Assembly (NCBI GenBank): GCA_003140315.1 | Contig: PLJS01000070.1 | Span: forward strand, 838 to 45,236 | Direction of reading: 5' to 3' | Length of the DNA: 44,399 nt | Source of the DNA: Hyphomicrobiales bacterium | GTDB taxonomy: Bacteria > Pseudomonadota > Alphaproteobacteria > Rhizobiales > Xanthobacteraceae | Shown here: piece after piece, positions 1 through 44,399 of the stretch | Layout of the letters: every line of letters begins with the position of its first letter | Numbering within the stretch: position 1 is the first letter of the stretch | The notes under the pieces: generated by a model | Seen by the model: the letters and a program-made list of their open reading frames with translations, nothing else | What the model was told of the DNA's origin: nothing | Database searches by the model: none | Translations under genes and position numbers: made by a program

Positions 1-19
1 ATTTTGGGAGTAGGACCAA

Positions 20-763
20 ATGCGAGCACTCGCTGCTTCGTTTCTCTTGTTCGCCGGCACCGCAGCAGCTCATGCGGCCGACCTTCCGCCGCAGCCCATG
101 CCGTACAAGGCGCCCGTCATGGTGTCGACGCCCGTCGTCAACTGGACCGGCTGCTACGTCGGCGGCCACGCCGGCTATGCCTGGTCGCGTTCCAATTACA
201 CGCTCGACAATGGTACGGGGCTTGTCGAGTCGTTCAGCGACAACCCGAGCAACTTCATGGGCGGCGGCCAGGTCGGCTGTCAGTACCAGTTCTCCGGCAA
301 CTGGGTTGTCGGCATCGAAGGCACGTGGTCGTGGGACAAGCTCCAACAGACCGACATCAGCGTTATCAATCCGGTGCACCAGCGCACACTCGGCATCAAT
401 CAGATCGCAACCGCGACCGGCCGGCTGGGCTACGCCTGGGATCGTTGGATGCTCTACGCCAAGGGCGGCTTCGCCGACGCGAAGATCGACACCTACGCGA
501 TCAATACGGCGAACGGCGTCTTCGGCGATGCCAACGCGTGGCAGACCGGATGGACGGTCGGCGGCGGCCTTGAATACATGGTAATGCCGAGCTTGGTCAT
601 CGGCGCGGAGTTCAACTATTATCGCTTCGGCTTCGACCGTTCTCTTGCGGCCTCGAATGGAACAGTCGGCTCGGTGTACGATTCCAGGGCTGAAGTGTAT
701 TCGGCGCTGGTGCGGGCGAGCTGGCTGTTCAACTGGGGCGGCCCTGTCGTCGCGCGTTACTGA
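20..763 (+). CDS. Outer-membrane beta-barrel porin (Omp25/Omp31 type)
   Basis: A 247-residue outer-membrane protein of the small eight-stranded barrel family common in Rhizobiales. Residues 1-19 form a signal peptide (basic start, hydrophobic core, Ala-rich end before ADLPP). The mature part shows alternating aromatic and glycine-rich strands, such as WTGCYVGGHAGYAW near residue 42, and ends in Tyr (VVARY), the aromatic C-terminal signature used for barrel assembly. A GGGAG ribosome site lies 9 bases before the ATG. A strong rho-independent terminator follows directly, so it is a single-gene unit. It has no visible link to the catabolic genes further right. Role beyond general membrane structure or porin function is not resolved. 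Confidence 0.9.
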   Translation: MRALAASFLLFAGTAAAHAADLPPQPMPYKAPVMVSTPVVNWTGCYVGGHAGYAWSRSNYTLDNGTGLVESFSDNPSNFMGGGQVGCQYQFSGNWVVGIEGTWSWDKLQQTDISVINPVHQRTLGINQIATATGRLGYAWDRWMLYAKGGFADAKIDTYAINTANGVFGDANAWQTGWTVGGGLEYMVMPSLVIGAEFNYYRFGFDRSLAASNGTVGSVYDSRAEVYSALVRASWLFNWGGPVVARY

Positions 764-789
764 TCGTCTCGACGATAAACTAAACACGA

Positions 790-815
790 GCCCCGGGCAT
801 CGCCCGGGGCTTTTT
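790..815 (+). terminator. Rho-independent terminator of the porin gene
   Basis: A perfect 9-bp GC stem (GCCCCGGGC pairing with GCCCGGGGC) with a 3-base loop ATC is followed at once by five T. It sits 27 bases after the porin stop codon. Confidence 0.93.
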
Positions 816-851
816 CGTCGTCGCGCAGGCCGATTCGGTTCGGCTCGATCC

Positions 852-1229
852 TCATCCGCCGACTACGACACGAGCCATGCTCATGGGCGGATCGCGTGAG
901 CTCCATATGCCCTGGAAAAACGCGTCGTATTGAGATCCTCGACAATGGATCGGTTCGTCCCCGACCACGTGCCAGTCACCGGAGACGGCGTCACCGACGG
1001 CGATCGCTCCTTCGTTGCCCAGCATTTCGACGAGCGAATAGCCGGCGGCGTGAGCCACGACGAGCATCGCGCCATTGCGAGATGCGAAGATCACGAAGCC
1101 GATGCCGGCGCTCATGCGGGATGCCGAAGGTGAGTCGGGCGTTCCGACAATTTGCGCTCGCACGTGTGCGTGCAGGCAACCTGGCGCCCAGGATTCCCAC
1201 AGAGAAATTTCCGTCTCGGGCGTGCGCAT
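852..1229 (-). CDS. Small hypothetical protein
   Basis: A possible 125-residue protein that I do not recognise. The start is the ATG at 1229; a longer form to 1421 would run into the opposite-strand gene at 1409. The C-terminal two thirds read like real protein, with balanced hydrophobic and acidic residues (for example GFVIFASRNGAMLVVAHAAG). The ribosome site is weak. There are no motifs and no membrane segment long enough to call. It converges on the porin. It could be a spurious reading frame. Confidence 0.4.
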   Translation of the reverse strand: MRTPETEISLWESWAPGCLHAHVRAQIVGTPDSPSASRMSAGIGFVIFASRNGAMLVVAHAAGYSLVEMLGNEGAIAVGDAVSGDWHVVGDEPIHCRGSQYDAFFQGIWSSRDPPMSMARVVVGG

Positions 1230-1408
1230 TTCGTTGCGCAAAGCGTTGCGACCGTCGGGAGCGGGGCACGCCTTCACATCGGACACGACCGCGGAGCCTA
1301 TTAGGCCGGCGATGGTCCCGCGCGCGCCCGGTGGCTGGCCTGTGGAAAATCGGGTGCTAGAATCGACGCACCCGCTTCGCCAGCCGGCGCGGTGTTCGTA
1401 GGAGACCG

Positions 1409-1633
1409 ATGCCCAACGCACCCGTCGGACCTGAGACGCAGCTGGTAGACCTGATCCGCGCCGAGGGCGGTCCGGACTTCACCATCACCATCACGATCAC
1501 TCGGTCAGGCGGTAGCTGGACCGTGTCGACGAACGATCGCGACCCCAGCGGCTCCGCGACCCGCACCGGGAAGGGTAAGAGCTTCGATGCGGCGTGGGTG
1601 CGCCAGGCGCTCGCGCTCGGTGTGCATCGGTAA
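1409..1633 (+). CDS. Small hypothetical protein, 74 aa
   Basis: A 74-residue protein of unknown function. It has a good ribosome site (GTAGGAG, 4 bases from the ATG). The middle carries an alternating Thr/Ile strand (FTITITITRSGG) followed by a polar turn, then an amphipathic end, suggesting a small beta-rich fold. It converges on the toxin-antitoxin pair on the other strand. Small genes of this sort often sit beside integrated elements in Rhizobiales. No function is assigned. Confidence 0.55.
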   Translation: MPNAPVGPETQLVDLIRAEGGPDFTITITITRSGGSWTVSTNDRDPSGSATRTGKGKSFDAAWVRQALALGVHR

Positions 1634-1650
1634 GAGCTGCGTGCGATCGG

Positions 1651-1938
1651 TCACGCGGCCTTTGGTTTCGCGGCGAGCTTCACGCCGAGCGCGTCGAGCA
1701 CGCGCATGATGGTGTCGAATTCGGGCTTCGTGTCGCCGCTCAGCGCACGATAGAGATTTTCCCGGGACACGCCGGCGTCGCGCGCAATGTCGGTCATACC
1801 GCGCGCGCGTGCCGCGGTGCCGATCGCATGGGCCACGAAGGAAGGGTCGCCGGTCTCGAGCGCCTCGCTGAGATAAGCCGCGACGGCCTCCGGGCTGTCG
1901 AGATGCTCGGCCGAATCGTACGGACGGGTCTTGACCAT
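1651..1938 (-). CDS. Antitoxin, HigA-like addiction module antidote
   Basis: A 95-residue antitoxin of the COG3636 / HI1420 type. The C-terminal half (residues about 48-90) is an XRE-like helix-turn-helix (DIARDAGVSRENLYRALSG), expected to bind and repress the module's own promoter; the N-terminal half would contact the toxin. The start is fixed by GGAGGACT placed 4 bases upstream of the ATG. It lies only 2 bases after the toxin stop, giving the toxin-first order typical of HigBA pairs. It acts in the cytoplasm by neutralising the neighbouring RelE-fold toxin. The family assignment is firm; the cognate RNA target is not predictable. Confidence 0.85.
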   Translation of the reverse strand: MVKTRPYDSAEHLDSPEAVAAYLSEALETGDPSFVAHAIGTAARARGMTDIARDAGVSRENLYRALSGDTKPEFDTIMRVLDALGVKLAAKPKAA

Positions 1939-1940
1939 GC

Positions 1941-2237
1941 TCAGTCCTCCAGTTCGCTCGCGAGCTTCTTGGCCGTCTTGATGTCCGCCGCCTGCGATGA
2001 CTTGTCGCCTCCGCAGAGCAGCATCACCAAGGCGCGGCCTTGCTGCACGAAATAGACCCGGTAGCCGGGCCCGTAATGAATGCGCAGCTCGCTCACACCT
2101 TCGCCGACCGGAGCGACGTCGCCCGGATTGCCAAGGGCCAAGCGATCGATCCGCGCGGCGATCTTTACCTTCGCCCGGATGTCCGATAGGCCGCCAAGCC
2201 ACTGCGCAAACACGGGGGTCTGCCGCACTTCGGTCAT
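1941..2237 (-). CDS. Toxin, RelE/ParE superfamily (HigB-like)
   Basis: A 98-residue toxin of the COG3657 / HI1419 addiction-module killer family, a RelE-fold mRNA interferase that would act on translating ribosomes. Typical features are the N-terminal TPVFAQWL helix, the IDRLALGNPGD turn, the ELRIHYGPGYRVYF strand pair and the end GGDKSSQAADIKTAKKLA. I chose the ATG at 2237 because the family begins here; an extension to 2291 would cover the promoter and an inverted repeat. It is first in a two-gene operon with the antitoxin. Family assignment is by sequence pattern; activity is inferred. Confidence 0.85.
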   Translation of the reverse strand: MTEVRQTPVFAQWLGGLSDIRAKVKIAARIDRLALGNPGDVAPVGEGVSELRIHYGPGYRVYFVQQGRALVMLLCGGDKSSQAADIKTAKKLASELED

Positions 2238-2242
2238 GGAAG

Positions 2243-2271
2243 AACGTAGCGTAAGCGCTACAGTTCGGCAA
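2243..2271 (-). promoter_or_regulatory. Probable promoter and operator of the toxin-antitoxin operon
   Basis: A perfect inverted repeat GTAGCG-TAAG-CGCTAC lies at 2246-2261, 8 bases before the toxin start. On the minus strand a TTGCCG box (2266-2271) and a TACGTT box (2243-2248) are 17 bases apart and enclose the repeat. This is the expected place for autorepression by the antitoxin. The boxes are weak matches. Confidence 0.45.
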
Positions 2272-2365
2272 GGGAGGGGCAGAACCGTCATCGCGCTCTT
2301 GAACCTGATCCGTGATCCAACAATCAGCGCAGATGATTAGTAATGTGATGATAGAGGACGGCGAC

Positions 2366-2384
2366 TTTGTACGAGTTTGTACGA
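2366..2384 (+). repeat. Tandem direct repeat TTTGTACGA
   Basis: Two copies of TTTGTACGA (2366-2374 and 2376-2384), one base apart, end just before the ATG of the DUF2280 gene. They could be a small operator or a chance repeat. Confidence 0.35.
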
Positions 2385-2385
2385 A

Positions 2386-2979
2386 ATGCCGCCGCGTGAA
2401 GAGCTCACCTTCATCCAGAAATGCTTTATCGTTCAGCAGCTTGCGCAGTTTTCTACACCTGTGCAGGCGGCGAGGGCGTTCAAAGAGGAAATCGGCTTCG
2501 AGATCGCGCGCAACCGGGTCGCCTATTTCGACCCGATCAAGAAGACTGGAGCCGCGCTGGCCGGCGATCTGAAGGTCCTGTTCAACGAGACCCGTAAGGC
2601 GTTCCTGGCGGACATCGACAACATCCCGATCGCCAACAAGGCGGTGCAGCTGCGCGCGCTCGATCGTGCGCTTGCGCTCGCCGAGGACCGCGGGCAGATC
2701 CCGATGGTGATCGCCCTCGTCGAAGCTGCGGCCAAGATCGCCGGCACCATCACGAACAAGCACCAGCACGAGGTGACCGGGAAGGACGGCGGGGCGATTG
2801 AGACTGCTGATGCAGCCCGCGAACGCATCATGGCCCGCCTTAACGAGATCGCAGCCCGCACAGCCGTGTTCGCTCGCCTTGATCAGTTGAGGACGCGTAT
2901 TGCGGCGCCGACCACCGACGCCGGCGCTCCCACGTCACCAGGTGCTGGATGTGCCAATACGGATCACCGGCCACCATGA
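2386..2979 (+). CDS. Phage-type DUF2280 protein (small-terminase-like)
   Basis: A 197-residue protein with a DUF2280-like N-terminal region (about residues 5-130): an early helical segment (FIVQQLAQFSTPVQAARAFKEE), a YFDPIKK turn and the IPIANKAVQLRALDRAL helix. Such proteins are found in prophages and behave like small terminase subunits, which recognise phage DNA for packaging; that role is inferred. The ATG at 2386 was preferred to the TTG at 2377; neither has a clear ribosome site. The last 40 residues are low-complexity and overlap the opposite-strand HTH gene, so the C-terminus may be degenerate. No large terminase or capsid gene follows, which points to a remnant. Confidence 0.65.
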   Translation: MPPREELTFIQKCFIVQQLAQFSTPVQAARAFKEEIGFEIARNRVAYFDPIKKTGAALAGDLKVLFNETRKAFLADIDNIPIANKAVQLRALDRALALAEDRGQIPMVIALVEAAAKIAGTITNKHQHEVTGKDGGAIETADAARERIMARLNEIAARTAVFARLDQLRTRIAAPTTDAGAPTSPGAGCANTDHRPP

Positions 2980-3142
2980 TGGCGGCGGGCAGCGGTCGGA
3001 CCCGGCGCGAGCGCCAGCCGTTCACCCGCTGCGCGGAAACGCCGTAGCGGGCCATCACCTCGGTGCGCGACAGATACCAGCCGCGGGGCAGCACGACCTG
3101 GCGCGCGCCGCGCTCGAGCTTCTCCGGCGCTGACGTCTGCAC
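2840..3142 (-). CDS. Small AlpA/MerR-like helix-turn-helix protein
   Basis: A 100-residue protein with a short winged HTH of the AlpA / HTH_17 type: residues about 24-50 read LSRTEVMARYGVSAQRVNGW, followed by a wing (MVAGDPYWHIQHLVTWERRR). Proteins like this regulate excision or expression in small mobile elements. The start is GTG at 3142, with AGGAG about 11 bases upstream; this start is uncertain. Its C-terminus overlaps the 3' end of the DUF2280 gene by about 140 bases on the other strand, which is unusual and suggests one of the two ends is not functional. Confidence 0.5.
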   Translation of the reverse strand: MQTSAPEKLERGARQVVLPRGWYLSRTEVMARYGVSAQRVNGWRSRRVRPLPAAIMVAGDPYWHIQHLVTWERRRRWSAPQYASSTDQGERTRLCGLRSR

Positions 3143-3361
3143 GCGGCCGCATACTCCTCACGCGAACGCGGCGATTTTTCCTCTTGAGACACTGCGGCCT
3201 CGTTAACGCGGTCCCGATCGCCTCCAGCGCGTGTCGCGCGAAAAAGTGCTCTTGGCCTCTAAGTTCTTGTCCGGACTCTCAAATTTTTTTCGCTGCACGA
3301 TTTTTCTTCTCCTCCGAATCCGGCCCGCCGTATCCCTGGTGTCAACTATCGGAGGATGAAG

Positions 3362-3706
3362 ATGCTGGCAGATCGCTCGCTTCACTCGGAACGAACGTCG
3401 ACGACCCGCAGTGCCGTCTCGAACGGGACGCGGCTGCTTGCCGGCGTGGACGGCCGCAGCGCGACAGCGCGCCGCTTCCGTGACCTGCATGCCGACCTTC
3501 TCCGGGATCTCGGCGGTGCGCCCGCGCTCACCACCATGCAGCGTGGCCTCGTGCGCCAGGCGGCCGCGCTTCAGCTGCAGGCCGAGCAGCTGCAGGCGGC
3601 GGTCGTGCGCGGCGACACAGTCGACAGCAAGGACCTGATCCGCGTGTCGGGCGAAGCGAGCCGGATCCTGACCGGGCTCGCAAAGCGATCACCGCAAGCG
3701 GCCTGA
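3362..3706 (+). CDS. Hypothetical protein of a phage-like cassette, 114 aa
   Basis: A 114-residue, mostly helical, Ala/Gln-rich protein. GGAGG at 3351-3355 is directly next to an ATG at 3356, so the ATG at 3362, with 6-base spacing, is the likelier start. The core (NGTRLLAGVDGRSATARRF, then RGLVRQAAALQLQAEQLQAA) resembles small conserved unknowns that I associate with integrated elements in Rhizobiales; no function is known to me. It is first of three small same-strand genes (3362-4409) with good ribosome sites and similar spacing. Confidence 0.6.
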   Translation: MLADRSLHSERTSTTRSAVSNGTRLLAGVDGRSATARRFRDLHADLLRDLGGAPALTTMQRGLVRQAAALQLQAEQLQAAVVRGDTVDSKDLIRVSGEASRILTGLAKRSPQAA

Positions 3707-3727
3707 CGATAGGGAGCGAGAACGATT

Positions 3728-4075
3728 ATGGGTGCGTTCGCGAGCGCGCGAGAGATCGTCGGCCGGTCCGCAGGGCAGGGGACACCGTCACGCGCGAGCG
3801 CAGGCGGTGATCTGCCCGCCGGCGCGACGCTGTCGCCTGCGCGTGCGGTGCTGGCTGACCATCTTCGCCAGCTCGACGCGGCCCGATCGGCGGCCGCGGC
3901 CGCGCGTGTACCGTGGCAGAAGCTCCAGCCCGAGGTCGAAAATGCAAAGCGCCGCCTCGCCGGTGCGGAGAGCGCTGCAGCGGCCGTCGATGACCTCGAA
4001 GCTTCCGACGTCGCATCGTGGGCTCGATCGGGCGACGTCGAGAAGCCGTCACCGATGATGAAATGGCGCTCGTGA
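3728..4075 (+). CDS. Hypothetical Ala-rich helical protein, 115 aa
   Basis: A 115-residue unknown protein starting 21 bases after the preceding gene, with a GGGAG ribosome site about 10 bases upstream. The middle and C-terminal parts (residues 38-95) are long Ala-rich helices with regular charged positions, compatible with a short coiled coil. No catalytic motif is visible. It is likely co-transcribed with its two neighbours. Confidence 0.5.
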   Translation: MGAFASAREIVGRSAGQGTPSRASAGGDLPAGATLSPARAVLADHLRQLDAARSAAAAARVPWQKLQPEVENAKRRLAGAESAAAAVDDLEASDVASWARSGDVEKPSPMMKWRS

Positions 4076-4109
4076 CGATGAAGCGCGCGCATTCACAAGG
4101 AGCAGGATC

Positions 4110-4409
4110 ATGACCACCGTTCCCATGATGCCATCGGCGGCGAACGCGTCGGCCGTTCACGCCGGCGACTTTGCCTTCCCGCACAATTACCAGGCCGCGC
4201 CCGGAGCGATCGTGAACGTTCCGACCTATGACGTTGGAAAGCTTCTCTCGTCGGGCTGGATTCGACTGCCGGCGAGCGGTGGCACGGCAGTACGCCCGGT
4301 GCGCGGTGCCTTCGACTTCGTGGCCGGCGCGGCGTTCTACGACACCGACATCGCGAAATTGATCGTGTTCGACGGCGTGACTTGGCGTGACCCGCTACTG
4401 CATGCATGA
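4110..4409 (+). CDS. Hypothetical phage-like protein, 99 aa
   Basis: A 99-residue protein with a strong AAGGAG ribosome site 7 bases before the ATG. The C-terminal segment GAAFYDTDIAKLIVFDGVTWRD resembles the repeat ending seen in phage tail or head-decoration proteins, where a small beta fold with FDG-x-TW recurs. The N-terminal half contains HNYQAAPGAIVNVPTYDVGKLLSSGW. It is third in the small cassette that begins at 3362. Phage origin is inferred from these motifs and from the DUF2280 neighbour. Confidence 0.55.
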   Translation: MTTVPMMPSAANASAVHAGDFAFPHNYQAAPGAIVNVPTYDVGKLLSSGWIRLPASGGTAVRPVRGAFDFVAGAAFYDTDIAKLIVFDGVTWRDPLLHA

Positions 4410-4505
4410 CGAAGCAGCCCGGTCGCGTGTTGCCGCGGACGGGCGATGCTCGTGCGCGCACGCTGAGGACCCCGGTGTCTCGGAGTGAGGAATATGAATC
4501 ACATC

Positions 4506-4536
4506 CAACACTTGTCACCCCGCTGAGGTGTTGACT
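4506..4536 (+). promoter_or_regulatory. Inverted repeat with a -35-like box before a flavoprotein gene
   Basis: Arms CAACACTT (4506-4513) and AGGTGTTG (4526-4533) pair at 7 of 8 positions around a 12-base loop. The right arm runs into TTGACT (4531-4536), a near-consensus -35 box. No good -10 box follows at the right spacing. It may be an operator of the gene at 4624. The rest of 4410-4623 shows nothing recognisable. Confidence 0.3.
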
Positions 4537-4623
4537 ATCGAAGCTTGGCCGCCTAACGGTGGATCGAGCGTCTGGCTGCGCGAATTGAAGGCGGGCCGGA
4601 TCCAACGGGAGCGCCGGGCCTTC

Positions 4624-6120
4624 ATGAGTTCCTGTTTCGACGTGGAGGTCGATCTGCTCGTGATCGGATTCGGCGCGGCGGGCGCTGCTGCCGCGATCAC
4701 GGCGTCCGAAGCCGGAGCCAGCGTGATGATTGCCGAGAAGCAAAGCGAGCACGAACACACGCCGAATACACGCATGTCACGCGGTCTCGTGATGGGCGTG
4801 AACGACGTCGAGCGGGGAACGGACTATCTCGTGACCTGTGCGGGCGGAATGGTGCCGGCGAGTGTCCTACGCGTCTTTGCGGAGCGGGCGAACCATGTCA
4901 TCGACTGGCTCGGCGAGCATTGCCCGGACGTGCCGTATACGCGCGTTACCGGTGCGGAGCATCCGGAATTCGCAGGCGCCGAGGCGATCGACGCCTACCA
5001 GGCCGGCCGTGCCAGCCGAAAGCGCGACCCCGAGGCGCTTGTTGGGCAGCATCTTTACGCGTCGCTCAAGCGCGCGGTCGAGAAAACGAAGACTCAAATC
5101 GCCTGGTCGATGCCCGCGAAGCGATTGTTGCGCAACGACGGCGGCGACGTGGTCGGCGCGCTGCTCGGCGGCCCGGAAGCCCCTTGCCGCGTCAGCGCGC
5201 GCTACGGCGTCGTGCTCGCTTGCGGCGGGTTCGAATATGACGAGGAATCCAAGCAGACCTATCTTCCGGCGGGGCCGATGTATTTCTACGGCAATCCCGG
5301 GAACACCGGTGATGGGTTGCGGCTTGCGCAGGACGTGGGCGCGAGCTTTTGGCACATGGGCCAGATCGTCGGTCGCGCGATCGGAAATTTCACGCTCGAT
5401 AGTGGCCTCGCCGTCGGCTTCCAACTGGGCCTCGACAGCGCCGCGCTCGGCTTCGCGCAGGACCCGGCGGGCTTCTTCATCACAGATCGGCTTGGTAATC
5501 GCTTCGCAAACGAGTCTGTGCAGGCAATGCTCATGCACAATTTCTATTACGATCTGCTCCAGTTCGACTCCGCACGCGGCATATATCCGCGCATCCCCTG
5601 CTACTGGTTTTTCGACGAGAGGCGGCGGTGCGCAGGTCCGATCAGTTCGCCTGTCGTCGGCGCTTGCGCGGTCGGGCTTTACGACTGGAGCCTCGACAAC
5701 ATGCGCGAGATCGAACGCGGGTGGATCGCGAAAGGGAACACGCCCGCCGAAGTTGCCGCGGCGGCCGGCATGGACGATCCCGACGCGCTGGCAGCAACAT
5801 TCACCGCTTACAACAAGGCGTGCGCAGCCGGGCGCGATCCGCTCGGACGCCAGGAGACATCACTGATTCCGCTCGACTCGCCGCCTTACTATTGCGTGCG
5901 CCTGTGGCCCGGTGGTTCCAACACGACGGGCGGCCCGCGGCGCAACGAGCGATGCCAGATCTTGGGCGCCTTCGGCGCGCCGATCCGCGGTCTTTACGGC
6001 GCGGGTGAGCTCGGGCAGATCAGCGGTCTGCTTTATGCGGCGGACGGGGCCAATCTCAGCGAGGCGCTGTGTACCGGGCAGATCGCCGCTGAAGCGGCGC
6101 TCAGCAGCCACAACAATTGA
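4624..6120 (+). CDS. FAD-dependent dehydrogenase (fumarate reductase / ketosteroid dehydrogenase family, type I)
   Basis: A 498-residue soluble flavoprotein of the FAD_binding_2 family, which oxidises or reduces C-C bonds next to carbonyl groups. The N-terminus carries the dinucleotide fold VDLLVIGFGAAGAAAAIT (GFGAAG) then the EKQ acidic end of strand 2. The C-terminal part has the family hallmarks GGSNTTGGPRRNE, GLYGAGELG and the FAD-closing GQIAAEAA. The ATG at 4624 was chosen because it aligns exactly with the start of the paralogue at 37373. It has no signal peptide and no cytochrome or FMN domain. It stands alone and converges, 3 bases apart, on the ABC operon. The true substrate is unknown; a cyclic ketone or enoyl thioester is an inference from context. 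Confidence 0.85.
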   Translation: MSSCFDVEVDLLVIGFGAAGAAAAITASEAGASVMIAEKQSEHEHTPNTRMSRGLVMGVNDVERGTDYLVTCAGGMVPASVLRVFAERANHVIDWLGEHCPDVPYTRVTGAEHPEFAGAEAIDAYQAGRASRKRDPEALVGQHLYASLKRAVEKTKTQIAWSMPAKRLLRNDGGDVVGALLGGPEAPCRVSARYGVVLACGGFEYDEESKQTYLPAGPMYFYGNPGNTGDGLRLAQDVGASFWHMGQIVGRAIGNFTLDSGLAVGFQLGLDSAALGFAQDPAGFFITDRLGNRFANESVQAMLMHNFYYDLLQFDSARGIYPRIPCYWFFDERRRCAGPISSPVVGACAVGLYDWSLDNMREIERGWIAKGNTPAEVAAAAGMDDPDALAATFTAYNKACAAGRDPLGRQETSLIPLDSPPYYCVRLWPGGSNTTGGPRRNERCQILGAFGAPIRGLYGAGELGQISGLLYAADGANLSEALCTGQIAAEAALSSHNN

Positions 6121-6123
6121 AGC

Positions 6124-6849
6124 TCAAGATGGGGCCAGAGACGCGTGCCGCTCAGGCGTGAGCAGTGCGGCAAGGGTATCGCTATTCGCCAAAAGCTTGG
6201 CGCTCTCACCCCGCCAAACGATCCGGCCGCGATTGAGGACCACGGCCTCATGCGTCATTTCCAATGCGCGCTTGGCGGATTGCTCGACCAGGATCGCAGT
6301 GAGGCCTTCACCGAGCAGGTGCCGGATGGCCGCCAGCAGCCCGTCGACGATGACCGGAGCGAGCCCTTCGAGAGGTTCGTCGAGTAGCAAGAGAGTCGGA
6401 TTACCCATCAGGGCGCGCCCAATCGAGAGCATCTGCTGCTCGCCGCCTGACAATTGATTGCCGAAACTGTTACGCCGTTCCGCGAGTCGGGGGAAAAGGT
6501 CGTACACCGCCCTGATTGTCCATCGCCCGCGACCGCGTTCTGCGATCAGCAGGTTCTCTTCGACCGTCAGCGATGGAAAAATCTCGCGCCCCTGCGGCAC
6601 GTAGCCGATACCGGTGCGTGCGCGGCGGTAGATCGGCCGTGTCTCAATCCTTTGGCCGAGCATGGCGATCGACCCGGCGTGGACAGTCGTATGTCCCATC
6701 AGCGTGGCAAGGAGCGTGGTCTTCCCGACGCCGTTACGACCGAGCACGGCCAGCGCGCGCCGCGGAGCAAGCGTCAGATCGATGTCCTCCAGGATCACCG
6801 TCGGACCGTACCCCGCGCGCAGCCCCGAGACGTGCAGTACGTCAGCCAC
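6124..6849 (-). CDS. LivF-type ABC transporter ATPase, transporter A
   Basis: A 241-residue ATPase of the branched-chain-amino-acid (HAAT) transporter family, working with the LivG-type ATPase at the cytoplasmic face. Visible motifs: Walker A GRNGVGKTT (37-45), Q-loop VPQGRE (84-89), signature LSGGEQQ (133-139), Walker B LLLLDEP (153-159) and switch VEQSAK. It starts at GTG and overlaps the previous gene by 8 bases, so translation is coupled. It is the last gene of a minus-strand operon running from about 14.5 kb. Transporters of this family also move aromatic acids and amides, so the substrate need not be an amino acid. Confidence 0.92.
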   Translation of the reverse strand: MADVLHVSGLRAGYGPTVILEDIDLTLAPRRALAVLGRNGVGKTTLLATLMGHTTVHAGSIAMLGQRIETRPIYRRARTGIGYVPQGREIFPSLTVEENLLIAERGRGRWTIRAVYDLFPRLAERRNSFGNQLSGGEQQMLSIGRALMGNPTLLLLDEPLEGLAPVIVDGLLAAIRHLLGEGLTAILVEQSAKRALEMTHEAVVLNRGRIVWRGESAKLLANSDTLAALLTPERHASLAPS

Positions 6850-7591
6850 GGGACTCTCCGAGATAGATCTCGCGCACCTTCCGATCGCTCTCGACCTCCT
6901 TCGGCGTTCCTTCCATCAGGATGGCGCCGGAGGCCAGCACGGTAATGCGGCGCGCGAAGCGGAACACCAAATCCATATCGTGTTCGATGAACAGGATCGC
7001 GATATCCGCGGGCATCTGCGAGATGGCATCAAAGATCAGATACGATTCATGCGATGGCACGCCTGCGGCTGGCTCGTCGAGAATGAGCACTCGTGGGCGC
7101 AAGCCGAGTGCGATCGCGATTTCGACCAGCCTTTGCTGGCCATAGGGGAGATCGCGGACAACTGTCTTTTCCAGCGCCATCAGGTTCAGCATCGTCAGGA
7201 GCGCGCGTGCCTCTTCAATCACCTCCTGGTGCGCGCTCGCGGCGCGAAAGAGTTGCCCCGAGACGCCCATCCGCTCGGCAATCGCCAGCGCGACGTTGTC
7301 GAGAACAGCCAGATGTCGAAACAGAGTGTTGGTTTGGAACGTGCGGCCGATGCCACGCTTGACGCGATGCGCCGCGGACAGCCGCGTGATATCTTGCCCA
7401 TCGAGCAGAATACGACCGGCATCAGGTCGCAGCCGCCCCGCGAGCAAATTCACGAAGGTGGATTTTCCGGCGCCGTTCGGCCCGATCAGTGCATGGCGTG
7501 CACCGCGTTCGAGCTGGAAATCGATGTGATCCGCGACAATGAGCGCGCCGAAGCTTCGGCATAGGCCTTTCACTTCGAGCGCGGGCGTCAC
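6842..7591 (-). CDS. LivG-type ABC transporter ATPase, transporter A
   Basis: A 249-residue ATPase partner of the LivF-type protein. Walker A GPNGAGKST is at 37-45, the LivG-style signature LPYGQQ at 148-153 (YG in place of SG is normal in this family), and Walker B VLILDEP at 168-174, followed by the AAGV segment and the H-loop IEHDMDLV. The start is GTG with a 4-base GTGA overlap with the permease gene before it. The whole operon is tightly packed, which supports one multi-subunit importer. Confidence 0.92.
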   Translation of the reverse strand: MTPALEVKGLCRSFGALIVADHIDFQLERGARHALIGPNGAGKSTFVNLLAGRLRPDAGRILLDGQDITRLSAAHRVKRGIGRTFQTNTLFRHLAVLDNVALAIAERMGVSGQLFRAASAHQEVIEEARALLTMLNLMALEKTVVRDLPYGQQRLVEIAIALGLRPRVLILDEPAAGVPSHESYLIFDAISQMPADIAILFIEHDMDLVFRFARRITVLASGAILMEGTPKEVESDRKVREIYLGESRG

Positions 7592-8574
7592 AGCTTGAGC
7601 GCCCGACGCAGTCGCGCCGTCAGAGAATCGAGCGCGCCGAGCAGACCGCCGCGCGCGAACATTGTCACCCCTACAAGCAGAATTCCGACGCCAAGATACC
7701 AGTCTTCCGGAAATTTCTTGGCGAGTTGATCCTGCGCGATAAGATACGCGGCGGTGCCAATGAAAGCGCCATAGAGCCGGCCGACACCGCCCAGCACGAG
7801 CATCACGAGTATCTCGCCGGAAAGCTCGAATCCGAGCGCATTCAAGCCGACGAACTGGTTAGTCTGCGTCAGCAAAGCGCCGGCCAAACCCGCAATCCCG
7901 GCAGATATCGAATAAACCTGAACAAGCCTGCGATTGACCAGCGCGCCGATCCCTTCCATGCGCGTGCGGTTGTCGCGGATCCCCGCGAGCGACGCGCCGA
8001 AGGGCGAATTGAGCAGCGTGCGGACGAGCCACCACACCACGAAAAGAACCGCGAGCGAGTAGAGATAGGCGGTCTTTCCCCACAGATCGAAGCGGAAGTA
8101 TCCGAGGATCGGAGCGATTGTGACGCCTGAGAGTCCGTCCGCGCCACCGGTCCACGATGTCGCCTTATTGGCAACCTCCAGGCAAAGCGCCGAGATCGCA
8201 AGCGTCAGCATGATCAAGGTCAGACCAGACGTTCGCAGAACATAGAGCCCGGTGCCGAAGCCGACCAGGCAGGCGACCGTGCCGGCGGCGGCGAGCTGCA
8301 ACAGGGGATCCTTGATGCCGAAATGCGCGCTCAGGATTCCGGCCGTGTAGGCGCCGATGCCGAAGAAGGCCGCGTGACCGAGCGTGACGATTCCGGCGTA
8401 ACCGATAACGAGATCGAGTGAGAGCACGAGCAGGATGTAGATGAGGATGCGGGCGCCAAGAGACAGAAAGTCCGGAAACAGGAAGAACGCCGCGAGCGCG
8501 ACGATCCAGGGCAGGAGCTCGGCCGCGCGGACACGAACGCTCGCAAGATAGAAGGTCGAGATGTGCGGATGCAT
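7588..8574 (-). CDS. LivM-type permease, transporter A
   Basis: A 328-residue inner-membrane permease of the HAAT family, with about eight hydrophobic helices and the conserved loop YAGIVTLGHAAFFGIGAY near residue 60. The segment GLAGALLTQTNQFV and the later VLGGVGRLYGAFIG are the coupling-region hallmarks. The start is the ATG at 8574, one base after the LivH-type stop codon; an extension upstream to 8616 would overlap the preceding gene. It pairs with the LivH-type subunit to form the channel. Confidence 0.9.
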   Translation of the reverse strand: MHPHISTFYLASVRVRAAELLPWIVALAAFFLFPDFLSLGARILIYILLVLSLDLVIGYAGIVTLGHAAFFGIGAYTAGILSAHFGIKDPLLQLAAAGTVACLVGFGTGLYVLRTSGLTLIMLTLAISALCLEVANKATSWTGGADGLSGVTIAPILGYFRFDLWGKTAYLYSLAVLFVVWWLVRTLLNSPFGASLAGIRDNRTRMEGIGALVNRRLVQVYSISAGIAGLAGALLTQTNQFVGLNALGFELSGEILVMLVLGGVGRLYGAFIGTAAYLIAQDQLAKKFPEDWYLGVGILLVGVTMFARGGLLGALDSLTARLRRALKL

Positions 8575-8575
8575 G

Positions 8576-9445
8576 TCAGGCCCGGGTCCCGAACAGGCCC
8601 TTGGGGCGCAACCCAAGTATCACGGTGACCGCGAGGAAGACGAAGAAGGAGCCGAACTCTGGCACCCAGTACTTGCAGGCGGTGTCGCCGATGCCGATGA
8701 GAAGCGCCGCGAAGAAAGGCCCGCGTACGGTGCCGAGCCCACCGAGCGCCACCACGATGAGGAAGTAGATGAGATATTCAAATGGGTAAGTTGGCTGGAC
8801 GGACAGGAGATCGACGCCGAGCGCGCCGCCGAGCCCCGCAAGACCGCTTCCGAGCATGAAGGTCAGCGTGAAGACCATCGCGGTATTGATGCCGATCGAC
8901 TGCGCCATGCGTCCATTGTCGACGGCCGCGCGCACGATCGCGCCCCAGCGCGTTCGTTCGATCACGATCCACAGCGCCGTGATGAGCAGCGCGCTGAAGA
9001 TGATGATGAACACCCGGTAAGCGATGAAGTCGCGGCCTAAAATGCTCACTTGCCCCTGCAGGTAGCCGGGCAGGGCCACGCGCTGCGCTTGGGCACCGAA
9101 GCCGATGCGGGCGAGCGCGACCGCGATGAAGATCAGCCCGATGCAGAGGAGAACCTGTACCAGTTCTCCTGCGTCATAGAGGCGCGAATAGAGCAGTCGT
9201 TCCAGTATGAGACCGATGACCGCAGTACCCACGAACGCGGCGAGCAGCGCGAGCGGAAACGGGACGCCGTACCAGCCCATCAGCGTGGTCAGCGTGTAGC
9301 CGCCCGCCATCGCGAAAACGCCATGGGCCAGATTGGCGAAGCCCATCAGCCCCATGGTGACCGACAGTCCGACTGAGATCACGTACAGGATCGTCCCGTA
9401 CGCGGCGCCGTGAAACAGGACGCTGACAATCTCCGACAGAAGCAT
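8576..9445 (-). CDS. LivH-type permease, transporter A
   Basis: A 289-residue inner-membrane permease with multiple transmembrane helices. The family loop GLMGFANLAHGVFAMAGGY is near residue 32 and the coupling segment VVALGGLGTVRGPFFAALLIG near residue 240. It lies 10 bases after the binding-protein gene and just before the LivM-type gene. The ribosome site is weak, so translation may depend on the gene upstream. Confidence 0.9.
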   Translation of the reverse strand: MLLSEIVSVLFHGAAYGTILYVISVGLSVTMGLMGFANLAHGVFAMAGGYTLTTLMGWYGVPFPLALLAAFVGTAVIGLILERLLYSRLYDAGELVQVLLCIGLIFIAVALARIGFGAQAQRVALPGYLQGQVSILGRDFIAYRVFIIIFSALLITALWIVIERTRWGAIVRAAVDNGRMAQSIGINTAMVFTLTFMLGSGLAGLGGALGVDLLSVQPTYPFEYLIYFLIVVALGGLGTVRGPFFAALLIGIGDTACKYWVPEFGSFFVFLAVTVILGLRPKGLFGTRA

Positions 9446-9455
9446 TCAGTGCGGT

Positions 9456-10655
9456 CTATTTGGTGTTGGCCTCGACCCACGGATCGACGACCATCTTGCC
9501 CACGACTTCCAATTCCACATTGACGAGCTTGCCGTCCACGCTTTTCACCTCGCGGAGGTATTCGTTCTGACGGATGTCGCGCGTACGCGGATCGATGGCG
9601 ATTGGGCCGCGCGGGCTGTCGTCGGTCTTGTAGTTTCTTAAAAGCTCGATCGTCCTGTCGGGGTCGAGCTTGCCCTTCTGCTCGCGAATGGCGTGATAGA
9701 TGCCGCCCATCGCGTCCCAGGCGTGAACCGCCGTGAAGGACGGGATCGAGTTTTCACCATAGGCCTTCTTCCAGGCCGCATAGAATGCCTTGTTGGCCGG
9801 GCGGTCCCCGTTGCCCGAATAGTGGCTGACGGTGATTACACCCAGCGGCGTATTGCCCATGGTGGGAAGCTCTTCGTCCGCCGTGATGTCGCCGGTGCCG
9901 ATCAGCTTGATCCCGGCCTTGTCGAGGCCAAGATCGCCAAACGCCTTCATGATGCTGGCGCCGAGCTTGCCGGCGGGAACGAAAACGAAGATGGCCTCGG
10001 GATTGGCGTCGCGCGCGCGTTGCAGGAAGGGCACGAAGTCTGCAGTCGCGAGCGGCATCCTGACGCGGCCGACAATCGTGCCGTCGCTGTTGCCCTCCTT
10101 GAAGGCCTTCTCGAAGGCCGCTTCGGAATCAGCGCCAGGCGCATAGTCGCTGACCGCGATGTACACCTTCTTGTAGTGCTTTGCCGCGTAGGCGCCCATG
10201 TAATAGGGCGCGGACCAGGTACCGAAGGAGAAACGTACAAAGTAAGGCGACATCGTCACGTTCGCCGACGCGCCGGCCTGCATCAGCACGGTCGGTATCT
10301 TGGCTTCGGTCGCGAGGGGGGCAATCGCGGCACCGTTCGGGGACCACACGATGCCCGTCAGAATATCGATCTTCTCGCGTACGATCAGTTCCTGCGCGAG
10401 TTGCTTGGATTTGTCCGGACTCGGACCCCCGTCGTCACGTGTGATGACCTGCACGTTCACGCCGGGCGGCAGGTCGCTCTTGTGCATCTCCATGTAGAGC
10501 CTGATCGCCTTATCCATATGTTCGCCGAGCAGCGAGTTGCTGCCTGTCAGCGTGGTCACGACCCCGAGCTTGACGGTCTGCGCGGACGCGGGCGCCGAAG
10601 TCGCGAGCCATACCGCGGTGAACATCAGCCCGATGAGCGCCGGATGCTTGTGCAT
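9456..10655 (-). CDS. Periplasmic binding protein, LIV type (transporter A)
   Basis: A 399-residue PBP type 1 solute-binding protein. Residues 1-26 form a signal peptide ending APASAQ, then the first strand VKLGVVTTLTGSNSLLGEH, the classic opening of LivJ/LivK-like proteins. Two Rossmann-like lobes follow (VYIAVSDYAPGADSEAAF and AIFVFVPAGKLGASIM). The start has a strong GGGGAGG ribosome site. It precedes the two permease and two ATPase genes, giving a complete importer. Ligand is not predictable; members of this family bind amino acids, aromatic acids, urea or amides. Confidence 0.92.
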   Translation of the reverse strand: MHKHPALIGLMFTAVWLATSAPASAQTVKLGVVTTLTGSNSLLGEHMDKAIRLYMEMHKSDLPPGVNVQVITRDDGGPSPDKSKQLAQELIVREKIDILTGIVWSPNGAAIAPLATEAKIPTVLMQAGASANVTMSPYFVRFSFGTWSAPYYMGAYAAKHYKKVYIAVSDYAPGADSEAAFEKAFKEGNSDGTIVGRVRMPLATADFVPFLQRARDANPEAIFVFVPAGKLGASIMKAFGDLGLDKAGIKLIGTGDITADEELPTMGNTPLGVITVSHYSGNGDRPANKAFYAAWKKAYGENSIPSFTAVHAWDAMGGIYHAIREQKGKLDPDRTIELLRNYKTDDSPRGPIAIDPRTRDIRQNEYLREVKSVDGKLVNVELEVVGKMVVDPWVEANTK

Positions 10656-10733
10656 GTTTCCTCCCCTTTCCATGACTGAACCCGGACTCACAAGCGCGAG
10701 CGCGGTACGCGCACTCCGCCTGTCCGAGCAATC

Positions 10734-10766
10734 GCTTCGCGCTGGCATCGCGGCTTGGCGCGAGGC
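10734..10766 (-). other. Intercistronic hairpin between binding-protein genes
   Basis: Arms GCTTCGCGC and GCGCGAGGC pair over 9 bp (one G-T pair) with a 15-base loop, 14 bases after the stop of the NMT1-like gene. No T-run follows on the minus strand, so it is more likely a transcript-stabilising or attenuating stem than a terminator. Confidence 0.4.
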
Positions 10767-10779
10767 CTCGGGACCTTTC

Positions 10780-11733
10780 TCAGTCCTTCACGATTTGAAA
10801 AAATCCACGCAGTTTGTCTTCCGGCAGCGGTGCGCTCAGGTATTTGAAGGTGACCGCGTCGGCCATGATCTTGTCGATCCCGGACACGCGCTCCGGCCGC
10901 ATCATGGCCTTGGGATAGAAGTCGATCGGAAGCTGCCTGGTCAGTTCCTCGGGAATGCCTGTCCATTCGGAATAGGCTTTCAGTCCCGCCGGATCGCCGT
11001 AGAGCCAGTCGAGCGTTTCGCGATAGGCCGCCATATAGCGCTGAAGGAGCGCTTTCTTGGTTTCCAGAACGGCTGCGTTCACGACCAGCAATCGCACGGT
11101 CTGATCGCCAAGCTCAGCGACTTCGCTGCCGCGTGCCACGATGCGGATCTTCTTCTGCGCGAGAGCGTCCAGCGCGAACGGTGGGGACGACCATCCGACG
11201 TCGACTTGCCCCGACATCACCACCGTGAAGGTGGGGGAGGGGCTGCCTGACGGCACGGTCTTGACCTTTACGCCGTAATGACGTTCGAGCCCGAGCAGCA
11301 CTGTGTGCGTGGACGATCCATTGGTCGAAATAGCAACGTTCTTGCCATTGGCGTCGCTGAACGTCTTGATCGGCGAGTCGGCCGGAACGTACCAGAAGAG
11401 GTCGCTCGCGCCGGTCGACGCGGACCCGATCGCCCGAATGGGCGCGCCCTTGGAGAACGCGCCGAGCGCACCCAGCGTTCCGATGGCGACGCCGATGTCC
11501 ACGCTGCCCGCGATCGTTGCCTGCAAGGTCTCGCCGGTGCCCTGTGTGTAGATGATATCGAGCTTCAGCCCGTGCTTGGCGAAGATGCCCTGGCGCTGTC
11601 CAAGTTCGCTGATCGACGTATCCCAGTTGCCACGCTGGCCGATCGCGAGCTTAAGGACGTCGTCCGCGCGGGCCGCGCTCGCTTGAGACAGCGCCGCAAT
11701 CGCCGTGATCAGTCCGATCAGCTTGGTTCTCAT
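10780..11733 (-). CDS. NMT1/SsuA-like periplasmic binding protein
   Basis: A 317-residue binding protein of the PBP type 2 NMT1 / TauA / SsuA class, unlike the type 1 protein in the next gene. A signal peptide spans about residues 1-23 (ending SAARAD), followed by LKLAIGQRGNWDTSISELG. The strand-turn ATIAGSVDIGVAIGTLGALGA and the later VVMSGQVDVGWSSPPF are typical hinge and ligand-pocket regions. The start is the ATG at 11733. No matching SsuC-type permease is present here, so it either borrows a permease from elsewhere or has a sensory role. It is co-directional with the transporter operon. Confidence 0.85.
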   Translation of the reverse strand: MRTKLIGLITAIAALSQASAARADDVLKLAIGQRGNWDTSISELGQRQGIFAKHGLKLDIIYTQGTGETLQATIAGSVDIGVAIGTLGALGAFSKGAPIRAIGSASTGASDLFWYVPADSPIKTFSDANGKNVAISTNGSSTHTVLLGLERHYGVKVKTVPSGSPSPTFTVVMSGQVDVGWSSPPFALDALAQKKIRIVARGSEVAELGDQTVRLLVVNAAVLETKKALLQRYMAAYRETLDWLYGDPAGLKAYSEWTGIPEELTRQLPIDFYPKAMMRPERVSGIDKIMADAVTFKYLSAPLPEDKLRGFFQIVKD

Positions 11734-11788
11734 TAGCGCGTTACTCCAGCTCTTCGCGCCTCCAGCAGCCGGCGCGGCGCATCGACGA

Positions 11789-13435
11789 TCAAGATGCTCG
11801 CCGCGTTTGGCCGACTTTACGCTCGTCCACGGCGATTTTTTCCAGGCTGCGCCGCGCGTCATACGGCTCCCACCATAGCTTGAGCCCCAAGTCCTCGGCA
11901 ATGACGCGCGCGCTGATGTAGCCGCCGCCGCCCGAAATGGCGCCGCCCGGATGCGTCGCCGATCCCGACATGTAGAGGCCTTGAATCGGCGTACGGTAGC
12001 CGAAGTGGTTCCACATCGACTGGTCACCGCGGAACGACCCCATGAAGATGTCGCCGCGCACCATGTTGATGATCTCCTTGGTGTAGTCGTTGGCGGTGTA
12101 GATGTAGCGCGCCAGGATGTTGTCCTTGGTCATGTTGGGCGCATATTCGCGCCACTTGTCGATGATCTTGTCGGCGAATTCTTCCTTCACCTTCTCGATG
12201 TTCGCGGGATCGCCGCCCGGCGCATAAGGCATCGCGTGCCACGCATAGGCGGTGTGGTAGCCCTTCGGGGCTTGGCTCGGATCGAAATAGGTGACCTGGC
12301 CGGTACCGAACGCGACGCGCGAGGGCACCTTGCCGGCGGCGACGTCGTGGTGGACCTCGAATAGCTCCTCGAGCGACTCGCTGCCGACATTTACCTTCAG
12401 CGACTTGTTCACGTTGCCGTCGAACTCGGTGCCGAGATAGCGCGGCAGTTCGCGCAAGCAAAGGTGCAGGCCAAACAGAGACCATTCGGTGTACTTGAAG
12501 TCCTTCACCTTCTGCTGGTACGCGACGGGAAGCTGCTCGAGGCCGACCATCTTCTCGAATGTCTGGTTGACGTCCACGGTGCTCGAAACGAAGCTGCGTG
12601 CGCGCACCGTGCGGCCGTCGCCAAGCTCGACACCCGTCGCGCGCCCGCCTTCGACGACGATCCGCTCGACGTGCGCGCCCGGCATGAAGCGGCCGCCAGC
12701 CATAGTGAATTTCTCCATCAGGCCGCGCGCGAGGTTGAAGCTGCCACCGGCGCAGACCTGGTAACCGGCCGCGAGATCGAAGGCGCGTACAAGCGCACCC
12801 ATGGGACTGCGCGTCGTCAACTGGTCGTAGAGCACCGTGCCGAATAGCGAGAGCTTGAACAGCAGCAGGTGCCGCACGCGCTCGTCCTCGAACATGTCCT
12901 GGATCACCGTCATCGGCTGCCGGTCGATCATCTTGAGGAAGTCGCGGCCGATTTCACTCCGGCCAAGCAACTCGTCACGATCTTTTTCGGGCAGCGGCTC
13001 GGCGTAACGTTCGGGCCAGAAGATGTGGTCGCTGATCAGGTCGGCCTTGATGTTCCACTCGCGATACGTCTCGGCGTCGCGCTTGGAGAAGCGGCCGATC
13101 GAGGCGAGCGTTTCCTCGATATTGCGCGAGAACACCAGCGAGGTGTTGTCCTTGTGCGGCTGCGCGAAGTCGTAGCGAGGCGTCACATAGGGGACGGTCT
13201 CGTTGAGTTCGAGATCGCGATACCAGGGCGCTTCGGTGATGTTGAAGTGATTGAGCGAGTGGAGCTGGTGATAGAAGCCCGGCAAGGTAACTTGCTGCGT
13301 GCCGAGGCCTCCGCCGTAGATCAGACGGCGCTCCAACAGCAGGATCTTCAGGCCGCAGCGCGCCAGATAGGCGCCGAGGATCAGGCCGTGTTGTCCGGAA
13401 CCGATGATAATTCCGTCGTAGGTGTCCTGCGCCAT
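11789..13435 (-). CDS. Phytoene-desaturase-like FAD oxidoreductase
   Basis: A 548-residue NAD(P)/FAD-binding amine-oxidase-fold protein of the COG1233 phytoene-dehydrogenase-like group. The FAD motif DGIIIGSGQHGLILGAYLA is near residue 7, with the strand-2 acid LLLERR and the family GG motif (YGGGLGTQQ). The middle holds GGSFNLARGLMEKF, the substrate-domain entry. The C-terminal FAD segment is GLYMSGSATHPGGAISGGGG (about residue 490). Ribosome site AAAGGATG. Characterised relatives desaturate polyenes, but this group is widespread outside carotenoid clusters, and no crtB-like gene is here. I infer a dehydrogenation step on the imported compound. Confidence 0.85.
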   Translation of the reverse strand: MAQDTYDGIIIGSGQHGLILGAYLARCGLKILLLERRLIYGGGLGTQQVTLPGFYHQLHSLNHFNITEAPWYRDLELNETVPYVTPRYDFAQPHKDNTSLVFSRNIEETLASIGRFSKRDAETYREWNIKADLISDHIFWPERYAEPLPEKDRDELLGRSEIGRDFLKMIDRQPMTVIQDMFEDERVRHLLLFKLSLFGTVLYDQLTTRSPMGALVRAFDLAAGYQVCAGGSFNLARGLMEKFTMAGGRFMPGAHVERIVVEGGRATGVELGDGRTVRARSFVSSTVDVNQTFEKMVGLEQLPVAYQQKVKDFKYTEWSLFGLHLCLRELPRYLGTEFDGNVNKSLKVNVGSESLEELFEVHHDVAAGKVPSRVAFGTGQVTYFDPSQAPKGYHTAYAWHAMPYAPGGDPANIEKVKEEFADKIIDKWREYAPNMTKDNILARYIYTANDYTKEIINMVRGDIFMGSFRGDQSMWNHFGYRTPIQGLYMSGSATHPGGAISGGGGYISARVIAEDLGLKLWWEPYDARRSLEKIAVDERKVGQTRRAS

Positions 13436-13474
13436 GGACGCATCCTTTCTTTCGATCTCACACGAGGCGAACCC

Positions 13475-14473
13475 TCACACCCTGATTTCCGCGAGTGCCT
13501 CCTCCGCGAAGATGTCTTCGATTGATAGCCTGCGATGGGTCGTTCCCTGATCGAAGGCGAAACGTAGAAACGCATCCAACGTCGGCATGTTGTCTTTGAC
13601 GCCATAGGGCCAGAAGCCACCCTTCTTGAAGACAAGCCCGAGTCCCGCGCGTTCCGCGAGATCGAGCGACCACGGGATCGGCACGTGCGCCGCCGTCGCA
13701 TCGAGCATGCGCGCGACGCTGCGATCCTTTGCCTCTTCGAAAGCCTTGAACAGATTGCGCGCGATCCAGCGATTGGCCTCGTAGACGTCGCGGCGGATCG
13801 CGATCGTATGCATGATCGGAAAGATCTGCGTCTGGCGGAAGTAGTCTTCTTCGGCGGCGCGATAGTCCGGGAACAGGCGTGCGATTTGACCCGTACGTTC
13901 CATGAAGCTGTTCGGCGCGCGCGCGGTGATCATCGCGTCGATGTCCCCGCTGATCAGCATGTCGTTGAGCGACCGATCGGCGACCGATCTGATCTTGATG
14001 CCCTTGGGCAGCTTTAGGGTCGAAGGCTCTTCGCGGCCCGGATCATTCACGCCGGCCTGCACCCAATCGATGGACGTCAGGTCGACGCCGATGGTTTCGG
14101 CGAGATATCCACGCACGTAGACGCCGGCCGTCTGCGACCATTGCGGAAAGCCGACGCGCTTGCCGGTCAGGTCTTCGGGCCTGCGGATGTTTCCGTCCGG
14201 GCGAACATAGATCGAGGAGTGACGGAAATAGCGGGACGGGAAGACCGGAATGGCAATGAAACGATTGTCGCCGCGCGAGATTGCCGACGTGTACATGCCC
14301 ATCGACAGTTCGGACACGTCCCACTCGAGCCGGTCATGGAAGCGGAAGAATATCTCCTCGACGTCGTAGTTGAGCACCGTCAGATCGATGCCGACCGGCC
14401 GCACGCGGCCGAGGGCCAGATCCCGCGTCTGATCGTAATCGCCGGTCGCCGCCGTCAAGCGCAGATCACCCAT
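13475..14473 (-). CDS. 4,5-dihydroxyphthalate decarboxylase-like / binding-protein-fold protein
   Basis: A 332-residue protein resembling Pht5-type 4,5-dihydroxyphthalate decarboxylase, itself a PBP type 2 fold. Typical stretches are TRDLALGRVRPVGIDL, the RFHDRLEWDVSELSMGMYT segment and FPSRYFRHSSIYVR. There is no signal peptide, so it would be cytoplasmic, which favours an enzyme or sensor over a transport role. Related proteins are often labelled ABC substrate-binding proteins. A GGGCGGG-like ribosome site precedes the ATG. It is the first gene of the transporter A operon and diverges from the catabolic operon at 14.7 kb. A decarboxylase function would fit an aromatic pathway but is inferred. 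Confidence 0.75.
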   Translation of the reverse strand: MGDLRLTAATGDYDQTRDLALGRVRPVGIDLTVLNYDVEEIFFRFHDRLEWDVSELSMGMYTSAISRGDNRFIAIPVFPSRYFRHSSIYVRPDGNIRRPEDLTGKRVGFPQWSQTAGVYVRGYLAETIGVDLTSIDWVQAGVNDPGREEPSTLKLPKGIKIRSVADRSLNDMLISGDIDAMITARAPNSFMERTGQIARLFPDYRAAEEDYFRQTQIFPIMHTIAIRRDVYEANRWIARNLFKAFEEAKDRSVARMLDATAAHVPIPWSLDLAERAGLGLVFKKGGFWPYGVKDNMPTLDAFLRFAFDQGTTHRRLSIEDIFAEEALAEIRV

Positions 14474-14591
14474 GAGCCCGCCCTATTTTTTTCGGCCGCA
14501 TCGCGCCGGCTTTTGTGTTGCCGTTTGCTCGGGACTTGGCCGCTGATGTCACGCGGCACAACGCTCATTCTTCTACGCAAATCCGCTTTCT

Positions 14592-14661
14592 GAATTACGG
14601 TGAGTGACCGCGGTAGTCAATACGTGTGTCGGTTGACATGTTGTCTGACGGGTTGTTATCT
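14592..14661. promoter_or_regulatory. Divergent promoter region between two operons
   Basis: On the plus strand a perfect -35 TTGACA (14633-14638) is followed after 17 bases by TTATCT (14656-14661), about 40 bases before the hydrolase gene. On the minus strand TTGACT (14615-14620) is followed after 17 bases by TAATTC (14592-14597), a weak -10. The two -35 boxes stand back to back, 12 bases apart. The stretch ACGTGTGT lies between them, and TTGACATGTTGTC after it is a degenerate form of the TTGACA-N4-TGTCAA operator (spacing 3). Confidence 0.55.
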
Positions 14662-14702
14662 ACCAACCGCGCAAGGCGGCGTGGCAAGCGGAGATTTTAC
14701 CT

Positions 14703-15479
14703 ATGATCGAACGGTTGCCGCCAGTCCGGGCCACCGCTCGCAACGGCCTCGTGTATGACCGCCGCGGCTCCGGCCGCGCGGTCGTGATGCTGCATGGCTG
14801 GTGTCTGAACCGCACGCTTTGGACCTACGCGGAGGAAGCGCTCGGGCCGAACTTTGACGTCATCGTGCCTGACCTCGCGGGGTTTGGCTTGTCGGGTGGT
14901 CTGGGCGGCCCTTACACGTTCGAACGCCACGCCGAGGATGTGGGCGCGCTCCTCGCGGAACTGAATCTCAAAGGCGTCGTCCTGATCGGATTTGCGTTCG
15001 GCGCGGCGGTTTCATTCGAGCTCGCGAGTTCGAGCGATCGGATCGCCGGCATTGTGGCGGTCGGAACCCCGGCCAAAGAGAATTCCCCATACGATCGTAT
15101 GCCGAAAGCGATGCGGCGCGACTGGCCCGACTTCTGCCGGCGGTCTGCGAAGGCCTTGTTTCACAATCCGCAGAGCGAGGCGACGTTGGCGTGGGTGGAG
15201 TCCATGTTTCGTGGTACACGCCTTCCGGTTGCAATCGAGACGGTGGGTCTCCTTGCTGCGCTCGACCCCGTGCCGCTCGCCGCGAAAGTCAAGGTACCGC
15301 AGCTCTTCGTGCATGCGACGAATGACCAGGTCGCCCCGCGTGCGATCGGCGATGCCTGCGTCGCCAAGGCTCCGAAGGCCCGCGTCGAGATGATCGAGAA
15401 TTGCGGCCACGCGATCGTGCTCGATCAGAAGGAGCGCTTCCACGACGTTGCCCGCAGTTTCCTGCAAAGCATCCACTAA
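14703..15479 (+). CDS. Alpha/beta hydrolase-fold protein lacking the nucleophile serine
   Basis: A 258-residue alpha/beta hydrolase of the MhpC/PcaD-like size class. The oxyanion HG pair is at 31-32 (VVMLHGWC), the acid Asp208 in HATNDQVAP, and the His236 in NCGHAIV. The nucleophile elbow, normally G-x-S-x-G, reads GFAFGAA with Ala98 (codon GCG at 14994-14996) where Ser is expected. The rest of the triad is intact. It would need unusual chemistry or would be a non-hydrolytic binding or scaffold protein. The ribosome site is GGAG, 9 bases before the ATG. It is first in a six-gene operon with CoA-pathway enzymes, so a thioester or ring-fission product is the expected ligand. Confidence 0.85.
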   Translation: MIERLPPVRATARNGLVYDRRGSGRAVVMLHGWCLNRTLWTYAEEALGPNFDVIVPDLAGFGLSGGLGGPYTFERHAEDVGALLAELNLKGVVLIGFAFGAAVSFELASSSDRIAGIVAVGTPAKENSPYDRMPKAMRRDWPDFCRRSAKALFHNPQSEATLAWVESMFRGTRLPVAIETVGLLAALDPVPLAAKVKVPQLFVHATNDQVAPRAIGDACVAKAPKARVEMIENCGHAIVLDQKERFHDVARSFLQSIH

Positions 15480-15506
15480 GAAGAGACGACGGGGCGAGGC
15501 TTGCGG

Positions 15507-16322
15507 ATGGCATCAGAAGCAGATCACCTTGAGGTGCGAACCGGCCAAGGTACGCAGACTTGGCTGATGAAGTTCGGCTCGGTCAATCCGCTTAATCCGG
15601 CGATGCTGGCTGCACTCGATGCGCAGCTCTCGAAGGCGCTTGCCGATGAGACCGTCTCCGCCGTGGTGCTGACGAGCGGCCTGAAGATCTTTTCCGCTGG
15701 CGGCGACGCGACGTGGATGGGACAGCTCCTCACGGAAGGCGGAACGCCGGCGCTGATCGAGGCGTTCAACCGCGCGATGGATACGTTTCGCGAACTGTGC
15801 ATCCGCATCCGCCGCAGCCCCTTGCTGGTCATCGCCGCACTGAACGGTCACACGCTTGCGGGTGGGCTGGAGCTCGCAGCCGCATGCGACCTTCGCTTCG
15901 CCGCCGATGCGGAGAAGCTGCAGATCGGTGTGCCTGAGATGGATTTGTTCGGCGCGATGCCGAGCGGCGGAGGCGGCGCGCAATTCATCGCGCGCCTGAT
16001 GGGGCCGAGCCGCGCCCTGCAATTCATTCTCGATGCGAAGCCGGTCTCGCCGCAGGCCGCTTATCGGCTCGGCCTGGTCGACCGCCTATGTCCGGCTGAA
16101 AGTCTGCTCGCCGAGGCTGAGGGATTTGCCGCAGCCGTCGCCAAGAAGGCCGGGCGGATCGGCGTTCATGCGGCGAAGCGCGCGATCCTCGGCGGGCCGG
16201 AACTCCCGCTGATGGAAGCGCTCGAACTCGATCGATCGGTGCACTGGGACGCGATGCGTCGCGGGAACTTCCTTCCCGGCGCGGAGAGTTTCGTGAGACG
16301 TTTCGGGTCAAAAAATGGCTGA
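15507..16322 (+). CDS. Enoyl-CoA hydratase/isomerase family protein
   Basis: A 271-residue crotonase-fold enzyme. The oxyanion-hole segments are FSAGGDATWMG (near residue 68) and GHTLAGGLELAAACD (near 115). Both catalytic glutamates of crotonases appear to be kept, in GGLELA and in VPEMDLFG, so hydratase activity on an enoyl-CoA is plausible. The ATG at 15507 is preferred to the TTG at 15501 because GAGG lies 7 bases upstream. The 3' end overlaps the thiolase start by 8 bases, implying coupled translation. It is likely to add water to an unsaturated CoA thioester in the pathway. Confidence 0.9.
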   Translation: MASEADHLEVRTGQGTQTWLMKFGSVNPLNPAMLAALDAQLSKALADETVSAVVLTSGLKIFSAGGDATWMGQLLTEGGTPALIEAFNRAMDTFRELCIRIRRSPLLVIAALNGHTLAGGLELAAACDLRFAADAEKLQIGVPEMDLFGAMPSGGGGAQFIARLMGPSRALQFILDAKPVSPQAAYRLGLVDRLCPAESLLAEAEGFAAAVAKKAGRIGVHAAKRAILGGPELPLMEALELDRSVHWDAMRRGNFLPGAESFVRRFGSKNG

Positions 16323-17490
16323 CCGTGACGTCTCGATCGTCGGCTTGGGCATGACCAGGTTCGGCAAGTTTATCGACACGCCGCTCCGCGCGCTTGGCGG
16401 CGAGGCAATCGATGCCGCGCTTGCGGATGCTGGACTTAAGAAGTCCGACGTCGACATGGCGTTCGTCGCGAACTCGATGGCGTCGGTCGTGACCGGCGAG
16501 GTAAGTGTCGTCGGCCAGAATATTCTGCGCGCGCGTGAGTTCTCCGGCATTCCAGTCTTCAACGTCGACAACGCATGCGCGAGCTCCTCGAGCGCGATCG
16601 CGCTTGCGGCCAACGCAATAGCCGCCGGATCGGCCGAGGTCGTGCTCGTGCTCGGTGTGGAGAAGCTTTATAGCGCGGACCGTACACGCGCCTATGTGGC
16701 GCTCAATGGTGCGGCCGATCTCGAGTTCTTGCAGGAAAGTAAAATCGATCCCGGCAAGGAAAGCATCTTCGTCACGAAGATCTATCCGCCGCGCCTGAAA
16801 GCCTACGCGGATGCGTACGGGCTGCGCGCCGAGACGCTCGCCGAAATAGCCGTGAAGAACCGCAAGCACGCGAGCCTCAACCCGCTCGCGCAGTTCACCA
16901 ACCAGATCACCGTGGCCGACGTCCTGGCGTCGCGTCAGATCGTCGGCCCGATCACCGCGATGATGTGCGCGCCGATCAGCGATGGCGCCGCGGCCGTGGT
17001 GGTGATGCGGTCGGATCGGGCGCCGCAGAAGGAACGTGCCGTCAGGATTCTCGCCTCCGCGGTCGGCATGGGAGCATCGCCAGGCGACCGCTCGTCGATC
17101 CGGCGCGTTGCCGACAAGGCCTACAAGCAAGCGGGCATCGTGCCGTCCGATGTCGGGGCGGCGGAAGTGCACGACTCGATCGCCTTCAACGAACTGCTAG
17201 CTTACGAGGAGCTCGGCTTTTGCGAGCCCGGAGGCGGAACCGAGTTTGCCGAGAGCGGAGCGACGGCCCTCGGCGGAGCACTTCCGGTCAATCCGAGCGG
17301 CGGGCTTGAATCGCGCGGTCACCCGGTCGCGGCGACCGGCGTCGCACAGTTGATCGAGCTCAGCATTCAGCTTCGCGGCGAAGCAGGGAAGCGACAGGTG
17401 CCGAACCTGCGTTATGCGCTTGCAGAGAACGCCGGCGGATTTGCGCGCGACGATACGGCGGCGATTGTTGTGACGATTCTGGGCCACTGA
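16315..17490 (+). CDS. Thiolase family protein (SCP2 / lipid-transfer type)
   Basis: A 391-residue thiolase-fold protein of the SCP2-thiolase (acetyl-CoA acetyltransferase, COG0183) group. The active-site Cys88 is in VDNACASSSSA, and His336 lies in the SRGHPVAATG motif; the HDSIAFNE segment precedes it. It would cleave a beta-ketoacyl-CoA, releasing acetyl- or propionyl-CoA. Many members act with a separate DUF35 OB-fold partner; none is visible here. Translation overlaps with the crotonase gene. The third thiolase Cys motif (C-x-G of classical thiolases) is replaced by AENAGGFARDD, as usual in this subgroup. Confidence 0.9.
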   Translation: MADRDVSIVGLGMTRFGKFIDTPLRALGGEAIDAALADAGLKKSDVDMAFVANSMASVVTGEVSVVGQNILRAREFSGIPVFNVDNACASSSSAIALAANAIAAGSAEVVLVLGVEKLYSADRTRAYVALNGAADLEFLQESKIDPGKESIFVTKIYPPRLKAYADAYGLRAETLAEIAVKNRKHASLNPLAQFTNQITVADVLASRQIVGPITAMMCAPISDGAAAVVVMRSDRAPQKERAVRILASAVGMGASPGDRSSIRRVADKAYKQAGIVPSDVGAAEVHDSIAFNELLAYEELGFCEPGGGTEFAESGATALGGALPVNPSGGLESRGHPVAATGVAQLIELSIQLRGEAGKRQVPNLRYALAENAGGFARDDTAAIVVTILGH

Positions 17491-17491
17491 A

Positions 17492-19027
17492 ATGCGAATG
17501 ACGGCAGACGTTGCGATTGTCGGCTTCGGGCCGGTTGGTGCGGTTCTGGCGGGGCTGCTCGGTCTCCGCGGCGTGCGTGTAGTCGTGGTGGAGCGGGACG
17601 CGAACGTCTTTCCGCAGCCGCGCGCCGCGCACATCGATCACACCGGCTTGAGGACCATCCAGGAGCTGGGCGGTCTCGACGCATTACTGCCGAAGATGGT
17701 GCGTAACCAGAGCCTCGATCTGGTCAACGCGCAGCATCAGGTGCTCGTCCGTGTGCCGGCCGGCCAGGACAGCGTTTCGGGCTTGCCGGCCAGCATGTAT
17801 TTCTATCAGCCGGATTTCGACGCGACGCTTCGCAAAACCGTGTCCGCGATGGATAACGTCGAGGTCCGCCTCGGCCGCGCGATGACCAGCTTCGAAGCGA
17901 CGCCGGATGGTGTGACGCTTCATACCGTCGATGGGAACGGCAAGACCGAGACGATCCGAGCCTCCTGGCTCGTCGGATGCGATGGTGCCTGGAGCCCGGT
18001 GCGGGAGGCGCTCGGCATCCAGCTTGAAAGCCTAAACTTCGACGAGCCCTGGCTGGTGCTCGATCTCGCGCTCAAGGCACCGCAACCCGAGCTTCCGACC
18101 GACCACGTCGTCCAGGTCTGCGATCCCGCGCGGCCCCACCTCACCACCCCGATCTCGAGCGACCGTCAGCGCTTTGAGTTCATGCTTCTGCGGGGCGAGA
18201 ATCTGGAAGAGCTGAGAAAGCGCGAATCCGTCGAGCGGCTGCTCGCCCCATGGCTGCCGCCGGACAGCTTCGAGATCGAGCGGTCGGCCGGTTACACGTT
18301 CCACGGTCTCGTGGCGCGGCAGTGGCGCAAAGGGCGAGTGCTCATCGCGGGCGATGCCGCACACCAAATGCCGCCATTTCTCGGGCAAGGCATGTGCTCG
18401 GGCATCCGCGATGCCTCAAATCTTGCGTGGAAACTCGCGCTCGTCGTCAGGCGCGGTTCGCCGGAGTCCTTGCTCGATACCTATGAGGAGGAGCGCAGCC
18501 CGCATGTGCGCCAGATCGTGGAGGCGGCGATCGATTTCGGACGGATCGTGTGCGAGCTCGATCCGAAGAAGGCCGAAGAGCGCGACAAGCGGTTCCTCGA
18601 AGGCGACCAGCTCAACGATCGCCGTTTTGCCTTGCCACGCCTGACCGGAGGGCGACTGGTGCTGGAGGGCGGCGGCTTCCTGTTCGTGCAGCCGACGATC
18701 GGCGAGCGCAGGCTCGACGATATCGTGGGCCCGCGTTTTCTCGTGATCGGGCGCGACGCCGAGGCGCTCGGGTCGTCGGTCGGCTGGTGGCGCTCGGAGC
18801 TTGGTGCCGCCATCTTCACACTGGACGACCTGAAGGATGACGGTATCGTGCGCTGGCTTGACCGCTATGCGGCGGACGTCGTCGTGGTACGGCCGGACCG
18901 CTATGTGCTCGGCACCGGTACAGAACTTAATAGTCTCACGGATGCGGTTCGCCGCGTTTTGGCGCCGACGGGGCTCGAAAGGCCGCACACGCAGCCGGCG
19001 CCGCTCGCCGCAACTGGCACAAATTGA
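17492..19027 (+). CDS. FAD-dependent aromatic hydroxylase, MhpA-like
   Basis: A 511-residue class A flavin monooxygenase related to 3-(3-hydroxyphenyl)propionate hydroxylase. The FAD fold GFGPVG is at residues 11-16, the NAD(P)H-linked DG motif at VGCDGAWSPVRE, and the GD motif RVLIAGDAAHQMPPFLGQG near residue 287. The C-terminal thioredoxin-like domain is present (AADVVVVRPDRYVLGTG). It would hydroxylate a phenolic ring using O2 and NAD(P)H. It begins 1 base after the thiolase stop and its stop overlaps an alternative TTG start of the ligase gene. Unlike classical mhp clusters, no extradiol dioxygenase accompanies it. Confidence 0.9.
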   Translation: MRMTADVAIVGFGPVGAVLAGLLGLRGVRVVVVERDANVFPQPRAAHIDHTGLRTIQELGGLDALLPKMVRNQSLDLVNAQHQVLVRVPAGQDSVSGLPASMYFYQPDFDATLRKTVSAMDNVEVRLGRAMTSFEATPDGVTLHTVDGNGKTETIRASWLVGCDGAWSPVREALGIQLESLNFDEPWLVLDLALKAPQPELPTDHVVQVCDPARPHLTTPISSDRQRFEFMLLRGENLEELRKRESVERLLAPWLPPDSFEIERSAGYTFHGLVARQWRKGRVLIAGDAAHQMPPFLGQGMCSGIRDASNLAWKLALVVRRGSPESLLDTYEEERSPHVRQIVEAAIDFGRIVCELDPKKAEERDKRFLEGDQLNDRRFALPRLTGGRLVLEGGGFLFVQPTIGERRLDDIVGPRFLVIGRDAEALGSSVGWWRSELGAAIFTLDDLKDDGIVRWLDRYAADVVVVRPDRYVLGTGTELNSLTDAVRRVLAPTGLERPHTQPAPLAATGTN

Positions 19028-19047
19028 AGGCTGATTGCCACCGGATC

Positions 19048-20718
19048 ATGAAGGACAGTTACGCGCGCGATACCTCATTGCCGTCCGAAGCCTTGATCGA
19101 CCCCGACGATCAGCCGGACTATATCGATCTGTCCGACATCGTTCTTGAGCGCGCCAATGTCGGCGAGCACCTCGCCGACCGCAATGTCGCTCTTGGCCGC
19201 GGCGATCTTGTCGCTGCCATTGATTCACACTCCGGCAAGAGCCTCACGTTCGCCGATCTTGCACGCGAAAGCTCGCGTTTGGCTGCAGGCTTGCGTAAAT
19301 ACGGAATTCGCGCTGGCGATCGTATCGCCTACCGCTCGCCGAACGTCGCGGACGTTCTGATCGTCATGACCGGCATCTGGAAAGCAGGTGCTGTGCTGGT
19401 GCCGACGCCGGCGCAAGCGCGGCGCGAGGAGCTTCGTTTCTTTCTCGAGGACGCCACACCACGTCTGCTCTTCGTCCATGCGAACAGCCTCGGCGACGCG
19501 GTTCACGAAGTGCTCCCCGGTTCATCGGTCGAGACGGTATTTACCTTCGGCTCCGACGGCGCGAAGACTTCCTACAGATCATGGACCGAGCTGATGTCGT
19601 TGTCGGACGTACCGGATGGCGTCGACACGTCGGGAAATCAGATCGCCATCATCTGGCACACGGGCGGAACGACGGGTCGTCCGAAGGGCTGCTATCACAC
19701 CCACAAGCGCTTTCTCTCCGGCGGCTATTCGTATGGCGCGGCGACGGGCGCGGCTCCGGGCCAGCGCTGGGCGGCGACCGCTCCAGTCGGCCACGCGCTC
19801 GGGCTGATCTACTACACGATCTTTACCCTGCTGCACGGCGCGACGGTTGTCTTCATCGAGGACTTTTCGCGTCCCCAGACGGTCCTCGGCGCTGTCAAGC
19901 AATGGAACATCAGCACGCTGACGGGTCTGATGGCGACGTGGGCGCGCATGCTCGACGTGATCGAGCAGGATGCGTCGTTCTCCACGGCGTCGCTGAAGCG
20001 TTGCTATGCGATGTGGCAATCGGCTTCGTCCGCTGAGATTTTCGACAAATGGAAGTCGCGTGGCGTCGAGTTGCTCAACAACTTCGGCAGCACGTCGTTC
20101 GCAACATGGGTGCTGATCCCGCGGGCAGGGGAACCAATCCCGCGTGCGGCGCTCGGCAAGCCTGCGCCCGGCTATCGCGTGGAGGCCGTCGAGGTCCGCG
20201 ACGGCAAGGTTACGCCAGTGCCGCGGCACCAAGTGGGTCAGATGGCGGTGAAAGGGCCGACGGGACTCACCTATTGGAATCGGCCCGACATGCAGCGGCG
20301 CGACGTCGTCGAAGGATGGACGCTCTCCGACGATCTGATCCAGTTCGACGCGGCCGGCAATGCCATGTACATGGGCCGCACCGACTACATGATCAGCACG
20401 GCCGGCCACAAAGTCGCACCGGTCGAAGTTGAGGAGGTGCTGTCGCGTCACCCCTCGGTCCGCGAGGTCGCGGTTGTTCCGGCGCCATGCCCGGTGCGCC
20501 AGGAGGTCGTCGCTGCCTTTGTCGCGCTGAATTCCGGCGTGGAGCCGAGCGACGCGCTGAAGGTCGAGTTACGCGACTTTGCGAAGCGGCAGCTGTCATC
20601 CTACAAGGCTCCGCGCCGCATTGAGTTCATCGACGCGCTTCCGCGGGATGCCGTCGGCAAGGTGCAGACGCGCCTGGTCAAAGAGAAGGCCGCTCTGCTG
20701 CTTGGGCCGGACGTCTGA
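19048..20718 (+). CDS. AMP-dependent acyl-CoA ligase (aryl-CoA ligase-like)
   Basis: A 556-residue adenylate-forming enzyme, closest in feel to benzoate / 2-aminobenzoate-CoA ligases. The ATP loop WHTGGTTGRPKG is near residue 203, the motif NNFGSTSFA near 350, the hinge YMGRTDYMISTAGHKV near 445, and the catalytic C-terminal Lys is in DAVGKVQTR. It would activate a carboxylic acid to its CoA thioester, the entry step of the operon. A TTG at 19024 overlapping the previous stop is an alternative start; the ATG at 19048 is taken here because neither has a clear ribosome site. The exact acid cannot be told from sequence. Confidence 0.9.
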   Translation: MKDSYARDTSLPSEALIDPDDQPDYIDLSDIVLERANVGEHLADRNVALGRGDLVAAIDSHSGKSLTFADLARESSRLAAGLRKYGIRAGDRIAYRSPNVADVLIVMTGIWKAGAVLVPTPAQARREELRFFLEDATPRLLFVHANSLGDAVHEVLPGSSVETVFTFGSDGAKTSYRSWTELMSLSDVPDGVDTSGNQIAIIWHTGGTTGRPKGCYHTHKRFLSGGYSYGAATGAAPGQRWAATAPVGHALGLIYYTIFTLLHGATVVFIEDFSRPQTVLGAVKQWNISTLTGLMATWARMLDVIEQDASFSTASLKRCYAMWQSASSAEIFDKWKSRGVELLNNFGSTSFATWVLIPRAGEPIPRAALGKPAPGYRVEAVEVRDGKVTPVPRHQVGQMAVKGPTGLTYWNRPDMQRRDVVEGWTLSDDLIQFDAAGNAMYMGRTDYMISTAGHKVAPVEVEEVLSRHPSVREVAVVPAPCPVRQEVVAAFVALNSGVEPSDALKVELRDFAKRQLSSYKAPRRIEFIDALPRDAVGKVQTRLVKEKAALLLGPDV

Positions 20719-20737
20719 CGCAGCATCATTGCACGAC

Positions 20738-21223
20738 ATGACCGTGGAACTGAACGAAGTACCGTCCGTCAAGCCGATTGGATTTCTCGATGATCTCACC
20801 GTCGGCGGTGAAATCCACCTCGGTAGTTTCGGATTTACCGAAGACGAAATCCTGAGTTTTGCCGAGCGCTACGATCCGATGCCCTTCCACGTCGACGCGG
20901 AAGCCGCGCGGACGTCGATCTTCGGAGGGCTGATCGCGAGCGGGATTCACACGCTCGCGGCCGTTCATGCCCTCAGCATCCGCTCCGGATTTCTGACTGG
21001 CACGACGGTTATCGTGGGCGCCGGGATCGACGAACTGCGATTCCGCCGTCCGGTCCGCGCGAATGACAAGCTCTCAGTCACGGCGCGCATTCTGGAATTG
21101 ACGCGATCGCCGAAACATAATGACCGCGGCGTTGCGCGCATTTCATATACGGCGACAAACCAGAGAGGCGAAGTCGCGCTGTCGTTCATCGACAATCACG
21201 TGCTGCAGGCGAAGCCGCAATAG
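20738..21223 (+). CDS. MaoC-like hydratase
   Basis: A 161-residue single hot-dog-fold enzyme of the MaoC family. The catalytic pair is seen as D-x4-H in ERYDPMPFHVD (about residue 47), followed by SIFGGLIASGIHTLA, the usual second segment. It would hydrate an enoyl-CoA, probably at a step different from the crotonase at 15.5 kb. It starts 19 bases after the ligase stop and ends the six-gene operon, only 13 bases from the converging SDR gene. No clear terminator separates the two. Confidence 0.88.
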   Translation: MTVELNEVPSVKPIGFLDDLTVGGEIHLGSFGFTEDEILSFAERYDPMPFHVDAEAARTSIFGGLIASGIHTLAAVHALSIRSGFLTGTTVIVGAGIDELRFRRPVRANDKLSVTARILELTRSPKHNDRGVARISYTATNQRGEVALSFIDNHVLQAKPQ

Positions 21224-21236
21224 CGGCTTGTGCGTC

Positions 21237-22010
21237 TCAACTGTGCGTGCAGCCACCGTCGACGGTAATCGATTGGCCGGTGACGAAGGCGCTGCTTTCG
21301 GAGGCGAGGAACAGGACTGTGCCGACCAGGTCGCCGGGGGTCTGCGCGCGCGGCACGCACTGCATCGCTATCAGCTGTGCCTTTTGGGCTTCCGTCACCG
21401 TCTCGCGCGGAACCTCCGTGAAGGTCGCGCCCGGAAGGATCGCATTGACGGTTATGCCGGAAGGCCCGAGTTCGCGCGCCATCGAGCGGCTCATTCCAAT
21501 GAGCGCCGATTTCGAGGTCGTGTAATGGAGGTAGTTCGGGCGGCCGAGCGTGATTGAGCCGGATGAAATGTTGATGATGCGCCCCCAGCCGCGTGCCTTC
21601 ATTGGCGCGGCCACCGCGCGGCAACAAAGATATGTGCCGGTAATGTTCACGCGCAGCACACGCTCCCATTCGTCGAGCGGAATTTCGGTGAAGGGGCGCA
21701 TCTTAAGCGTTGAGAAAACGGCCGCGTTGTTCACCAGGATATCGACGCGGCCGAATTTTGCGGTCACGGCCTGCACCATGGCGTCGACCGACTTCTCATC
21801 GCCGATGTCAACCACCACCGGCATTGCCTGTCCGCCGGCCTGCTCGATTTCGCGCGCGACATTATCCCCGCGCGTCTTGTCGATCTCGGCAACGATGCTG
21901 ATTGCGCCGGTTTCGGCGAAGGCTCGTGCAAACGCGCGCCCAAGCCCCTGACCGGCGCCGGTGACGATCGCGACGCGGTCGGGAAGGCCGCCATTCGGGG
22001 ATTCAATCAT
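21237..22010 (-). CDS. Short-chain dehydrogenase/reductase
   Basis: A 257-residue classical SDR. The cofactor motif TGAGQGLG is near residue 17, NNAA near 93, and the catalytic Ser and Y-x3-K as NISSGS and HYTTSK. The acidic end of strand 2 (VAEIDKTRG) favours NAD(H). It ends in TVDGGCTHS, the usual SDR close. Ribosome site AAGGACC. It lies 21 bases after the broken aldehyde dehydrogenase and would share its transcript. It probably oxidises a hydroxyl intermediate such as a 3-hydroxyacyl-CoA or a cyclic alcohol. Confidence 0.92.
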   Translation of the reverse strand: MIESPNGGLPDRVAIVTGAGQGLGRAFARAFAETGAISIVAEIDKTRGDNVAREIEQAGGQAMPVVVDIGDEKSVDAMVQAVTAKFGRVDILVNNAAVFSTLKMRPFTEIPLDEWERVLRVNITGTYLCCRAVAAPMKARGWGRIINISSGSITLGRPNYLHYTTSKSALIGMSRSMARELGPSGITVNAILPGATFTEVPRETVTEAQKAQLIAMQCVPRAQTPGDLVGTVLFLASESSAFVTGQSITVDGGCTHS

Positions 22011-22031
22011 GATGGGTCCTTGTAACGGCGG

Positions 22032-23497
22032 CTATGCGGCGAGCTTGATGGTGATAGACTTGGACTGCGTGTAGGCCAGGAGTTCCTCCAGGCTTTCCTC
22101 GCGCCCAAGACCGGATTGCTTGTAACCCCCGAATGGGGTGCCGAGAAAATGCGAGCTCGACTGGTTGACCCAGACATAGCCGACTTGCACGCGGGCGGCG
22201 AGCCGATGGGCGACGTCGAGGCTCCGTGTCCAGATCGACGCGGTGAGGCCAACGTCCACGTCATTCACGGCACCCATGAGCTCACTTTCGTCCGTCCACT
22301 TCAGGATCGAAAGAACCGGGCCGAAGATTTCCTCGCGCGCAATACGCATCGTCGGCGTGACATCCGCGAACACGGTCGGTTCCACGAAGGCCCCATCGGC
22401 GAGCCGCGGGTCATCCGGCACTTTGCCGCCGGTAACGAGACGCGCGCCCTCGGCCAAAGCCGACTGGATGTAGTCCAGCACGCGATCCCGCTGCGCCTTG
22501 TTGACCAGGCATCCCATCGTGGTCTCGGCCTCGGTCGGGATGCCAGGCCGGAAGGCCTTCACCCGTTCGACGACGCCGGAGACCACACGGTGGTAGGCGC
22601 TCTCATGGATGAACGCTCGGCTGGTCGAGCCGCAAGACTGTCCCGCCCACGCGAAGTTCATGCCACGGACGATGCCTTCGATCGCCGCCTCGATGTCAGC
22701 ATCAGGACAGACGATCAGCGCGTTCTTGCCGCCAAGCTCGAGCATCACGGGTTTGATCGTCTCGGCGGCGCTGCGCAAGACGGCACGGCCCGTGGCCGCG
22801 CTCCCGACGAGCGAGACTTTCGCGATGCCGGGATGGCTCGCCAGCGTTGCGCCGCATTCGCGTCCGCCGGACAGGACGTTGAAGATACCGGCGGGGAAGA
22901 TGTCCGCAACCAACTCCGCCAGCCGTAGCGCCGAGAGCGGAGCCTGCTCGGACGGTTTCACGATGACGGCATTTCCTGCGGCGAGCGGTGCTGCGACCTT
23001 CATCGCGGCGAACATGATCGGATGGTTGAACGGAACGATCTTCGCGACGACGCCGAGCGGCTCGCGCACGATGTAGTTGAGCTGGCCCGCGCCAAGCGGC
23101 ACCGTCTCACCCTTCAATTCGCGTGCCAGTCCCGCGAAGTATTCGATCATGTCGGCCGCATGGCCGATGTCGCCACGAAGTTCGCGCACCGGATTGCCGC
23201 AATGGCATCCAGCAGCGCCAGCTCGTCCGTGTGTTGGCGCAAGACCGCGGCCATCTCGCGGAGCAGCTGCGCACGCTTCGCGGGAGGAAGGTCCTGCCAA
23301 TCCGGCAGCGCCCGCTTTGCGGACGTGATCGCCGCAGCGACGTCTTCGGGGCCGGCCTCGGCGACCTCTCCCAGACTTCCGCCGGTTGCGGGGTTCGTCA
23401 CCGGGAGCCGGCGTCCCGTCGCGCCGTCGTGCCAGCCGCCCGCATAGAAAAGCCCACGATTGGCGGGCAGCATGAGCTTCGACGTGCATTCGAGCAT
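22032..23497 (-). pseudogene. Aldehyde dehydrogenase, frameshifted
   Basis: An NAD(P)-dependent aldehyde dehydrogenase split between two frames. The N-terminal part (from the ATG at 23497) reads FYAGGWHDGATGRRLPV to ELALLDAIA and then goes out of frame; the C-terminal frame resumes at CGNPVRELRGDIGHAADMIE. The break is at about 23202, where two bases (AT) stand where the family normally has two residues more, equivalent to a loss of four bases. The rest is intact: FNHPIMFAA, the Glu in LELGGKNAL, the nucleophile Cys in GQSCGS, and PFGGYKQSGLGRE near the end. Repaired length would be about 490 residues. It could be a real mutation or a sequencing error. The gene lies under an operator-bearing promoter. 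Confidence 0.85.
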
Positions 23498-23540
23498 GCG
23501 AGCAAACCTCGTCCCTTGGGTGCGCGTCCGGCGGCGCTCG

Positions 23541-23578
23541 ATTATACGCCAAAGAATATTGTTTGACACTTATGTCAA
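23541..23578 (-). promoter_or_regulatory. Promoter and operator for the aldehyde dehydrogenase / SDR operon
   Basis: On the minus strand a perfect -10 TATAAT (23541-23546) lies 17 bases from a GTGTCA -35-like box (23564-23569). The -35 box is inside a perfect inverted repeat TTGACA-CTTA-TGTCAA (23563-23578). The repeat therefore covers the polymerase site and is a candidate TetR operator. Confidence 0.65.
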
Positions 23579-23603
23579 GATGGAGCTGCCGCCATCGGGC
23601 CTA

Positions 23604-23632
23604 TTGACAATTTCGTCAATGAAAATGCATCT
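23604..23632 (+). promoter_or_regulatory. Promoter and operator for the flavoprotein / TetR operon
   Basis: TTGACA (23604-23609) serves as a perfect -35 box, with GCATCT 17 bases downstream (23627-23632). The same hexamer starts the inverted repeat TTGACA-ATTT-CGTCAA (23604-23619; ATTGAC and GTCAAT are perfect arms). A further half-site TGTCAAGAT at 23634-23642 repeats the flank of the neighbouring operator. Confidence 0.55.
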
Positions 23633-23678
23633 CTGTCAAGATCAAGGCGTGCTCAAGCGCTATCGAAGGGAGAACGAG

Positions 23679-25373
23679 ATGCCCGAAACGGTCGAGTGCG
23701 ATGTCCTCGTGATGGGGACAGGGGCCGCCGGTTCGTCCGCGGCCATCACGGCCAAGCACAACGGCCTGGACGTCATCATCGTCGAGAAAGAGCCGGTATT
23801 CGGCGGAACGACGGTATTCTCGGGCGGTTGGCTTTGGGTTCCCTGCAGTCCGCAGGCGAAGGCCGCGGGCATCGAAGACAATCTCGACGACGTTCGCACT
23901 TACGTGCGCCAGGAAGCGGGAAATCGCTACGACGAAGAGCGGATGGAGGCGTTTCTCGAGAACATCCCCAAAATGGTGAATTTCTTCGAGAACAATACGT
24001 CCGTGCATTTCTTCGTCGGCCCCCAATTGCCGGATTATCACGGCGACAAGGTGGGCTCGCGCCCCGGCGGCCGCTCGATTTGCGCAAATCCGATCAACGG
24101 ACGCGAACTCGGCGCAAGCCTGAAGCGGTTGCGGGCGCCGCGGCGCGAGCTTCTCGTGTTCGGCCTCACCATCGCGTCCGGTCCCGACATGAAGCACTTC
24201 TTCGCGGCCGGCCGCTCCGTTCGCTCGGCGGCGTACGTCTTCAGGCGTTTGCTGCTCTCGTTTTGGGATCGTGCGTATTACGGCCGCGATCTGCAATTCG
24301 GAAACGGTGCCGCGCTCGCCGCGCGCATGCTGAAATCGGTCGACGAGAAGAAGATTCCCGTCTGGTACTCATCACCGGCCAAGAAGATGATCGAGAAGGA
24401 CGGAAAGATCGTCGGGGCCATCGTCGAGCGCGACGGAAAGCCGGTCGAGGTGCGCGCGCGGCGCGGCGTGGTGATCGCGACCGGCGGCTTTGCCGGCAAC
24501 ATGGAACGCCGGCGCGACCTGTTCCCGCATCATCCTTCGCCGACGCAGCACTACTCCCTCGCACCGGAGACCAACACCGGCGACGGCCTTACGCTCGGCG
24601 AGAGCGTAGGTGGCGTGGTGGATAGCTCGCTGCTCAATCCGGCGGCCTGGATGCCCGTGTCGCGCGTACCCTATCCGGATGGGACGACCGGTACGTTCAT
24701 GCATCTCTTCGACCGCGGAAAGCCGGGCGTCATCGCGCTCAAATCGGATGGCACGCGCTTCGTGAACGAAAGCGCGTCCTATGAAGACTTCGTCCCGGCG
24801 CTGTTTCGCTCGTACCAGCCGGGCGAGAGCGCCTATTGCTATCTGATCGCCGACCATACGGCCGTTCGGCGATATGGGCTCGGCTTCGCGAAGCCGGCCC
24901 CGATACCGATCGGCCGACACATCCGGTCCGGATACATTCTGCGGGCTGACACGCTCGAAGAACTTGCCGGGAAGATGGGCATGGATCCCGCGGCCGTCAC
25001 CGCCAGCGTGCGACGGTTCAACGAGAATGCGCGACAGGGGAAGGACCCCGATTTCGGCAAGGGATCGGTGCCGTACAACCGCTATCTCGGCGATCCCGAT
25101 CACAAGCCGAACCCCTGCATTGGGCCGATCGAGACGGCGCCGTTCTACGCCGTCAAGGTCGTGCCGGGAGACATCGGCACGTTTGCGGGATTGCGGACGG
25201 ATCGCTACGCCCGCGTTCTCGACCAGAAGGGTGCACCGATCGAAGGCCTCTATGCGGTCGGGGCGGACAATGCGAGTGTCTTTGGCGGCGCATATCCGGG
25301 CGGCGGCTCGACACTCGGACCGGCGGTGACATTCGGGTATATCGCGGGCCAGCATCTCGCGGGACACGCATGA
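23679..25373 (+). CDS. FAD-dependent 3-ketosteroid dehydrogenase-like protein (type II)
   Basis: A 564-residue flavoprotein of the FAD_binding_2 family, subgroup near 3-oxosteroid 1-dehydrogenase, which introduces a double bond next to a ring ketone. FAD fold: CDVLVMGTGAAGSSAAI (residues about 7-23). Family marks: GGTTVFSGGWLWVPCSP, FFENNTSVHF, RRGVVIATGGFAGN, and the long C-terminal signature PCIGPIETAPFYAV ... GDIGTFAGL ... GLYAVGADNAS. AGGGAG precedes the ATG. It is first of three genes with an enoyl reductase and a TetR regulator, behind an operator. Its nearest relative in the window is the gene at 42810. Steroid specificity is not proven; a cyclic ketone or CoA thioester is possible. 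Confidence 0.88.
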   Translation: MPETVECDVLVMGTGAAGSSAAITAKHNGLDVIIVEKEPVFGGTTVFSGGWLWVPCSPQAKAAGIEDNLDDVRTYVRQEAGNRYDEERMEAFLENIPKMVNFFENNTSVHFFVGPQLPDYHGDKVGSRPGGRSICANPINGRELGASLKRLRAPRRELLVFGLTIASGPDMKHFFAAGRSVRSAAYVFRRLLLSFWDRAYYGRDLQFGNGAALAARMLKSVDEKKIPVWYSSPAKKMIEKDGKIVGAIVERDGKPVEVRARRGVVIATGGFAGNMERRRDLFPHHPSPTQHYSLAPETNTGDGLTLGESVGGVVDSSLLNPAAWMPVSRVPYPDGTTGTFMHLFDRGKPGVIALKSDGTRFVNESASYEDFVPALFRSYQPGESAYCYLIADHTAVRRYGLGFAKPAPIPIGRHIRSGYILRADTLEELAGKMGMDPAAVTASVRRFNENARQGKDPDFGKGSVPYNRYLGDPDHKPNPCIGPIETAPFYAVKVVPGDIGTFAGLRTDRYARVLDQKGAPIEGLYAVGADNASVFGGAYPGGGSTLGPAVTFGYIAGQHLAGHA

Positions 25374-25404
25374 ACGGCGTCGCGTTCCACCGAGGCGACG
25401 CATC

Positions 25405-26382
25405 ATGAAGATCGTCGCGGTGAGTGAGTTCGGCGATCCGCTGCGCGTCGCGCGGTGCGTCGAGGTATCTGAGCCAGGCGAGCCCGGATCGGATGAGGTT
25501 CTGGTCCAGACCCTAGCATTTCCGATCCACCCGGCCGACCTGATGCTGATCCGCGGCAGCTATTTGCGGTTGCCGCCTCTGCCGTTCGTGCCCGGCATCG
25601 AGGCGGCTTGCCGGATTCTGCAAGTCGGAAGCGCCGTACGCGACCTCAAGCCGGGCGACCACGTCCTTTCGCTCCAGCGGCAGACCTGGACGGAGCGCAG
25701 ACTGCTCAAGAGTGACGAAGTCGTTTCACTCGGAAACGACATTGATCCATTGCAACTCGCGATGCTGTACCTCAATCCGCTCACCGCCTGGAGCATGTTG
25801 TCGAGGCCCGAAATCGCCGAAGCCAGGGGCGAGGGGGAAAAGTGGATCGTTCAGAACGCCAGCAACTCGTCGGTCGGCCTCTGGATCAACCGGCTGGCGC
25901 CGCACTTTCAGGTGAAGGTGGCGAATGTCGTGCGTCGGGCGGATGCGTTAAGTGCCGGCGACAACGTGATCGTGGACGGCCCTTCGCTGGCGCAGCGGTT
26001 GAAGTCGATCAGCGGGGGCGGGAGAGTCGTCGCGGCGCTAGACGCGGTCAGCGGCAGCGCGACCGGACGGCTGGCTGAATGCGTCATGCCGGGCGGCACT
26101 GTTTTCATATACGGAAACCTCGCGAACGAGCCGGTCATCGTGCCGAACGAGGAATACCTGTTTCGTGGAATTCACGTGACCGGATTTTCCGTCACCCGAA
26201 CAACTACTGGTATGAGCAAGGAAAATCTGGTTAAGCCTTTGGAGCTGTTCGGGCGTGAAGTTGTTCAGGGCTTTCGGCAGGAGATCGAGGCAACGTATCG
26301 GCTCGCCGACATCGCATCGGCCGTGGAACACGCGACACGCGAACGGCGCAAAGGCAAGATCTTGGTTACGGTTGGGCAGTAA
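25405..26382 (+). CDS. MDR-type oxidoreductase (2-enoyl reductase, MECR-like)
   Basis: A 325-residue medium-chain dehydrogenase/reductase without the zinc-binding cysteines, in the quinone reductase / enoyl thioester reductase branch. The segment PIHPADLMLIRGSY near residue 40, the NPLTAWSML motif near 125, and QNASNSSVGLWINRLA match mitochondrial-type trans-2-enoyl-CoA reductase. It would use NADPH to reduce an activated double bond. It lies 31 bases after the flavoprotein gene, which by contrast would make such a double bond, so the pair may work on different positions of the same molecule. Confidence 0.87.
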   Translation: MKIVAVSEFGDPLRVARCVEVSEPGEPGSDEVLVQTLAFPIHPADLMLIRGSYLRLPPLPFVPGIEAACRILQVGSAVRDLKPGDHVLSLQRQTWTERRLLKSDEVVSLGNDIDPLQLAMLYLNPLTAWSMLSRPEIAEARGEGEKWIVQNASNSSVGLWINRLAPHFQVKVANVVRRADALSAGDNVIVDGPSLAQRLKSISGGGRVVAALDAVSGSATGRLAECVMPGGTVFIYGNLANEPVIVPNEEYLFRGIHVTGFSVTRTTTGMSKENLVKPLELFGREVVQGFRQEIEATYRLADIASAVEHATRERRKGKILVTVGQ

Positions 26383-26444
26383 CGGGTGATTCTCAGGGTC
26401 TCGAGCGCTTCTGCGCCTTCGGGACCGGACCGACAGTGGCGGCG

Positions 26445-27140
26445 ATGGCGAATACGAAAATCAAAAACGAAGCATTGAGATCGAGCATCCTTGAGGCAGC
26501 CTCAAACCTGTTCATCGAGAAGGGGCTTGCAGGAACGAAGATCCAGGACATCGCGGGCGCGCTCGGCATCACGCGCACGAACGTCTACTACTATTACAAG
26601 AACAAGGAAGACATTCTCGAAAAGCTCACGCTGGATGTGACGAACCTCGCGAAGGAAGTCACGACTGCGGCGATCGGCGCGAAGGATCAAGATCCCCCAG
26701 CGATGCTGCGCTCTCTGGTCATCATGTATTCGAGTTTCGTTCTGAAGCAGCCGATATTGTTTCGCGTATCCGAGCGCAACGAGCAAAACCTCAAGGCGAA
26801 GGATCGCAGCAAGGTGACGAGAGCGCGCCGTTCGGTGCTGGACAATTTCCGCGCCGTGATCGAGCGCGGCGTCGTGTCCGGACACTTCCGCGGTATCGAT
26901 CCGGGTGTAACGGCCTTTTCGATCATCGGCATCTGCAACTGGTCGGCGTGGTGGTTTAGGCCCGGCGGCAAATACAAGGCGCAGGAGGTGGCCGAACAGA
27001 TCGCTGATCTTGTCGCGCATGCGGTGGAGCAGCCCGACCGTCAGTTGCGTGCTCGAAACAACGGCCGCGAGATCGTGAAGCGGATTCGCGGCGAGCTTGA
27101 ATATCTGGAGAACTTGATTCCCGAGAGGCCGGGCCGTTAG
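26445..27140 (+). CDS. TetR/AcrR family transcriptional regulator
   Basis: A 231-residue TetR-family regulator. The N-terminal DNA-binding domain is clear: ILEAASNLFIEKGLAGTKIQDIAGALGITRTNVYYYYKNKEDIL (about residues 15-58 in pieces), with the recognition helix ITRTNVYYYY. The C-terminal domain would bind a ligand such as an acyl-CoA; it resembles the KstR2/FadR-like group in layout, and the extra C-terminal tail is basic. The ATG at 26445 is taken over a GTG at 26436. As third gene of an operon that begins behind a TTGACA-N4-TGTCAA repeat it is likely autoregulated, and it is the best candidate to bind the four such repeats in the window. Confidence 0.9.
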   Translation: MANTKIKNEALRSSILEAASNLFIEKGLAGTKIQDIAGALGITRTNVYYYYKNKEDILEKLTLDVTNLAKEVTTAAIGAKDQDPPAMLRSLVIMYSSFVLKQPILFRVSERNEQNLKAKDRSKVTRARRSVLDNFRAVIERGVVSGHFRGIDPGVTAFSIIGICNWSAWWFRPGGKYKAQEVAEQIADLVAHAVEQPDRQLRARNNGREIVKRIRGELEYLENLIPERPGR

Positions 27141-27163
27141 CCTTGTCCGCGAGGCAATGAGGG

Positions 27164-27874
27164 TTACGTCGAGAACTCGGCAAGCATATTCTTCATGCGC
27201 GGGTTCTGGCTCATCTCCGCGCTCGTACCCGACGCCGTGATGTGGCCGCTCTCCATCAGATAGGCGCGATCCGCGTTCTCGAGCGCCAGCGAGACGTCCT
27301 GCTCCACCAGCAAGACGCTCATGCCGCCGCGCCGCAGCGTGTTGATGACCTCGACAATGCGGATGACCATCATGGGCGCGAGCCCCACCGAGGGCTCATC
27401 GAGGAGCAGCAGGCGCGGTCGCGCCATCAGCGCCCGCGCAATCGCGAGCATCTGTTGCTCGCCACCGGACATGCGGTCTGCGCGCTGGCTCTCGCGTTCG
27501 GCCAGAATCGGAAACAGCTCGAAAACATAGTCCATTTGCCGGCCAACTTCAGCGTGGCTGCTTAGCGTGTAGGCGCCAAGGACGAGGTTCTGCCGAACAG
27601 TCATCGGTGCGAAGAGCTGGCGTCCTTCGGGGACCTGGACCATCCCAAGCTTCATGATTTGGTCCGGTCGCAGCGCGTTCAGGTCGACGTCATTGAAGGT
27701 CAGCGAGCCGGCATTGATCCGGCGCAGCCCGGATAGCGTGCGCAGCAACGTCGACTTCCCGGCGCCATTGAGCCCCAGCAGCGTCACCACCTCCGCCGCG
27801 CCGACCTCGATCGTCACGCCGTGAAGGATCTCCGACCTGCCATAGCCAGAGTGAATGTCTTTGGCTTTCAGCAT
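27164..27874 (-). CDS. LivF-type ABC transporter ATPase, transporter B
   Basis: A 236-residue ATPase of the HAAT family. Walker A GLNGAGKST (34-42), the Q-loop VPEGRQ, signature MSGGEQQ, Walker B LLLLDEPSVGLAP and switch VEQDVSLAL are all present. Its ATG overlaps the LivG-type stop by one base. It ends the operon of transporter B and converges with the TetR gene 23 bases away; no terminator is visible. Sequence differs clearly from the transporter A ATPase, so the two systems are not a recent duplication. Confidence 0.92.
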   Translation of the reverse strand: MLKAKDIHSGYGRSEILHGVTIEVGAAEVVTLLGLNGAGKSTLLRTLSGLRRINAGSLTFNDVDLNALRPDQIMKLGMVQVPEGRQLFAPMTVRQNLVLGAYTLSSHAEVGRQMDYVFELFPILAERESQRADRMSGGEQQMLAIARALMARPRLLLLDEPSVGLAPMMVIRIVEVINTLRRGGMSVLLVEQDVSLALENADRAYLMESGHITASGTSAEMSQNPRMKNMLAEFST

Positions 27875-28638
27875 CAGCGGCCCTGGCCCAGATAAGCCTG
27901 CCGCACCTGCGGGTCTTGCGCGATCGTCGCGAACGGGCCATCCGCGATCTTGCGTCCGAGATGCAGAACGACGCAGCGGTCGCAAACCGCTTCGACCAGC
28001 CGCATGTTGTGCTCGACCAGGAGCACGGTCGTGCCTTCATCACGGATGCGACGGATAAGCGCCTGAAGCTGGCGTGCCTCTTCGGTATTCAACCCGGCGG
28101 CCGGCTCGTCGAGCAGCAGCAGCGCAGGCTCCGAGGCCAGGGCGCGCGCGATCTCCACCAGCCGCTGCTGCCCGTAGGAGAGCGTGTCGCAGTCGGCGCT
28201 GCTATCGATGTGCGACAGGCCGACTAGATCAAGCTTGTCGCGCGCATGCGCGGCGAATTCCTGCTCCTCGACGCCGACTGAGCGAAGGCCCGCCGCGATC
28301 TTGATCAGGTTGATGCTGCCGAGGCGATGCCGGCCCGACATCACATTGCCGAGCACCGGGAGTCCCGCAATCAGTTTGACGAGCTGAAACGTGCGCGCGA
28401 TGCCCTTGCGCGCCCGCGCATAGGCACGCGTGCGCGTGATCTCTTCATCGTCGAACCAGATTCTCCCTTTCCTGCCGTCATCGAGGCCTGACAGGAGATT
28501 GACCAGCGTCGATTTGCCGGCGCCGTTCGGCCCGATCAGACCGAGAATCTCACCTTTGCTTTGTTCGAACGTAACGTCCGATACCGCATCGAGGCGGCCG
28601 AACGATCGGCCGACATTGTCAACGCGAAGGAGCGGCAT
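27874..28638 (-). CDS. LivG-type ABC transporter ATPase, transporter B
   Basis: A 254-residue ATPase partner with Walker A GPNGAGKST (36-44), family signature LSYGQQR, Walker B LLLLDEPAAGLN and the H-loop VEHNMRLV. The start has a good AGGAG ribosome site that lies inside the upstream LivM-type gene; the two overlap by 20 bases. The C-terminal extension of LivG proteins (DGPFATIAQDPQVRQAYLG) is complete. Confidence 0.92.
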   Translation of the reverse strand: MPLLRVDNVGRSFGRLDAVSDVTFEQSKGEILGLIGPNGAGKSTLVNLLSGLDDGRKGRIWFDDEEITRTRAYARARKGIARTFQLVKLIAGLPVLGNVMSGRHRLGSINLIKIAAGLRSVGVEEQEFAAHARDKLDLVGLSHIDSSADCDTLSYGQQRLVEIARALASEPALLLLDEPAAGLNTEEARQLQALIRRIRDEGTTVLLVEHNMRLVEAVCDRCVVLHLGRKIADGPFATIAQDPQVRQAYLGQGR

Positions 28639-29590
28639 TGACCGGCTCCTTGCGCCAGCTCGAGGACGCGCTGCTGATCAGTCCGACGATGCCTTGCGGC
28701 ATGAACCGGAGAACGATCAGCAGAATGAATCCGTAGACCAGGACATGATATTCTTGGAACCGATGAAGCGCCTCGGGCAGCAGCGTCAGAATGATCGCGC
28801 CGACCACCGGGCCCAAAGGTGTGCCGCTTCCTCCGAGGACGACCATCACGACCGGTGAGATCGAAAGGCCAAGTCCGAAGAGAGCGGGCGTCACGAACAG
28901 ATTTTGCTGGGCGTAGAGCGCGCCGGCCAACGCGGCAAGCGCTCCGCTCAGTGCAAAGATCGCGAGTTTCGTGAGGACCGTGTTGACGCCGAGCGCCTGA
29001 GCGACGGCTTCATCCTCGCGAATAATCTGCAATGCCCGGCCGTATCGCGAGCGCACGAGATTGACGGAAAGCACGAACGCGATCGCCGTAGCGAACCAAA
29101 CGACGTAATAGTAGTTCCGGCTGAGCCGGATGCCGAACAGGCGCGCTGGATCGACCGAAATCCCCCACGGCCCGCCGGTGAGGTCGACCCACTGCAGCGC
29201 AAGCACCTGAATTGCAATGCCGAACGCAAGCGTGCCGAGCGCCAGATAGTGGCCGCGCAGACGCAAGAGCGGCAGCCCGATCAGCCCCGCGATCAGGGCC
29301 CCGAAAAGGATCGCCACGAGCAGCCCCGGAATAAGGCCGGTATAGGGTTGGACGAGCGCGAACGCGTAGCCGCCGATCGCGTAAAAGCCCGCATGGCCAA
29401 AGGAGATCTGGCCGCAATATCCGTACACGAGGTTGAGGCTGATCGCGAAGATGATCGAGATCGCGGCCGAGTTCATCACCTCGATCGGATAGTTTCCGAT
29501 CTTGAGGAACGGAACCCCCAACAGCGCCAATCCGATGAGCGTCCATACGAGGAACGGCCGCGTTCGGCGCGGCGATGCGGCCGCGCTCAT
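28619..29590 (-). CDS. LivM-type permease, transporter B
   Basis: A 323-residue inner-membrane permease with about eight to nine hydrophobic segments and the conserved loop VYGYCGQISFGHAGFYAIGGY near residue 55. The coupling region is VVLGGSGTPLGPVVGA. The ATG at 29590 overlaps the LivH-type stop by 4 bases (ATGA). It ends in a Ser/Lys-rich tail that overlaps the LivG start. Together with the LivH-type protein it forms the channel. Confidence 0.9.
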   Translation of the reverse strand: MSAAASPRRTRPFLVWTLIGLALLGVPFLKIGNYPIEVMNSAAISIIFAISLNLVYGYCGQISFGHAGFYAIGGYAFALVQPYTGLIPGLLVAILFGALIAGLIGLPLLRLRGHYLALGTLAFGIAIQVLALQWVDLTGGPWGISVDPARLFGIRLSRNYYYVVWFATAIAFVLSVNLVRSRYGRALQIIREDEAVAQALGVNTVLTKLAIFALSGALAALAGALYAQQNLFVTPALFGLGLSISPVVMVVLGGSGTPLGPVVGAIILTLLPEALHRFQEYHVLVYGFILLIVLRFMPQGIVGLISSASSSWRKEPVNAAPSR

Positions 29591-30456
29591 CGATTGTCTC
29601 CAAACAACCCGTTCGGACGGGCCAGCAGGACAGTCATCATGAGGCCGAGCGTGATCACTTCGTTCAGGGACGAGGACACGTAGCCGGAAATCAGCGTCTC
29701 GCACACGCCGACGACGAGACCTCCGAGCAGCGCGAACGACGGATTGCTCATGCCGCCGACGATCGATGCGATGAACCCCTTCACCGCCATGTTGATGCCC
29801 ATGTAGGGCGAAGCCGCGATGATCGGTGCGATCAGTGCGCCGGCGAGCGTGGCGATGGCTGCACTCAAGCCGAACGTCATGATCATCACGCTTGAAACGC
29901 GGATACCGACGAGCTGCGCGGCGATCGGGTTGTAGCCGGTCGCCAGGATGGTCATGCCGATGGTTGTGCGCGTCAGGAACAGCCAAAGCGCGATCGCCAC
30001 GACAGCGGTGACGACGATGACGGCGAGACTCTGCGGAAGGATGCTGAACTCGCCGAGCCGCAACGCGTCATTGCCGAACTGGCTTGGAATGCCCAGCTGA
30101 CGCACGCCGGCGACGATCGCCGCGAGATTGCTGATGATGATCGCGGCGGCGATGGTCGCCATCACCTGATTGATCAGCGGCGCGCCCGAGCGCTGCATTG
30201 GGGCGACGAAGATTTGCTGGTAGAGGGCTCCGACGATCGCGCCGCACAGAATGATGAGCGGGAATGCGACATAACCGGGGAGGGCGAGCGTGCCAAAGAA
30301 CAGGACGGCAAACATTGCGCCGAGCATGACGAATTCGCCCTGCCCGAAATTTGGCAGCTTGGTCGCATTATAGATGAGCGTGAAGGTGAGACCGATCAGT
30401 CCATAGATCGAGCCGGTCGTCGCGCCCGCGATCAGGAGTTGGACGAAGTCGGACAT
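29587..30456 (-). CDS. LivH-type permease, transporter B
   Basis: A 289-residue inner-membrane permease. The family loop IYNATKLPNFGQGEFVMLGAMF is near residue 28 and the C-terminal coupling region is GFIASIVGGMSNPSFALLGG. The end ARPNGLFGDNR is typical of LivH. A weak ribosome site and a 69-base gap with a GC hairpin separate it from the binding-protein gene, which may allow the binding protein to be made in excess. Confidence 0.9.
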   Translation of the reverse strand: MSDFVQLLIAGATTGSIYGLIGLTFTLIYNATKLPNFGQGEFVMLGAMFAVLFFGTLALPGYVAFPLIILCGAIVGALYQQIFVAPMQRSGAPLINQVMATIAAAIIISNLAAIVAGVRQLGIPSQFGNDALRLGEFSILPQSLAVIVVTAVVAIALWLFLTRTTIGMTILATGYNPIAAQLVGIRVSSVMIMTFGLSAAIATLAGALIAPIIAASPYMGINMAVKGFIASIVGGMSNPSFALLGGLVVGVCETLISGYVSSSLNEVITLGLMMTVLLARPNGLFGDNR

Positions 30457-30489
30457 AAATCCGTGACGCCAGCCGATGACGCGAGTTGG

Positions 30490-30514
30490 GCCCGGCTGCT
30501 GCTGGCCGCCGGGC
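30490..30514 (-). other. Intercistronic hairpin after the binding-protein gene
   Basis: A perfect 7-bp stem GCCCGGC / GCCGGGC with an 11-base loop lies 12 bases after the stop of the transporter B binding-protein gene and before the permease gene. No T-run follows on the minus strand, so it is probably an mRNA-stabilising stem. Confidence 0.4.
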
Positions 30515-30525
30515 GATCCTTGATA

Positions 30526-31677
30526 TCACTTCTTGTAATCGGTGTATTTGCCGTCTTTCACCTGACGGATCACCACGACCGACTCGACCGAGCCCGTCGG
30601 ACCATCGTGCTTCTGCGCCGTGAAGGAATAAGAGTGACCGGGACCGCCCGCGATTGCCGGGAAATTCGAGATTCCCTCGAGCGCATCGCGGAAACCCTTG
30701 CGATCGAGCGTTTTGGCGGTCTTGACCGCCTGCGCAAGGATCCCGGCGCCGTCATAGCCGATGGCCGGGAATGCATTGATGGGATCATAGTTGAACCGCG
30801 CCTTGAACTTCTTCGCGAAATCCTGCGATTCGGGACGGGTCTCGGTGTAGTTGTCGGTGAAGACAAACCCTTCGACCGCCGGGCCGCCGATATCGAGGAA
30901 GACCGGCATGGCGAGGCCGCGATTGCCGATCACCGGCGCACTGAATCCGATCTGCTTCATCGTCTTGCCGAAGAGTGCCGCCTCGGGGCCGTATCCGTAG
31001 AAAACGACGGCATCGGGCGCCGCGCGGCGGATGTTGAGCGATTGCGCGGTCACGTCGGTCGCGTTAACGATGACGTTCTCATCCGAAACGATCTCGATAC
31101 CGAGCCCGTCGAGCTTCGGCTTGAGATAGGCGATCGCTTCTTTGCCGACCGTGCCTGAGTCTTTGAGGACGGCGATCCGCTTCGCGCCACTGTCCTTCAG
31201 AAAAGTCACGATGCGGGCGATCTCGTCGTCGAAGTTCGCGCTGACACGGAAGGTCCAGGGATTGAGCGGCCGGGTGACCACCGGCGCCTGCGCCAGAAAC
31301 ACCAGGTGGGGAATTTCCTGATCCTGCGTGATCTTCAGCGTCGCGAGCGTTGCGCCCGTGGTCGTCGCCGACGCAATTGCGAGCACGCCGTCCGAGTCGA
31401 TCATCTTGCGCACGCCGCTCACCGCGCGGGCCGGGTTCGACTCATCGTCGAAAATGACAAGTTCGATCTTCTTTCCGTTCACGCCGCCGGCCGCATTGAG
31501 CGCGTCGATCATCAGCAGCGCGCCGTCGCGCGTCGGGCGTCCGAGATCGGCTGCCGGCCCAGTGAGCGCGGCGACGAAGCCGATCTTGACGGTGTCCTGC
31601 GCGAACGATGGCGCAGCCAGCGAAAGCGCGGCCGCGCCCAGCAAGCAGCTCAGCATGATCCGTCTGGTGAAGCGCAT
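30526..31677 (-). CDS. Periplasmic binding protein, LIV type (transporter B)
   Basis: A 383-residue PBP type 1 solute-binding protein. Signal peptide residues 1-26 (twin Arg start, then LLGAAALSLAAPSFAQ), then VKIGFVAALTGPAADLGRP, the typical family opening. Later landmarks are NPWTFRVSANFDDE, VFYGYGPEAALFG and FPAIGYDGAGILAQA. GGGAGG precedes the ATG. It begins the five-gene operon for transporter B behind its own promoter with a candidate TetR operator. The ligand is unknown; related proteins in aromatic-degrading Rhizobiales bind aromatic acids. Confidence 0.92.
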   Translation of the reverse strand: MRFTRRIMLSCLLGAAALSLAAPSFAQDTVKIGFVAALTGPAADLGRPTRDGALLMIDALNAAGGVNGKKIELVIFDDESNPARAVSGVRKMIDSDGVLAIASATTTGATLATLKITQDQEIPHLVFLAQAPVVTRPLNPWTFRVSANFDDEIARIVTFLKDSGAKRIAVLKDSGTVGKEAIAYLKPKLDGLGIEIVSDENVIVNATDVTAQSLNIRRAAPDAVVFYGYGPEAALFGKTMKQIGFSAPVIGNRGLAMPVFLDIGGPAVEGFVFTDNYTETRPESQDFAKKFKARFNYDPINAFPAIGYDGAGILAQAVKTAKTLDRKGFRDALEGISNFPAIAGGPGHSYSFTAQKHDGPTGSVESVVVIRQVKDGKYTDYKK

Positions 31678-31724
31678 GACGTCCTCCCTGGCCGAAACTT
31701 CGGTTTCTTCAGTCTGCGGATTTT

Positions 31725-31762
31725 ATTTTACACTAAAGGCACAAAGTCGACAAAGATGTCAA
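31725..31762 (-). promoter_or_regulatory. Promoter and operator for transporter B
   Basis: On the minus strand TAAAAT (31725-31730) lies 17 bases from TTGTCG (31748-31753). The -35-like box is inside TCGACA-AAGA-TGTCAA (31747-31762), a near-perfect copy of the repeat found at 23563 and 36050. The spacing of repeat to -10 box (16 bases) is the same as at 23541-23578. Confidence 0.6.
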
Positions 31763-31800
31763 CAAACGGGCGACGACCGCGCCCTATGGTTGGAAGCTTC

Positions 31801-32712
31801 CTATCGCCCGGCCACCCTTAGCTGCGCGTAGCGGTCGATCATCATCTTCAGGCCGGCGTCCAAAGGTGTGCGCGTGATGTTGGTGATCGCGGCGCGGATG
31901 TCGTTCAGCTTTGCGGGCATCTGGATCGGAAGGAGCGGGCCTGCGGCGCTCAGCCGTGCGCCGGCCACATGGCGCTGGATGATCGTGACGATGTCTTCAA
32001 CCAGGGCAGTCGACCCGGGAATGTCGAAGACCGAAGCGCCGCTGCGCCCTTTGCCAAGCTCCGCGGCCGCCTCGACGAACGCGGAGGCGACATCGTCGAC
32101 GTAGACGAAGTCCGCCGGACCGGTGAACGGGATGACGTATTCGCGCTGCTCCACGGCGGCACGGCAGGCGAGCGCCGGCCCCGCCGTCAGGCCGACTTCC
32201 CGGCCCATGCCGTAGACGACATAGGGCCGCAGCCCGATGCTGGCGACGCGGTGGTCCGTCCAATAAGCGCGTGCGGAGCCCTCACCGGCAAGCTTGAACG
32301 CGCCGTAGTGCGTATCGGGGTGTGGATGGTCGCGCAGATCGGACGCATAAACGGCCGCGCTGCTCATGTAGAGCACGCCCTTCAGTCCGTGCCGCCGTGC
32401 GGCTTCGAACATGTTCAGCGTTCCGATCACATTGACCCCCGCGGCGCGGATCGGATCGGCGGCACAGGCGGGGGTCAGCAGGGCGGCGAGATGGATGATC
32501 GCGTCGCACCCCTTGACCGCATCCATCACGGCAGGTCCGTCGGATACGCTGCCGACTCGCCATTCGAGCCGTCGATCGGATTCCGACTTCGGTTCAAGCA
32601 GGGGATTCTTGGCAGCGACGTCGAGAACGCGCACGCTGTCATCGCGAGCGAGCAATCGGCGGATGATCGACGCGCCGATGAAGCCCGCTCCGCCCGTCAG
32701 CAAGATGCGCAT
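31801..32712 (-). CDS. NAD-dependent epimerase/dehydratase family protein
   Basis: A 303-residue extended SDR. The N-terminal cofactor motif TGGAGFIG is at residues 6-13, with VLDVAAKNP at the end of strand 2. The catalytic set is MSSAAVY followed by Y-x3-K in HYGAFK. A downstream DFVYVDDVASAFVEAA segment is typical. The ATG at 32712 is preferred to a TTG at 32718. Such proteins act on sugars but also on ring alcohols and ketones. It is last in a minus-strand group with a SnoaL-like gene, a binding protein and a flavoprotein, so a catabolic redox step is likelier than sugar metabolism; that is an inference. Confidence 0.85.
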   Translation of the reverse strand: MRILLTGGAGFIGASIIRRLLARDDSVRVLDVAAKNPLLEPKSESDRRLEWRVGSVSDGPAVMDAVKGCDAIIHLAALLTPACAADPIRAAGVNVIGTLNMFEAARRHGLKGVLYMSSAAVYASDLRDHPHPDTHYGAFKLAGEGSARAYWTDHRVASIGLRPYVVYGMGREVGLTAGPALACRAAVEQREYVIPFTGPADFVYVDDVASAFVEAAAELGKGRSGASVFDIPGSTALVEDIVTIIQRHVAGARLSAAGPLLPIQMPAKLNDIRAAITNITRTPLDAGLKMMIDRYAQLRVAGR

Positions 32713-32721
32713 GATCAAAGC

Positions 32722-33297
32722 CTATGAAAGCGCCGCGATATCCGCGCGCATGGAGTACACTGCATCCTCACGATCCCGCCTCGTCCAGGCCCATGATGGA
32801 TTTTCCGCCATTCCGACGAACGGAGCGGCATTGATCGACTCGAACACGACAATACGCCGCGCGGTCTTCCACTCCCGGGAGCGGCGCTCGAACAAATCCA
32901 CATAGCGGCCCAGCATCTTGATTTCGATCGCGGCCTGCGGATCGGCAGCACCACCACCCAGCAACATCTTCAATGACTCGCTTGCCGCGGGCCCCATCCT
33001 CTGGGAGTTCGAAAAGTAGGTTTCGACGAAAGCCCTATCCGGCCCGAAGAACTCGATCAGGCAGTTGCCCAGAAAGTGCATTGAGCGATCGATCGCCGCA
33101 TGCCGGCGGCTGACCCATTCGATGAATCCATCGACGCCGCCTTTGTAGTCGCCGTGATCGTCCCACGCGTCGGCGTGATAGGTCGAGCGAACGAGCTCCC
33201 AATCGCGCCGATCGACGCCGCGCGCGAAACGGCACAAGGCGTCGCGAATGCGTTCACGGTCCAAAAGGAAAGCGGTATCTGAGCGAGCGTTGTCCAA
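32722..33297 (-). CDS. SnoaL-like / NTF2-fold protein
   Basis: A 191-residue protein with an NTF2-like (SnoaL_4) fold: DRERIRDALCRFARGVDRRDW near residue 12, the YHADAWDDHGDYKGG turn, then HFLGNCLIEFFGPDRAFVETYF. Members act as small isomerases, hydratases or dioxygenase-like beta subunits. The TTG at 33297 was chosen because AAAGGA lies about 8 bases upstream and it clears the preceding gene; an ATG at 33357 would overlap that gene by 25 bases. It is followed after 9 bases by the epimerase gene. The reaction cannot be told from sequence. Confidence 0.78.
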   Translation of the reverse strand: MDNARSDTAFLLDRERIRDALCRFARGVDRRDWELVRSTYHADAWDDHGDYKGGVDGFIEWVSRRHAAIDRSMHFLGNCLIEFFGPDRAFVETYFSNSQRMGPAASESLKMLLGGGAADPQAAIEIKMLGRYVDLFERRSREWKTARRIVVFESINAAPFVGMAENPSWAWTRRDREDAVYSMRADIAALS

Positions 33298-33332
33298 AGT
33301 GCCGATCCTTTCTTTCGCGAAGTGCCGCAATG

Positions 33333-34550
33333 CTACTTGGCGGTGACAAAGGGACATTCACTCTCGGCGACCGGACGCGGCGCTGCATCCTCCGCCGACA
33401 GAGCCTGTACGACTTTCAAATAGTCCCAATCATACTTGCTCTCTCCCGGTGTCTTGACTTCGTAGACCGTTCGCTCGCGCAGCACGCTGCCGTTCTCGCG
33501 TAGCTTGCCGTTCTGCGTCATAAAATCATTGATCGGAATCTCGCGCATCTTCCCGATGACCTTCTCTGCATCCTTCGTTCCGGCGCCATTCACGGCTTTG
33601 AAGTAATGCATGAGCGACGTGTACACGCCGGCCTGCGAGTCGGTCGGCATCTTCTTCATCTTGTCGAAGAAGCGGCGGCTGAAGGCCCGCGTCCCATCGT
33701 TGGCGTCCCAATAGAACGGACTGCCGAAGCGCACGCCCTTCGCGGTCTTGAGTCCGAGCGCGTGAATATCCGTGATGTAGATGATCGGCACCGCAATCAC
33801 CTGGCCGCCGGCCGTGATGCCGAACTCGTTGGCCTGTTTGATCGTATTGATCATGTCATTGCCGACATTTGCGAGGCCGATCACCTTGGCGTGCGACGCC
33901 TGAGCGGCCAGCAGAAACGATGCGAAATCGTGCGTATTCACAGGATGCCGGACGGAGCCGATCACAGTCCCGCCCGCGGCCCTCACGAAGGCGCTTGTGT
34001 CAGCCTGCAGAGCGTGGCCCCCGGCATAGTCCGCCGTGATGAAGAACCAGGTATCGCCGCCGGCGCGGACCGTCCCGGTCGTCGCCGCCTTGGCGTAGGT
34101 GTAGGTGTCCATCGTCCATGTCATGCCGGTCGGCGAGCAACTCTTGCCGGTCAACACGGAGCTGCCGGCCGCCACAATGCTGATCTTTTGTCGCTCGCGC
34201 GCGATGTCCTGCACCGCCAGACCCACCGCCGAGTTGACCATGTCGGCGATCACGTCGACGCCATCGGCGTCGAGCCACCTGCGCGCGATCCCGGCGGCTA
34301 CATCGGGCTTGTTGAGATGATCCGCCGACACCACTTCGATCGCCATGTTCGGGAATAGCGCTTTTGCGTCCTCCACGGCGAGTTGCGCGGCCGTCAGCGA
34401 GCCCGGCCCGTAGGCATCCGCATAAGGTCCCGACATGTCGCTTAGGATTCCGATCTTCACGGAGATCGGTGCGTTCTGCGCGTGCGCCGGGGCCGCGACC
34501 GCGAAGGCAAACAGCGCGGCGATCAGCGGTCGCCATGAAGCCCGGATCAT
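33333..34550 (-). CDS. LIV-type periplasmic binding protein, orphan (copy 1)
   Basis: A 405-residue PBP type 1 protein without adjacent permease genes. Signal peptide 1-24 (RPLIAALFAFAVAAPAHAQ), then VKIGILSDMSGPYADAYGPG. Striking conserved stretches shared with the copy at 36144 are CSPTG, TWTMDTYTY, DTWFFIT-DYAGGH, DIHALGL, INDFMTQNGKLRENGSV. GGGAGA precedes the ATG. It follows the flavoprotein at 34596-35981 by 45 bases. It may feed transporter A or B or an unlinked permease; that is inference. Confidence 0.9.
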   Translation of the reverse strand: MIRASWRPLIAALFAFAVAAPAHAQNAPISVKIGILSDMSGPYADAYGPGSLTAAQLAVEDAKALFPNMAIEVVSADHLNKPDVAAGIARRWLDADGVDVIADMVNSAVGLAVQDIARERQKISIVAAGSSVLTGKSCSPTGMTWTMDTYTYAKAATTGTVRAGGDTWFFITADYAGGHALQADTSAFVRAAGGTVIGSVRHPVNTHDFASFLLAAQASHAKVIGLANVGNDMINTIKQANEFGITAGGQVIAVPIIYITDIHALGLKTAKGVRFGSPFYWDANDGTRAFSRRFFDKMKKMPTDSQAGVYTSLMHYFKAVNGAGTKDAEKVIGKMREIPINDFMTQNGKLRENGSVLRERTVYEVKTPGESKYDWDYLKVVQALSAEDAAPRPVAESECPFVTAK

Positions 34551-34595
34551 GTTTATCTCCCAATTCTTGCGCCGAAGCGACGCGCGTTGATCCAT

Positions 34596-35981
34596 TCAAC
34601 TGTTGGACATGGCGTGCCGGGCGGCCGCCTCGCCCGCGATACGGCCGAACACCGTGTTGTTCGAAAGCGACGCGCCGCCCGCCATGTAGCGCGCCGGCAA
34701 GACACTTGCGGTTTCGCCGGCCGCGAAGAGGCCGCTGATCGGACGATCCGCCTCGTTGAGCACATGCGTGTGCCGGTCGATGCGCAGGCCGGTTGCGGTG
34801 AGTGAAATCAGGCCAGGACGAATACGCCGTGCGTAGAACGGCGGCTTGCGGATCGGCTTGAGGTGGGACGGATCCTTGAAGAACATCGTGTCCACGCCGG
34901 CGTCGCAATCGGCATTGTAGTTCTCGACCGTCGTCGCGAGCGTCGAAGCCTTGATGCCGACGTTCTCGGCCAGTTCCTCGATCGTGTTTCCCTGCACGAT
35001 CTTGCCTTCCTTGATGAACTCGGCGAGGCGATCCGCCGTCCAGCTCGGCGCCAATGGCTTGTAGGTGACGATGACCTTGGCGGCCGCGCGCGCCGCTTCA
35101 TCGAAGATGACGAAGGCTTCCTTACCCACCTGTTTGAGGATGACACCGGACATGACGGCGTAAGCGCCGGTCTCGCGGATGAACCGCCGCCCGTCCCGGT
35201 TGACATAGATCAGCCAGCCGGGAAGGTAGGAGTCGAGTTCCTTGACCATTTGGGGGGACATCTCGAGCAGTCCCTGGTCGAAACCCGTCAGATCCGCGCC
35301 GACGGACTTGCCGAGTGTCAGCCCGTCGCCGCGTGCGTGCGGCGTTCCGATGTACCAAAGGCTCTCGCACGCGGATGCTTCGGGATAGTAGCGCGCGAGC
35401 ATCTCGGAATTGTTGCCGAACCCGCCGGTCGCGATCACCACAGCGCCGCTGCGGACTTGTTCGCCGTCGACGTCGATTCCGCAGACGTGGCCGTCTCCGT
35501 CCGTCAGCAGCTTGCGCACACGCGTATTGAGGGAAACCGTTGCGCCGGCGAGGCTTGCCGCTTGGTCGAGCGCCTGGATGATCTCGACGCCGTTGTTGGC
35601 TGCACGATGCCCACGCGCCACCGTGTCGACTCCTGCGACATAGAGATCCTCGGGGCGAAACTCGACACCGAGCGAGATGAGCCACTCAACCGCGTCAGCG
35701 CTGCGGTCGCATAGCGTTCGCAGGAGAGACGGCTGCGCGTTGTAGGCGTTCAACGCCATGCAGTAGTGAAACATGGCATCAGGATTGTCATCGATGCCCT
35801 TCGCGCGCTGCACGCTCGTTCCAGCGGCGTAGAGGACGCCCGTCGCCAAGCGGCTCGAGCCGCCCACTTGCTTGTCGGAATCGAGGATCAGGACGCGAGC
35901 ACCTTGGCGCGCCGCGGTCACTGCGGCGCTCAACCCCGCGCCACCAGCTCCCACGACGATTACATCGAAGTCTCGCTCCAT
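34596..35981 (-). CDS. FAD-dependent dehydrogenase (flavocytochrome c / ketosteroid dehydrogenase-like)
   Basis: A 461-residue flavoprotein of the FAD_binding_2 family and a lineage different from the type I and II proteins elsewhere in the window. The FAD fold is FDVIVVGAGGAGLSAAVTAA (residues about 4-24), then KQVGGSSRLATG, AVVIATGGFGNN, VNRDGRRFIRE, and the C-terminal LTATGLRIDRHTHVLN ... GLFAAGETASVLPARYMAGG. The ATG at 35981 has a strong GGGAGGG ribosome site. It has no signal peptide. It heads a four-gene minus-strand operon with a binding protein, a SnoaL-like gene and an epimerase. The substrate is unknown. Confidence 0.88.
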   Translation of the reverse strand: MERDFDVIVVGAGGAGLSAAVTAARQGARVLILDSDKQVGGSSRLATGVLYAAGTSVQRAKGIDDNPDAMFHYCMALNAYNAQPSLLRTLCDRSADAVEWLISLGVEFRPEDLYVAGVDTVARGHRAANNGVEIIQALDQAASLAGATVSLNTRVRKLLTDGDGHVCGIDVDGEQVRSGAVVIATGGFGNNSEMLARYYPEASACESLWYIGTPHARGDGLTLGKSVGADLTGFDQGLLEMSPQMVKELDSYLPGWLIYVNRDGRRFIRETGAYAVMSGVILKQVGKEAFVIFDEAARAAAKVIVTYKPLAPSWTADRLAEFIKEGKIVQGNTIEELAENVGIKASTLATTVENYNADCDAGVDTMFFKDPSHLKPIRKPPFYARRIRPGLISLTATGLRIDRHTHVLNEADRPISGLFAAGETASVLPARYMAGGASLSNNTVFGRIAGEAAARHAMSNS

Positions 35982-36036
35982 CGAAGCCCTCCCGAATTTG
36001 CTTTTTGGTCTTGGCGTCAAATGACGGCGGCGCCGC

Positions 36037-36078
36037 ATTATTAGCCGTGTTGACAACAATGTCAAAAATGGTTCATCT
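36037..36078. promoter_or_regulatory. Divergent promoter with a shared operator
   Basis: A perfect inverted repeat TTGACA-ACAA-TGTCAA lies at 36050-36065. Its two halves act as -35 boxes for both strands. On the minus strand TTGACA (36060-36065) is 17 bases from AATAAT (36037-36042). On the plus strand TTGACA (36050-36055) is 17 bases from TCATCT (36073-36078). A regulator bound here would control both modules at once. Confidence 0.7.
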
Positions 36079-36143
36079 ACGTTAAAAGGTCAATAACAGC
36101 GCCATGCCGGACTGGCAGATGTCCGGCCGACCGGAGGAAATTC

Positions 36144-37343
36144 ATGCGCTTGCTGACCGCCGTCTTCTGCCTGCTGATGGCCGCGGCGAATGCCCGCGCC
36201 GAGCCTCTCGCCGTCAAAGTCGGTGTTCTGACCGACATGACGGGCTTCCTCTCCGAGGGCACCGGCCCTGGATCGGCGGCCGCGGCAGAACTCGCCGCCG
36301 AAGATGCGCGCAGGCTTTACCCGAACCTGAAAATCGAGATCATTTCAGCTGACCATCAGAACAAGGCCGACATCGGCAGCGCGACCGCACGCCGCTGGTT
36401 CGAAGTCGAGAAGGTCGACGCGATCATCGATCTCACGAATTCCGCGGTCGGAATTGCGGTGCAGGACATCGGCCGCACGCTCGGCAAGCTGACGATCAGC
36501 ACAGTAGGAACGTCGTTGCTGACCGAGAAATATTGCTCTCCGACGGGCATCCAGTGGACGATGGACACCTACACCTACTCGAAAGCCGTGACATCGGGTC
36601 TGATGAAGAGCGGGGCCGATACGTGGTTCTTCATCACAGTCGATTACGCTGGCGGACACGGGCTTGAAGAGTCCATGAGCTCGTTCGTGAAGGCGGCGGG
36701 CGGCAAGGTTCTCGGCGCGGTTCGTCACCCTTCGGGTGCGAGTGATTTCGGCTCGTTCCTGCTTCAGGCGCAGGCGTCGAAGGCCAAGGTCATCGGCCTC
36801 GCCAATGCGGGCGGGGACACGATCAACACCATCAAGCAGGCGCAAGAGTTCGGAATCGTCAAAGGCGGGCAGCTGATCGCCGTCCCGACGTTCTTCCTCA
36901 CCGACATCCATGCGCTCGGTCTGCAGACCGCGCAGGGTGTGCGTTTCGCGAGTCCATTCTACTGGGACATGAACGACGACACCCGGGCATGGTCAAAGCG
37001 CTTCTTCGATCGCATGAAGAAGATGCCGGCCCATCCGCAGGCCGGCGTCTACACGGCGCTGATGCACTATTTCAAAGCCGTCAACGCGACGCACAGTACC
37101 GACGCCAAGACTGTGATCGCGAAGATGCGTGAGCTTCCGATCAATGATTTTATGACGCAGAACGGTAAGCTCCGCGAGAACGGGAGCGTGGTGCGCCAGC
37201 GCCTGCTGCTGGAGGTCAAGACGCCGGCGGAAAGCAAATATCCGTGGGACTACGCCAAGATTGTGCAGACGATGACGCCGGAGGAGGCCGCGCCGAAGCC
37301 GTTGTCTGAGACCGGCTGCAATCTCGTTGCGAACCAGAACTAG
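36144..37343 (+). CDS. LIV-type periplasmic binding protein, orphan (copy 2)
   Basis: A 399-residue PBP type 1 protein, a clear paralogue of the gene at 33333 over its whole length (well over half of positions look identical by eye). Signal peptide residues 1-20 (FCLLMAAANARAEP), then VKVGVLTDMTGFLSEG. A strong GGAGGA ribosome site lies 6 bases before the ATG. It begins a plus-strand operon with a flavoprotein and two MmgE/PrpD proteins. No permease gene is adjacent. Two diverged copies on either side of one operator suggest binding of two related ligands. Confidence 0.9.
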   Translation: MRLLTAVFCLLMAAANARAEPLAVKVGVLTDMTGFLSEGTGPGSAAAAELAAEDARRLYPNLKIEIISADHQNKADIGSATARRWFEVEKVDAIIDLTNSAVGIAVQDIGRTLGKLTISTVGTSLLTEKYCSPTGIQWTMDTYTYSKAVTSGLMKSGADTWFFITVDYAGGHGLEESMSSFVKAAGGKVLGAVRHPSGASDFGSFLLQAQASKAKVIGLANAGGDTINTIKQAQEFGIVKGGQLIAVPTFFLTDIHALGLQTAQGVRFASPFYWDMNDDTRAWSKRFFDRMKKMPAHPQAGVYTALMHYFKAVNATHSTDAKTVIAKMRELPINDFMTQNGKLRENGSVVRQRLLLEVKTPAESKYPWDYAKIVQTMTPEEAAPKPLSETGCNLVANQN

Positions 37344-37372
37344 CGCTGTCGATAGCTTTGAGGAATCCCGCA

Positions 37373-38890
37373 ATGACCGCCCGCTTCGATGAAGAAGCCG
37401 ATCTCATTGTCGTCGGCTTCGGCGCCGCCGGGGCCGCGACCGCATTGCGCGCAAGCGAGCGTGGCGCGTCGGTCATCCTGGTGGAGAAGCAGGCGGAGGA
37501 TCGTCACACGTCGAACACGCGGATGTCGGGCGGCCTGTTGATGACCGTCAACGACGTCGATGCGGCCACCGAGTACCTCAAGTTCTGCTGCGGAGGCATG
37601 GTGCCGGATGCGCCGCTGCGCGCGTTGGCGGAGCGCGCCTCCACGCTGAAGCCGTGGCTCGAGGAGCTTGCGCCCAATCTCGGCCTCAAGCGCGTGAACG
37701 GCGCCGAGCATCCGGATTTTCCGGGTGCGCACGGGATCGACGCCTATCAAGGGGGAAACCCGCGCGTGCGCATCGATCCCGCGGTAAAATCCGGATTGAT
37801 GCTCGACGACGCGCTCAAGAGTGCGCTCGCGAAGACCAAGGTCGACATCCGCTGGAGCTCTCCGGCACAGCGTCTCGTGCGCGACGAAGGCGGCCATGTT
37901 CGCAGCATCATCGTTGAGACACCGATAGGACCTCGCACACTGCGCGGCCGAAATGGAATCGTGCTGACGACCGGCGGGTTCGAATATGACGAAGCCGCGA
38001 AGCTCAACTATCTGCGCACCTACCCGATGTACTACTACGGCAGTCCCGCCAATACCGGCGACGGCATCCGCATGGCGCAGGAGGTCGGCGCCGATCTGTG
38101 GCACATGAATCAAAGCGTGGGCCGCGGGATCGCGAATTTCAAGCTGAAGGACGGGAGCGACCTCGGCTTCTTTATCAGTATCAATCCGCCCGGATACGTC
38201 ATCACCGATCGCTTCGGCAGACGCTTCGCCAACGAGGAGTCACAGGCCAAGCTGCAGCACAGTTTCTATTTCGATCTTCTGGTCTTTGATCCCGATCGTG
38301 GAGTCTATCCGCGCGTTCCCTGCTATTGGTTCTTCGACGAGACGCGGCGCAAGGCGGGTCCGCTCGCCAACCTCAATCTCGGGGCGCACGTGGTCGGTCT
38401 CTATGAGTGGAGCAGCGACAACTCCCAGGAAGTCGAGAGCGGCTGGATCGCCAAAGGCAACACGATTTTCGAAGCCGCAAAGGCAGCGGGACTTGACGAC
38501 CCAGAAGCCGCGGCGCGTTCGGTCGAGGACTACAATGCGACCTGTCGCAACGGTGCGGCGGATCCGTTCGGCCGCGCGAAGGAGACGCTGGTTCCGATCG
38601 CGGCGCCGCCTTACTACTGCGTCAAGCTCTGGCCGGGCGGATCGAACACGACCGGCGGCCCGCGCCGCGACGAGCACGCGCGTGTGTTGAACGCATTCGG
38701 CGCGCCGATTCCGGGACTGTTCGCCGCCGGGGAGCTCGGACAGGTGAGTGGGCTCATCTATCCGGCCGACGGGTTCAATCTGACGGAAGCGATCTGCTAC
38801 GGCCAGATCGCAGCCGAGACCGCGCTGTCGAACCGGAAGCTGGAGGCACTCCCGGGTACCCATGAAGACCCTCGCGCAACAGCTCGGTGA
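37373..38890 (+). CDS. FAD-dependent dehydrogenase (type I, copy 2)
   Basis: A 505-residue FAD_binding_2 flavoprotein, paralogue of the gene at 4624. Shared landmarks are ADLIVVGFGAAGAATAL, HTSNTRMSGGLL, ATEYLKFCCGGMVPDA, VVLTTGGFEYDE-like segment, CYWFFDE, and PGGSNTTGGPRRDE near residue 420. GAGGA lies 8 bases before the ATG at 37373; a TTG at 37358 is less likely. Its stop lies 29 bases inside the next gene. It would reduce or oxidise a C-C bond next to a carbonyl group. Context with PrpD-type enzymes suggests an acid or CoA thioester substrate. Confidence 0.88.
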   Translation: MTARFDEEADLIVVGFGAAGAATALRASERGASVILVEKQAEDRHTSNTRMSGGLLMTVNDVDAATEYLKFCCGGMVPDAPLRALAERASTLKPWLEELAPNLGLKRVNGAEHPDFPGAHGIDAYQGGNPRVRIDPAVKSGLMLDDALKSALAKTKVDIRWSSPAQRLVRDEGGHVRSIIVETPIGPRTLRGRNGIVLTTGGFEYDEAAKLNYLRTYPMYYYGSPANTGDGIRMAQEVGADLWHMNQSVGRGIANFKLKDGSDLGFFISINPPGYVITDRFGRRFANEESQAKLQHSFYFDLLVFDPDRGVYPRVPCYWFFDETRRKAGPLANLNLGAHVVGLYEWSSDNSQEVESGWIAKGNTIFEAAKAAGLDDPEAAARSVEDYNATCRNGAADPFGRAKETLVPIAAPPYYCVKLWPGGSNTTGGPRRDEHARVLNAFGAPIPGLFAAGELGQVSGLIYPADGFNLTEAICYGQIAAETALSNRKLEALPGTHEDPRATAR

Positions 38891-40202
38891 ATTCGCTGCG
38901 GGTCTCGACGCAAGCCGAATCCCGCCCGAAGTCTTGGAGAAGGCGCGAACCTGCCTTCTGAACTCCTACGGCATGGCGCTCGGCGGCCAGCGGCTGCCTT
39001 TCGCCAAGGTTGCGCGAACTGCCGCTATTGCGACACACGGGGAGGTACCGGGCGGCGCGACGATGCTCGGCGATGGCCGCAAGACCTCCATCGCGGGTGC
39101 CTGCCTCGCCAATGGCGCGCTGTTTCATGCGCGCGCGCAGGACGACACTTGTGGTGCGGCTCATTTCGGCACTGTCGTCATTCCGATGCTGACCGCGATG
39201 GTCGAGAGTGGTTATCCGGCGGGACGCTTCCTCACTGCGATGGTTGCCGGATACGAAGCGGGCGGCGAACTTGAACAGCGCTATGGAAATACGACGACGA
39301 CCAATGGATCGCGCTCGACTGCGATCTACGGTTCGATCGCGGCCGCGGCGGCCGGCGCGCACATGATGTCGCTCGATGCGGCAACGACCGCCGCGGCGCT
39401 CGCGATTGCGACCGCGATGGTGGGCGGCAATCTGCATTCCGCGACCGCCGGCACTGACGAATGGCACTATCAGCCTGGATTTGCGGCGAGCACCGGACTG
39501 ACGGCTGCAAGCCTCGCCCGCGCGGGCTGCCTGGCTTCGCCAATAGCCATCGAGGGCGACAAAGGCTTGATCCGTACGCTTGCGCCGTCAGCGCTGGCCG
39601 AAACTCCCGTGCTCAGTCCGGGCACCGCGTGGCACATCAATCGCGCGACGTTTAAACCCTTCCCGGTCTGCGCGTTCAATCAAACGCCCGTGGCGGCGGC
39701 GCTGCGCGCGCGCGCGGACATCAACGCCGAAGACATCGTCAGTCTCCGGGTGGAAATGAATCCGAACGAGGCGAACTATCCAGGCCTCAACGTGCAGGCA
39801 CCGTTCTCCTCGATCGCCGCGACGCTGCTCAGCCTGCCGTTCTGTGTCGGGGCCGCGCTTCTCTACGGCGTGCCGGACACGCGCCGCCTCAACACGTTCG
39901 ATGACGCAAGGCTCAACAGCTTCGCGGACAGAATCCGCATCGCGCCGCATCCTGCCGTGCCGCCATTGAGCGTGGTCCTTCTGTTCACGCTGCGCGGCGG
40001 CCAGACGAAGCGGCTCGAGACGATCATGAGCGCGCGGGACTTTGCCTATGATCGTGCTGCCGTTTCGGCGCTGGTTCGGCGCATCGGCAGCGAAGAAGGT
40101 ATTCCGCCGGCCGCGTACGATGCCGTAGAGTCGTTTGTCGATCGCATGCCGGATGCCGATGTGAAGGAATTGCTGGCGGCGTTTGCGATGCCCATCGATT
40201 GA
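38862..40202 (+). CDS. MmgE/PrpD family protein 1 (altered active site)
   Basis: A 446-residue member of the 2-methylcitrate dehydratase / cis-aconitate decarboxylase superfamily. The helical start (LAQQLGEFAAGLDASRIPPE) and NGALFHARAQDDTCGAAH (H89, D94, D95, H101) fit the family. Two other usual active-site positions differ: the G-x-H-x-T motif reads GSRSTA with Arg151, and the K-R-x-H-x-G motif reads WHYQPG near 201-206, so the expected Lys and His are missing. It overlaps the flavoprotein gene before it by 29 bases. The reaction probably differs from methylcitrate dehydration. Confidence 0.85.
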   Translation: MKTLAQQLGEFAAGLDASRIPPEVLEKARTCLLNSYGMALGGQRLPFAKVARTAAIATHGEVPGGATMLGDGRKTSIAGACLANGALFHARAQDDTCGAAHFGTVVIPMLTAMVESGYPAGRFLTAMVAGYEAGGELEQRYGNTTTTNGSRSTAIYGSIAAAAAGAHMMSLDAATTAAALAIATAMVGGNLHSATAGTDEWHYQPGFAASTGLTAASLARAGCLASPIAIEGDKGLIRTLAPSALAETPVLSPGTAWHINRATFKPFPVCAFNQTPVAAALRARADINAEDIVSLRVEMNPNEANYPGLNVQAPFSSIAATLLSLPFCVGAALLYGVPDTRRLNTFDDARLNSFADRIRIAPHPAVPPLSVVLLFTLRGGQTKRLETIMSARDFAYDRAAVSALVRRIGSEEGIPPAAYDAVESFVDRMPDADVKELLAAFAMPID

Positions 40203-40217
40203 CGCAGCGGAGACACG

Positions 40218-41597
40218 ATGCCCACCGATCGTCCGAGCGAGGAGTTGTCCAATTATCTGGCTTCGTTCGGCCGCGCACGCCTCCCGGCTCATGTCGTCGA
40301 AATGGCGAAGAATCTGTTGATCGACCATTTCGGCGTCTCGATCGCGGCGCGAGACCTGCAATGGACGAGACTTGTGCGTGATCAAGCTCTCGCCGAGCGG
40401 GGGGCGCCGCAGAGCACGATCTACGGCTCGATCAAAGTGACGGCGCGAAACGCCGCACTGGTGAACGGTACGATGGCGCACGGGATCGAGCTCGACGACA
40501 CGCATATCGCATCGACCAGCCACATGGGCGCGGTCGTCGTTCCGGCCGCCCTCGCAATGGCTGAATGGAAGCGGGCGAGCGGCCGGGTCTTTCTCAATGC
40601 CGTGGTTGCCGGTTGCGAGGCGATCGGGAGGATCGGAGGCCGGGCGGGGCGTGCGCTCGTTGAGGCAGGCTTTCATCCGACGCCTGTCTATGGCGTGTTC
40701 GGCGCGACCGCCGCCGCGGGCGTGATCCTTGGGCTGGATACGCAACAGATGAATCACGCCTTCGGCATCGCCCTGTCGAGCGCAAGCGGGGTGATGCAGT
40801 TCTCGCTGGAGAACGAAGGCACCATGGTGAAACGCCTTCATGCCGGAATGGCGGCCGAGCGGGGTATTCTTGCCGCCTCGCTGGCGAGCGCGGGATTCAC
40901 TGGTCCGCTCCAGGCAATCGAGGGGCAATATGGCGTGCTGGCGGCCTTCGCGCGCGTAGATCGTGACCGGCACGCGCTCGATGGCTTGGGCGAGCGATTC
41001 GCCATCGAGGATGTCAGCTACAAGGCTTACGCGTGTTGTCTGCATTTTGGCGCGCTCGCTGATTGCCTTGTGCAAGCCAAGCGTGACGAAGGCGACTTGC
41101 ATGACAGGGTCCAGCGCGTCGAGGTCTTCGGCCCACGGGCGCTGTTCGACAATCACATGGAGAGACGTCCGTCGTCGGTCATGGCGGCTCAGTACAGCAT
41201 GCCGTTTACGACAGCCGTCGCGCTGATGCTCGATCCGCGCAATCCTGAGGCTTTCAGTGAGGGCGTTATGAATCGCGCGGACGTCCTCGCGCTTTCGGAC
41301 AAGGTTGTCGGATCGGCGACGGCGGACCTTGAAAAGCTTTTCCCGGCGAAGTTTCCGGCCTGCACGAGAATCCATTTGGATGACGGCCGCGTTGTCGAGC
41401 GGACGGTCGTCGACGCCCCGGGAACCGCCGCAAGGCCATTTGCGCGGGCGGAGCTGATCGAAAAGTTCGATGTCCTCACCAACGATCGCCTGTCGAATGG
41501 ACGCAAGGGCTTGCTGCTGCACGCGATACAAACGATCGATGACAGCGACGTGGTCGAACCGCTGGTCGGCCTCCTTCGGGCTTGCGGCGAAGATTGA
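40218..41597 (+). CDS. MmgE/PrpD family protein 2 (complete active site)
   Basis: A 459-residue MmgE/PrpD protein. Family positions are kept: NGTMAHGIELDDTH (H88, D93, D94), H102 in TSHMG, GFHPTP with H153, and MVKRLHAG with K205 and H208. These match the residues implicated in cis-aconitate decarboxylase and methylcitrate dehydratase, so dehydratase or decarboxylase activity is plausible. CGGAGA ribosome site. It follows the first copy after 15 bases. With copy 1 it may form a mixed pair in which only one subunit is fully equipped; this is an inference. Confidence 0.87.
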   Translation: MPTDRPSEELSNYLASFGRARLPAHVVEMAKNLLIDHFGVSIAARDLQWTRLVRDQALAERGAPQSTIYGSIKVTARNAALVNGTMAHGIELDDTHIASTSHMGAVVVPAALAMAEWKRASGRVFLNAVVAGCEAIGRIGGRAGRALVEAGFHPTPVYGVFGATAAAGVILGLDTQQMNHAFGIALSSASGVMQFSLENEGTMVKRLHAGMAAERGILAASLASAGFTGPLQAIEGQYGVLAAFARVDRDRHALDGLGERFAIEDVSYKAYACCLHFGALADCLVQAKRDEGDLHDRVQRVEVFGPRALFDNHMERRPSSVMAAQYSMPFTTAVALMLDPRNPEAFSEGVMNRADVLALSDKVVGSATADLEKLFPAKFPACTRIHLDDGRVVERTVVDAPGTAARPFARAELIEKFDVLTNDRLSNGRKGLLLHAIQTIDDSDVVEPLVGLLRACGED

Positions 41598-41665
41598 GTC
41601 GTATCTCCTGCGCCCATGCAAACGTCTCGCAAAGGGCTGCTTCCAAGGTGCGGCTTGAATGTCGA

Positions 41666-41679
41666 AAAGGCATGCCTTT
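41666..41679. promoter_or_regulatory. Perfect 14-bp palindrome before the PaaX-like gene
   Basis: AAAGGCATGCCTTT is a perfect dyad in the gap after the PrpD operon. If the regulator starts at 41752 or 41761 it lies in its leader and is a candidate operator. It is unlike the TTGACA repeat. Confidence 0.4.
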
Positions 41680-41713
41680 GGATACATTCTTCTTTACGTG
41701 GCTGACGAACACG

Positions 41714-41737
41714 GGTTACCCAGACAGACCGGTTACC
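41714..41737 (+). repeat. Direct repeat GGTTACC before the PaaX-like gene
   Basis: GGTTACC occurs at 41714-41720 and 41731-41737, 17 bases apart, in the likely leader of the regulator gene. Its role is unknown. Confidence 0.3.
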
Positions 41738-41751
41738 GATGGCGAGGGGGA

Positions 41752-42663
41752 GTGAATTCGTTGAGAAAGGCGACACGTGGCGGCGAGCGCCAATCTTCTT
41801 TGGCAGCGTTTTCGCCCCGCAGGCCCGTTGACCGGATCGGCGTGCTGCAACCCCAGGAAGTGATCCTTGGGCTGTTCGGAGAATACGTTAAGCCGCGCGA
41901 GAAGGTTTGGTCCGGAGGGCTCGTGCAGCTTCTGCACGATTTGCATTTTTCCGCCGCAGCGTCGCGTATCGCGCTCAATCGCGTGGTTGCACGCAAACTG
42001 CTCGATCCGATGCGCCGAGGAAAATACGTCTATTACACGATCAGTCCGAGGCTCGCGCACGTCCACGAGGAGGGGCGGCGGCAGACCTTCAGCGTCTCGA
42101 CCAATGCGCCCTGGGACGGCAAATGGACACTGGTCTGGTATTCGATACCGGAAAAGCTGCGCTCCAAACGCGGCAGGCTGAGCCGGTGGCTCAGCTTCAG
42201 CGGGTTCGGCTCGTTGCAGGACGGCACGTGGATCGCGCCCGGCGATCGGGAGGGAGCGGTTGTCGCATTGGCGCACGAACTCGGTCTCGAAGACCATGTG
42301 CTGATCTTCGTTTCGAAGCTCACCGGTGCGCGGACGCCGCGTGGTCTGGTGGATCAAGTGTGGAATCTGTCGGCGCTCACGGGCGCCTACGATCTGTTGG
42401 CGGAAGAATTCTCCGCCTATGCGCGTCCCGCCGTGAGCACGAAGCTTTCCCCGCGCGAGGCTTTTATTGTTCGCACGCGTGCGATCGAGATGTTTCGTGA
42501 GACCGGATCGCAAGACCCGCGGCTGCCGGACAGCGTGCTTGGAATGCATTGGCGGCGCGCCGAGGCGATCCGGCTGTTCGACGAGCTGCAGCGCGGCCTT
42601 GCGGCGGACGCCGAACGCTATTTCCGGGAACAAGCCATGCCGGAGAACGTCCGGCGGAATTGA
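41752..42663 (+). CDS. PaaX family transcriptional regulator
   Basis: A regulator of the PaaX family (about 303 residues from this start), whose best known member represses phenylacetate genes and is released by phenylacetyl-CoA. The N-terminal winged HTH appears as LQPQEVILGLFGEYVKPREK followed by SRIALNRVVARKLLDPMRRG and KYVYYTISPRL. The PaaX_C part starts at WDGKWTLVWYSIPE. Start choice is open: an ATG at 41659 has AAGGTG upstream, but 41659-41751 uses rare codons (TTA, AGA) unlike the rest and holds a palindrome; GTG 41752 and TTG 41761 follow GAGGGGGA. The ligand is likely an acyl- or aryl-CoA. Confidence 0.88.
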   Translation: MNSLRKATRGGERQSSLAAFSPRRPVDRIGVLQPQEVILGLFGEYVKPREKVWSGGLVQLLHDLHFSAAASRIALNRVVARKLLDPMRRGKYVYYTISPRLAHVHEEGRRQTFSVSTNAPWDGKWTLVWYSIPEKLRSKRGRLSRWLSFSGFGSLQDGTWIAPGDREGAVVALAHELGLEDHVLIFVSKLTGARTPRGLVDQVWNLSALTGAYDLLAEEFSAYARPAVSTKLSPREAFIVRTRAIEMFRETGSQDPRLPDSVLGMHWRRAEAIRLFDELQRGLAADAERYFREQAMPENVRRN

Positions 42664-42739
42664 GCGGCGCCGCGCGCCTTCTGCCGCCTGGCCGATCCAA
42701 GCCATCCTTTGAGCCCCAGCTCGAGCATTCGGCTCGATT

Positions 42740-42785
42740 GTACACGTATAACTCGGTTGACGTGTGTACTATGGCGGCGTTAACG
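42740..42785 (+). promoter_or_regulatory. Candidate promoter and operator of the last flavoprotein gene
   Basis: An inverted repeat GTACAC (42740-42745) / GTGTAC (42764-42769) encloses TCGGTTGACGTGT (42753-42765), nearly the same as TCGGTTGACATGT in the 14.6 kb promoter region. TTGACG (42757-42762) is 17 bases from TTAACG (42780-42785). The neighbouring PaaX-like regulator is a natural candidate to bind here. Confidence 0.45.
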
Positions 42786-42809
42786 TCCGGCTCAAACACT
42801 CGTGACGCG

Positions 42810-44399
42810 ATGCCCGACAGCGAGATCTGCGATGTCGTCGTGGTTGGCTCCGGCGGCGGAGGTCTCGCGGCCGCGGTGACGGCTGCCGTCAAGGGACTCA
42901 AGGTCGTCGTTCTCGAGAAGGAATCCACATATGGAGGCACCACCGCCATTTCGGGGGGCGGCATGTGGGTTCCTTGCAATCCGATCGCCACGCGTGCCGG
43001 GGCGAGCGACAGCCGGAACGCCGCGCGAACGTATTTCCAGCATTCGGCCGGCAATCGTTTCGATGCGGCACGCGTCGACGCGTTTCTCGACAATGGACCC
43101 GAGATGGTCGATTTCTTCGAGAACAACACGAACCTGAAGTTCACTGCCGCGATCGATCGTCCCGATTATCATCCAGACGTGCCGGGCGCATCCGCGGGCG
43201 GACGAACGATCTTCCCGACCCTGCTCGACGGACGAGAGCTCGGCGAGAACGTCAAACGATTGCGCCCGCCGCTCAAGGAACTGACGCTGCTCGGCATCAT
43301 GATCCGGCCGGGCCCCGAGCTGCGTCACTTCATGAACGTTTTTCGATCGTTCACGTCGACGTCGGTCGTAACGCGCCGCTTGCTGCGGCATATGCGCGAC
43401 ATCCTGACCCACGGACGTGCGATGGACCTCGCAAACGGCAACGCGTTGATTGGGCGGCTGGCAAAGGAATTGTTCGCGCGCGGCGGCTCGATCCGCACGT
43501 CGGCGCCCGTCACGGAGCTAGTCAAGGAAGACGGTCGCATCACCGGAGTCCGCTACCGCGCCGAAGGCGGATCGATCGTGAGCTTGCGCGCGCGTCGTGG
43601 CGTCGTGCTGGCGTGCGGCGGCTTTCCCCATGATGTGGCGCGCCGCAAGGCGCTCTACAGTCATGCGCCGACCGGAATGGAGCACAGATCGCCTGCGCCG
43701 GCGGGAAACACTGGCGACGGCATCCGGATGGCGGAGCGGGCGGGCGCGGCATTCAATTCGGATTTGTCCGACGCTGCCGCTTGGGCTCCGGTCTCGCTCG
43801 TCCCACAGGCGCAGGGCGATCCGGTCGCATTCCCGCATCTGATCGATCGTCAGAAGCCCGGCTTCATCGCAGTGACGCGAAAAGGCAGGCGTTTCGTCAA
43901 CGAATCGGAGTCCTATCACGACTTCGTCCGAGGGCTCGTGCAGGCCTGTGCCGGCGAAGCGGATTCGTCCGCATTCCTGATCGCCGATCACCGGACGATC
44001 CGCCGTTATGGGATGGGCTTTGTGAAGCCGGCGCCGGTGCCGCTTTTCGGCTATGTGCGCTCCGGCTATCTGCTACGTGCAAACACATTGCGGGAACTGG
44101 CGGTCAAGGCGGGCATCGCACCCGACGCATTCGTGGAAACCGTCGATGCGTTCAATACGCGAGCGCGCGTCGGTGAAGACCCGGAATTCGGCCGCGGCTC
44201 ATCGTCCTACAACCGCTACAACGGCGACCCGCTGCATAAGCCGAACCCATGTGTGGCGCCGATCGAAGCCGCACCGTTCTATGCCGTGAAGATCTACGCC
44301 GGAGACCTCGGAACCTTCGCGGGTTTGAAGACCGATGCGCAGGCCCGCGTCCTGGGTGTGAACGGCCACGTGCTGCATTATACCAACCCTCACAATGAG
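42810..44399 (+). CDS. FAD-dependent 3-ketosteroid dehydrogenase-like protein (type II, copy 2), partial
   Basis: The first 530 codons of a flavoprotein paralogous to the gene at 23679; it runs off the window without a stop. The ATG at 42810 aligns exactly with the paralogue's start (MPDSEICDVVVVGSGGGG); an in-frame ATG at 42771 is an alternative. Shared marks: EKESTYGGTTAISGGGMWVP, FFENNTNLKF, RRGVVLACGGFPHD, PCVAPIEAAPFYAVKI, AGDLGTFAGLKTD. After NGHVL (about 44376) the sequence departs from the family: where GLYAVG should follow it reads HYTNPHNE. The gene may be interrupted near the edge. No ribosome site is obvious, so a short or leaderless transcript is possible. Confidence 0.82.
   Translation, partial: MPDSEICDVVVVGSGGGGLAAAVTAAVKGLKVVVLEKESTYGGTTAISGGGMWVPCNPIATRAGASDSRNAARTYFQHSAGNRFDAARVDAFLDNGPEMVDFFENNTNLKFTAAIDRPDYHPDVPGASAGGRTIFPTLLDGRELGENVKRLRPPLKELTLLGIMIRPGPELRHFMNVFRSFTSTSVVTRRLLRHMRDILTHGRAMDLANGNALIGRLAKELFARGGSIRTSAPVTELVKEDGRITGVRYRAEGGSIVSLRARRGVVLACGGFPHDVARRKALYSHAPTGMEHRSPAPAGNTGDGIRMAERAGAAFNSDLSDAAAWAPVSLVPQAQGDPVAFPHLIDRQKPGFIAVTRKGRRFVNESESYHDFVRGLVQACAGEADSSAFLIADHRTIRRYGMGFVKPAPVPLFGYVRSGYLLRANTLRELAVKAGIAPDAFVETVDAFNTRARVGEDPEFGRGSSSYNRYNGDPLHKPNPCVAPIEAAPFYAVKIYAGDLGTFAGLKTDAQARVLGVNGHVLHYTNPHNE

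Follow-up and report, generated by a model that had tools for sequence, protein, structure and literature searches.

The question raised by this locus is whether a short inverted repeat that recurs between its genes, TTGACA-N4-TGTCAA, is the operator of a single regulator and, if so, which protein binds it. The window (the whole stretch of DNA analysed, 44,399 nucleotides) holds the four dyads of the original prediction, and the sequence and position of each were confirmed (Table 1). No other position in the window lies within two mismatches of TTGACA-N4-TGTCAA, and 100 dinucleotide shuffles of the window gave a mean of 0.67 dyad matches, with one shuffle reaching four. The intergenic placement that had been claimed also stood, as resetting the start codons left O1-O4 all in gaps between Pfam-matched genes. 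The starts used were 23679 (FAD gene, +), 31677 (binding protein, -), 35981 (FAD gene, -) and 36144 (binding protein, +), and the start of the minus-strand aldehyde dehydrogenase (ALDH) is 23473 or 23489 by our own reading of the sequence. The mechanical reading frame 34596-36065 overlaps the site at 36050 solely through an over-long TTG start. In the window scan the dyad was not matched in the divergent gap 14473-14703 or in the one that precedes the last FAD gene.

Table 1. Candidate operators, promoter-like elements and genes of the proposed regulon
Feature	Coordinates	Strand	Remarks
Candidate operator O1, TTGACACTTATGTCAA	23563..23578	.	Perfect dyad, 0 mismatches; 22.7 bits (model trained on other organisms)
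Candidate operator O2, TTGACAATTTCGTCAA	23604..23619	.	1 mismatch; 21.8 bits; begins 41 bp after O1
Candidate operator O3, TCGACAAAGATGTCAA	31747..31762	.	1 mismatch; 14.3 bits, weakest of the four
Candidate operator O4, TTGACAACAATGTCAA	36050..36065	.	0 mismatches; 23.3 bits, best of the window; divergent gap
Promoter-like GTGTCA-N17-TATAAT	23541..23569	-	-35 within O1, towards ALDH/SDR; 10/12 matches, shuffles mean 0.2
Promoter-like TTGTCG-N17-TAAAAT	31725..31753	-	-35 within O3, towards binding protein/ABC operon; 9/12, shuffles mean 0.1
Promoter-like TTGACA-N17-AATAAT	36037..36065	-	-35 is an arm of O4, towards FAD gene at 35981; 11/12, shuffles mean 0.2
Short-chain dehydrogenase (SDR)	21237..22010	-	Domain match
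Aldehyde dehydrogenase (ALDH)	22032..23489	-	Covers profile 78-461
ALDH N-terminal part (profile 1-77)	23150-23473	-	Reads in a different frame from the rest of ALDH
FAD_binding_2 dehydrogenase	23679..25373	+	NF004789 over cut-off; opens tetR operon; 53% identical homologues in L077 and L103
MDR/zinc-type dehydrogenase, quinone-reductase-like	25405..26382	+	Domain matches
TetR-family regulator (TetR_N, TetR_C_24)	26445..27140	+	Proposed binder; domain matches; AlphaFold2 model, mean pLDDT 88
Branched-chain-amino-acid-type ABC transporter (two permeases, two ATPases)	27164..30456	-	Domain matches
Periplasmic binding protein behind O3	30526..31677	-	Domain match
Binding protein, SnoaL-like protein, epimerase-type dehydrogenase	31801..34595	-	Probably same operon as flavoprotein 34596..35981
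FAD_binding_2 flavoprotein, first gene left of O4	34596..35981	-	Domain match
Binding protein, FAD flavoprotein, two MmgE/PrpD proteins	36144..41597	+	Right of O4
PaaX-type regulator, end of O4 plus-strand operon	41659..42663	+	Rival binder; domain match

With one mismatch allowed, TTGACA-N4-TGTCAA was found at six places in the 6,072,974 bases of the source genome (6.07 Mb), four of which are O1-O4; the sites are thus concentrated in these gaps, as had been anticipated. Both perfect copies in the genome are window sites, as are three of the six exact copies of TTGAC-N6-GTCAA, and the reversed control pattern occurs at one place. By our arithmetic, four of six places would fall inside 44.4 kb by chance with a probability of about 4e-8, for a pattern derived from these very sites. 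Because the pattern was read off the window, the independent evidence is comparative and comes from the loci of TetR homologues.

A total of 80 such loci, a phylogenetically uneven set, were kept from a homologue scan with the window TetR protein. All 4096 hexamers were ranked as dyads at 11 spacings (0-10) within 400 bp upstream and 250 bp downstream of the tetR match, and the seven top-ranked dyads were observed to be shifts of one sequence, TTGAC-N6-GTCAA. As an example, TTTGAC-N6-GTCAAA is present in 47 of the 80 loci, TTGACG-N4-CGTCAA in 38 and TTGACA-N4-TGTCAA in 27; the best unrelated dyad, CTGCGC-N10-GCGCAG, reaches 20, and the median at spacing 4 is 0. A site with at most one mismatch adjoins tetR in 59 of the 80 loci (420 bp upstream, 250 bp downstream), so that the recurrence expected in related genomes was indeed seen beside TetR homologues. 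Thirteen of the 16 TetR clusters (70% identity) have a site, against 0-1 for eight scrambled controls. Exact copies of TTGAC-N6-GTCAA number 45 in the 51.5 kb near tetR (31 of the 80 loci) versus 14 in the 1.50 Mb farther off; seven scrambled dyads have no copies near tetR. Conservation extends outside the scored core, with A/T at the two flanking positions in 92-93% and A/G at position 6 in 91%. In six loci with tetR last in its cluster (L080, L082, L083, L085, L086 and L091), a site stands ahead of the first gene, and in two Variovorax loci, L077 and L103, one lies between tetR and the homologue of the window FAD gene.

The remaining 21 of the 80 loci have no site with at most one mismatch in that 420 bp upstream and 250 bp downstream of tetR; eight of them have one elsewhere in the locus and 13 have none. 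These 13 comprise eight Cupriavidus/Caballeronia loci with two-mismatch sites only, one contig of 3.6 kb and four Pseudonocardia/Amycolatopsis loci. A search of the order for the TetR protein at E<=1e-30 matched 2 of 397 genomes, including the source genome, and the second locus (L038) has no site with at most one mismatch in its 3.7 kb. Within the family, 2 of 8, 1 of 7 and 2 of 6 exact sites of genomes G004, G098 and G011 lie on the short contig that carries tetR (L078, L076 and L108 of the 80 loci, respectively), and one of the six in G071 is directly 3' of tetR.

In relatives, the dyad enrichment is local to tetR and not genome-wide. Exact copies in ten relatives number 4-18 versus 5-27 for the reversed control, among the matches listed, and six family genomes without the TetR have 1-5 copies (control 3-12). 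The dyad does not outnumber its control across these genomes, which would suit an origin by chance or from facing promoters, given that TTGACA is the -35 consensus of sigma-70 and that -35 boxes overlap the sites. We nevertheless consider such an origin to be practically negligible, since the dyad is rare in the source genome and promoters would not cluster complete dyads next to a single TetR subfamily. Furthermore, 25 more distant TetR loci hold no exact and three one-mismatch sites in 21.0 kb, compared with 45 exact and 57 one-mismatch sites in 66.2 kb of the 80 loci, and FAD homologues of seven other genomes have no exact copy. The same seven homologues (46-53% identity, from 289 class genomes, with flanks of about 1.5 kb) led us to reject a site tied to the FAD gene instead of TetR. 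In one of them, a one-mismatch dyad match was noticed within the gene match (L164:2231).

A motif model was built from sites of other organisms that had been picked for having no more than one mismatch to TTGAC-N6-GTCAA. The window prompted this selection rule; the all-hexamer ranking recovered the dyad without using it. The four window sites rank 1-4 with this model. Three of them score above 18.3 bits, the maximum over 60 simulated windows, and O3 is barely over background, the next window match being in-gene at 13.65 bits. The far parts of the loci contain roughly one match of at least 14 bits per 44 kb, and some of these matches may be real operators.

PaaX-family proteins regulate catabolic genes, and the earlier inventory of regulators, which had correctly placed the TetR gene at 26445, had overlooked the PaaX-type gene in a candidate operon. 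This plus-strand gene follows O4 within one of the operons, and its product could be supposed to bind O1-O4. It is highly improbable as the binder and was rejected on co-occurrence with the sites: a homologue (E<=1e-15, 35% identity) was found in none of 86 TetR loci, most of which have the dyad (two of the 86 cover smaller parts of contigs that the 80 include as well), and 197 other genomes of the family gave none at E<=1e-40. In addition, the E. coli PaaX consensus differs from TTGAC-N6-GTCAA. The sites track TetR and neither the FAD gene nor PaaX.

The window TetR might also be a bystander to sites of a regulator encoded elsewhere, such as a RutR-like TetR, an FNR-like or a MerR/LiuR-like protein. 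The RutR box, TTGACCA-N2-TGGTCAA, has the half-site TTGAC in common with the window dyad, and at least ten other places in the genome match the RutR/TetR model. A regulator encoded elsewhere is still very unlikely, for the dyad was found de novo beside homologues of the window TetR in many genera. RutR itself was rejected: the window TetR reaches 39.7 bits with the RutR model TIGR03613 (cut-off 368) and nothing in the source genome exceeds the cut-off. Position 6 of the operator carries A/G in 91% of sites and C in 1%, the RutR box having C there. A likeness lies in operator size, the RutR of E. coli having a palindrome of about 16 bp, as in the window (PMC10891134).

Since the same sequence adjoins relatives of this TetR in many bacteria, the dyads are very probably the sites of one regulator. 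The core claim, that the TetR encoded at 26445 binds a single regulon, is supported by the genome-wide concentration and by the sites beside homologues, and we are highly confident that TTGAC(A/G)-N4-(T/C)GTCAA is the operator of this predicted DNA-binding repressor. The protein combines TetR_N (PF00440, E 8.5e-14, 51.5 bits versus a cut-off of 24) with an all-helical C-terminal ligand/dimer domain (PF17932, E 8.1e-26). Its best NCBIfam match is the SACE_7040-type regulator NF050111 (77.5 bits, under the equivalog cut-off of 250), and the clade passes no NCBIfam equivalog cut-off.

Structural matches span residues 7-198 of the model, whose fold resembles PfmR, KstR2, AibR and MbdR. PfmR of Thermus thermophilus (PDB 3vpr) is the best PDB sequence match (E 3.6e-26; Z 23.1, rmsd 2.4, 188 aligned, 30% identity), and its operator differs from the window dyad. 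An uncharacterised Rhodococcus protein (3him) lies above PfmR with Z 25.1. KstR2 (PDB 4w97/4w1u, Z 21.2/19.6) and AibR (PDB 5k7h, Z 20.5, an entry titled as with isovaleryl-CoA) are TetR repressors that sense CoA-thioesters, and they differ from the window protein in identity (21-24%) and in their operators. A close likeness in arrangement is MbdR, the repressor of 3-methylbenzoate degradation in Azoarcus sp. CIB, where one TetR acts through a number of palindromic operators within a single catabolic cluster; these overlap sigma-70 promoter elements, and the promoter of an ABC transporter and CoA ligase operon is among their locations (PMC4424350). The window would share the single TetR, the several palindromes and the promoter overlap, its binding being predicted. 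The folds are similar (Z 17.7, rmsd 3.0, 182 aligned), but identity in the structural alignment is 16%, and the MbdR operator is ATAC-N10-GTAT versus TTGAC-N6-GTCAA, with 3-methylbenzoyl-CoA as inducer (PMC4424350). No named regulator with a TTGAC-N6-GTCAA operator was recognised in the available parts of the open-licence literature, including PMC10891134, PMC9736018, PMC3535384, PMC12016517, PMC5343134 and PMC4424350, and the motif may be published elsewhere.

Three gaps each have a single promoter-like match with its -35 overlapped by an operator, and none was found towards the plus-strand operons in the gaps of O1/O2 and O4. Because these matches are all on the minus strand, it is adjacency that suggests control of the two plus-strand operons. 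We propose that a TetR dimer would bind each copy of the dyad. O1, O3 and O4 would cover the -35 of minus-strand sigma-70-like promoters, where a bound dimer should keep RNA polymerase out. Repression from these gaps probably extends to the divergent plus-strand operons, and it would include the operon that ends in tetR, amounting to autoregulation. Once released by a ligand, which may be a CoA-thioester formed from the imported compound, TetR would allow joint expression of the branched-chain-type ABC transporter and two further binding proteins, together with the oxidoreductases, namely three FAD dehydrogenases, an MDR, an aldehyde dehydrogenase and short-chain dehydrogenases. A single substrate may be common to the regulon, and a switch that connects the importer, the additional binding proteins and several of the oxidoreductases offers a handle for finding it. 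As a form of gene control, the proposed regulon is solid yet ordinary.

Closely spaced operator pairs were observed to start 20-21, 30-31 or, in the window, 41 bp apart. These spacings are about two, three or four helical turns, so two dimers would share one DNA face. A broader reading, which we judge evenly balanced as a whole, is that this TetR subfamily and TTGACR-N4-YGTCAA have stayed together as a portable unit in Alpha- and Betaproteobacteria, as well as in at least one actinomycete, with paired dimers on the same DNA face and the controlled pathway exchanged, being an aryl-CoA-type cluster in most collected loci and the flavoprotein/ABC-importer regulon in the window. With a motif attributed to it, this TetR clade, found in dozens of proteobacterial genomes, has regulons that can be computed.

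The window genes and the neighbourhoods of TetR homologues have in common only one flavoprotein (two Variovorax loci) and common transporter/dehydrogenase families. The binding protein behind O3 has no match at E<=1e-60 in 197 other family genomes, and comparison of the SnoaL-like protein encoded in the window with that of Variovorax L077 gave no significant similarity. A CoA ligase is encoded at 19024-20718 of the window. Most collected loci were observed to carry a CoA ligase, a salicylyl-CoA 5-hydroxylase-like monooxygenase, a VOC protein and sometimes a thioesterase, and a CoA ligase gene is present in 71 of 88 TetR loci.

The dyad TTGACA-N4-TGTCAA, with its core TTGAC-N6-GTCAA, is very probably an operator of the window's TetR regulator and appears to be common to what look like five operons, as the original prediction had held; the proposal is borne out by the concentration of the dyad in its own genome and by its recurrence beside TetR homologues. 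All four dyads were found as they had been described, and no other place in the window lies within two mismatches of the pattern; shuffling the window 100 times yielded 0.67 such places on average. The genome (6,072,974 bases in 342 contigs, 95% complete) holds six places with at most one mismatch, four of which are the window sites, including both perfect ones. Three of its six exact copies of the core also lie inside the window.

Candidate operators and other features discussed (window positions unless a locus or genome is named; promoter-like matches are on the minus strand)
Feature	Position	Strand	Setting	-35/-10 match
Operator O1	23563-23578		gap, ALDH (-) to FAD gene at 23679 (+)	GTGTCA/TATAAT
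Operator O2	23604-23619		same gap as O1
Operator O3	31747-31762		5' of binding protein starting at 31677 (-)	TTGTCG/TAAAAT
Operator O4	36050-36065		gap, FAD gene at 35981 (-) to binding protein at 36144 (+)	TTGACA/AATAAT
TetR regulator	26445-27140	+	third gene of FAD/MDR/TetR operon
PaaX-type regulator	41659-42663	+	last gene of plus-strand operon right of O4
Second FAD dehydrogenase	42810-44399	+
Aldehyde dehydrogenase (ALDH), two frames	22032-23489; 23150-23473	-	left of O1
Dyad in own genome, outside window	G000:C46:9840-9855 (L119; L122:4841-4856)		gap, ABC exporter gene to LysR gene
Related dyads, genome G580	C1:1460914-1472078		about 11 kb
Related dyads, genome G071	C1:2951163-2956604		about 5 kb
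Uncharacterised cluster	L126:10815-18155		beside TetR homologues

TetR homologues at E<=1e-20 numbered 27 in 198 family genomes, and only four besides the window's own reached at least 33% identity. In a wider scan of one genome per species (84,980 species), the best 80 of 204 encoding stretches were kept as loci (34-51% identity to the window TetR). By title most of them come from Burkholderiales; five are from Azospirillum, five from actinomycetes and a few from further alphaproteobacterial MAGs, and three lie on contigs also found in the window's own family. When 4096 hexamers at spacings 0-10 were ranked as dyads beside tetR, the top seven were shifts of one dyad, among them TTTGAC-N6-GTCAAA (47/80 loci), TTGACG-N4-CGTCAA (38/80) and TTGACA-N4-TGTCAA (27/80), and the best dyad unrelated to this type occurred in 20/80. 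The 51.5 kb adjacent to tetR contain 45 exact core copies (31 loci) and the remaining 1.50 Mb of the same loci contain 14; seven scrambled dyads gave 0 copies beside tetR. Beside more distant TetR proteins (25 loci, 21.0 kb) we observed 0 exact and 3 one-mismatch copies, versus 45 and 57 in the 66.2 kb taken from the 80 loci. Clustered at 70% identity, the TetR proteins fall into 16 groups, of which 13 have the site; eight scrambled controls gave 0 or 1.

No site with at most one mismatch was found in 21 of the 80 loci within 420 bp upstream and 250 bp downstream. In six of these (L080, L082, L083, L085, L086 and L091) tetR ends its cluster and the site is 6-8 kb off, ahead of the first gene, and in L103 and L108 the sites are located farther upstream. 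The other 13 comprise eight Cupriavidus/Caballeronia loci with two-mismatch sites only, a contig of only 3.6 kb and four loci from Pseudonocardia/Amycolatopsis. In these last four the recognition helix has the sequence RPNLYNY, versus R[TPS][AN]xY[YH]Y in the others. The Actinomadura homologue has the helix RPALYYY and its site is present.

A motif model of 20 positions, trained on the tetR-adjacent sites of the 80 loci and on none from the window's genome, gave the four dyads its highest scores in the window (23.3, 22.7, 21.8 and 14.3 bits, with O3 lowest); the fifth match, at 13.65 bits, is inside a gene. Sixty simulated windows gave a mean of 0.08 matches of at least 14 bits (top single score 18.3), and far parts of the loci have about one such match per 44 kb, some of which may be true operators. 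Against this background three of the four sites can be taken as secure candidate operators and O3 as a probable one. Of the places elsewhere in the window's genome, that in L004 scores 18.5 bits but is within an ORF, and those in L120 and L003 score 10.2 and 10 or less. The dyad between the exporter and LysR genes (TTGACGCTTGCGTCAA; 21.0 bits), which a NMT1-type transporter adjoins, is possibly a further regulon member.

Two regulators have Pfam matches among the window ORFs scanned, the TetR and a PaaX-type protein that the original prediction did not mention. The latter, a rival binder, had no match at E<=1e-40 among 197 other family genomes and none at E<=1e-15 among the 86 TetR loci. In family genomes encoding the TetR, exact sites fall on the short tetR contig (2/8 in G004, 1/7 in G098 and 2/6 in G011) or directly 3' of tetR (1/6 in G071), and six TetR-less genomes, two of the same genus, have 1-5 exact copies each. 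Genome-wide the dyad is not enriched in ten relatives (4-18 copies versus 5-27 for the reversed control, among the matches listed); its enrichment is confined to the surroundings of this TetR. In two Variovorax loci, L077 and L103, the site lies between a homologue of the FAD gene (53% identical) and a divergent SnoaL-like gene with tetR, and no exact site was found in flanks of about 1.5 kb around seven other FAD homologues among 289 class genomes. The second FAD dehydrogenase of the window is 49% identical to the FAD gene at 23679, and its locus has no site with at most one mismatch. Genomes G580 and G071 each have stretches with several related dyads (TTGACTAAATAGTCAA and variants), perhaps operators of another regulator.

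One sigma-70-like match was observed per gap, with its -35 element within an operator and a 17-base spacer. In the simplest reading, bound TetR would cover this element and repress transcription. Because the gaps scanned contain no comparable match on the plus strand, control of the plus-strand operons by these sites, and autoregulation of tetR, are suggested by adjacency. The starts of O1 and O2 are separated by 41 bp. In relatives, many operator pairs have start-to-start distances of 20-21 or 30-31 bp, and others of 65-190 bp. The shorter distances are close to whole helical turns, a geometry that would fit two dimers bound to the same side of the DNA.

The predicted TetR structure (mean pLDDT 88) matches TetR repressors including PfmR, KstR2, AibR (an entry with isovaleryl-CoA) and MbdR, which PMC4424350 describes as released by 3-methylbenzoyl-CoA. 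Protein clusters common to the TetR neighbourhoods (88 loci compared; number of loci in brackets) are an AMP-binding ligase (71), an alpha/beta-hydrolase-like protein (71), a FAD monooxygenase (57), a VOC protein (55), an arylmalonate-decarboxylase/EutA-like protein (34), a TctC-type binding protein (30) and a thioesterase (19). Taken together, these matches, the release of MbdR and the shared clusters make a CoA-thioester our best guess for the ligand, with perhaps an even chance of being correct. The window regulon differs from the homologue loci in its ABC importer, two more binding proteins, three FAD dehydrogenases, an MDR, an aldehyde dehydrogenase, SDRs and MmgE/PrpD proteins; one FAD dehydrogenase belongs to the NF004789 type, which has relatives among the 4-oxocyclohexene-carboxylate and the ketosteroid dehydrogenases. 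TetR-controlled regulons of this sort are a very well-known kind, and what is added here is a conserved candidate operator for a TetR clade that falls below every NCBIfam equivalog cut-off.

The ALDH is read in two frames, with profile positions 1-77 in one and 78-461 in the other, reflecting either an error in the sequence or a disrupted gene. The uncharacterised cluster in L126 encodes alpha/beta-hydrolase-like, VOC, CoA ligase, thioesterase and EutA/arylmalonate-decarboxylase-like proteins and a salicylyl-CoA 5-hydroxylase-like monooxygenase, which matches the N-terminal half of that hydroxylase model with a score of 389 bits, short of the model's cut-off (1078). Matching clusters were observed in many of the loci L039-L118.
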